Origin: Bacteroidales bacterium
GTDB taxonomy: Bacteria > Bacteroidota > Bacteroidia > Bacteroidales > Dysgonomonadaceae
Reading direction: 5' to 3'
Length of the DNA: 37,978 nt
NCBI GenBank assembly: GCA_012727735.1
Contig: JAAYGM010000095.1
Location: forward strand, 1-37,978
This document shows positions 1-37,978 of the stretch, piece by piece. A program made the translations under genes and the position numbers. Positions within the stretch are counted from its first letter, which is position 1; each line of letters opens with the position of its first letter. The notes beneath the pieces were generated by a model. It did no database searches. It was not told the origin of the DNA and worked only from the letters and a program-made list of their open reading frames with translations.

Positions 1-445
1 GCCCCCCCAGGCCTACTTCAATGATGGCCACATCCACCTTTTGTACGGCAAACCAGAGGAACGCCATCTCCATGGTCAGCTCGAAGAAGGAGGGCATCAC
101 CGGCTCAAACTGATCCCTGTATTTCTCTACGAAATCAATCACATACTGTTGATCGATCATTGCGCCGTTCACCCGTATCCGTTCACGGAAATCGATGAGA
201 TGGGGTGAGGTATATAAGCCGACCCTGTAGCCCGCTTCCTGCAGTATCGCCGCCAGCAGATGCGAGGTGGAGCCCTTGCCGTTGGTGCCGCCCACATGGA
301 TGGTTTTATACTGTGTGTGGGGATGGTTGAATAGCTTATCCAGCGCAAGGCTGTTGCCGAGCCCCTCCTTGTATGCCATCTGCCCGATACGCTGGTATTC
401 GGGCATCTGACGGTAGAGGTAATCGAGTGTTTCGCCGTAGGTCAT
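1..445 (-). CDS. folC: Folylpolyglutamate/dihydrofolate synthase, N-terminal part (cut by window edge)
   Basis: This is the first 148 codons of a Mur-ligase-family enzyme that adds glutamate to folates, and in many bacteria also makes dihydrofolate from dihydropteroate, in the cytoplasm with ATP. Visible signatures are the ATP-binding loop VGGTNGKGST at residues 51-60, the folate-site segment GLYTSPHL at 76-83, and IEVGLGG at 142-148 just before the edge. The start is the ATG whose complement lies at 443-445; no other in-frame start is close. The C-terminal part, which should be more than half of the protein, lies to the left of the window. It is separated from the upstream M49 peptidase gene by a bidirectional terminator, so it probably has its own promoter; a TATTTTTG box (complement of 505-512) overlaps that terminator. 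The family call is secure; whether it is mono- or bifunctional cannot be told. Confidence 0.93.
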   Translation of the reverse strand, partial: MTYGETLDYLYRQMPEYQRIGQMAYKEGLGNSLALDKLFNHPHTQYKTIHVGGTNGKGSTSHLLAAILQEAGYRVGLYTSPHLIDFRERIRVNGAMIDQQYVIDFVEKYRDQFEPVMPSFFELTMEMAFLWFAVQKVDVAIIEVGLGG

Positions 446-504
446 AGGATGATATGATAATTGTTATCGTTCAATCAATAAATCTTTGAATCCGTTGTCT
501 GGTA

Positions 505-544
505 CAAAAATAAGCGTTTCAGGTGGACTGAAACGCTTATTTTT
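505..544. terminator. Bidirectional rho-independent terminator
   Basis: A 16-bp perfect stem (507-522 with 528-543) closes a 5-base loop and is flanked by A and T runs on both sides, so it works as a terminator in either direction. On the minus strand it ends the purE-M49 transcript. The complement of 505-512 reads TATTTTTG, a Bacteroidota -7 box, so the same bases could also start the folC transcript; no clear -33 element accompanies it. Confidence 0.85.
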
Positions 545-563
545 ACTATTAGTTGGTTTCCGC

Positions 564-2633
564 TCAATTTTTCAGCGGCAGCACTGAGTATTGCCTTGAG
601 TAGCGCAGCTGCTGATTCACATAGTTCTCGTCGTAGGAGATGGTGACGTCTGTCACTTTCCCACCCTCATCAGTCACCAGCTTATACACAGGGTTCACGA
701 ATCCTTTATAGGGAGCGATGTTAAGCGCTTCGTAGCGGGTAAGTACCTCGGCATGCAGCTGAGGGTCAACCTTCACACCGTATGTTTCCACCAGCTTCTT
801 GCCAGCTTCAAAATCACCTTCCGATTTGATGCGCTGCACCTCCGCAAGCAATTGCCCGAAAAGATTGCGCAGCTTATCGTAATCATTGACCACCACGTAG
901 GTTTTGTTGTCGCGTACCGTCATCACCACCACACTGTCGGCTGTTCCCTGTTCGATCACCCATCGGGAGATCAGTGCCCGGTTGCGCATGTGAGCCTGTT
1001 CAATGTTCTTGCCCGGCTGTACGCGGGTGAGCTGCGTCATGGCACCATTCATGATGTAGGTGTAGTATTCGGCCTTGTAGGCTTCGCTGTCAGGCAGCAG
1101 CCCCAGCTCCACCAGCTTGGGGTCGGCAAGATAATAGAGTGCGAACAGGTCGGCCCGTGTCTCCTCCAGCGGTGAGCCGTAGGCTTGCAGCACATCGGTG
1201 CTCACGCCGGGGAGCAGCTTGCCGGAGCCGTGACCCAGGCATTCGTGCAGGTCGGTATGGAGATTGTCTGTCAGTGTACCATATTTTGTTGAACGTTCAA
1301 GTTCGCTGTCGCTCCACATGAACTCTTCCTTGAAGCCGTTGCCTTCGGATGCTTTCGCATAGGCAAGGGTGATGTTGTCTATCGTCACAGACTTGGAGCC
1401 GTGATCACGGCGGATCCAGTCGGCATTGGGCAGGTTGATGCCGATGGGTGTGGCCGGATAGCAGTCGCCACCCAGTATGGCTGCGGTGATCACCTTGGCC
1501 GACACGCCTTTCACCTCTTCTTTCTTGAAGCGGTCGTCGACAGGTGAGTTGTCTTCAAACCATTGCGCATTCTCGCTGATGATGGTGGTGCGTTTTGAAG
1601 CTTCGATGCTCTTGAAGTTGACCATCGACTCCCAGGAGGCTTTCATCCCCATCGGGTCGGTATAGTTTTCGATGAACCCATTGATGAAGTCGACATGTGA
1701 GGTGGTGTCGGTCACCCACTGCACGGAGTAGTCATCGAAGGTCTTCAGGTCGCCCGTCTTGTAATAGGTGATCAATGTTTGTATCGTCTGTTTCTGGTGG
1801 TCATTTTCAGCGACAGCTGCAGCTTTTTCGAGCCAGCCCACGATCCGTTCTATCGCTTTGTCGTACATGCCGCCCAGCTTCCACACCTGTTCGGTTACTT
1901 TTCCATCTACTTTCGTCACCTTGCTGTTGAGGCCGTAGGAGACGGGTGTGTTGTCCGCCGGATCTTTCATCGCGTTATAGAAATCTTCCACCTCTTGCTG
2001 GGTCACCCCCTCGTAGAAGTTCACCGCCGATGTCTTCACGATGTCTGTTCCCGGTGTCTGGTTCATCCGTTTGGGCATCACGGTGGGGTCGAATATCACC
2101 GGCAGGATCTCTTCCAGTGTCTCATCGGCAGCCATCCCGTCGCGGAAAGGCATCCGTCCCGGGTCAACACTCTTCACCAGCTTCACGAAGAAGTCCTGTG
2201 AAAACTGAGGCATGATCTTATCTTCAGCGTAGTGGTGATGGATACCGTTGGCCATCCATATCTGTTTCAGATAGGTCTCGAACTGCTTCCACTCTTCGGA
2301 CGACTTGTCGCCCATATAGTTCTCATAGACACCTTCACATACACGACGGATGGTGAGATTGTAGCGGTTGTGCTGGTCCCAGAGGATATCACGTCCTTCA
2401 AGGGCCGCCTGCGACAGGTAGTAGATCATCTCTTTCTGTCCGAGTGACAGGCTGTTGAATCCCGGCACGGGATAACGAAGGATCTCGATGTCAGCAAACT
2501 GATCAACCTTGTATTCGAATGTAGAATCGATGCCATCGTCAGCCATCTGCTGACTCTCTGCCTGTTTGCCGTTGGTGCAGGCACCCAGCAGGAATAGGGT
2601 TGTAAGCATGTAGATTAGTTTTTTCATTTTCAC
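564..2633 (-). CDS. Dipeptidyl peptidase III, family M49 lipoprotein
   Basis: This is a zinc exopeptidase that removes dipeptides from the N-terminus of oligopeptides. The M49 hallmark HEXXXH is present as HECLGH at residues 463-468, followed by EETRAD at 490-495, supplying zinc ligands His463, His468 and Glu491. The N-terminus is a lipoprotein signal with lipobox LGAC and Cys19, so the enzyme is membrane-anchored, probably in the periplasm or at the outer membrane. The length, 689 residues, matches Bacteroides M49 enzymes. Translation could start at Met1 or Met3. The gene begins 3 bases after the purE stop and should be cotranscribed with it; a strong terminator follows. The link between purE and a peptidase is not functionally obvious. 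The family assignment is firm; substrate preference is not visible. Confidence 0.95.
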   Translation of the reverse strand: MKMKKLIYMLTTLFLLGACTNGKQAESQQMADDGIDSTFEYKVDQFADIEILRYPVPGFNSLSLGQKEMIYYLSQAALEGRDILWDQHNRYNLTIRRVCEGVYENYMGDKSSEEWKQFETYLKQIWMANGIHHHYAEDKIMPQFSQDFFVKLVKSVDPGRMPFRDGMAADETLEEILPVIFDPTVMPKRMNQTPGTDIVKTSAVNFYEGVTQQEVEDFYNAMKDPADNTPVSYGLNSKVTKVDGKVTEQVWKLGGMYDKAIERIVGWLEKAAAVAENDHQKQTIQTLITYYKTGDLKTFDDYSVQWVTDTTSHVDFINGFIENYTDPMGMKASWESMVNFKSIEASKRTTIISENAQWFEDNSPVDDRFKKEEVKGVSAKVITAAILGGDCYPATPIGINLPNADWIRRDHGSKSVTIDNITLAYAKASEGNGFKEEFMWSDSELERSTKYGTLTDNLHTDLHECLGHGSGKLLPGVSTDVLQAYGSPLEETRADLFALYYLADPKLVELGLLPDSEAYKAEYYTYIMNGAMTQLTRVQPGKNIEQAHMRNRALISRWVIEQGTADSVVVMTVRDNKTYVVVNDYDKLRNLFGQLLAEVQRIKSEGDFEAGKKLVETYGVKVDPQLHAEVLTRYEALNIAPYKGFVNPVYKLVTDEGGKVTDVTISYDENYVNQQLRYSRQYSVLPLKN

Positions 2634-2636
2634 TGA

Positions 2637-3143
2637 TTAGTTTGTTTTGTATTTGTAGGATAAGGAGGCGAGCTCCCGGTTGGCTTTCGTGATTTTATTC
2701 TTCAGGCTCTCCTTGTACTCCTTCAGTTTCTCCTGCGCTGAATCATCACCCGTGGCAATCATCTGCAGGGCGAGGATCGCTGCATTCAGAGCGCCGTTGA
2801 TCCCCACCGTCGCTACGGGGATACCCGGAGGCATCTGAACGATGGCGAGCAAAGCATCCAGGCCGTCGAGCGACGCGTTGATGGGTACACCGATGACGGG
2901 AAGAGTGGTCATGGAGGCGATCACCCCCGGCAGGTGGGCCGCCATTCCCGCAGCGGCAATGATTACCTTGATCCCTTTTTCTCTGGCTCCTTTGGCAAAT
3001 GCCTCCACCTCCTCAGGTGTGCGGTGTGCCGACAGCGCATTCATCTCAAATGGTATTTCCATCTCGTTGAGGAAATGAGCCGCTTTTTCCATTACGGGCA
3101 GGTCGGACGTGCTGCCCATTATAATGCTAACAACAGGATTCAT
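2637..3143 (-). CDS. purE: N5-carboxyaminoimidazole ribonucleotide mutase (PurE class I)
   Basis: This enzyme moves the carboxyl group of N5-CAIR to carbon 4 to give CAIR in de novo purine synthesis, working with PurK in the cytoplasm. The sequence shows the PurE core: SIIMGSTSDLPVMEKA near the N-terminus, the SAHRTPE loop with the catalytic His, and the glycine-rich AAAGMAAHLPG stretch. I place the start at the ATG at 3143 (168 residues, normal for class I PurE). A longer frame begins with GTG at 3170, but that codon lies in the stem of a terminator and would add nine unconserved residues. The M49 peptidase gene follows after 3 bases. No good promoter is visible between the gcvH terminator and this start, so read-through from gcvH is possible. 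Confidence 0.96.
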   Translation of the reverse strand: MNPVVSIIMGSTSDLPVMEKAAHFLNEMEIPFEMNALSAHRTPEEVEAFAKGAREKGIKVIIAAAGMAAHLPGVIASMTTLPVIGVPINASLDGLDALLAIVQMPPGIPVATVGINGALNAAILALQMIATGDDSAQEKLKEYKESLKNKITKANRELASLSYKYKTN

Positions 3144-3159
3144 ATGATTATTGATTGAA

Positions 3160-3189
3160 AAAGGAATCACCCGTATGAGTGATTCCTTT
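3160..3189 (-). terminator. Rho-independent terminator between gcvH and purE
   Basis: An 11-bp perfect stem (3160-3170 with 3179-3189) with an 8-base loop is followed on the minus strand by TTTTTC. It lies 16 bases past the gcvH stop and 16 bases before the purE ATG. It may act as a partial terminator inside a gcvH-purE-M49 transcript, as no separate purE promoter is apparent. Confidence 0.75.
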
Positions 3190-3204
3190 CAGGTTCTTAT
3201 TAAA

Positions 3205-3585
3205 TTACTTACCAATGAATTCCTTGTAAGCCTCCACTGACATCAAACCGTTCACCTCACCGGCATCCTGAAGCGCAATCCTGATGATCCATCCCTCACC
3301 ATAAGGATCCTTATTCACCAGCTCGGGAGCATCATCCAGGCCCGGATTCACTTCAAGCACCTCACCACCAACAGGCATCATCAGGTCAGAGACTGTTTTC
3401 ACTGCTTCGATGCTGCCGAACACTTCACTCTGAGCCAGGGTCTCACCTTCAGTTGTCACATCAACGTAGACGATTTCGCCTAACTCTTCTTGTGCAAAAT
3501 CAGTAATGCCAATATAGGCCTCATTTCCTTCCACTCTCACCCATTCGTGATCGGAAGAATACTTAACGTTTTCGGGAAAATTCAT
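3205..3585 (-). CDS. gcvH: Glycine cleavage system H protein
   Basis: GcvH is the lipoylated carrier that shuttles the aminomethyl group of glycine between the P, T and L proteins, producing methylene-tetrahydrofolate. The lipoylation motif [11 protein letters not shown] is present, with the modified lysine at residue 63 of the chosen 126-residue protein, the usual position and length. The frame stays open upstream to a TTG at 3606, but the ATG at 3585 gives the conserved N-terminus [10 protein letters not shown]. gcvP and gcvT are not nearby, as is common in Bacteroidales where these genes are scattered. A hairpin terminator follows, then purE. Function is secure. Confidence 0.97.
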
Positions 3586-3621
3586 AACGATTTCAATTTT
3601 ATTCAATTCTTTTTTATCGGG

Positions 3622-3652
3622 TAAATGTACAACTTAATTCTCTAATGTCAAA
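3622..3652 (-). promoter_or_regulatory. Candidate promoter of gcvH
   Basis: On the minus strand a TTTG (complement of 3649-3652) is followed after 19 bases by TACATTTA (complement of 3622-3629), which matches the Bacteroidota -33/-7 pattern TTTG-N19-21-TAnnTTTG in all but the last base of the -7 box. Transcription would start near 3615, about 30 bases before the gcvH ATG. Confidence 0.45.
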
Positions 3653-3672
3653 GGGTTGAAAACCGAATCTGT

Positions 3673-4287
3673 TCAGGAGACAGCACCAAACCAGACAAAG
3701 CCATATGAAACCAGCAATCCGAGCAGGAATCCGGCTATCACCTGATAGAGGGTATGGCGTCTCAATATCAGCCTCGACGTGCCTACTAAACCGGCAATAA
3801 GGAACAATCCCATAAACATATAATAGGGATTGGTCCGTTCCACATAGTAACTGACGGCCATTGCACCACCGATGAGGCCTCCGATACCGAACATATGTGC
3901 ACTTATTTTCCATGTCAGCGTGATGATAATAGCGATGATCATGATGGCAACCGAAGCGGCCATGATCATGAGGAACCACTTAGGCATCTGCATCCTGTAA
4001 TAGACGATGATCATGGCGGAGTAGGAGAGCAGTGTGATGATATAGGGATAGAAGCGTTCCCGCCGTATCTTGAGTGATAGATCGGAGACAACGCCTAATC
4101 GGAAGAGCATGACGATAAGGATTGCAGGGATCACGAATGAGAACAGAACCACCGGCATGAGAATTTGCCAGAACTGATGCATATAAATCGTGCCGAAATA
4201 GGTGTAGACAAAAATGAGCATCACCCCGTAGGTGGGCATCAATAAGGGTTGAAAGATAGTTGAGATAACGTGTGAGATAGATTTCAT
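3673..4287 (-). CDS. PAP2-like polytopic membrane protein
   Basis: This is a 204-residue integral membrane protein with about six or seven hydrophobic segments. Its second half resembles the PAP2 (type 2 phosphatidic acid phosphatase) fold: an ISAH segment stands where PSGH is expected, and SRLILRRHTLYQ matches the third motif SR-x5-H-x3-D except that the final Asp is Gln. A basic stretch KIRRERFYP may stand for the first motif. Both histidines are therefore kept while the charge-relay Asp is missing, so catalysis is uncertain. The open frame extends to a TTG at 4308, but the ATG at 4287 is the better start. It lies 34 bases downstream of rpoN and is probably cotranscribed with it. The function is unknown; a lipid-phosphate phosphatase-like role is only a structural guess. 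Confidence 0.7.
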   Translation of the reverse strand: MKSISHVISTIFQPLLMPTYGVMLIFVYTYFGTIYMHQFWQILMPVVLFSFVIPAILIVMLFRLGVVSDLSLKIRRERFYPYIITLLSYSAMIIVYYRMQMPKWFLMIMAASVAIMIIAIIITLTWKISAHMFGIGGLIGGAMAVSYYVERTNPYYMFMGLFLIAGLVGTSRLILRRHTLYQVIAGFLLGLLVSYGFVWFGAVS

Positions 4288-4321
4288 CCTGATGGTTTTC
4301 CTTTTCAATGAACAAGCAAAG

Positions 4322-5776
4322 TTAAATCTTTTTTCTTAAACGAGAGACAGGAATGAATAATTGTTCCCTATATTTTGCGACCGTACGGCGTGCGATCACA
4401 TATCCCTTTTTATTGAGAATCCTTGTGAGCTGGTCATCTGTAAGTGGTTTTGTCGGGTTTTCGTTTTCAATGCTCTCTTTCAGAATCATCTTCACCTCCC
4501 TCGATGAGATATCTTCCCCTTCGCTGGTCTGCATCGCCTCAGAGAAGAAGTATTTCAACGGGTATACCCCTGTGTTGGTCTGTACATACTTGCTGTTGCT
4601 CACACGCGAGATGGTGGAGATGTCGAAGCCTGTTCTCTCTGCGACATCTTTCAGGATCATCGGCTTGAGCTGCGATTCGTCTTCGGTGAGGAAGAAATCG
4701 TATTGTATGTTCACGATGGCTTCCATGGTCCGCTGCAGCGTGTTCTGCCGTTGTCTTACCGCATCGATGAACCACCTGGCAGAATCGACCTTCTGTTTCA
4801 TGAAAAGCATCGACTGTTTGTCATCGGCCGACATGCTCCCGCGGTTGTCGTTGTATCCTTTGAGCATCTCCGAGAAGTTGCGGTTTACGTTCAGGCTGGG
4901 GATATTGCTGTTGTTGAGCTGAATGGTGACCAGGCCGTTATATGAGTCCACAATGAAATCGGGTGTGATGTTGTTCATTGCCGTCTGCATCGTGCCCCCC
5001 AGCGCGTTCCCTGGTTTGGGGTTCAGCGATATGATCTCTCCGATTGCCTCCCTCAGGTCGTCCTGGGTGATGTTCATCAGCCGGATGATCTTGTCGTAGT
5101 GCTTGCGTGAGAATTCTTCGAAATAGTCTGTCAGGATATCTTTCGCGCGTTTTACCGCATCGGTCTGATCGTAGCGATCCAGCTGAAGCAGCAGGCACTC
5201 CTGCAGATCGCGGGCGCCCACACCGGCAGGATCCAGCTCCTGTATCTCATAGAGCACATCTTCCAGTTGCAGCGGAGGCACCTCCATCTGTTGCTGAAAC
5301 AGGAGATCGTCAGAGATGGCCTGCAGATCGCGCTGGAGATAACCACTCTCGTCGAGGTTGCCGATGATGTATTCAGCGATGGTCTGTTTGCGTTCGTCCA
5401 GATTGAGTAGTCCAATCTGTTCCATGAGAGAATCACTCAGTGATTTGTCGTCGTAATAGCTGATCTCTATAAAGCTCGGTTCGCTTTTCTGATGTGCCTG
5501 GTTGATATGGTAATCGGGGATATCATCTTCCGAGAAGTAATCACCCAGGATGATATCTTCCTGAGAGAGGCTCTCATCAGCCATTTCCTTCTCTTCATTT
5601 TCTGTATCGTCCGGCAGGTCAGCATCCAGTGACTCCAGCGCCGGATTGTCCTCCAGCTCCTGTTTGATGCGGTCTTCCACCTCGACGGTGTTGAGTTCCA
5701 CCAGCTTTATCACCTGCATCTGCAGGGGAGAGAGCCGTTGTGTCTGTTTCAGTTCCTGTTGCTGTCTTAGCGCCAT
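4322..5776 (-). CDS. rpoN: RNA polymerase sigma-54 factor
   Basis: RpoN directs core polymerase to -24/-12 promoters and needs an AAA+ activator to open them. All regions are visible: the glutamine- and leucine-rich region I at residues 1-50 (QQQELKQTQRLSPLQMQVIK), an acidic region II at about 50-110, the core-binding domain, a helix-turn-helix near 380-400, and the RpoN box ARRTVAKYRE at 462-471 close to the C-terminus. The 484-residue length is typical. No activator gene is in the window. A PAP2-like membrane protein follows in the same direction. Upstream lies a well-formed promoter whose leader consists largely of three copies of a heptamer repeat. The call is certain. Confidence 0.98.
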   Translation of the reverse strand: MALRQQQELKQTQRLSPLQMQVIKLVELNTVEVEDRIKQELEDNPALESLDADLPDDTENEEKEMADESLSQEDIILGDYFSEDDIPDYHINQAHQKSEPSFIEISYYDDKSLSDSLMEQIGLLNLDERKQTIAEYIIGNLDESGYLQRDLQAISDDLLFQQQMEVPPLQLEDVLYEIQELDPAGVGARDLQECLLLQLDRYDQTDAVKRAKDILTDYFEEFSRKHYDKIIRLMNITQDDLREAIGEIISLNPKPGNALGGTMQTAMNNITPDFIVDSYNGLVTIQLNNSNIPSLNVNRNFSEMLKGYNDNRGSMSADDKQSMLFMKQKVDSARWFIDAVRQRQNTLQRTMEAIVNIQYDFFLTEDESQLKPMILKDVAERTGFDISTISRVSNSKYVQTNTGVYPLKYFFSEAMQTSEGEDISSREVKMILKESIENENPTKPLTDDQLTRILNKKGYVIARRTVAKYREQLFIPVSRLRKKI

Positions 5777-5782
5777 AAACGA

Positions 5783-5803
5783 TAATCAATAATCAATAAT
5801 CAA
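5783..5803. repeat. Three perfect tandem heptamers, TAATCAA x3, in the rpoN leader
   Basis: TAATCAA occurs at 5783-5789, 5790-5796 and 5797-5803 without mismatch (TTGATTA on the minus strand). The array lies between the predicted rpoN transcription start near 5804 and the rpoN ATG at 5776, so nearly the entire untranslated leader is repeat. Short tandem units of this kind can change copy number by slippage. Confidence 0.85.
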
Positions 5804-5810
5804 TTGGGAG

Positions 5811-5841
5811 CAAAGATAAATATTTCTACTCCAAAAAACAA
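5811..5841 (-). promoter_or_regulatory. Promoter of rpoN
   Basis: Read on the minus strand, TTG (complement of 5839-5841) is followed after exactly 20 bases by TATCTTTG (complement of 5811-5818), a full match to the Bacteroidota sigma-ABfr -7 consensus with consensus spacing. Transcription should start near 5804, about 27 bases upstream of the rpoN ATG. Confidence 0.6.
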
Positions 5842-5912
5842 TCATCATGACCTCCCTGACTGGTAATCGGGGCATCCATGCTGCTATTAAAACAATGGAA
5901 GCGGGAATCGGT

Positions 5913-6824
5913 TCAAACCTGCCCTCTGAGAAGATTGAAAATTTCTTCTTCTGCATCATTCTCTTGATCCGATAAGTTGATCCAGTGGATCTCCTGATCC
6001 TTTTTAAACCAGGTCATCTGCTTACGGGCATAGTTGCGGGAGTGTTGTTTTATCTTCTCTATGGCAAATTCAAGAGTGCTGATGCCGTCGAAGTAGTCAA
6101 ACAGCTCTTTGTATCCTACCGTATTGAGAGCGTTGTGATGGCGCATCGGATAAAAATGGAATGCCTCCTCCACCAGCCCCTCATCTATCATCTCATCCAC
6201 CCGCCTGTTGATACGGTCATACAACGCTGCGCGTTCACGTGTAAAACCGATTTTAAGGATGCGGAAAGGTCTCTCTTTCCGCTGCTTCCTGCGTAGTGAA
6301 GAGTAAGGCCTGCCGGCCATGAGACATACTTCAAGTGCGTGGATGACACGTTTGGGGTTTTTCAGGTCGACCTCATCATAGAATACAGGGTCCACTATTT
6401 TCAGGCGTGCGCGGATGGCATCGAGCCCCTCGTTGCGATAGAGGGTATACACCTCGCTCCTCAGTTTCTCATCGATGGTGGGGATCTCATCGATGCCGTG
6501 GCATACAGCATCGATATACATCATGGACCCTCCTGTCATCACGACACAGGGATGTGTTTCAAAAAGCTTTTGGGCCAGGGAAACGGCCTCCTCTTCAAAC
6601 TGGCTGGCACTGTAATACTCTTCCGGTCTGAGGATCCCCACGAAATGGTGCGGGACACGTTGCAGTTGTTGTGCTGTGGGTGCTGCGGTGCCGATGGTCA
6701 TCCCCTGGTAGATCTGTCTTGAGTCAGCCGAAAGAATGGGACTTCCCAGCTCTTCCGCGATTTCCAGACTCCATTTTGTCTTTCCAACTCCGGTGGGGCC
6801 AAGCAGCACGAGGAGTGTGTTCAT
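5913..6824 (-). CDS. miaA: tRNA dimethylallyltransferase
   Basis: MiaA transfers a dimethylallyl group to N6 of A37 in tRNAs reading codons that begin with U. The P-loop GPTGVGKT is at residues 9-16, followed by the conserved [11 protein letters not shown] and IGTAAPT segments, and HHFVG near residue 60; the C-terminal region has the family pattern [15 protein letters not shown]. The length of 303 residues is normal. The gene starts 48 bases after the pRiA4b-ORF3-like gene and is probably transcribed with it. The 136-base gap between its stop and rpoN holds the rpoN promoter and leader repeats. The assignment is secure. Confidence 0.97.
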
Positions 6825-6872
6825 TGAATGAGGTTGAGCGTTCCTGTTAGAGGGTTTTTGTTTGAATGATGT

Positions 6873-7430
6873 TCAGAAGAGGTCACCTTCTATATTGTCA
6901 ATTGAAATATCGTCCAGTCCTTCAAACCCTTCCTTGTCCAACTCATCCGGGTCGAAACTCTCATCACCATAGAATGTTTCGCCCAGGTCCAGTGAAGTAG
7001 TAACCGGTTTCAACTCTTCAATATCCATGATCTGCCTGGGTGCTTCCCCTGCCGTGAGTGTGCAGAGGGGCGCTTTCAGGTTTTTCCCGGGAATGATTTC
7101 CGACAGTTCAATATATAGTGCACGTTCGGTCAGGTAGTCGAAAACGTACATCAGTTTTTGTTTTTCGTCTTCAAGATAATCACTCAGGATACATTCCTCC
7201 ATGATAAAGGAGTCCTCATCTGAGTAGGTGTCCATCTCTACAAGCGTAATTTCCTGCATCTTGCGCCATTTTTCATCACAGAGGAAGAAGGAGGCCATCT
7301 CTTTATCACTGAAACCGGTGCAGTCTAAGATCGCTTTATAGAAATCCAGAAACGTTGCATCGGCATCAATTTTTATTTCTCTTTTGAAGTTATCCACTTC
7401 ATCTGAAAGAATTAGAAATTTGAAAATCAT
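6873..7430 (-). CDS. pRiA4b ORF-3-like domain protein
   Basis: This 185-residue cytoplasmic protein opens with MIFKFLILSDEVDNFKREI and contains segments typical of the plasmid pRiA4b ORF-3-like domain (also annotated as IS1096 passenger TnpR-like): a ubiquitin-like N-terminal strand pattern, SFFLCDEKW, and LMYVFDYLTERALYIEL. The C-terminal 45 residues are strongly acidic. The molecular role of the domain is unknown; despite its name nothing here suggests a transposon. The frame is open upstream to 7622, but the extra 64 residues are unlike the family and run through a candidate promoter box at 7463-7470, so I start at the ATG at 7430. miaA follows in the same direction. Confidence 0.8.
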   Translation of the reverse strand: MIFKFLILSDEVDNFKREIKIDADATFLDFYKAILDCTGFSDKEMASFFLCDEKWRKMQEITLVEMDTYSDEDSFIMEECILSDYLEDEKQKLMYVFDYLTERALYIELSEIIPGKNLKAPLCTLTAGEAPRQIMDIEELKPVTTSLDLGETFYGDESFDPDELDKEGFEGLDDISIDNIEGDLF

Positions 7431-7462
7431 CTGATCTTTATTTATGCTGATTAATGACGATT

Positions 7463-7470
7463 CAAAGGTA
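7463..7470 (-). promoter_or_regulatory. Candidate -7 box for the pRiA4b-like gene and miaA
   Basis: The complement reads TACCTTTG, a full match to TAnnTTTG, placing a transcript start near 7456, about 26 bases before the ATG at 7430. No convincing -33 TTTG is found at the usual distance, so support is moderate. Its position also argues against the longer open frame that starts at 7622. Confidence 0.4.
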
Positions 7471-7680
7471 ATAAAAAGTTTTAAATTTAGAGATTCAGCA
7501 GATAATTTATTACGCCAAACTCCTTTGCTTAAATCAGAATAGAGGATCCTGAACCAACTGTCAGCATCAGATGACAGCATCATGAAAATGAAAACAGGGT
7601 GATTGCGAGAGGTATACAACATGATAAAAAGTTTTAAAAAAATGATTGCGTTGAAACGGTAACTTTTTTTCGTGTTGCTA

Positions 7681-7711
7681 TTGGTTGTTTCGGAAATTTA
7701 TACTACTTTTG
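7681..7711 (+). promoter_or_regulatory. Promoter of tRNA-Asn
   Basis: TTG at 7681-7683 is followed after 20 bases by TACTTTTG at 7704-7711, matching the Bacteroidota -33/-7 consensus. Transcription would start near 7717, about 20 bases before the mature tRNA. Confidence 0.6.
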
Positions 7712-7737
7712 CATCACTTTTCTCAGATGAAAAAAAT

Positions 7738-7811
7738 TCTTCAGTAGCTCAGTTGGTTAGAGCATCTGACTGTTAATCAGAGGGTCGTTGGTTCGAGTCC
7801 AACCTGAAGAG
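7738..7811 (+). tRNA. tRNA-Asn (anticodon GTT)
   Basis: A full cloverleaf can be drawn over 74 bases: acceptor stem TCTTCAG (7738-7744) pairs with CTGAAGA (7804-7810), discriminator G at 7811; D arm GCTC...GAGC; anticodon stem TCTGA/TCAGA with loop CTGTTAA and anticodon GTT; T arm GTTGG-TTCGAGT-CCAAC. The 3' CCA is not encoded (CGG follows), so it must be added after transcription. The gene lies between the divergent pRiA4b-like gene and acnA and has its own promoter and a terminator-like hairpin. Confidence 0.97.
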
Positions 7812-7815
7812 CGGA

Positions 7816-7842
7816 AAAGCGGGTCTTATGGCTCGTTTTTTT
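7816..7842 (+). terminator. Terminator after tRNA-Asn
   Basis: A 10-bp stem (7816-7825 with 7830-7839) contains three G-U pairs at RNA level, has a TTAT loop, and runs into seven T residues at 7836-7842. It starts 5 bases after the tRNA, the expected place for its terminator. The wobble pairs make it weaker than the other terminators here. Confidence 0.55.
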
Positions 7843-7892
7843 GTTGTATACCCTCCCGGAACCTATCTTCAACATAAACAAATCCCGGTGCT

Positions 7893-7900
7893 TATCTTTG
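7893..7900 (+). promoter_or_regulatory. Candidate -7 box upstream of acnA
   Basis: TATCTTTG matches the Bacteroidota -7 consensus and is the only full match in the 222 bases between the tRNA terminator and acnA. The -33 region is poor (TTC at 7868-7870, 22 bases away). A start near 7907 would give a leader of about 160 bases, in which I see no recognisable riboswitch. Confidence 0.35.
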
Positions 7901-8064
7901 CCCCCGTACATCTCAAAAGCTCATGCCTGAACAATGAAAGAATTTTTTTATCATGTGAAGGAAAAACTTTTATATAGAGATATTGTTATCTTTTACAAGG
8001 ATGGCGGGAAAAAGCCACAAAAGCACTTATTGTCAAAGAAGAATATTAATTAAACAATGGCATC

Positions 8065-10854
8065 ATGGGAACAGACTTATTTCAAAGCAGAGAAACATTG
8101 CACATGAACGGGTCAGATTACATCTATTACAGTCTCCCCAAACTACAGCAACAAGGATACAGGATAGAAAAATTACCCTTTTCCATCCGTATATTGCTGG
8201 AGAATGCACTGCGTAATTATGATGGGTTCTCGGTCACAAAAGAGAATATTGAAACACTTTTAAGATGGGTGCCCAAAGGATCGGACAAAGATATTCCATT
8301 TAAACCCGCTCGTGTTTTAATGCAGGATTTTACCGGTGTGCCTGCCGTGGTTGACATTGCATCTCTCAGGGCAGAAGTGGCCCGGAAAGGAAAGAATCCT
8401 GATATTATCAATCCGCTTATCCCCGTTGATCTGGTTATCGACCACTCGGTGCAGGTCGACTATTTCGGGACTGACTACGCCTATAACCGTAATATTGAAG
8501 AGGAGTATAAGCGCAACCGTGAACGTTACCAGTTTCTTAAATGGGCACAGCACTCCTTCAATAATTTCAGCGTTGTACCTCCCGGCATGGGCATTTGCCA
8601 TCAGGTAAATCTGGAATACCTCTCGAAAGGTGTTGTTGAACGCGACGGAGAGATCTTCCCTGACACGCTGGTAGGAACAGATAGCCATACCCCGATGGTC
8701 AACGGGATTGGCGTAGTGGCCTGGGGTGTTGGCGGCATTGAAGCCGAAGCGGCAATACTGGGCCAGCCCATCTATTTTATTATGCCCGAGGTGATTGGAT
8801 TAAAACTCACCGGCGAACTTCCATTGGGGACAACCGCTACCGACCTGGTATTAACCATTGCCAACATGCTCCGCAAATTTGGTGTTGTCGGCAAGTTTGT
8901 TGAAGTTTTTGGTTCCGGATTAAGCAATCTCTCTGTGCCCGACAGGGCAACGATCGGCAATATGTCACCCGAATTCGGGTGCACGATCACCTATTTCCCC
9001 GTAGACCACAAAACGCTGGAATATATGCGGAGAAGCAATCGTTCCGAAGAGCAAATCGCATTAGTCGAAAACTATTGCAAAGCAAATATGATGTGGCGTG
9101 AAAATGAAGATAAAATCACCTATACCGAGGTGCTTGAACTGGATCTTTCAACCATTGAACCAACCGTTGCCGGGCCAAGACGACCACAGGACAAGATCCT
9201 TTTAAAGGAACTCAAAGATAAATTTATTTATCTTCTTGACGACTCCTACAACCGCAAATATATCTCACAGGCTGATCGTGAAATTGAAAAATCAATTACA
9301 CGGTTTGAAGGCGAAGGTGGTGATTTACCGGTGACCAACAAGGATGCGGAAACAGTCCCGACGGAAGTAGAAACAAAAGAAGTGAACGGATTAAAAACAG
9401 TCTGGATTACCCGCGGGCAGGAGAAATTTATGCTTTCTGACGGTGCCGTGGCAATTGCCGCCATCACCTCCTGCACCAACACCTCAAATCCGTTTGTGAT
9501 GATCGGGGCAGGTCTGGTGGCACGTAAAGCGCGCGAGCACGGCATTGACGTGAAACCCTGGGTGAAAACCTCGCTTGCACCGGGTTCGAAGGTGGTGACA
9601 GATTATCTTGAGAAGGCCGATCTGATGAAGGATCTTGAAGCACTGCGATTTCATCTGGTAGGCTACGGCTGTACCTCCTGTATCGGTAATTCCGGCCCGC
9701 TACTGCCCGACATTGCGAAAGCTGTGGACGAACAAAATCTGGTGGTCACCTCAGTGCTTTCCGGTAACCGTAATTTTGAGGCACGCATCCATCCGCAGGT
9801 AAAAATGAATTTCCTGATGTCGCCGATGCTTGTAGTGGCTTTTGCCATTGCCGGCAGGGTTGACATTGATTTAGTCAGTGAGCCGATAAGTTTCGATTCC
9901 AACCGGCAGCCTGTTTTCCTGAAGGATATCTGGCCAACGGACGATGAAATTAATGCAATTCTCAGCCACGTTCTCTCTCCCGGCGATTTTGAAAAAAATT
10001 ACGGAGAGATATTCCGCGGCAATGAGATCTGGAGAGCACTTGAAATACCTCAAGGCAAGTTATACGATTGGAATGCAGCTTCCACTTACATCAAGGAGAT
10101 CCCGTTCTTCCACAATATTTCAGAAAACCCCGCACCCCTGCAGGATATTCAGAAAGCCAGGGCGTTACTGGTCCTGGGCGACAGTGTCACCACTGATCAC
10201 ATTTCGCCTGCCGGAGCATTCAACGAACGCTCATCTTCAGGCAGGTATCTGTTAGCGCGGGGCGTGGAAAAGAACGATTTCAACTCCTATGGCTCACGGC
10301 GGGGCAACGATGAAGTGATGGTGCGCGGCACTTTTGCCAATGTGCGGATTAAAAACAGGCTGGCGACAAAAGAGGGTGGGTATACTTTCCATTTTCCATC
10401 AGAAGAGGAGATGACAGTTTTTGAAGCTGCCGAAAAGTACAGGACAGATCAGACACCCCTGTTTGTATTGGCCGGAAAGGAATATGGCAGCGGCTCCTCG
10501 CGCGACTGGGCTGCCAAGGGCACTTTTTTACTGGGTGTGAAATGTGTTGTGGCCGAAAGTTACGAACGGATACACAGAAGCAACCTGGTGGGAATGGGCG
10601 TGCTACCGCTTCAGTATAAAAATGGAGAAACCGCTGAAAGTCTGGGTATAACAGGCAGTGAAACTTTCAGCATTACAGGGATTGCTGACGGCCTCAAACC
10701 GCTTAAAGAGGTGATGGTTACAGCCATCAACTCAAAAGGAGTTGAAGTCAGGTTTATGGCAATTGCCCGTCTGGATTCGCTGATTGAGATTGAATACTAT
10801 CGCAATGGCGGGATCCTGCAATACGTGTTGCGGCAGTTTTTAAAGAACACATAA
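8065..10854 (+). CDS. acnA: Aconitate hydratase, AcnA/IRP1-type
   Basis: Aconitase interconverts citrate and isocitrate in the cytoplasm through a 4Fe-4S cluster. The three cluster cysteines are Cys470 (in SCTNTSNP) and Cys536 and Cys539 (in GYGCTSCIGNSGP). The swivel domain carries GDSVTTDHISPAG, GSRRGNDEVMVRGTF and the substrate-binding GKEYGSGSSRDWAAKG. At 929 residues it belongs to the long AcnA/IRP1 group and is somewhat longer than E. coli AcnA, with extra sequence in the linker at about 395-455. The ATG at 8065 is taken as start; Met14 is an alternative. Citrate synthase and isocitrate dehydrogenase are not adjacent. Some stretches are A+T-rich (20 of 60 G+C in 9061-9120). A weak hairpin near 10910-10935 may end the transcript. 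Confidence 0.96.
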   Translation: MGTDLFQSRETLHMNGSDYIYYSLPKLQQQGYRIEKLPFSIRILLENALRNYDGFSVTKENIETLLRWVPKGSDKDIPFKPARVLMQDFTGVPAVVDIASLRAEVARKGKNPDIINPLIPVDLVIDHSVQVDYFGTDYAYNRNIEEEYKRNRERYQFLKWAQHSFNNFSVVPPGMGICHQVNLEYLSKGVVERDGEIFPDTLVGTDSHTPMVNGIGVVAWGVGGIEAEAAILGQPIYFIMPEVIGLKLTGELPLGTTATDLVLTIANMLRKFGVVGKFVEVFGSGLSNLSVPDRATIGNMSPEFGCTITYFPVDHKTLEYMRRSNRSEEQIALVENYCKANMMWRENEDKITYTEVLELDLSTIEPTVAGPRRPQDKILLKELKDKFIYLLDDSYNRKYISQADREIEKSITRFEGEGGDLPVTNKDAETVPTEVETKEVNGLKTVWITRGQEKFMLSDGAVAIAAITSCTNTSNPFVMIGAGLVARKAREHGIDVKPWVKTSLAPGSKVVTDYLEKADLMKDLEALRFHLVGYGCTSCIGNSGPLLPDIAKAVDEQNLVVTSVLSGNRNFEARIHPQVKMNFLMSPMLVVAFAIAGRVDIDLVSEPISFDSNRQPVFLKDIWPTDDEINAILSHVLSPGDFEKNYGEIFRGNEIWRALEIPQGKLYDWNAASTYIKEIPFFHNISENPAPLQDIQKARALLVLGDSVTTDHISPAGAFNERSSSGRYLLARGVEKNDFNSYGSRRGNDEVMVRGTFANVRIKNRLATKEGGYTFHFPSEEEMTVFEAAEKYRTDQTPLFVLAGKEYGSGSSRDWAAKGTFLLGVKCVVAESYERIHRSNLVGMGVLPLQYKNGETAESLGITGSETFSITGIADGLKPLKEVMVTAINSKGVEVRFMAIARLDSLIEIEYYRNGGILQYVLRQFLKNT

Positions 10855-10950
10855 ACAGTGACAGCAGAGATGCTAAACTCGAAAATAGTGATTGATTGTG
10901 AATGTTTTACAGGGATGCAATGGTCATCCTGTGATTAATTTTTGTAGTAA

Positions 10951-11907
10951 ATGAAGAAAGTACTGATTGCATACCGCTTAAAAGAGGAGGGACTGAGAGA
11001 GCTGGAGGGTAAATACGTAGTGACACTTCCCCGGGAGAAATCCTATTTCACCAAACAGGAGGTGATGGAGATGATTCCGGATTATGAGGTGTTCGTTCCC
11101 AACTTCAGCTTTTATACCGATAAGGAGATAATTGACAGAGGAGGTAAGCTGGAGTTGATCAGCAATTATGGTGTCGGGTTCAATAATATTGATGTGGATT
11201 ACGCAACCCACAAAGGAATCGCAGTTACCAATATCCCCAATTCCACGCGCGAACCGACAGCCGAGTTTGCTTTTGCACTCCTGATGGCTGCAGGCAGACG
11301 GATAGGTTACTACGATCGCAAGCTGCGTACACCGGAGGGTGTGAGCTGGGGTGTGTATGCCGGTGGCGGCTTGCCTGTCTATGGAAAGAGATTGGGTATT
11401 ATCGGCATGGGACGCATAGGCCAGTCACTGGCACGACGTGCCGTGGCAGGGGGGATGGAGATCATCTATCACAACAGGAGCCGCCTGGACCCGATGACAG
11501 AGGAGCAGTACAATGCACGGTATGTCTCATTGGATGAGCTGCTGCAAACGGCCGATTATATTTCTCTCAACGCCCCTTCCACGCCTGAGACATTTCACAT
11601 GATAGGTGAAAAACAGTTTCAGCTGATGAAGCCCACGGCAGTGTTTATCAACACAGCCAGGGGCAATATGGTGGATGAGAAGGCGTTGGTGCAGGCATTA
11701 AAGGAAGAGACGATATGGGCTGCTGCACTGGATGTGTATGAGAACGAGCCGCATATTCATCCGGAGTTGCTGGCGCTTGATAATGTGCTGCTGGCGCCCC
11801 ATGCAGGAACAAAAACGATGGAGGACCGTATCAGCATGTCTGTTGAGATGGTGCAGAACATCATCGGTTTTTATGAAGGCAGCTACAACATATCGAGGGT
11901 AAACTGA
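10951..11907 (+). CDS. D-isomer-specific 2-hydroxyacid dehydrogenase, NAD(P)-dependent
   Basis: This is a 318-residue member of the family that includes glyoxylate/hydroxypyruvate reductase, D-lactate and D-3-phosphoglycerate dehydrogenases; it reduces 2-oxoacids to D-2-hydroxyacids in the cytoplasm. The nucleotide-binding motif GMGRIG is at 152-157, and the catalytic triad can be placed at Arg237 (NTARG), Glu266 (DVYENEP) and His284 (APHAG). The GVGFNNIDVD segment near residue 73 is typical of the glyoxylate reductase-like branch. There is no C-terminal ACT domain, so it is not a regulated SerA. The substrate cannot be read from sequence. It starts 96 bases after acnA and is followed after 9 bases by the alkD-like gene, suggesting a short operon through the M16 peptidase. 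Confidence 0.9.
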   Translation: MKKVLIAYRLKEEGLRELEGKYVVTLPREKSYFTKQEVMEMIPDYEVFVPNFSFYTDKEIIDRGGKLELISNYGVGFNNIDVDYATHKGIAVTNIPNSTREPTAEFAFALLMAAGRRIGYYDRKLRTPEGVSWGVYAGGGLPVYGKRLGIIGMGRIGQSLARRAVAGGMEIIYHNRSRLDPMTEEQYNARYVSLDELLQTADYISLNAPSTPETFHMIGEKQFQLMKPTAVFINTARGNMVDEKALVQALKEETIWAAALDVYENEPHIHPELLALDNVLLAPHAGTKTMEDRISMSVEMVQNIIGFYEGSYNISRVN

Positions 11908-11916
11908 TCAGAGCAG

Positions 11917-12639
11917 ATGAGAGCAACAAGTATCAAAGAACAACTACGGCAGCTGGGGAATCCGGCAAAGGCAGATCATTCAGCCTATTTCTTCAAAACG
12001 GGTAAGGGTGAGTATGGTGAAGGCGACCGGTTTATCGGTTGCACTGTACCCGAGACACGGAGCGTGGCGAAAATAAACAGGGATACACCACTCACGGAAC
12101 TGGAGAAGCTGCTCGCAGACGAGATGCATGAGTGTCGTCTCTGTGCGCTGATCATCCTTGTGGAGCAGTTTAAGCAGGCTGATGGGCAGAAACGTGAGGT
12201 GATTGTCGACTTTTATCTGTCACATACCACCCGCATCAACAACTGGGATCTGGTCGATTTATCGAGTTACCTCATTGTGGGTGAATGGCTGAAGGGGAAA
12301 GATGATCGCACCTTATTGTACAGGCTGGCGGCAAGCAGCCTGCTGTGGGATCAGCGTATAGCGGTGGTGTCGACCATGGCTTTTATCCGCAACAATGATT
12401 TTAGTGACACCCTCAGGTTATCGGAGATCTTCCTCACACACAAACATGACCTTATGCACAAAGCGTGCGGATGGATGCTGCGTGAAGTGGGGAAGCGGGA
12501 TGAGTCAACCCTCACCGGTTTTCTTGAGAGCCACTGCATGGTGATGCCCAGGACCATGCTTCGTTATGCCATTGAGAGATTATCGCCGGAACAGAAAAAA
12601 AAATACATGCAACGGCCTGCTCGCCAAACAACAATATAA
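11917..12639 (+). CDS. alkD: AlkD-family DNA glycosylase (alkylation repair)
   Basis: AlkD enzymes are HEAT-like-repeat DNA glycosylases that remove bulky or positively charged alkylated bases such as N7- and N3-alkylpurines without base flipping. The 240-residue protein keeps the key residues in register with Bacillus cereus AlkD (Trp109, Asp113, Arg148, Trp187): here Trp110 and Asp114 in NNWDLVD, Arg147 in DQRIAV, and Trp186 in KACGWML. Activity is therefore likely retained. The gene lies 9 bases after the hydroxyacid dehydrogenase and its stop is 1 base before the M16 peptidase ATG, indicating cotranscription. The symbol is given by family, not by proven orthology. Confidence 0.92.
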   Translation: MRATSIKEQLRQLGNPAKADHSAYFFKTGKGEYGEGDRFIGCTVPETRSVAKINRDTPLTELEKLLADEMHECRLCALIILVEQFKQADGQKREVIVDFYLSHTTRINNWDLVDLSSYLIVGEWLKGKDDRTLLYRLAASSLLWDQRIAVVSTMAFIRNNDFSDTLRLSEIFLTHKHDLMHKACGWMLREVGKRDESTLTGFLESHCMVMPRTMLRYAIERLSPEQKKKYMQRPARQTTI

Positions 12640-12640
12640 A

Positions 12641-13855
12641 ATGGTTCAGACACACAGATTATCAAACGGTCTTCGCATTATCCACCGTCCCTCTCTTTCC
12701 GAAATCTCCTATTGTGGTATCGTAGTGAACACCGGTACTCGCGACGAGTACCCCGATGAATTCGGCATGGCACATTTCGTGGAGCATATGCTTTTTAAAG
12801 GAACGCAAAAACGCAAAGCGCACCATATCGCCAACCGCATGGAAAATGTGGGCGGAGATATGAATGCATACACAACAAAAGAGGATACCTTCTATTATGC
12901 CGCATTTCTCGGGGAGTATTTCCCCAGGGCTGTGGAGTTGCTGAGTGATATCCTTTTTCATTCTGAATTTGCACCCGCACAGATAGAACGCGAGAGAGAG
13001 GTCATCCTCGATGAGATCAACTCGTATCATGATGCTCCCTCTGAGTTGATCTTTGATGATTTTGAAAACATGGTGTTTGCCCGGCATGATATAGGACACT
13101 ATATATTGGGTGAGCCGGAGTCACTGCACTCTTTCAACAGGGACAGCATCCTTCGTTTTGTGAGACGGCAGTACCAGCCATCGGAGATGGTTTTTTTCTC
13201 TACCGGGAGGACGGCTTTCGAAAAAGTGGTTCGTCAGGCAGAGAAGTTCTTTTCTGTCGCACAAAATGCATCTCCCGTGAAAGAGAGGGTAGCACCGTTT
13301 CAGTTCACTCCCCGTACCGAGAAGATGCATAAAAACACCTCTCAGTCACATGTGATGCTGGGGTACAGCACTTTCGACATGCATCATCCGCATAAGTATG
13401 CGCTGCACATGATCAATCATATTTTAGGAGGAGGCAGCATGAACAGCCGGCTGAATGTATCTCTCAGGGAGAAGCATGGTCTTGTTTACAACGTGGAGTC
13501 GAACGTTAATTTCTATACTGATACAGGACTGTTTGCCTTCTATTTTGCCTCAGACCCTAAACAGAGGGAGCGATGCATCCGGCTGATAGGGAAAGAGATT
13601 AAGCGGTTAAGAGAGGAAGCGCTGACGCCCATGCAGCTCTCACTGGCCAAAAGACAGTGGAAGGGACAGATGGGTATCGCGGCGGAAAACAGTGAAACCC
13701 GTGCGCTGTCGATGGCGAAGAATTATCTCCACTTTGATCGTTACACCTCACTGGATGAACTTTTCACCCGGATTGATGCGATCACATCCACTCAGCTGAG
13801 AGAGGTGGCCAATGAGGTATTCTCTTCCACACCCTTTCAATTGAGCTATTTATAG
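12641..13855 (+). CDS. M16-family zinc metallopeptidase (processing-peptidase-like)
   Basis: This 404-residue protein has the inverted zinc motif HFVEH at residues 45-49, with Glu125 at the distance expected for the third zinc ligand (EREVILDEI), so it is a catalytically competent single M16 unit of the kind that forms dimers. The second half contains the family segment GGGSMNSRLNVSLREKHGL. No signal peptide is seen, so it is probably cytoplasmic. The open frame extends back to 12566, inside the alkD-like gene; the ATG at 12641, one base after that gene's stop, gives the conserved start MVQTHRLSNGLRII. The natural substrate is unknown; related proteins degrade peptides or process membrane-associated polypeptides. 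Confidence 0.94.
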   Translation: MVQTHRLSNGLRIIHRPSLSEISYCGIVVNTGTRDEYPDEFGMAHFVEHMLFKGTQKRKAHHIANRMENVGGDMNAYTTKEDTFYYAAFLGEYFPRAVELLSDILFHSEFAPAQIEREREVILDEINSYHDAPSELIFDDFENMVFARHDIGHYILGEPESLHSFNRDSILRFVRRQYQPSEMVFFSTGRTAFEKVVRQAEKFFSVAQNASPVKERVAPFQFTPRTEKMHKNTSQSHVMLGYSTFDMHHPHKYALHMINHILGGGSMNSRLNVSLREKHGLVYNVESNVNFYTDTGLFAFYFASDPKQRERCIRLIGKEIKRLREEALTPMQLSLAKRQWKGQMGIAAENSETRALSMAKNYLHFDRYTSLDELFTRIDAITSTQLREVANEVFSSTPFQLSYL

Positions 13856-13991
13856 AGATGTGCTGCTGTCGGGCAATTGTGAAACAGGGGCAGGAGTCGA
13901 ACAAAAAAACAACTGAACTGTTTTATGTGTAGTTTGAAAGAGACAATCTTAAACAAACAAAACGAAGAAACTTAACTTAAAGAATTGAATT

Positions 13992-14603
13992 ATGAAAAAA
14001 ATGAGATTAACAGCAGTAGTTGTAATGCTTGCCATAGTAACAGCTGTAAGCGCACAGATGAGCTTAGGCATCAAAGGTGGAGTAAATATGTCCAATCTGG
14101 TCTATGATGATGATGTGAATGACAAGAATCCAAAGATCGGATTTAATATTGGTCTCGCTGCAGATTATGAATTTGCACCGAGTGTAGCGCTCCAGACAGG
14201 TTTGTTTTTCACCACCAAAGGGTACAAGTTTGATTCGGAGTCAGTGGATTACACCGAAAACCTGATGTATGTTCAACTGCCTGTTCATCTGGCCTATAAA
14301 ATTGATGTGATGCCGGGAACACGTGTTGTATTGCATGCCGGTCCTTATGCCGCCTACGGAGTAGGGGGAAGCAGGAAATTAGATGTTGGTGAATTAGGAT
14401 CGATGGATGTAGATAAGATTTTCGGTGACGGAGCTTTTCAATACAAGCCATTTGATGCTGGTCTGGGCATTGGTGTAGGTGCTGAATTTGGCGCCATCCT
14501 TGTTGATCTTGGCTGGGACATGGGACTGGTCAATATCTCCAACAACGACAATGGTAGTGTAAAAAACCAGAATGCATACCTCTCTTTAGGATATAAGTTC
14601 TAA
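13992..14603 (+). CDS. Outer-membrane beta-barrel (porin family) protein
   Basis: This is a 203-residue secreted protein with a clear signal peptide (MKKMRLTAV...AVSA, cleavage before Gln22) and alternating amphipathic strands such as SLGIKGGVNMSNL, KIGFNIGLAADYEF and VALQTGLFFTTKGY, ending in an aromatic residue (LSLGYKF) as barrels recognised by BamA do. It fits the small OmpW/OmpX-like barrel family common in Bacteroidota (outer membrane protein beta-barrel domain). The role and any ligand are unknown. It stands alone: 136 bases after the M16 gene and closed by a strong terminator. Confidence 0.85.
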   Translation: MKKMRLTAVVVMLAIVTAVSAQMSLGIKGGVNMSNLVYDDDVNDKNPKIGFNIGLAADYEFAPSVALQTGLFFTTKGYKFDSESVDYTENLMYVQLPVHLAYKIDVMPGTRVVLHAGPYAAYGVGGSRKLDVGELGSMDVDKIFGDGAFQYKPFDAGLGIGVGAEFGAILVDLGWDMGLVNISNNDNGSVKNQNAYLSLGYKF

Positions 14604-14623
14604 AAATTAAATTATGCTTTATC

Positions 14624-14656
14624 AAGCCCTGCATCTGACGATGCAGGGCTTTTTTT
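14624..14656 (+). terminator. Rho-independent terminator after the beta-barrel gene
   Basis: An 11-bp perfect stem (14624-14634 with 14641-14651) with a 6-base loop is followed by seven T residues. It isolates the beta-barrel gene from the susC1 unit. Confidence 0.9.
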
Positions 14657-14936
14657 ATGTTCCGCAACGCTGCACCATCACCGATGGTACCCTCCTCAAA
14701 TTGAAACCCTCAGCACAAAATCTCACGGACAAACGGGAAGGTAAAAAGGATATGGATTGTTTTGCAACCACTGCTTATTTTAAATAAATATATTATATGT
14801 GTTAAAATTTGATTATTTAGTAGTATTTATTTGAATATTACTATTTTTGTTAGGCTATTCAATGAACGAAATTTATTAAATAACACATTGGTAAATAACC
14901 TATTCGTGGGAAATTCTAACCTTTAACATTGAATTT
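14657..14936 (+). promoter_or_regulatory. A+T-rich upstream region of susC1 with candidate -7 box
   Basis: These 280 bases contain no credible gene and become very A+T-rich after about 14760. A full -7 match, TATTTTTG, lies at 14842-14849; the -33 position holds only TTTAG (14816-14820). Transcription would start near 14856, leaving a leader of about 80 bases before the susC1 ATG. TAGTA at 14821-ish and TACTA at 14839-14843 form the ends of an imperfect palindrome just upstream of the -7 box, a possible operator. No regulator gene is adjacent. Confidence 0.4.
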
Positions 14937-17900
14937 ATGAGAAAAAAAATCAACATTTTTTTATTCCTGTTCTTTGTGGGTACAGGAATTCTTATCGCAC
15001 AGACCCGTGTGACGGGGAGTGTGGTGGATGAAGGAGGCGAACCTGTTATCGGGGCAACCATTCAGATAAAAGAGACAGGACTGGGAACAGTCACCGATAT
15101 GGACGGAAACTTCTCGTTGACTGCCCCTGCGGAGGCAACACTTGTTATATCGTATGTGGGTATGGTGACAGTAGAAGCGGTAGTGAGCCCTAATATGCTG
15201 ATTGTTCTTCGCTCAGATACCGAACAACTCGATGAAGTGGTGGTTGTAGGGTATGGTACGCAACGAAAAGCAAACTTAACAGGAGCGGTATCTACCGTGG
15301 ATGTGAGTAAAACGCTGGAAGCGCGTCCTTATTCTGATATCTCAAAGGCACTGCAAGGTGCTGTCCCCGGTTTATCAGTGATCAGCAGCAGCGGCAGGCT
15401 GGGTGCGCAACCCTCTGTGTCTATACGTGGTCTGGGGACTTTGAGCAATAATGCGACAAGTAACCCGCTGATAGTCGTGGATGGTGTGGCTATGGAAGAT
15501 ATTTCTTTGTTGAATACACAGGATATTCAGAATATTTCTGTGTTAAAAGATGCCGCTTCCACTTCAATTTACGGTACAAGGGCTGCCTTTGGTGTGATTC
15601 TTATCACCACCAAGTCAGCACAACAGGTTGACAGGGTATCTGTGAATTATACAAATAACTTTGCATGGGATACACCGACCATTCTTCCCGATTATCCGGA
15701 CGTGCCCAGTCAGCTGAATGCTTTAATAGCTGCGAATGAGCGTGCCGGTCTCGCCAATGAGCTGTTTGGTATGTACCTGGATGAGATGTTGCCATATGCT
15801 GAATTGTGGAGAGACCAGCACAACGGCAAGAAAGCGGGATACCGTGAAATGGTTCTGGGGAACAGAGATGCACTTACAGACAGCTCAAAGCCTCTGGGTG
15901 ACTTCATGCTGGACAACAATGGTGTAGGGATGTACTTCGCCGACTGGGATATGAAGAATATCATGTTCAGGCAATGGAAACCATCACAGAGTCATAATCT
16001 GTCTGTACAGGGAACCAGTGGAAAAACATCCTACTATATGTCGTTGGGACATAACCATGATGAGGGTGTGATGGCGTTTTATCCGGAGAAACTGAATAAG
16101 TGGACGGCCATGCTGAATGTATCCACCGATGTCAGAGAGTGGTTGCAGGTGGGAGCACGTTTTAATTACAGCAATAAGGATTTTCAGGGCCCTGCAACAA
16201 GGAGAACCACCTACCAGTATATGTGGCGATGGGGAAGCTTCTTCGGTCCCTACGGAACCTATCAGGGGACAGATTTCCGGAATGATATTGCTTACCGCAA
16301 ACAAGCCGGAGACTGGACTGACAACAACAGTTTCGTGCGCATGGGAGCTTTCGCAAAGGCAACCTTAACAGAAGGGTTCACATTGAATGCTGATTACACC
16401 CATAACGTGGAGAACTACACCTATAAGGCAGCATACATACCGCTGGGAGGGTGGAACTCATGGGGTGGAGCAATTACAGAACCCATTAATTATACCAGCA
16501 GTTCATGGCTTGAACAACAGTCGAGTCAGAGTAAATCATTCGCCCTTAATGTGTATGGTAACTATGAGTTTAGTGTAGCAGACACGCATAATTTCAATTT
16601 TATGCTGGGAGCCAATGCGGAAAGCGGGACCTACTTCAATCATTATTCCGAAAGAGATGATCTGCTTGACTATAATCTGCCGGAATTTGATCTGGCTACA
16701 GGAGCACAATATGTAGACGGTGCTCATTCACACTGGGCTACAGCCGGTTATTTCGGCCGTCTCAACTATGATTATAACGGGATCTGGCTACTGGAAATGA
16801 ACGGGCGCTATGATGGTTCATCCCGTTTTCCGGCGAACGACCGATGGGCATTCTTCCCATCGGCATCAGCCGGATACCGGATCAGTGAAGAGTCATTTTT
16901 TGAACCATTGCATGATGTGATCAGTAACGCCAAGATACGTGCTTCGTATGGGGAGATAGGTAACCAGGCTGTGGGGAGCAACATGTATCTTGCGACCATG
17001 GCAAAGAGGACATTGAACAATACCTATTGGTTGGCCGATGACGGGACCAAAGTGGTGGCTTATGATCTGCCCAAACTGGTTTCATCGACCCTGAAATGGG
17101 AACGGATTCAGACACTGGATTTCGGAGCAGATCTGGGGTTTGTGAATAATGAACTGAATATATCTGTTGACTGGTACCAGAGAACCACGAAAGATATGCT
17201 GGCACCGGGTCAGACGATGCCGCAGGTACTCGGAGCAACTGCTCCGTATGTCAATGCAGGTACCTTAAGAACCCGGGGATGGGAATTAAGTGTTGACTGG
17301 CGTCATCGTTTCAATGATGTGATGGTTTATGCCAATGCCAATATTGGCGACTTTGTAACCGATGTGGTAAAATGGGAAAATGAGACCAAACTGTTGAATC
17401 AGAACTATAGCGGTAAAAGGTATGGTGATATCTGGGGATTCGAAACCGATCGCTACTTTACGGATGATGATTTTAATGCAGACGGAAGTTATAAAGCAGG
17501 TATCGCTTCTCAGGAGGAGCTGGAACAGGGTACATTCGTCTTTGGCCCCGGAGATATCAAATTCAGGGATCTGGATGGAAACGGTGTAATAGGTGGAGGA
17601 ACAGGAACAGCCGACGACCATGGTGATTTAACAGTGATAGGTAACTTCACACCAAGGTTCCAGTATGGTTTTCGTTTAGGTGGTGAATGGAAAGGCTTTG
17701 ACCTGGACATGTTCTTTCAGGGTGTCGGAAAACGTGCCATGTGGACACAGAGTGCTTTTGTGATGCCTATGATGCGTGGCGCTGATGCCATCTACGCCAA
17801 TCAGACAAACTACTGGAGCGAAGAGAATAAAGATTCAAATGCCGATTATCCACGTCTGTTCCCGGGAAACGCGGGCAGAGGGACGATCTCAGTCCTTGAG

Positions 17901-18200
17901 CTTGGGAATCACAACTTCTATCCCCAAACAAAATATATTGTGAACATGGCCTATTTGCGATTTAAGAATCTCACCCTGGGTTATACCTTGCCTGTGGATT
18001 TTTCCTCGAAAATTTATATGCAGAAAGCAAGAGTTTACTTCAGTGCAAATAATTTACTGGAGTTGATCAATAAAAGTAATGCTCCTGTGGATCCGGAAGT
18101 GAATGATAAGGAGGAAGGTGTCAGTTTGGGAAATGCAACATGGGGAAGAATTGATCCGATGTACAGAACTGTTTCTTTTGGTGTTCAACTGACATTTTAG
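14937..18200 (+). CDS. SusC/RagA-family TonB-dependent outer-membrane transporter (pair 1)
   Basis: SusC proteins are 22-strand barrels that import oligosaccharides or peptides across the outer membrane with TonB energy, capped by a SusD lipoprotein. Order of parts: signal peptide to about residue 21 (...LIAQ), carboxypeptidase-regulatory-like domain about 23-95, the SusC signature LDEVVVVGYGTQ at 98-109, plug domain about 110-225 (GAVPGLSV, IRGLGTLS, SIYGTRAAFGVI), then barrel to the C-terminal phenylalanine (VSFGVQLTF). A DLDGNGVIGGG segment is typical of the family. There is no STN domain, so it is not wired to an anti-sigma factor. Length 1087 is usual. susD1 follows after 28 bases. The substrate is not evident. 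Base composition is clearly lower in G+C than that of pair 2. Confidence 0.96.
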   Translation: MRKKINIFLFLFFVGTGILIAQTRVTGSVVDEGGEPVIGATIQIKETGLGTVTDMDGNFSLTAPAEATLVISYVGMVTVEAVVSPNMLIVLRSDTEQLDEVVVVGYGTQRKANLTGAVSTVDVSKTLEARPYSDISKALQGAVPGLSVISSSGRLGAQPSVSIRGLGTLSNNATSNPLIVVDGVAMEDISLLNTQDIQNISVLKDAASTSIYGTRAAFGVILITTKSAQQVDRVSVNYTNNFAWDTPTILPDYPDVPSQLNALIAANERAGLANELFGMYLDEMLPYAELWRDQHNGKKAGYREMVLGNRDALTDSSKPLGDFMLDNNGVGMYFADWDMKNIMFRQWKPSQSHNLSVQGTSGKTSYYMSLGHNHDEGVMAFYPEKLNKWTAMLNVSTDVREWLQVGARFNYSNKDFQGPATRRTTYQYMWRWGSFFGPYGTYQGTDFRNDIAYRKQAGDWTDNNSFVRMGAFAKATLTEGFTLNADYTHNVENYTYKAAYIPLGGWNSWGGAITEPINYTSSSWLEQQSSQSKSFALNVYGNYEFSVADTHNFNFMLGANAESGTYFNHYSERDDLLDYNLPEFDLATGAQYVDGAHSHWATAGYFGRLNYDYNGIWLLEMNGRYDGSSRFPANDRWAFFPSASAGYRISEESFFEPLHDVISNAKIRASYGEIGNQAVGSNMYLATMAKRTLNNTYWLADDGTKVVAYDLPKLVSSTLKWERIQTLDFGADLGFVNNELNISVDWYQRTTKDMLAPGQTMPQVLGATAPYVNAGTLRTRGWELSVDWRHRFNDVMVYANANIGDFVTDVVKWENETKLLNQNYSGKRYGDIWGFETDRYFTDDDFNADGSYKAGIASQEELEQGTFVFGPGDIKFRDLDGNGVIGGGTGTADDHGDLTVIGNFTPRFQYGFRLGGEWKGFDLDMFFQGVGKRAMWTQSAFVMPMMRGADAIYANQTNYWSEENKDSNADYPRLFPGNAGRGTISVLELGNHNFYPQTKYIVNMAYLRFKNLTLGYTLPVDFSSKIYMQKARVYFSANNLLELINKSNAPVDPEVNDKEEGVSLGNATWGRIDPMYRTVSFGVQLTF

Positions 18201-18228
18201 ATTTTCAAATATCTTAAAACAAAGAAGT

Positions 18229-19959
18229 ATGAAGAAATTAAATATCATCTACATGATGTCGTTAGCCATGATCTTATCGGCATGTAACGATTTTTTGGAC
18301 AAGGGGCCGCTCGATACATTTACCAATGATAACTTCTGGACCAGTGAAAGTAATGTCAATGGTTATGCCAATACATTTTATCAGGACTTCACCGGTTACG
18401 GAAATGCCGGTGGTTCAGGATTGTTTTATTTCAGGACGTTATCGGATGATCAGGCCGGCAACAGTTTTGCCGACTGGACCTACCAGAATGTTCCGGCAAG
18501 CAGCAGCACCTGGGGAGATGGATGGGTAGAGATACGACGAGCCCATATTCTTCTGGAAAATGTGGACAAAGCAGCTATGAGTGATGAGGCCAAGAACCAC
18601 TGGAAAGGAGTAGGCCGATTAATGCGGGCATGGCATTATTATCAGCTGGTACGTACCTATGGCGATGTGCCCTGGGTTGATAAATCACTTGATATTACGG
18701 ATGAGGGATATCTCTATGGCAGCCGCGAGAACAGAGACGGAGTGATGGATAAAGTGCTTGAAGATCTTAATTTTGCATGTGAGAACATGTATGATAATGG
18801 ATCCAAAACCAGGTTCAACCGGAATGTGGCTTATGCGATGAAGGCTGAGATCACCCTTTATGAGGGAACCTTCCGTAAATACCGCAAAGCAGAAGATGGG
18901 CAATCAGCGCCTGATGCAACAGGAGCAAACAGGTTCCTGAATGAAACCAAAGCAGCTGCAGCCTATCTGATGGGTAAATCTTTTGCACTGAACAGCTCCT
19001 ATCAGGGGAATTACAATTCTACCGATTTAGGCAGCAACCCGGAGATGATCTTTTACAAGGCATATAAACAGAACGTTTTACATCACTCTCTGATTGCATA
19101 CATCAGTTCATCCACCCAGTTGAGCGGAATGACCAGGGATGCTTTTGAATCCTATCTGTTCACCGACGGCAAGCCCCTGGCATTGACCACCCTCGACAGT
19201 GATGATGCCGCCAGGATGTTTGTTGGCACAAAAATGGTGGCAGGTGTAGAGGTACCGGACACTGTGCTTTCCATCACACATCTGCTGGCTGTTCGTGATA
19301 AGCGCCTTTCAGAAACGATTGATACGGCACTTTGTTACGTGGACCGGGGGTTTACCCGTTACGGAAGCGGTATCTCCATGACCTCATCCACCGGTTACGG
19401 CGTGAGTAAATATGATAACAAAAGCCTTGATAACATGTACCGCAATCAGACAAGTCAGAATTTCACCCATGCACCTGTATTCTGGTTGTCCGTGGTTTAT
19501 CTGCAGTATGCTGAAGCGTGTGCCGAGCTGGGAAATGCCACTCAGGCTGATCTGGATAATTCAGTGAACAAGCTGAGAGCCAGGGCAGGCATCCCTCCCC
19601 TTACTGTCACTGTCGGCTATTCTGATCCTGCAAACAATATGAACGTAAGTGATTTGATCTGGGAGATACGGCGTGAACGACGTACAGAGCTTATGTTTGA
19701 CAATTGGTCCCGTTACTGGGATCTGATCCGCTGGCATCAGCTTGATAAGCTTGACTCGTCAGTTCATCCTTCTATTTTACTTGGTGCCAATATTGTGAAT
19801 GATCCCTATAACAACTCGGTGGATAAGGTGGGTAATTATATTGACGGCAGCAAGGAGAAAACACGTCAGTATGAATCGAAACATTACTGGTACCCGATAC
19901 CATCAGATCAAATAGCTTTAAATCCTCAATTATCACAAAATCCAGGGTGGGGTAATTGA
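18229..19959 (+). CDS. SusD/RagB-family outer-membrane lipoprotein (pair 1)
   Basis: SusD-like proteins sit as a lid on the SusC barrel at the cell surface and bind glycans through aromatic residues. The 576-residue product has a lipoprotein signal with LSAC and Cys19, then the SusD N-terminal signature FLDKGPLDTFTNDNFW, a TPR-like scaffold (HWKGVGRLMRAWHYYQLVRTYGDVPWV) and the C-terminal SusD region with IRRERRTELMFDNWSRYWDLIRW and YPIPSDQIALNPQLSQNPGW, all family hallmarks. It is 28 bases behind susC1, and a terminator follows, so pair 1 forms a closed transcription unit with no linked enzyme. Confidence 0.96.
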   Translation: MKKLNIIYMMSLAMILSACNDFLDKGPLDTFTNDNFWTSESNVNGYANTFYQDFTGYGNAGGSGLFYFRTLSDDQAGNSFADWTYQNVPASSSTWGDGWVEIRRAHILLENVDKAAMSDEAKNHWKGVGRLMRAWHYYQLVRTYGDVPWVDKSLDITDEGYLYGSRENRDGVMDKVLEDLNFACENMYDNGSKTRFNRNVAYAMKAEITLYEGTFRKYRKAEDGQSAPDATGANRFLNETKAAAAYLMGKSFALNSSYQGNYNSTDLGSNPEMIFYKAYKQNVLHHSLIAYISSSTQLSGMTRDAFESYLFTDGKPLALTTLDSDDAARMFVGTKMVAGVEVPDTVLSITHLLAVRDKRLSETIDTALCYVDRGFTRYGSGISMTSSTGYGVSKYDNKSLDNMYRNQTSQNFTHAPVFWLSVVYLQYAEACAELGNATQADLDNSVNKLRARAGIPPLTVTVGYSDPANNMNVSDLIWEIRRERRTELMFDNWSRYWDLIRWHQLDKLDSSVHPSILLGANIVNDPYNNSVDKVGNYIDGSKEKTRQYESKHYWYPIPSDQIALNPQLSQNPGWGN

Positions 19960-19980
19960 TAAGAAGGAATATCCTCAGAG

Positions 19981-20023
19981 AAAGAGGACGTTTCATAATA
20001 AACCATGAGACAGCCTCTTTTTT
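19981..20023 (+). terminator. Rho-independent terminator after susD1
   Basis: Arms 19981-19996 and 20005-20020 pair over 7 bp (AAAGAGG/CCTCTTT), a 2-base internal mismatch and 7 more pairs including one G-U, around an 8-base loop, followed by T residues to 20023. It lies 21 bases past the susD1 stop and separates pair 1 from pair 2. Confidence 0.8.
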
Positions 20024-20230
20024 GTCGTCTTATTGAACAATGACGATATTCAGATGTTTATTAACTTGAATATAGTTGTCAAAATATATTTATTTTGGCA
20101 TGTTTAATGTAACTTTGACCTTTGAATGTGATTATTCGTTTTGGTCTGGAACTACTTATTGAGAGCTACTTAAAGCTAAATATCTGATTTTGGTCTGGTT
20201 GTTTTTTTATTAAACTTTAATAATGTTCGT
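20024..20230 (+). promoter_or_regulatory. susC2 upstream region: -7 box and 11-bp direct repeat
   Basis: These 207 bases hold no gene. A -7 match TAACTTTG lies at 20110-20117 (no -33 at good spacing; TTTG at 20094-20097 is too close). Downstream, the 11-mer TTTTGGTCTGG occurs twice, at 20139-20149 and 20188-20198, 49 bases apart start to start. Such a direct repeat could bind a regulator such as a hybrid two-component or AraC-type protein encoded elsewhere. If transcription starts near 20124 the repeats lie in a leader of about 105 bases; alternatively the true promoter is further downstream. Confidence 0.45.
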
Positions 20231-23200
20231 ATGAGAAAGAAAATCACTTTTTTGTTGTTCCTCCTGATACTGTCGGTATGTGCACTGGATGCACAAACCC
20301 GTGTCAGAGGAAATGTGACAGATGAAACGGGAGAACCGGTTATCGGTGCATCCGTGCAAATCAGTGGTACAGGACTGGGAACAGTGACCGATGTAGATGG
20401 TAACTTTTCCCTCACGGCTCCCGACGATGCCACCCTGATATTCTCCTTTGTGGGGATGAGAACAGAGGAGTTAGCGGTAAGATCCTATATGCAGGTTGTG
20501 CTGCAAGTTGATGCCGAGCTGCTGGAAGAGGTGGTTGTGGTGGGATACGGCACGCAGAAAAAGGCCAACCTCACAGGAGCTGTTTCAACCGTGGATGTCA
20601 ATGAAGCGGTTGCGAGCCGTCCTGTAACTGATATAGCCAAGGCACTGCAGGGTGTCTCTCCGGGACTGATCATCACCAATAATCTCGGAGGTGTCGGTAC
20701 TGAGTCGACCATCCGTTTGCGCGGATCGGTTGGTTCGATCAATGCAACCGGTGGTACCTCACCCCTGGTCCTGGTGGATGGTGTGGAGGTTCCCAGCCTC
20801 AACCTGATCAATCCCAACGACATTGAGACCATCTCGGTACTGAAAGATGCAGCTTCTGCCTCCATCTACGGTACACGAGCCGCCTGGGGGGTGATCCTGA
20901 TCACCACAAAGCAGGGAATTGATGGCGTAACGCGGGTCACCTATTCCAACAATTTTGCCTGGAGCACCCCCACCGTTATGCCTGAGATGATGTCCACCGT
21001 GGAGAATGCGGAGTATATCATGAAGGTGACGCATCGTATTGACCCCACCCGCAACGTGGTCTCCAGCATCGGTTATTCTATTGATGCCACTGCCATCGGA
21101 AGAATGAAGGAGTGGGAAGAGAAGTATGGCGGGATGAGCCAGTCGGAACTGGGGGAGATGCTTGAAGGACGTGACTTTGAAATCAGGGACGGACGCACTT
21201 TCTTTTACCGATCCTTCGATCCGCTGGCGATGTTTACCAAAACATGGACTCCCCAGCAGAACCACGATTTCTCACTTACCGGCAGCAGCAAAAGTACCTC
21301 TTATAACATCGGCATGGGTTATCTGCGCCAGGACGGGGTGATGAAGATCAACACAGACCGGTATGACCGCTACAACATCACCTCCAACACCACAACCACC
21401 ATCAAGGATTGGTGGAAGGTACGCAGCAACCTGATGTATACCCGCATGGAAAACAGTGAGCCCTATCGCTACACCTCCGGGCAGTACGACGCCTGGTTCT
21501 ACCTGATGCGCTGGCCGCGCTGGTATCCCTACACCACCTACGAAGGGCGTGACTTCCGCTCTGCTGTGACCGACCTGAAGCAGGCAGGCAGAGAGAGCAC
21601 AGGCACCAACTATGTCAGGGCAAATATCGGGACAGAACTGATCCCCTTCAGGAACCTGACATTTAACTTCGATTATACCTTCAGCTTCTGGAATCAGTAC
21701 CAGAAACGCAACGGGGGGATTGTGGAGGCCTATGACATGTTCTCTACCGCTCCATTCAGTACCTACGGGAGCCTCTACGGAGCTACCCATAACAGGGCAG
21801 TGCAAACCAGCCGCTACACCATTTCCAACATATTCAAGGCCTATGCCACCTATAACCTGCAACTGATAGAAAAACACAATTTCAAGCTGATGGGCGGAAT
21901 GGATGCTGAGACGCGGGAACGGCTGGGACATTACTCAGAACGAAGGGAACTGATCGATATCAATATGCCGGAGATCGCCCTGGCCACCGGCGAACAGTAT
22001 GTCAACGGGGTGGCATTTCACAACGATTTTGCCGCTGCAGGCTTCTTCGGTCGCATCAACTACGACTATCTGCAAAAGTATCTGCTGGAGGTGAATGCCC
22101 GTTACGACGGATCCTCGCGCTTTCCTGCCGGAAAGAAATGGGCCCTTTTCCCCTCCGCATCGGTGGGATGGCGTCTCTCTGAGGAACCGTTTATGGATTG
22201 GGCACGTCCCTTCCTGAGCAACCTGAAACCCAGGGCCTCCTGGGGTACCATCGGTAACCAGGATGTGGCATCCAACTCCTTCATCTCAACCATGGCGTCG
22301 GGCAACTCCGGCTGGGTGATGAACGGTGAGAATGTGCTTTATCTCGGCTCACCCTCCGTGATCTCTGCCGACCTTACCTGGGAGAGGGTCACCACCACCG
22401 ATATCGGTGTGGATGCCGGCTTCCTGGATAATCGTCTCACACTGGTGTTTGACTGGTACCGGCGTGTCACCTCCGATATGCACACAGCAGGAGAAGCATT
22501 ACCTTCCACCTTTGGCGGATCGGCTCCCCGGATCAACTTTGGTGAGCTGACAGCCACCGGTACCGAGCTGGGTGCCGCCTACCGGCATCAGTTTGCCGGG
22601 GGACTGTCGATGAATCTGAGAGCCTCCCTCTCCAGCGTGAAAGAGGAGATCACCCGTTTCAACGAGAGTGACAACTATATCTATGGTAACTATCAGGGGC
22701 GCATGCTGGGTGAGATATGGGGCTACGAGACAGACCGCCTGTTTCAGGAGGATGACTTCAATAGCGACGGAACACTGAAGGATGGGATTCCCTCCCAGGC
22801 ATTGTTTGAGAGCGGTGCCTTCACCTATGGACCGGGCGATGTGAAGTACAGGGACCTGAATGGTGACGGTGTGATCAACTACGGCAGCAACACCACCGAT
22901 GACCATGGTGACCTGAAGGTGATCGGCAACACCCTGCCGCGCATGGAGTATAATTTCGGGATCGACCTGGCATATGAGAACATCGATTTCAGGGCATTCT
23001 TCCAGGGTGTAGGCTCACGTGACTACTGGGCTTACGGCAGCGTGGGTATTCCTTCCGGCGGCTCCGGATATGCCGAGGCAGCCTTTAAACATCAGCTGGA
23101 CTACTGGACGCCCGACAACAGGGATGCCTTCTATCCCGCACCTACCAATAACGCATGGATCAGCAACGGCACCAACTTCCTGCGACAGACCCGATTCCTG

Positions 23201-23458
23201 CAGAACATGGCCTACCTGAGGCTGAAGAACCTTACCATCGGCTACCGGTTGCCGGCAGCCTGGATGCAGTCGCTCAAATTTCAGAGTGCCCGTCTCTATC
23301 TGAGTGGTGAGAACCTCTTTGAGATTGATCATCTCACGGTACCGGTAGATCCGGAGAGTACCGACTACAAGGTGGGATATGGCAGCGGCAGCTGGTCTTT
23401 CGGACGCAGCTACCCCTTTGCCCGTACCCTTTCTGTGGGAATGCAAATACAGTTTTAA
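20231..23458 (+). CDS. SusC/RagA-family TonB-dependent outer-membrane transporter (pair 2)
   Basis: This 1075-residue SusC paralogue has the same architecture as the one in pair 1, colinear without gaps over the first 120 residues: signal peptide ending ALDAQ, carboxypeptidase-regulatory-like domain from about 23, LEEVVVVGYGTQ at 98-109, plug with VSPGLII, IRLRGSVGS and SIYGTRAAWGVI, and barrel ending in VGMQIQF. Again no STN domain is present. The barrels diverge more, so the two transporters may take different ligands. Sampled lines give 55-58% G+C (35 of 60 in 22081-22140; 33 of 60 in 21721-21780), well above pair 1. susD2 follows after 18 bases. Confidence 0.96.
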   Translation: MRKKITFLLFLLILSVCALDAQTRVRGNVTDETGEPVIGASVQISGTGLGTVTDVDGNFSLTAPDDATLIFSFVGMRTEELAVRSYMQVVLQVDAELLEEVVVVGYGTQKKANLTGAVSTVDVNEAVASRPVTDIAKALQGVSPGLIITNNLGGVGTESTIRLRGSVGSINATGGTSPLVLVDGVEVPSLNLINPNDIETISVLKDAASASIYGTRAAWGVILITTKQGIDGVTRVTYSNNFAWSTPTVMPEMMSTVENAEYIMKVTHRIDPTRNVVSSIGYSIDATAIGRMKEWEEKYGGMSQSELGEMLEGRDFEIRDGRTFFYRSFDPLAMFTKTWTPQQNHDFSLTGSSKSTSYNIGMGYLRQDGVMKINTDRYDRYNITSNTTTTIKDWWKVRSNLMYTRMENSEPYRYTSGQYDAWFYLMRWPRWYPYTTYEGRDFRSAVTDLKQAGRESTGTNYVRANIGTELIPFRNLTFNFDYTFSFWNQYQKRNGGIVEAYDMFSTAPFSTYGSLYGATHNRAVQTSRYTISNIFKAYATYNLQLIEKHNFKLMGGMDAETRERLGHYSERRELIDINMPEIALATGEQYVNGVAFHNDFAAAGFFGRINYDYLQKYLLEVNARYDGSSRFPAGKKWALFPSASVGWRLSEEPFMDWARPFLSNLKPRASWGTIGNQDVASNSFISTMASGNSGWVMNGENVLYLGSPSVISADLTWERVTTTDIGVDAGFLDNRLTLVFDWYRRVTSDMHTAGEALPSTFGGSAPRINFGELTATGTELGAAYRHQFAGGLSMNLRASLSSVKEEITRFNESDNYIYGNYQGRMLGEIWGYETDRLFQEDDFNSDGTLKDGIPSQALFESGAFTYGPGDVKYRDLNGDGVINYGSNTTDDHGDLKVIGNTLPRMEYNFGIDLAYENIDFRAFFQGVGSRDYWAYGSVGIPSGGSGYAEAAFKHQLDYWTPDNRDAFYPAPTNNAWISNGTNFLRQTRFLQNMAYLRLKNLTIGYRLPAAWMQSLKFQSARLYLSGENLFEIDHLTVPVDPESTDYKVGYGSGSWSFGRSYPFARTLSVGMQIQF

Positions 23459-23476
23459 CCCAAATAGAACAACGAT

Positions 23477-25264
23477 ATGAAACGAATCATTCTGTTATTC
23501 ACAACAGCCCTTATACTTTTCGGTTGCGAGGATTACCTGACACGCGACCCGCTTGATACGATCACCGACACCCCTGCCTTCTGGAACAATGAGAACAACA
23601 TCAGAACCGTTGCGGTGGGTTTGTATGATCAGTACTTTGAAGGATGGAGAAGCGGCTGGTCACGTACCGACTGGTATGCGGAAACCAACGTGGCCGACTG
23701 GACCGATGACAATGCACAACGGGTAGCCACCTACTTCACCAAGGTGACACCATCGACCGATGGCACCAACTGGAGCTTTACCAACCTGCGCAGGGTGAAT
23801 ATCCTGATCGACAGGGTGGGGAAGACCACTGCGTTGAGTGAGGAGGCGAAGAACCACTGGCAGGGTGTAGGCCGCCTGTTCCGCGCGCTCGAGTATTATA
23901 AGCTGGTCTCCCGTTTTGGAGATGTACCCTGGTACGATGCTCCCCTGGAGAGCAATGATCCTGATGGACTTTATCAACCCCGTCAACCCCGTGCCCAGGT
24001 GATGGACAAGGTGGCGGAAGATCTTGATTTTGCCGCTAAGAATATCCGTATCAGTGACGGTGTCAAGGGGCTTACCGTCACCAGGGATGTGGCACTTGCC
24101 TATACCTCCCGGGTGATGCTCTTTGAAGGGACATGGCAGAAATACAACGAGAACAACAGTGAAGCGGCACGGAGATACCTCACCATTGCGAAGGATGCTG
24201 CTGCAACATTGATGCAGAGCAATCGTTACAGCCTGGCACCCGACTATAAGTCGCTGACCACCTCCATTAGTCTGGCTGGTAACCCGGAGATGATCCTCTA
24301 CCGTGAGTATGAGACCAGCGTGCTGACACACAGCCTCATGTCGTTCCAGAACACGGAGGCAGAAGGAAGCAGTCCCTCGCGGAGCCTGATAGAGAGCTAT
24401 CTTTCCACCAACGGCCTGCCTATTACGCAGCCGGAAAACAGCCTTTTCAGGGGAGACGACTGGTTCTTCGACGAGATCGCCGACCGTGATCCCCGACTGC
24501 ATGCCATCATCGATACCGATGGGTTGCGGCTCGAGGGTGTTCATACCATTTATGCTGCATCGGGTTATTTCACCAACCGTTTTGTGAATGAGTCGCTGAT
24601 AGATGATCCCGGCGGTAAGAGCAGCACCAATATCACCGATGCTCCGGTGATGAAGCTGAACGAGGTGCTGATGAACTACATTGAGGCTGCAGCCGAGCTG
24701 GCTGATCTGGGTGCCTATACCCTGGTGCAGTCTGATTTTGACAACAGTATCAACAGGATTCGTGACCGGCCGAGCACCTCGATGCCGCATCTCACCCTTG
24801 CCGGCAATCAGCTGATGGTGGGTGGTGTCACCCTGAACGATCCGTCCCGCGATGCCGATGTCTCACCCATCCTCTGGGAGATACGCCGTGAACGACGCAC
24901 CGAACTGGTATATGAGGGGATCCGCTTCAATGACCTGCGGCGCTGGGGAAAGCTGGAGTATGCCGATATGGCGATCAACAGCAAGCTGAACCTCGGTGCA
25001 TGGATAGACAAGGAGCGGTATGTGACATGGTACAATGAGACCTATGCTCCCTCAACACCACTGACGCTTTCCAGTCTCGATCCCATCAAGCTTGACAGGG
25101 CAGGTAATGCCGGATACCTCAAACCCATTTCCGACGCCTCCCTGCTGCGTGTTCATGCCGCGAAGGATTACCTTTATCCCATCCCGCTCGACCAGATTGC
25201 ACTCTACAAGACCAAGGGTGTCACGCTGGCTCAGAATCCCGGCTGGGAGACGGTTAGCAACTGA
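23477..25264 (+). CDS. SusD/RagB-family outer-membrane lipoprotein (pair 2)
   Basis: This 595-residue SusD-like glycan-binding lipoprotein has lipobox LFGC with Cys17 followed by acidic residues (CED), compatible with surface display. Family features are YLTRDPLDTITDTPAFW at the N-terminus, HWQGVGRLFRALEYYKLVSR with FGDVPWYD, IRRERRTELVYEGIRFNDLR and YPIPLDQIAL near the C-terminus. It would cap the SusC2 barrel. The GH9-deacetylase gene lies 90 bases downstream behind a hairpin, so enzyme and binding protein may be coexpressed at different levels. The ligand is unknown; the neighbouring enzyme suggests a beta-linked polymer or amino-sugar glycan. Confidence 0.96.
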   Translation: MKRIILLFTTALILFGCEDYLTRDPLDTITDTPAFWNNENNIRTVAVGLYDQYFEGWRSGWSRTDWYAETNVADWTDDNAQRVATYFTKVTPSTDGTNWSFTNLRRVNILIDRVGKTTALSEEAKNHWQGVGRLFRALEYYKLVSRFGDVPWYDAPLESNDPDGLYQPRQPRAQVMDKVAEDLDFAAKNIRISDGVKGLTVTRDVALAYTSRVMLFEGTWQKYNENNSEAARRYLTIAKDAAATLMQSNRYSLAPDYKSLTTSISLAGNPEMILYREYETSVLTHSLMSFQNTEAEGSSPSRSLIESYLSTNGLPITQPENSLFRGDDWFFDEIADRDPRLHAIIDTDGLRLEGVHTIYAASGYFTNRFVNESLIDDPGGKSSTNITDAPVMKLNEVLMNYIEAAAELADLGAYTLVQSDFDNSINRIRDRPSTSMPHLTLAGNQLMVGGVTLNDPSRDADVSPILWEIRRERRTELVYEGIRFNDLRRWGKLEYADMAINSKLNLGAWIDKERYVTWYNETYAPSTPLTLSSLDPIKLDRAGNAGYLKPISDASLLRVHAAKDYLYPIPLDQIALYKTKGVTLAQNPGWETVSN

Positions 25265-25280
25265 CCAAATGTGATGTAGG

Positions 25281-25320
25281 AAGGGGTTGTGTCGTCTCAA
25301 TAACGGTACAACCTCTTTTT
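25281..25320 (+). terminator. Hairpin terminator or attenuator between susD2 and the GH9 gene
   Basis: A 10-bp stem (25281-25290 with 25308-25317, one G-U) with a 17-base loop is followed by T residues to 25320. It lies in the 90-base gap of an otherwise codirectional unit. No TAnnTTTG box is seen between it and the GH9 ATG, so partial read-through is the simplest way to express the enzyme. Confidence 0.65.
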
Positions 25321-25354
25321 CTATTGATGAACAGAAACATCTAAATCAAAACCA

Positions 25355-27832
25355 ATGAAGAGACGACAGATTGTATTGTTTTTATTCTCTTTTTTCCTTT
25401 GCCTCCGGATCGCAGCAACCGAACAAAGCTGGATCCGCGTGAACCAGGTGGGTTATCTGGAGGATGATGTGAAGGTGGCTGTCTGGATCAGCAAGGGAGA
25501 GGGCGAGGTAACCTCTTTTGAACTACTCGATGCTGTTTCAGGGGAGCAGCTCTTCAGCAGCAGCGAGGTGAAACAAACCGGCCCGCTCTGGTCGTTCAGA
25601 CAGACGGCCCGTCTCGATTTCTCCGCTTTCACCGTTCCCGGCACCTACATCATCAGAGCCCATGGCGTGCAATCGGTCCCATTTAAGATAGGCAACGATA
25701 TTTATGCCGGTGCGGCGGAGATACCACTCAAGTATATGCGTCAGCAGCGTTGTGGGTACAATCCCTTCCTGCGTGACTCCTGTCATGTGCATGATGCCAT
25801 CTCTGTGGGTGATCCTGACGGAGAAAGAGACGGCCTGTATTTCAACACCACCGGCGGGTGGCACGATGCCTCCGATTACCTGCAGTATGTAGCCACGTCG
25901 GCCAACGCGGTTTATCAGATGCTCTTTGCCTACAGCCGCTATCCTGAAGCTTTTGGTGACCACTACGATGCCAACGGTCATGAAGGTGCCAACGGTATCC
26001 CCGATATCCTGGATGAGGCGAAATGGGGGCTGGACTGGCTGGTGAGGATGAACCCTGATTCTGCCACCTACTTCAACCAGCTGGCGGACGACAGGGATCA
26101 TGCGGGCTTTACGCTGCCCAACGAGCAGCAGGTGGATTACGGCTGGGGGGCAGGGATGGAACGACCCGTCTATTTTGTCAGTTCAAAGCCACAGGGGTTG
26201 TTCAAATACACCAACCGGAGTACAGGCATGGCCTCTACACTGGGCAAGTATGCTTCCTCCTTCTCGCTGGGAGGCAGGGTGCTGGCAGATTATTATCCCG
26301 GGTTTGCGGAGCTGTTGCAACAGAAAGCGGCAGATGCCTACCGGAAAGGAGCGGAGAACCCCGGTGTCTCACAGACTGCACCCGGCGGGGCACCCTATTT
26401 TTATGAAGAGGATAACTGGGCGGATGATATGCAGCTGGCGGCTGCAGAGATGTACCACACCTTCAGTGAGGGAGCATACCTGCAGCAAGCTGTGAACTAC
26501 GGACGGCTGGAGCCGGTGACACCATGGATGGGTGCCGACTCGGCACGGCATTACCAGTGGTACCCTTTTGTGAACCTGGGTAACTACCATCTGGCGGTGC
26601 AGCACGATGACCTCCGTGCACGGAAGGAGTTTATCCGCAATATGAAAAGCGGACTGCAGCGCGTGAAGGAGAGGGCAGGGGGGAATGCTTTCCTGCACGG
26701 GATACCCTTTATCTGGTGTTCCAATAACCTGACGGTGGGCTTTGTTACCCAGTGCCGTCTCTACCATGAGATCACCGGCGATGACGCTTTCCTGGAGATA
26801 GAGACAGCCATGCGTGACTGGCTCCTGGGCTGCAATCCCTGGGGGACATCCATGATCGTGGGCTATCCTTCACACGGCGATACGCCGGTTGATCCCCATT
26901 CTGCCTTCACCCATCTCCGGCAGATACCGGTCACCGGCGGTATCGTGGATGGTCCCATCTATCATTCCATCTTCAGCCGCCTGATAGGGATCTACCTGGC
27001 GAACGAGGATGCGTATGCACCCTTCCAGTCAGACTACGTGGTGTATCACGATGACTATGCCGATTACTCCACCAACGAGCCCACCATGGATGGTACCGCC
27101 TCGCTCACTTATTATCTCGGTTACCTGACATCCAGAGCAGGACATCCGACCAGGGTGGAGGGAGGAGTAGTACGGGGCGACAGCACCAGAAAGCAGCTCT
27201 CGCTGGTCTTCACCGGACATGCATATGCCGATGGTGCTGAGGTGATCATGAACGTGCTGGAGATGAACGATGTGAGAGGCACCTTTTTCCTTACCGGCGA
27301 TTTCTACAGGAAGTTCCCAGCCATCGCCCGTGGTTTGCAGAAAGAGGGGCACTACCTTGGACCCCATTCCGACAGGCATCTGCTCTATGCCGATTGGCTG
27401 AAGCGGGATTCCACGCTGGTTACACGGATGGATTTTGAGAAAGACCTCAGGGATAATTACCTGGCGATGGAGAAAGAAGGAGTGAAGAATGACATGCCAC
27501 AATATTTTATGCCACCCTATGAGTGGTACAACAGAGAGATCAGCGACTGGGCCGGCGCGATGGGGGTAAAGCTGGTGAACTTCACACCGGGAACAACCTC
27601 CAACGCCGATTATACCACACCGGAGATGAAGAATTATCTCTCTTCGGAGACCATCTACCGCCATATCATGGCGTATGAAGAGCGTGAGGGACTGAATGGT
27701 TTCCTGCTGCTGATGCATATCGGGACGGATCCCGAACGAACGGATAAACTTTACAACAGGCTGGATGAGCTGATTAAAACGTTGCAAAGAAGAGGGTATC
27801 AGTTCGTAAGAATAGATGAGTTGTTAAAATAG
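25355..27832 (+). CDS. Secreted GH9 glycoside hydrolase fused to a NodB/CE4-like deacetylase domain
   Basis: This 825-residue exported protein has a signal peptide (MKRRQIVLFLFSFF...), an immunoglobulin-like CelD_N domain at about 25-110 (WIRVNQVGYLEDD), a GH9 catalytic domain at about 120-600, and a NodB-type domain at about 605-825. In GH9 the catalytic base pair is in GGWHDASDY (Asp171, Asp174) and the acid is Glu575 in TNEPTMDG. In the C-terminal domain the metal-binding HSDRH (671-675), the MPPYEW loop (719-724) and LLLMHIG are kept, but the first motif TFDDG reads VFTGH (618-622) with an Asp at 626. GH9 includes endoglucanases, cellobiohydrolases and exo-beta-glucosaminidases; CE4-type domains remove N- or O-acetyl groups. 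Together they suggest an acetylated beta-glycan or chitin-like substrate, an inference. G+C is high (39 of 60 in 26341-26400). Confidence 0.9.
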   Translation: MKRRQIVLFLFSFFLCLRIAATEQSWIRVNQVGYLEDDVKVAVWISKGEGEVTSFELLDAVSGEQLFSSSEVKQTGPLWSFRQTARLDFSAFTVPGTYIIRAHGVQSVPFKIGNDIYAGAAEIPLKYMRQQRCGYNPFLRDSCHVHDAISVGDPDGERDGLYFNTTGGWHDASDYLQYVATSANAVYQMLFAYSRYPEAFGDHYDANGHEGANGIPDILDEAKWGLDWLVRMNPDSATYFNQLADDRDHAGFTLPNEQQVDYGWGAGMERPVYFVSSKPQGLFKYTNRSTGMASTLGKYASSFSLGGRVLADYYPGFAELLQQKAADAYRKGAENPGVSQTAPGGAPYFYEEDNWADDMQLAAAEMYHTFSEGAYLQQAVNYGRLEPVTPWMGADSARHYQWYPFVNLGNYHLAVQHDDLRARKEFIRNMKSGLQRVKERAGGNAFLHGIPFIWCSNNLTVGFVTQCRLYHEITGDDAFLEIETAMRDWLLGCNPWGTSMIVGYPSHGDTPVDPHSAFTHLRQIPVTGGIVDGPIYHSIFSRLIGIYLANEDAYAPFQSDYVVYHDDYADYSTNEPTMDGTASLTYYLGYLTSRAGHPTRVEGGVVRGDSTRKQLSLVFTGHAYADGAEVIMNVLEMNDVRGTFFLTGDFYRKFPAIARGLQKEGHYLGPHSDRHLLYADWLKRDSTLVTRMDFEKDLRDNYLAMEKEGVKNDMPQYFMPPYEWYNREISDWAGAMGVKLVNFTPGTTSNADYTTPEMKNYLSSETIYRHIMAYEEREGLNGFLLLMHIGTDPERTDKLYNRLDELIKTLQRRGYQFVRIDELLK

Positions 27833-27873
27833 TTGTTTGAGCCGAAGTTTAAGGAGTTCCATTGTTTTTTTCC

Positions 27874-27881
27874 TATTTTTG
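27874..27881 (+). promoter_or_regulatory. Candidate -7 box for the PBP4 gene
   Basis: TATTTTTG matches the Bacteroidota -7 consensus 26 bases before the dacB-like ATG, placing the transcript start near 27888. No good -33 is present. It suggests that this gene is transcribed separately from the GH9 gene, although no terminator lies between them. Confidence 0.4.
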
Positions 27882-27906
27882 TATATAAACAAAAGCTATT
27901 GATCGT

Positions 27907-29373
27907 ATGAAAAGAGCATTTGCCTTTACGAATTATTTAAAAATGAACCTCCTGTTGCTCACGCTCCTGCTGCTTATATCTCCCACCTTTGCACAGACAG
28001 CTTTGCAGCGTTTCGTCAATCATCCGGCGCTGAAGCATGCTTCGGTGGGCATCGCGGTGACCGATCTGGAGACAGGCAGGAGGATCGTGTCGCACAACGG
28101 AGAGCAATCGCTCACACCCGCATCTGTTTTAAAACTGATCACAACAGCTACGGCCATTGAAGCATTCGGTGAGAATTACAGGTACAAAACCGATGTGGCG
28201 CTCGATGCGGGTGATCCCTCACGCATCCTGGTGATCGGATCAGGCGATCCCACACTGGGAAGCGAGGCCTTTGATGATCATCCCAGCACCTTTTTTACAA
28301 CTGTGGCTGATGCTCTCAGAGAATCACTACCCTCCGACAGTGCGTATTCGCTCTATGTGGTGGACAACCTGTTTGGATATGATGGGATATCGCCGGAGTG
28401 GACCTGGATTGATATGGGGAACTACTACGCCGCGGGTGCCTACGGCATCAGCATCTTTGATAACAGCTATAAGCTCTTTTTCAATACGACGGCGAAAAAC
28501 GGTTGTCCGCGTATTCTCCGGACGGAACCTGAGATCAAGGGATTGACCTTTCAGAACAGTCTGTCACTGAACAGCAATGGACGCGATAACGGCTATATTT
28601 ATGGTGCTCCCTTCTCTTACGAGAGAGCGGTGAGGGGAGACATCCCCGCGGGGAGAACGGAGTTCAGCATCAAAGGAGATATACCCGACCCGGGATTGTT
28701 GCTGGGTGAGACACTGGCCGGTTATCTCAAACGCGCCGGATTGAAGGTAGGCAAAGTGGAGACAGCCCGCACCGACTATCTTTCAAAGTATTGCAGCCCA
28801 GAGAGGTTAGGTCGATACCAGGTTGGGAAGGTACTTTGTACCTTTGTTTCACGCCCGATGAAAGAGATCATCCGTGAGGTGAATGTGGAGAGCAACAATC
28901 ACTTTGCCGAACATCTGATTCGTTCCACTGGGAGAAAGAACAGGAGTGATATTTATGAGGATGCGTTGGAGGCAGGTGTCACCTATGTACAGGATTTCTG
29001 GAAAAGCAAGGATCTTACAACAGCCTCGCTGCAGATGCATGACGGTTGTGGTCTGGCACCCCAGAATGCGGTGAGCCCCCGGTTTCTGACCGATCTGCTG
29101 GTTTATATGTATAGCAAGAGTGATAAGTCATCTGATTTCTTCGATTCACTCCCGAAAGCAGGAGAGGAGGGGACGCTCAGAACATTCCTCAGGGATACAA
29201 GACTGAGCGGTAAAATAGCAGCCAAGAGTGGCAGTATCGGAGGGGTGCAGTGTTATTCCGGATATCTGATCGATGGAAGAAAGAAATATGCTTTCACCGT
29301 GATGGTGAATAAGTTCAATGGTACGCGTTCTGAGGTGAGAGGTGCGATTGAACAGTACCTGCTGAATTTGTAA
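27907..29373 (+). CDS. dacB: D-alanyl-D-alanine carboxypeptidase/endopeptidase, PBP4 family (S13)
   Basis: This periplasmic serine enzyme trims the terminal D-Ala and cuts D-Ala-mDAP cross-links of peptidoglycan. A hydrophobic signal follows the N-terminal KRAFAFTNYLK segment and ends near SPTFAQ. The three active-site motifs are present: SVLK at 73-76 (Ser73 nucleophile, Lys76), SNN at 329-331, and KSG at 440-442 in place of the usual KTG, a substitution also found in other low-molecular-mass enzymes. The long insertion between the first two motifs is typical of S13. At 488 residues the length is normal. It follows the GH9-deacetylase gene by 74 bases in the same direction but appears to have its own -7 box; a strong bidirectional terminator follows. 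Confidence 0.94.
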   Translation: MKRAFAFTNYLKMNLLLLTLLLLISPTFAQTALQRFVNHPALKHASVGIAVTDLETGRRIVSHNGEQSLTPASVLKLITTATAIEAFGENYRYKTDVALDAGDPSRILVIGSGDPTLGSEAFDDHPSTFFTTVADALRESLPSDSAYSLYVVDNLFGYDGISPEWTWIDMGNYYAAGAYGISIFDNSYKLFFNTTAKNGCPRILRTEPEIKGLTFQNSLSLNSNGRDNGYIYGAPFSYERAVRGDIPAGRTEFSIKGDIPDPGLLLGETLAGYLKRAGLKVGKVETARTDYLSKYCSPERLGRYQVGKVLCTFVSRPMKEIIREVNVESNNHFAEHLIRSTGRKNRSDIYEDALEAGVTYVQDFWKSKDLTTASLQMHDGCGLAPQNAVSPRFLTDLLVYMYSKSDKSSDFFDSLPKAGEEGTLRTFLRDTRLSGKIAAKSGSIGGVQCYSGYLIDGRKKYAFTVMVNKFNGTRSEVRGAIEQYLLNL

Positions 29374-29394
29374 TCATTCCGCCCTGTGAAAACG

Positions 29395-29424
29395 AAAGAG
29401 CCTGCAGCTACCTGCAGGCTCTTT
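29395..29424. terminator. Bidirectional terminator between dacB and the FKBP gene
   Basis: A 13-bp perfect stem (29395-29407 with 29412-29424) closes a 4-base loop between two convergent genes. The downstream T runs are short on both strands, but the stem is the most stable in this part of the window. Confidence 0.8.
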
Positions 29425-29428
29425 GGCT

Positions 29429-29974
29429 TTATTCTACGATAGCAACCAGCTCAATCTCAAAAACCAGGGTGGTATAACCCTGAATGCTGTTGTTGCCCGA
29501 TTCACCATAACCCAGCTTCCAGGGGATCCATATCTCCCATTTGTCTCCCACCTGCATATGTTGTAATGCTGTGGAGAATCCATCCACAACCCCATTCACC
29601 GCAAAGATACTGGGGATATCATTCCTGTTTGAAGTTGAGTCGAAGATGATTTTATTGTATATGGAGTTACCCTTGTCGTCAGTGTAGGTATCTGATTTTG
29701 ACCATTCTCTTTTAAACCACCCGGTGTAGAGCACCTTCACCTGATCGGTGAAATAGGGTGTTGCTCCCTCTCCCGATTCAATCTCTTTGTACATGATAAA
29801 TCCGTTTCCGGATTGAGAACTTAATTTTGCATATGCTGTGTTGGCAGCTATCGCCGCGAACTGAGCCTCGTTGTCCAGTTTCCACTTGTCGTCGAAGGTC
29901 TCTGTCTCGTCGCATGACGAAAGAAGGATGACGGCACTGATCATAAGGAATAAGGATAGGTTTAATCTCTTCAT
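29429..29974 (-). CDS. FKBP-type peptidyl-prolyl cis-trans isomerase lipoprotein
   Basis: This 181-residue protein has a lipoprotein signal with lipobox LSSC and Cys21, an acidic tail right after the cysteine (DETETFDD), and a C-terminal FKBP fold at about 75-181. Recognisable parts are DQVKVLYTGWF (first strand and aromatic pocket), IIFDSTSNR, VVDGFSTALQHMQVGDKWEIWIPWKLGYGE and LVFEIELVAI. It should help fold secreted proteins in the periplasm or at the outer membrane; the acidic residues after Cys could be a surface-export signal. It starts 1 base after the glyS stop, so both share a transcript. There is no dimerisation domain of the FkpA type. The partner proteins are unknown. Confidence 0.93.
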   Translation of the reverse strand: MKRLNLSLFLMISAVILLSSCDETETFDDKWKLDNEAQFAAIAANTAYAKLSSQSGNGFIMYKEIESGEGATPYFTDQVKVLYTGWFKREWSKSDTYTDDKGNSIYNKIIFDSTSNRNDIPSIFAVNGVVDGFSTALQHMQVGDKWEIWIPWKLGYGESGNNSIQGYTTLVFEIELVAIVE

Positions 29975-29975
29975 C

Positions 29976-31523
29976 TTATATGGATATTTGTTTTAGCAGA
30001 TTTTTCATGTCGGTTTTCTCCGCGATGGTTTGTTGTAATGCATCGATCGAGACTCTTTCCTGTTCCATCGTGTCACGGTAACGAATGGTGACGGTGTTGT
30101 CCTCCAGCGTCTGGTGGTCGATGGTCGCACAGAAGGGTGTGCCGATGGCATCCTGACGTCTGTAGCGCTTGCCGATACTGTCTTTCTCATCGTACTGACA
30201 GGAGAAGCTGAACTTGAGCTCGTCCATGATTGCACGTGCTTTCTCAGGCAGTCCGTCCTTCTTCACCAGCGGCAGGATGGCCAGCTTCACAGGCGCGAGA
30301 GCCGGGGGCAGATTCAATAACACGCGTGTCTCACCACCTTCGAGCGTCTCCTCACGATAGGAAGCGGCCAGAACAGAGAGAAACATCCGGTCCAGACCGA
30401 TGGAGGTCTCCACCACGAATGGCACGTATGACTTGTTGAGTTCGGGGTCGAAGTATTGCAGTTTCTTGCCGGAGAATTTCTCATGCTGGCTCAGGTCGAA
30501 GTCGGTGCGGGAGTGAATCCCTTCTACCTCCTTGAAGCCGAAAGGCATCTCAAACTCAATGTCGGTCGCTGCATTCGCATAGTGTGCCAGCTTGTCATGA
30601 TCGTGAAAACGATATTTATGTGCACCAAAACCCAGTGTCTGGTGCCATCTCATACGAATCGCCTTCCAGTGTTCGAACCACTTCAGCTCTTCTCCCGGCG
30701 CGACGAAGAACTGCATCTCCATCTGTTCGAACTCACGCATGCGGAAGATGAACTGACGTGCCACGATCTCATTGCGGAACGCCTTGCCTATCTGTGCAAT
30801 GCCAAAGGGGATTTTCATCCTCCCTGTCTTCTGCACGTTGAGGAAGTTGACGAAGATACCCTGCGCCGTCTCGGGACGAAGATAGATCTTCATGGCACCG
30901 TCGGAGGTTGACCCCATCTCGGTGGAGAACATCAGGTTGAACTGACGCACCTCCGTCCAGTTACGGGTGCCGCTGATGGGGCAGGCGATCTCACAATCGA
31001 CAATGATCTGCCTCAGCTCATCCAGGTTCTCGTCGTTGAGTGCTTTCGCAAAACGGGCGTGGACCTCATCCCTCTTCTGCTGGTACTCCAGCACACGGGG
31101 GTTGGTCTGGCGGTACATCTCCTCGTCGAAGGTCTCCCCGAAACGTCTGGCCGCCTTCTGCACCTCTTTATCTATCTTCTCGTCCTGTTTTGCCAGGTAA
31201 TCCTCGATAAGCACATCAGCACGGTAACGTTTCTTGCTCTCCTTGTTGTCGATCAGCGGGTCGTTGAAGGCATCCACATGCCCCGATGCTTTCCAGATGG
31301 TGGGGTGCATGAAGATGGCGGAGTCGATGCCCACCACGTTCTCGTTCAGCAACACCATGCTGTCCCACCAATATTTCTTGATATTATTTTTGAGCTCCAC
31401 ACCCATCTGACCGTAATCGTAGACAGCTCCCAGGCCATCATAGATTTCACTCGAAGGGAATACATACCCATACTCTTTGCAATGCGATACCAGTTTCTTA
31501 AAAACCTCTTCCTGTTGTGCCAT
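29976..31523 (-). CDS. glyS: Glycyl-tRNA synthetase, single-chain class II type
   Basis: This enzyme charges tRNA-Gly with glycine. It is the eukaryote/Gram-positive-like alpha2 form, not the alpha2-beta2 form of Proteobacteria, as is normal in Bacteroidota. Visible class II features include GAVYDYGQMGVELKNNIK near the N-terminus, the motif 2 region PFGIAQIGKAFRNEI with FIFRMREFEQMEMQFF, motif 3 VVETSIGLDRMFL, and an anticodon-binding domain after about residue 410 (LAPVKLAILPLVKKDGL). Two in-frame ATGs exist, at 31538 and 31523; I choose 31523 (MAQQEEVFKKL, 515 residues), which gives the conserved family start. The FKBP lipoprotein gene follows after 1 base. Confidence 0.96.
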   Translation of the reverse strand: MAQQEEVFKKLVSHCKEYGYVFPSSEIYDGLGAVYDYGQMGVELKNNIKKYWWDSMVLLNENVVGIDSAIFMHPTIWKASGHVDAFNDPLIDNKESKKRYRADVLIEDYLAKQDEKIDKEVQKAARRFGETFDEEMYRQTNPRVLEYQQKRDEVHARFAKALNDENLDELRQIIVDCEIACPISGTRNWTEVRQFNLMFSTEMGSTSDGAMKIYLRPETAQGIFVNFLNVQKTGRMKIPFGIAQIGKAFRNEIVARQFIFRMREFEQMEMQFFVAPGEELKWFEHWKAIRMRWHQTLGFGAHKYRFHDHDKLAHYANAATDIEFEMPFGFKEVEGIHSRTDFDLSQHEKFSGKKLQYFDPELNKSYVPFVVETSIGLDRMFLSVLAASYREETLEGGETRVLLNLPPALAPVKLAILPLVKKDGLPEKARAIMDELKFSFSCQYDEKDSIGKRYRRQDAIGTPFCATIDHQTLEDNTVTIRYRDTMEQERVSIDALQQTIAEKTDMKNLLKQISI

Positions 31524-31704
31524 AATTAAAAAATGCATGTTTCAGCTTGCCTCTTTTAAGAGTGAACATGCTTTCAATGCTGATTATTATCTGTTCATTT
31601 ATTTCAACCTGCAAAGTAAACGGTTTTTTTCGAAATTCTGCCAACAGGAATGCTTAAAGATAAATAATGATGGCCATTTTAGCGGACCCTTTGCAGAAAA
31701 ATTG

Positions 31705-31712
31705 TACTTTTG
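31705..31712 (+). promoter_or_regulatory. Candidate -7 box for the flippase gene
   Basis: TACTTTTG matches the -7 consensus; with the next four bases (CATC) it is identical to the tRNA-Asn promoter region. A start near 31718 gives a 40-base leader before the ATG at 31758 and rules out the longer open frame beginning at 31710. Confidence 0.5.
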
Positions 31713-31757
31713 CATCTCTATCATCGAAGACATCTTCAAAATAAACAGAGCAACAGT

Positions 31758-33254
31758 ATGGCAGGTGGCATGAGAACGTTGGCAAAGGAGACCTTTTTCT
31801 ACGGCATGGGTAGTGTCCTTCCGAAGCTCCTGAGCTGGTTCCTCTCTCTCTACTGGGCGTTCGCACTGCCAAAAATCTCCGATATCGGGGTGCTGACCAA
31901 CTTTTACGCATGGGTGGCCCTGCTGCAGGTGATTCTCACCTATGGCATGGAGACCGGTTTCTTCCGTTACGCCAATAAAGAGCCAAATCCCGCCCGGGTG
32001 TTCTCCACCACTTTTATCAGTATCGCCTCCACCACATTGCTTTTCTTCATCGCGGCAATGCTTTTTCTCAAGCCGCTGGCCTTAGCACTGGGAGGCGTTG
32101 AGATGAAACCGCACTACCTGGCACTGCTGGTGATGATCCTCTGTTTTGATGTGCTGGGTGCTATCCCCTTTGCCAACCTCCGGTTTAAGAAACGGCCCGT
32201 ACGATTCGCACTGATCAAGATGGCGAATGTGGTGCTGACCATCCTCTTCAATCTCTTTTTCTTCCTGGCATGTCCCTGGCTTCAGACAAAATACCCCGGC
32301 AGCTTTGCCTGGTTCGATATCAGCAGGGGAGTGGATTACATTCTTATATCCAATCTTGCTGCTTCCGTCATTCAGCTGCTGATGGTCTCCCCGGAGCTGA
32401 GGGTACGCTTCACGTTCGACAAAGTGCTTCTGCGTAAGATATTGAAGTACTCATTCCCCATACTTATCCTTGGCATCGCAGGTATCCTGAACCAGACTGT
32501 GGACAAGATTGTCTTCCCCTGGATTTATCCGGACAAAGCGAATGCTTTTACCGAGCTGGGTATCTACGGGCAGAACTTCAAGATTGCCATTATCATGGTG
32601 ATGTTCACACAGGCGTTCCGGTACGCTTTCGAACCCTTTATCTTCGCGAGGAACAGGGATGCTGCCGATGACCGTCAGTCGTTCAGTGATGCCACGAAAT
32701 ACTTTATCATCTTCGGGTTGCTCATCTTCCTTCTGACTGTGGGATACATTGACCTGATCAAATACCTGATACCGGTGAAGTATCATGTGGGACTGAAGGT
32801 GGTGCCTATTGTCCTCCTGGGTGAGTTGTTCTTCGGTGTCTACTTCAATCTGTCGCTCTGGTACAAGCTGACCGATAAAACGAAATGGGGCGCTTACATG
32901 TCCATATTCGGTTTTATCATCACCATAGCGATCAATATTCTGTTTATTCCTCATTTCAGTTATATGGCCTGTGCCTGGGCATCGTTCATCGCAAATCTGT
33001 CGATGATGCTGATCTCTTATTACCTGGGACAAAAAAATTACCCCATCCCCTACAATCTCAAATCGGCCGGGTTCTTCTTCCTTTTGTCGATGATCCTCTT
33101 TGCAGGCATCACATTAACCTATATGCATGTCGGTAATATCTGGCTTCGTTTGGGTATCAACAGCCTGTTTATCGCCACATACCTCTTTATTGTTTTGAAA
33201 AAGGAGTTATCTTTGCACAGCTTACCGCTGATAGGAAAATATTTTAAGAATTAA
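31758..33254 (+). CDS. Polysaccharide flippase (Wzx/MATE-like MVF superfamily)
   Basis: This is a roughly 498-residue inner-membrane protein with about 14 hydrophobic segments, beginning MAGGMRTLAKETFFYGMGSV, a start typical of Wzx-like O-antigen/lipopolysaccharide flippases that move lipid-linked sugars across the membrane. Charged loops such as FKKRPVRFALIK and the NQTVDKIVFPW segment in the middle fit the family. The start is the ATG at 31758; the open frame reaches 31710, but that codon overlaps a promoter. It is divergent from glyS and not next to glycosyltransferase genes, so its substrate (lipopolysaccharide, capsule or peptidoglycan precursor) cannot be inferred. The S46 peptidase gene follows after 45 bases with no visible terminator. 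Confidence 0.9.
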   Translation: MAGGMRTLAKETFFYGMGSVLPKLLSWFLSLYWAFALPKISDIGVLTNFYAWVALLQVILTYGMETGFFRYANKEPNPARVFSTTFISIASTTLLFFIAAMLFLKPLALALGGVEMKPHYLALLVMILCFDVLGAIPFANLRFKKRPVRFALIKMANVVLTILFNLFFFLACPWLQTKYPGSFAWFDISRGVDYILISNLAASVIQLLMVSPELRVRFTFDKVLLRKILKYSFPILILGIAGILNQTVDKIVFPWIYPDKANAFTELGIYGQNFKIAIIMVMFTQAFRYAFEPFIFARNRDAADDRQSFSDATKYFIIFGLLIFLLTVGYIDLIKYLIPVKYHVGLKVVPIVLLGELFFGVYFNLSLWYKLTDKTKWGAYMSIFGFIITIAINILFIPHFSYMACAWASFIANLSMMLISYYLGQKNYPIPYNLKSAGFFFLLSMILFAGITLTYMHVGNIWLRLGINSLFIATYLFIVLKKELSLHSLPLIGKYFKN

Positions 33255-33257
33255 GAG

Positions 33258-33273
33258 CTGACAACTGATAACT
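33258..33273 (-). repeat. 16-bp interspersed repeat copy upstream of the S46 gene
   Basis: The 16 bases here are the exact reverse complement of 36027-36042 upstream of mgsA (AGTTATCAGTTGTCAG on the minus strand). Both copies are in short intergenic gaps and are built from 7-base units of the form AGTTRTC. This copy fills part of the 45 bases between the flippase stop and the S46 ATG. Confidence 0.8.
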
Positions 33274-33299
33274 GAACATCAACTATTTAACATCATTAT

Positions 33300-35426
33300 A
33301 TGAAAAAATTATTTTTATCGCTGGCAATCTTTTTTGTAGCGATTATCGCGAGAGGCGATGAAGGAATGTGGCTTCTGAAAGAGCTTAACAGGGAGAGTGC
33401 AGCCCGAATGCAGGAGCTGGGGTTTACCTTTCCGGTGAACAAACTGTACAGTGAGAAAAATCCGTCGCTGAAAGATGCGGTGGTGATCTTCGGGGGAGGA
33501 TGTACCGGGGTTGTGGTCTCTGACAAGGGTTTGGTGTTCACCAACCACCATTGCGGATATGGCGCCATTCAGAAACTGAGTGCTGTGGAACATGACTATC
33601 TGAAGGATGGTTTCGCTGCAAAAAACAACGCCGATGAACTCCATGCCGATGGGTTGACGGTTTCGTTTTTAAGGTCGATGGAGGATGTGACCGATCAGAT
33701 TGCACCCCAGGTGCCGTTGGTGCTGAGCGAGATACAGCGTGAGCTGGCGATCGATTCCATCTCCGACGAGCTGATTAAGAAATATGAAGATGATCCATTT
33801 ACCACAGCACGGGTGGTCCCTTTCTACTCCCGCAACAGATATTATGTGGTACTCTATGACGTCTTTCGTGATGTACGGCTTGTTGTTGCTCCACCCTCGT
33901 CGGTGGGTAAGTTTGGCGGTGACACCGACAACTGGATGTGGCCCCGCCATACAGGAGATTTCTCCTCTTTCCGTGTCTATGCCGGCAAGGATAACAAACC
34001 GGCAGATTACAGCCAGAGCAATGTGCCCTATAAGCCCAGATATGTGGTTCCGGTATCACTGACAGGGGTTACAGAAGGTGATTATGCCATGACCGTGGGA
34101 TACCCGGGCAGCACGCAGCGCTATATCTCCTCATGGGGGATACGCCAGAGAATGGAAGCTGAGAACAAACCACGTATAGAGGTACGCGGTGCCAAGCAGG
34201 CGATCTGGTGGGATGCCATGACCCGGAATGATACCATCCGCATCAAATATGCGAGCAAATTTGCAGGGAGTTCCAACTACTGGAAGAACTCGATGGGGAT
34301 GAACGAAGCGCTCACCAACCTGGGTGTGCTGGCAGAGAAAGAGGAGCTGGAAGGACGTTTGAACAGCTGGATCAATAGCAGCCCTGCCAATAAGGCCAGG
34401 TATGACAGTACGCTCGTCATGCTGAGAGATACCTACACAGGGTCAGATAAAATGTCGCTATACACCACCTATTTTCTGGAGACGTTCAATAACGGTATCG
34501 AGTTGATCCGTTTTGCCAACACGATCCTCCGTTTCGATACGGAAGGCACGGAAGCGGATAAGCAGGCATTCATCAACGATCGCCTGATAGAGTCTTACAA
34601 GAACTACGAGCCGAAACTGGACAGGAAGGTGTTGCCGGTGCTGATGAAGCTCTATGCCGAACGCATACCTGAACAGTATCTTCCCGATATTTACAGTAAG
34701 ATCAATGATGAGTTTGGCGGAGATTACGAGAAATATGCCGACTGGTTGTTCACAAACAGTAAGTTTACTTCACTCGATTCATTGATAGAGTTATTGAAAA
34801 GTGCAGATACACAGGAGCTGACAAAAGACCCGGCGATGGAGCTGGCACTCTCCACCACCGATATGGGTTATGAACTCTCGGGACAAATGATGTCATCCTA
34901 TGAGAAGATTCTCCGTGGTGAACGTGAGCTGATGGCTGCACTGATGGAGATGGATGCGGACAAAACTTTCTACCCTGACGCTAACTTCACGCAACGGATG
35001 AGTTATGGAACGGTAGAAGGTTACTGGCCGCGTGATGCTGTCTGGTACAATTATTATACCACCTCAAAGGGTATCATGGAGAAACAGAAGCCGGGTGATC
35101 CCGAGTTCAATGTACAGGATTACATCCTGGATGATATCCGTTCAAATGATTTCGGCCCATATGCCGATAAGGATGGTGTGTTGCGGGTTAACTTCCTTTC
35201 GAACAACGATATCACCGGTGGTAACTCAGGAAGCCCCGTGTTCAACGGAAAGGCGGAACTGGTGGGTCTGGCCTTCGACGGCAACTGGGAGTCGCTGAGT
35301 GGTGACATCCTCTTTGAGCCGGAGATGCAGCGCACCATCAGCGTAGACATCCGTTACGTACTCTATATGATAGACAAGGTGATGGATGCACCGCACATCG
35401 TGAAAGAGTTGAAGATGACCAGGTGA
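33300..35426 (+). CDS. S46-family dipeptidyl peptidase, DPP7-like
   Basis: S46 enzymes are periplasmic serine exopeptidases of Bacteroidota that release dipeptides from oligopeptides. The 708-residue protein has a signal peptide (MKKLFLSLAIFF..., cleaved near ARG/DEG), the catalytic-His region FTNHHCGYGAIQ (His83/His84), the GGDTDNWMWPRHTGDF block with the catalytic Asp, and the nucleophile Ser643 in GGNSGSPVF. The residue 18 positions after the serine, which is Arg in the acidic-specific DPP11 type and Gly in DPP7, is Gly661 (FDGNW), so preference for hydrophobic P1 residues is likely. The C-terminus ISVDIRYVLYMIDK is a family signature. A bidirectional terminator follows. It complements the M49 peptidase at 564-2633. 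Confidence 0.95.
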   Translation: MKKLFLSLAIFFVAIIARGDEGMWLLKELNRESAARMQELGFTFPVNKLYSEKNPSLKDAVVIFGGGCTGVVVSDKGLVFTNHHCGYGAIQKLSAVEHDYLKDGFAAKNNADELHADGLTVSFLRSMEDVTDQIAPQVPLVLSEIQRELAIDSISDELIKKYEDDPFTTARVVPFYSRNRYYVVLYDVFRDVRLVVAPPSSVGKFGGDTDNWMWPRHTGDFSSFRVYAGKDNKPADYSQSNVPYKPRYVVPVSLTGVTEGDYAMTVGYPGSTQRYISSWGIRQRMEAENKPRIEVRGAKQAIWWDAMTRNDTIRIKYASKFAGSSNYWKNSMGMNEALTNLGVLAEKEELEGRLNSWINSSPANKARYDSTLVMLRDTYTGSDKMSLYTTYFLETFNNGIELIRFANTILRFDTEGTEADKQAFINDRLIESYKNYEPKLDRKVLPVLMKLYAERIPEQYLPDIYSKINDEFGGDYEKYADWLFTNSKFTSLDSLIELLKSADTQELTKDPAMELALSTTDMGYELSGQMMSSYEKILRGERELMAALMEMDADKTFYPDANFTQRMSYGTVEGYWPRDAVWYNYYTTSKGIMEKQKPGDPEFNVQDYILDDIRSNDFGPYADKDGVLRVNFLSNNDITGGNSGSPVFNGKAELVGLAFDGNWESLSGDILFEPEMQRTISVDIRYVLYMIDKVMDAPHIVKELKMTR

Positions 35427-35447
35427 GATTTATTTTAACCCCGGTGT

Positions 35448-35490
35448 AAAAAGATAGCCCCTCACCAAATGATGAGGGGCTATCTTTTTT
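35448..35490. terminator. Bidirectional terminator between the S46 gene and mgsA
   Basis: A 17-bp stem (35448-35464 with 35473-35489) with an 8-base loop is bordered by an A run and a T run, serving both convergent genes. It lies 21 bases from each stop codon. Confidence 0.92.
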
Positions 35491-35511
35491 TATTACCGGG
35501 ACTGAAGAGAA

Positions 35512-35955
35512 TTACCTTTCATATTTCTCATACCTGGGTGGAGAAGGAATGTAGCTCTCGTCATCCCACAGCGTGCTGGTGATCATCAGGTCGGCACTGT
35601 AACGGTTGCAGGCAATGGGTACATTGTGCACACGGCACTGACGCAGCAACATCATAATATCTGCCTCATGGGGTTGTGCATTGAGATCGTCAATCAGGAA
35701 GACCGCCAGGTCAATCTCCTTGCGGACCACCATGGCTGCTATCTCGGCATCACCACCCATCGGACCGGAGTTCATGCGTGTGATCTCAGGGTGTACACCC
35801 TCTTTTCGCAGGGCTTCCTGCACCAGTCCTCCCGTTGTACCGGTACATACCAGGCGGTGCAGCGAAAGAAAATCGGAATTGAAGATCACCCATTCTACCA
35901 TGTCTGCTTTGCGATGATCATGTGCTACCAGCGCTATTGTTAGTTTTCGTCTCAT
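35512..35955 (-). CDS. mgsA: Methylglyoxal synthase
   Basis: MgsA converts dihydroxyacetone phosphate to methylglyoxal and phosphate, a bypass that relieves sugar-phosphate stress. The 147-residue protein aligns well with E. coli MgsA: IALVAHDHRK near the start, phosphate-binding TGTTG at 38-42, SGPMGGD with catalytic Asp69 (E. coli Asp71), and PHEAD with His96 and Asp99 (E. coli His98, Asp101). The start is the ATG at 35955; a TTG at 35976 would add seven residues without family support. It lies downstream of the phosphohexomutase gene in the same direction, 148 bases away, with a heptamer-repeat region in between. The function is secure. Confidence 0.95.
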   Translation of the reverse strand: MRRKLTIALVAHDHRKADMVEWVIFNSDFLSLHRLVCTGTTGGLVQEALRKEGVHPEITRMNSGPMGGDAEIAAMVVRKEIDLAVFLIDDLNAQPHEADIMMLLRQCRVHNVPIACNRYSADLMITSTLWDDESYIPSPPRYEKYER

Positions 35956-36000
35956 ATTTATTTCAGTGATATGCAATAAGCGATACGCTTTAAGCCATAA

Positions 36001-36046
36001 GCTATCAGCTATCAGTTGTCAGTTTAAGTTATCAGTTGTCAGTTTA
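36001..36046. repeat. Degenerate heptamer repeat array upstream of mgsA
   Basis: The gap between the mutase stop and mgsA holds a chain of near-7-base units: AGCTATC-like units at about 36000-36013, then TATCAGTTGTCAGTTTA at 36010-36026, repeated perfectly at 36030-36046 (20-base period). Bases 36027-36042 recur inverted at 33258-33273. No TAnnTTTG box is seen around it, so mgsA may depend on read-through from the mutase gene. Confidence 0.85.
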
Positions 36047-36103
36047 TGGATGCTTAAATCATTGCATCCCTCTGTACACTTTATATTTTTACTTCTTAAT
36101 TTC

Positions 36104-37852
36104 TTATAACCCCAGTTCCTGACGGATGGCGTTGATCTTGATATTAACCTCGTTCTCAACCTGAATCAGGTCTTCACGTGATTTCACAGAGCCGCGTACT
36201 TCAATATAAAACTTGATCTTGGGCTCCGTTCCGGAAGGACGGATGGATAATTTTGTACCCTCTTCAGTGAAATATTGCAAAACGTTTGATGTAGTGGGCA
36301 TCTCCAGCACGACCTGTTCATTGCTCACATAATCAACCGCTTCAAGTTTTGAGAAATCCTTTACAAGCGTCACCGGTGAACCACCAAGCGATTTCATCGG
36401 ATTATTGCGGAAATTCTTCATCATCGCCTCAATCTCATCTGCGCCTTCTTTACCTTTACGAACGAGAGAGATGCCCACCTCTCTTGAATAGCCATATTCC
36501 AGGTAGATGTCCTGCAGAAGCTGATACATCGTCTTTCCTCTGTCTTTTGCCCAGGCAGCGATCTCGGCAAACAGGGTACATGCCGATACGGAATCCTTAT
36601 CCCGTACAAAATCACCTGCCAGAAAGCCATAACTCTCTTCACCACCACCGATATACTTTTTCACCCCTTCATGCTTACGGATGACTTCTGCAATCCATTT
36701 GAATCCGGTATAACAATCAAAGATCTCAATCCCTTTTTTTACTGCAATATCTTTCACCAACTCGGTGGTGACGATGGTTTTTACTACAAATTCCTTCCCT
36801 GTCAGGAGCCCCAGCTCTTCACGTCTGGTCATCAGGTAGTAAAGGTAGATCAGCATAGTCTGGTTGCCGTTGACCAGGATGAAGTTGCCATTATCATCAC
36901 GTATGGCAGTACCAATGCGGTCACCATCGGGATCAGTGGCCATTACCAGTTCGGCACCCGTCTCCTCTGCTTTTTTGATGGCCATGTCAAGTGCTGCCGG
37001 CTCCTCTGGATTGGGTGAGATGACAGTGGGGAAATCGCCGCTGATCACATCCTGTTCAGGAACAGAGATGATGTTGGTGAAGCCCACCGCTTTCAGTGCG
37101 TCGGGAACCAGCATGATGCTTGCACCATGGATGGGTGTGAAGACCATCTTTAAATCATGATGGCGTTCAATGGCTTCAGGCGAAAGGACCAGTTTTTTAA
37201 CCTCTTCGATAAAGGCTCTGTCCATATCTTTACCAATGATCTCGATAAGGTCATTGTTACCTTCGAAATGGATATCGTCGACGGAAGCGATGCGGTTGAC
37301 CTCTGCGATGATGTTTTTGTCGTGCGGTCCCAGTACCTGTGCACCATCATTCCAGTAGGCTTTGTAGCCGTTATACTCTTTCGGGTTGTGGGAGGCGGTA
37401 ATCATGATGCCGCTCTGGCATCCCAGCTTTCGGATGGCGTAGGATACTTCTGGGGTAGGGCGCAGATCTTCGAAAAGATAAACCTTGATGCCGTTGGCAC
37501 TGAATATGTCGGCAGATATCTCTGCGAATTTGCGGCTGTTATTGCGGCAATCGTGACCGATCACCACCTTTAACTCATTCAGGCCGGTAAACTCTTTCTT
37601 CAGGTAATTCGATAATCCCTGTGTTGCTGCACCAACGGTGTAGATATTCATGCGATTGGTTCCGGCACCCATGATACCGCGCAGACCACCTGTCCCGAAC
37701 TCCAGATCCTTATAGAATGCATCGATAAGTTTCGATTTATCATCGCTGTCGAGCATACGCTGCACTTCGTCCTTTGTTTCAGCATCGTAATTTCCTTTAA
37801 GCCATGACAATGCTCTGCCGGTGACTTGCGCTAATAATGTTTCTTCTTGCAT
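36104..37852 (-). CDS. Phosphoglucomutase/phosphomannomutase (alpha-D-phosphohexomutase)
   Basis: This cytoplasmic enzyme interconverts hexose 1- and 6-phosphates. All four active-site elements are present: the phosphoserine loop TASHNPKEYNG with Ser154, the metal loop DPDGDR at 307-312, the sugar-binding GGGEESYGF, and the phosphate-binding RPSGTEPKIKFY near the C-terminus. The 582-residue length fits the long PgcA/PGM2-like group acting mainly on glucose phosphates, common in Bacteroidota, rather than the 450-residue GlmM group. It begins 24 bases after the stop of a gene that runs off the right edge and so is likely in an operon with it. Glucose versus mannose preference cannot be fixed from sequence. 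Confidence 0.95.
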   Translation of the reverse strand: MQEETLLAQVTGRALSWLKGNYDAETKDEVQRMLDSDDKSKLIDAFYKDLEFGTGGLRGIMGAGTNRMNIYTVGAATQGLSNYLKKEFTGLNELKVVIGHDCRNNSRKFAEISADIFSANGIKVYLFEDLRPTPEVSYAIRKLGCQSGIMITASHNPKEYNGYKAYWNDGAQVLGPHDKNIIAEVNRIASVDDIHFEGNNDLIEIIGKDMDRAFIEEVKKLVLSPEAIERHHDLKMVFTPIHGASIMLVPDALKAVGFTNIISVPEQDVISGDFPTVISPNPEEPAALDMAIKKAEETGAELVMATDPDGDRIGTAIRDDNGNFILVNGNQTMLIYLYYLMTRREELGLLTGKEFVVKTIVTTELVKDIAVKKGIEIFDCYTGFKWIAEVIRKHEGVKKYIGGGEESYGFLAGDFVRDKDSVSACTLFAEIAAWAKDRGKTMYQLLQDIYLEYGYSREVGISLVRKGKEGADEIEAMMKNFRNNPMKSLGGSPVTLVKDFSKLEAVDYVSNEQVVLEMPTTSNVLQYFTEEGTKLSIRPSGTEPKIKFYIEVRGSVKSREDLIQVENEVNIKINAIRQELGL

Positions 37853-37876
37853 GTTGATATACTGTTATTTTATCTG

Positions 37877-37978
37877 TTATTCCACTGATTGTACTTTGTA
37901 TTTGTCACCTGTCTGGTCGACTATTTTTTTGTAGTATTCATTTGAATATCCCGGTCGTGTAGGGCAAGCGGGTAAACC
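37877..37978 (-). CDS. C-terminal end of an unidentified protein (cut by window edge)
   Basis: The minus strand is open from the right edge to a TAA at 37877-37879, giving 33 codons that read GLPACPTRPGYSNEYYKKIV followed by a charged tail ending in QSVE. Codon use is ordinary and the frame ends 24 bases before the mutase ATG, as in an operon, so I take it as the end of a real gene. I do not recognise the family; the Pro/Cys-rich start and lysine-rich tail do not identify it. Confidence 0.6.
   Translation of the reverse strand, partial: GLPACPTRPGYSNEYYKKIVDQTGDKYKVQSVE

Follow-up and report, generated by a model that had tools for sequence, protein, structure and literature searches.

The 825-residue protein encoded at positions 25355-27832 on the forward strand of the window, i.e., the entire 37,978-nucleotide stretch of Bacteroidales DNA analyzed here, is best explained as a secreted two-domain enzyme of Bacteroidota that serves the salvage of peptidoglycan sugars (MurNAc/GlcNAc), with a remodeled CE4 site and, in the relatives belonging to one family, a frameshifted gene. 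We assign this reading as a whole a probability of approximately 0.6. In the mechanism proposed, the GH9 half would cut a glycosidic bond in cell wall-derived glycan, and the NodB-fold half would act on an acyl substituent of these amino sugars; the chemistry that we favor is the removal of an O- or N-acetyl group that would otherwise block cleavage, uptake, or phosphorylation. The CE4 site would retain His671 and His675, with His788 as the likely acid and with Glu723 and Asp752 replacing the lost aspartates. In the relatives from one family, a predicted programmed -1 frameshift would add the NodB half, so that GH9 alone and GH9-NodB would both be made. The architecture, the fold, the family-wide conservation, and the gene context in relatives were established by computation; we infer the substrate, the acyl chemistry, and the metal of the fusion enzyme. 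If correct, this proposal places one clade of GH9 and one of CE4-like proteins in bacterial cell wall salvage.

With slightly less assurance, we also favor a broader formulation. The protein would represent a widespread, nonmobile, secreted family of Bacteroidota, in which NodB would be joined by dnaX-like programmed -1 frameshifting across eight genera from a single family and, apparently, also in a small number of further lineages. GH9 and GH9-NodB would thereby be supplied at a constant ratio to the salvage of peptidoglycan sugars, and the CE4 site would be a new one, based on Glu723/Asp752.

Architecture of the fusion protein

The gene begins with an ATG, and its product is predicted to be secreted, since the N terminus MKRRQIVLFLFSFFLCLRIAA was recognized by eye as a Sec signal peptide. 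It is followed by a CelD_N Ig-like domain (amino acids 23-107, positions 25421..25675; PF02927, E value 1.6e-20), the GH9 catalytic domain (amino acids 117-588, positions 25703..27118; PF00759, E value 4e-66), and a NodB/CE4-fold domain (amino acids 603-824, positions 27161..27826) that was defined by a structural model with a pLDDT of 92.3, a fold match, and conservation. The Pfam model Polysacc_deac_1 (PF01522) matched amino acids 625-740 (E value 1.9e-11; 44.4 bits versus a gathering score of 23.1). The open reading frame and the CelD_N, GH9, and Polysacc_deac_1 domains thus bear out the original prediction that one secreted polypeptide carries a GH9 and a deacetylase-like domain, and general family models label the two halves only as GH9 and polysaccharide deacetylase. 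In the window, the gene is a plain in-frame GH9-NodB fusion, and its linker contains no slippery heptamer. Because the full-length model had a low mean pLDDT of 72.3, with values below 50 for residues 495-575, the relative orientation of the two domains was left unused. The family survey comprised 168 loci in total.

The GH9 half differs from solved GH9 sequences at the PHHR motif

The Pfam GH9 profile was matched over positions 1-444 of 444, with 224.6 bits versus a cut-off of 27.7. The residues on which a complete GH9 domain had been proposed, Asp171, Asp174, and Glu575, were found to be identical in all 140 of the family's GH9 domains, counting that of the window, which agrees with that proposal. 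The nearest solved entries by sequence are endoglucanase-type (3x17), J30 (5u2o), and the xyloglucanase BoGH9A (6dht), which share with the family the full GH9 domain and the catalytic Asp/Asp/Glu. Unlike these proteins, the family has PHS[A/S] in place of PHHR, a C-terminal NodB domain, and a cell wall gene context. In cellulase-type GH9 enzymes, the PHHR motif has a role at subsite -1. The window protein has P514-H515-S516-A517 at the site of PHHR in five solved GH9 sequences, and S516 is kept in 135 of the 140 domains, so that the HR of the motif is replaced across the family. Since this HR is absent, kinship with cellulases is weak evidence on the substrate.

The NodB-fold half has a conserved, probably remodeled CE4 site

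The model of the NodB domain adopts the NodB (beta/alpha)-barrel fold. The best match among solved structures was BA0150 (Z score 26.4, rmsd 1.6 over 196 residues), a match that concerns the overall fold and not residue geometry, whereas the first Foldseek match was an entry of BA3943. The latter has a similar fold (Z score 23.5-24.6) and is a noncanonical CE4 protein by its PDB title only, which names it a CE4 pseudoenzyme. The best deacetylase model was that of PdaB (TIGR02764; E value 6.1e-20), although the score of 71.8 bits is far below the cut-off of 237.4. The domain has the fold, HSxxH, PPY, and LxxH in common with CE4 NodB-fold deacetylases of the PdaB/PdaA type (BA0150, Bc1960), but it lacks both aspartates of motif 1 and the arginine of motif 3 and carries an invariant Glu723 directly after PPY.

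The motifs read in the window protein are VFTGH (618-622), HSDRH (671-675), MPPYEWYN (719-726), ADYTTPEM (751-758), LLMHIG (785-790), and R795. Canonical CE4 motif 1 is TFDD, which supplies the base Asp and the metal Asp. The reading that TFDDG is replaced by VFTGH while HSDRH and MPPY (719-722) are kept was accurate. Conservation was analyzed in an alignment of 160 domains of the family, all from Bacteroidota and counting that of the window; L025 and L207 were left out on account of their short length. Neither motif 1 Asp occurs in any domain; the column of the base Asp holds T/S and that of the metal Asp G/A/S in 160/160. Local decay of motif 1 in the window gene was ruled out, as the altered motif is family-wide. 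The motif 3 Arg is likewise absent from all 160 domains, a change that the original prediction did not mention, and position 719 is L in 83, I in 42, M in 27, and V in 8. The loss of both canonical CE4 aspartates and of the motif 3 Arg is an observation that counts against a salvage enzyme.

Both histidines of motif 2 (H[ST]xxH) and His788 of motif 5 (LxxH) were present in 160/160, and the invariant residues comprise H671, H675, D697, E723, D752, Y761, H788, and R795. Asp626, indicated in the original prediction, is indeed the next Asp after VFTGH, but it is not an obvious replacement ligand: its column varies (D in 106, E in 43, other residues in 11), although it is acidic in 149 of the 160 domains, whereas Glu723 and Asp752 are invariant. 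Asp626 as the sole replacement acid was rejected on account of this variation. Judged from conservation, the invariant His671/His675/His788 together with Glu723/Asp752/Arg795 argue for a probable working site in the NodB half. The remodeled site would constitute a test case of how a metal-dependent deacetylase fold may swap its acidic residues and still be strictly conserved.

The median dN/dS of NodB was 0.12 in split-gene relatives (dS defined in 43 of 50 pairs) and 0.07 in fused relatives (81 of 105 pairs). NodB was found without an intact GH9 alongside in 6 same-genus genomes. Its fusion partner is a golvesin-domain protein in L060 and L061, whereas in L124 it is joined to a beta-lactamase-like domain.

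Gene context in the window and in relatives

All neighboring features identified in the window lie on the forward strand. Upstream are two SusC/SusD pairs, the first consisting of a TonB-dependent SusC-like receptor (14937..18200; profile match) and a SusD-like protein (18229..19959; PF07980, E value 1.3e-37), and the second of a SusC/RagA outer membrane receptor (20231..23458; TIGR04056, E value 5.9e-248) and a SusD-like lipoprotein (23477..25264), which is separated by 90 nt from the start of the fusion gene. The latter gave a weak NF033072 match, far under the cut-off, and clusters with the Pfam-recognized SusD at 18229 (cluster c3). PBP4, a D-Ala-D-Ala carboxypeptidase-endopeptidase (27907..29373; TIGR00666, 147.8 bits versus a cut-off of 107.8), follows 74 nt downstream. 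After it lies a 13-bp terminator-like stem (29395..29424), the longest of 14 stems, with 14.2 expected in shuffles. The fusion gene is thus flanked by SusC/SusD and PBP4, and MurQ and a golvesin gene of the same genome are on other contigs.

In the genus of the window, what comes after the fusion gene is either PBP4 or a set of the golvesin/SpoIID/MFS/NamZ/MurQ type that is known from Tannerella; golvesin is encoded next to it, or fused, at 9 of the 17 loci from this genus. Neighbors in relatives include NamZ, SpoIID, MFS, and GHL10, and kinase and transporter matches were subthreshold. L131, L126, and L015 gave matches to MurQ models next to the gene, and the L060 cluster gave one at a distance of approximately 5 kb. 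Of the 61 genomes examined in another family, 47 have MurQ downstream, on the same strand and no more than 300 nt away, and 11 lack it within 12 kb of the gene. The annotated neighbors in Chitinophagaceae and several other loci have no visible cell wall role. Two same-genus loci (L047 and L061) contain a GH42 gene, a possible pointer to galactans; the annotated neighbors, which are part of all neighbors, included no other recognized glycan hydrolase except GHL10. The recurring neighbors are MurQ, NamZ, SpoIID, and PBP4. The context in relatives favors amino sugars, specifically those of peptidoglycan, as the likelier target, in line with the original prediction, and a plant-glycan locus was rejected as first choice on the same neighbor genes.

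An ampG-murTKQ operon of T. forsythia has been published (passages in PMC5388701 and PMC7670621), and this bacterium depends on cell wall salvage for MurNAc, according to published abstracts. According to the passages concerned in PMC5388701, Tanf_08345-08385 encodes xanthan lyase, glycosyltransferases, an amidase enhancer, AmpG, YbbC, MurT, MurK, and MurQ. These gene types correspond to the genes after GH9-NodB or NodB in same-genus relatives, where MurT, MurK, and AmpG were assigned by order from subthreshold or general family matches. The GH9-NodB gene of T. forsythia itself shares a contig with the operon but lies about 13 to 15 kb from it, on the opposite strand.

Two other explanations of the protein were weighed against peptidoglycan salvage. 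The NodB-fold half may have lost catalysis altogether and serve as a glycan-binding module that directs GH9 to cell wall glycan, as the universal loss of the base Asp, the metal Asp, and the motif 3 Arg and the pseudoenzyme title of the first Foldseek match would suggest. We regard this as rather unlikely, because the invariant HxxxH histidine pair, motif 5 His, and further charged residues exceed what binding alone needs, and because several lineages keep NodB without GH9 and its other fusion partners are unrelated. Highly improbable, in our view, is a plant or microbial beta-glucan enzyme in which the GH9 half is an endoglucanase and the other half an acetyl esterase that acts on acetylated glucans. 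It draws on the endoglucanase and BoGH9A among the best solved GH9 relatives, on the SusC/SusD neighbors in the window, and on the GH42 gene of two loci, but it conflicts with the family-wide replacement of HR in PHHR, with the scarcity of glycan hydrolases among the annotated neighbors, and with the recurrence of MurQ, NamZ, SpoIID, and PBP4.

A predicted -1 frameshift in relatives

In the MurQ-adjacent family (f28), 51 of 109 matching genomes have an A AAA AAR slippery site followed by NodB in the -1 frame; all 53 genomes with an open frame shorter than 450 amino acids were inspected, plus 35 of the other 56. Among split loci, the offset was -1 in 55/57 and +1 in 2/57. The census left out L132, L137, L143, L151, and L152, which repeat genomes already counted. 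Also left out were the two loci with a +1 offset, namely, L055, where Ns mark an assembly gap, and L129, which has a GTG start of its own across the stop of GH9, as well as L207, a -1 case in which NodB is incomplete. NodB is missing from L053. All 54 retained split loci contain a slippery heptamer in the overlap, in the -1 frame, and the GH9 stop usually lies just past it. GGAGG precedes the heptamer by 9, 10, or 13 nt in 36 of the 54 loci, compared with at most 3 after synonymous recoding. A 3' hairpin was seen in 7 chosen loci of one genus, with modest support.

In E. coli dnaX, frameshifting is stimulated by a Shine-Dalgarno (SD) sequence and a hairpin. The split loci share with it A AAA AAG, an SD-like element approximately 10 nt upstream, and in some relatives the 3' hairpin; unlike dnaX, they concern a secreted enzyme gene in Bacteroidota, in which the shift would lengthen the product by an entire domain and not truncate it. 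A_AAA_AAG is described as the dnaX frameshift site in passages of PMC5009743. We thus predict a dnaX-like programmed -1 frameshift in the split relatives, yielding GH9 alone and GH9-NodB. Patterns for the anti-SD at the 16S 3' end matched in 2/12 and 0/12 genomes, an uninformative result, perhaps because these patterns were wrong or the rRNA was withheld. Bacteroidia ribosomes have been reported generally not to recognize SD sequences, and an SD-like stimulator is notable in this class for that reason.

Sequencing error, gene decay, or a re-initiation junction could also produce the -1 offset, and we consider these explanations improbable. Longer, indel-prone A runs occur in 12 of the 54 loci, and the nearly identical pair L191 (split) and L217 (fused) differs at the A run; the other 42, however, have A AAA AAG with only six As, several of them in single-contig genomes, and the shared -1 offset argues equally against an artifact. 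Decay would be in keeping with the higher dN/dS of NodB in split relatives, but NodB is under purifying selection downstream of the junction. As for re-initiation, an ATG, GTG, or TTG precedes the domain in the NodB frame in 10/54, only 15/54 lack a start codon when the first 15 NodB codons are also counted, and GGAGG could serve this purpose. The resulting NodB would nevertheless have no signal peptide and would often miss some of its first strand, and the excess of GGAGG plus heptamer over recoded sequences speaks against this group of explanations.

Relation to published work

Among titles and abstract beginnings, neither frameshifting in a GH9-NodB gene nor a GH9-NodB or GH9 peptidoglycan enzyme was evident. 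Among the passages retrieved from PMC3711429 and PMC5009743, none concerned a GH9-NodB gene. According to a passage of PMC5009743, only a small number of cases are known in which frameshifting is conserved in chromosomal genes that do not derive from mobile elements. Since so few chromosomal cases are known, the dozens of natural variants of the predicted frameshift would represent a useful natural experiment, and they include sister species that switch between the slipping and the plain fusion.

A GH9-NodB protein with an altered CE4-like site

The gene under study (25355-27832, + strand) encodes 825 amino acids in which CelD_N and a full GH9 domain are followed by a Polysacc_deac_1 match at the C-terminus; the N-terminus, read by eye, suggests secretion. 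When modelled alone with a 23-sequence alignment as input, the C-terminal domain reached a pLDDT of 92.3 and a pTM of 0.91, and a fold search gave BA0150 as the best solved structural match (Z 26.4), with further CE4 entries ranking next. Given this model confidence and these top matches, the predicted NodB fold is secure. The weakest stretch was the loop containing ADYTTPEM (block mean 63); the model of the full-length protein was poor and was left out of the analysis.

Relatives were retrieved from a genome_contigs search (23 loci), from genomes near the window (43 of 61; the E value used there was a loose 0.001, and many of the weak matches are other CE4 or GH9 genes), from 41 of 395 genomes sampled across the phylum (E 1e-40), and from 109 of 301 genomes of f28, the family of one match. 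Residue conservation was counted on 160 NodB domains, including the window's copy. Motif 1, which is TFDDG in CE4 enzymes and VFTGH (618-622) in the window, is lost throughout the GH9-NodB family: the base-Asp position is occupied by Thr (148) or Ser (12), and the metal-Asp position by Gly (126), Ala (33) or Ser (1). Position 622 is Asp in 80 domains, His in 70 and another residue in 10; positions 623 and 626 are each acidic in 149, the only Ala at 623 being that of the window. All 160 domains are identical at His671, His675, Asp697, Glu723, Asp752, Tyr761, His788 and Arg795. This altered yet invariant pattern argues for a rebuilt site rather than drift. Since two canonical CE4 motifs are not matched, the C-terminal half is best described as a CE4-fold domain and putative deacetylase, not a proven CE4 enzyme; we infer the substrate, acyl chemistry and metal of the protein.

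In the GH9 half, the catalytic residues D171, D174 and E575 are identical in all 140 domains compared. The PHHR motif of GH9 enzymes holds glucose at subsite -1. Five solved GH9 sequences read PHHR where this family has PHS (His515 in 139, Ser516 in 135, and Ala or Ser at 517 in 136 of the 140 domains). If this role of PHHR holds, its replacement suggests a substrate other than plain glucan. We assign the protein to GH9, with an altered subsite.

Putative frameshift signals in split relatives

Sorted by frame, 168 loci comprised 85 in-frame fusions, 60 with NodB at -1 (five being repeats of a genome), 2 with NodB at +1, 20 without a same-strand GH9 within 1.5 kb upstream and 1 without NodB. 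Once the five repeats and L207, a -1 locus with a partial NodB, had been removed, 54 split loci, with NodB in the -1 frame behind GH9, were kept. Eight f28 genera contributed 51 of these; the other three, L018, L054 and L117, come from elsewhere. In all 54, the overlap holds an A AAA AAR heptamer in frame with GH9 (AAAAAAG in 42, AAAAAAA in 12), and in 39 the GH9 stop lies directly 3' of it. A GGAGG ends 9, 10 or 13 nt 5' of the heptamer in 36 split loci, and GGAGG-N8..16-AAAAAAG was found in 36 of 54 split versus 3 of 85 fused loci. When the last 40 codons of the 54 loci were recoded synonymously by each gene's own usage (200 draws), the heptamer survived in a mean of 15.3 loci (maximum 23), and the heptamer together with GGAGG in 0.66 (maximum 3). 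Glu codons just 5' of the heptamer were GAG in 59 cases and GAA in 3, as compared to 459 and 792 gene-wide. The accessible text of one study (PMC8710568) describes Bacteroidia ribosomes as having an occluded anti-SD, yet prfB frameshifting with an SD-like element as retained in all Sphingobacteriales analysed. The GH9-NodB frameshift is a prediction from computed signals, and we infer its efficiency.

No NodB-frame ATG, GTG or TTG precedes the domain in 44 of the 54 loci. This number drops to 15 when the domain's own first 15 codons are taken in as well, so internal starts that clip the NodB domain may be in use. Among the 12 poly-A cases, some may reflect transcriptional slippage or indel polymorphism; one of them, L054 from the window's genus, has a possible ATG, and we make no frameshift claim for it. 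Related species are not independent observations; even so, on a quick tree the split label requires 18 changes, at least six of them forced by well-supported branches. NodB is constrained in both split (dN/dS 0.12) and fused (0.07) relatives, a little less in the former.

A 6-bp hairpin lies 5 nt 3' of the heptamer in seven loci of one genus (g45), five split and two fused, which were chosen for showing it. In its alignment, 97.6% of cells are paired, and in two pairs both partners have changed. Shuffles reached the covariation score in 15/500 and the number of such both-side changes in 85/500, so covariation support is modest. Over all 54 split loci, the 42 nt downstream folded a little better than shuffled sequences (mean z -0.9), and the hairpin is therefore not general. 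Comparison of L147 and L150 with L104 and L161-L163 showed that the fused sister species retain GGAGG, the hairpin and an A run one base longer; a slip there might yield only GH9, opposite to the predicted outcome in split genes. The NodB proteins of L191 and L217 are almost identical; one of the two loci is split, the other fused, and they differ at the A-run junction.

Loss of the NodB domain and its fusion to other partners

Six genomes of the window's genus (G001, G004, G012, G021, G031 and G036) carry NodB without an intact adjoining GH9; G021 retains the signal peptide and NodB, the GH9 core being gone. In the same genus, the gene is split in G008, GH9 is broken in G029, where the assembly has a gap, and G017 has GH9 but no NodB. 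A NodB-like domain follows a class-A beta-lactamase-like domain (PF13354) in place of GH9 in L124 (7620-9524, +), and is fused to a golvesin-domain protein in L060 (159-3887) and L061 (9167-12976). L009 and L100 have a separate NodB gene directly 5' of GH9.

Gene neighbourhood and MurQ

In the window, two SusC/SusD pairs lie upstream of the fusion gene and a PBP4 gene 74 nt downstream. The two longest terminator-like stems bracket 14937-29373, yet the scanned stretch contained 14 stems versus 14.2 in shuffles. MurQ and the golvesin gene of this genome sit on other contigs, away from the fusion gene. At 33300-35426, the window encodes a Dpp7-like dipeptidyl-peptidase (1037.8 bits; equivalog cut-off 1200).

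Among 17 same-genus loci (16 retrieved and the window), PBP4 is next in 7, including L053 (GH9 without NodB), and a golvesin-domain gene is next or fused in 9; L049 has neither. Downstream of the golvesin gene come, in varying combinations, glycosyltransferase, SpoIID, MFS, NamZ, DUF5009-type, BadF-type and SIS genes, the DUF5009 and BadF matches being below cut-off. The accessible text of PMC5388701 and PMC7670621 gives the Tannerella forsythia operon as xanthan lyase, glycosyltransferases, amidase enhancer, AmpG, YbbC, MurT, MurK and MurQ. The golvesin-led sets correspond to it in order, which is why we name genes MurT-, MurK- and AmpG-like; by the same order, the golvesin protein of L060 and L061 would be the counterpart of the 'xanthan lyase'. 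L061 reads SusC, SusD, GH42, NodB-golvesin fusion, glycosyltransferase, NamZ, MurT-like, MurK-like, MurQ. In T. forsythia, the GH9-NodB gene is on the operon's contig, ~13-15 kb off and on the opposite strand.

SIS genes scored above the MurQ equivalog cut-off in L131, L126 and L060; the one in L015 passed two of three MurQ cut-offs. MurQ was found in all 61 f28 genomes examined, a hand-picked subset of 109 and not a random draw, so only its position is informative. A same-strand MurQ lies within 300 nt downstream of NodB in 47 of the 61: 40/40 in g30, 4/4 in g208, 3/3 in g198 and 0/14 in five other genera, where 3 genomes have MurQ within 12 kb. No cell-wall role was visible among annotated neighbours in the Chitinophagaceae loci and several others. 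In the MurQ cluster, a metallophosphatase-beta-propeller gene lies directly 5' of GH9 (L131, 5185-7029; L126, 8478-10319), and DUF4623 recurs in L050 and L131.
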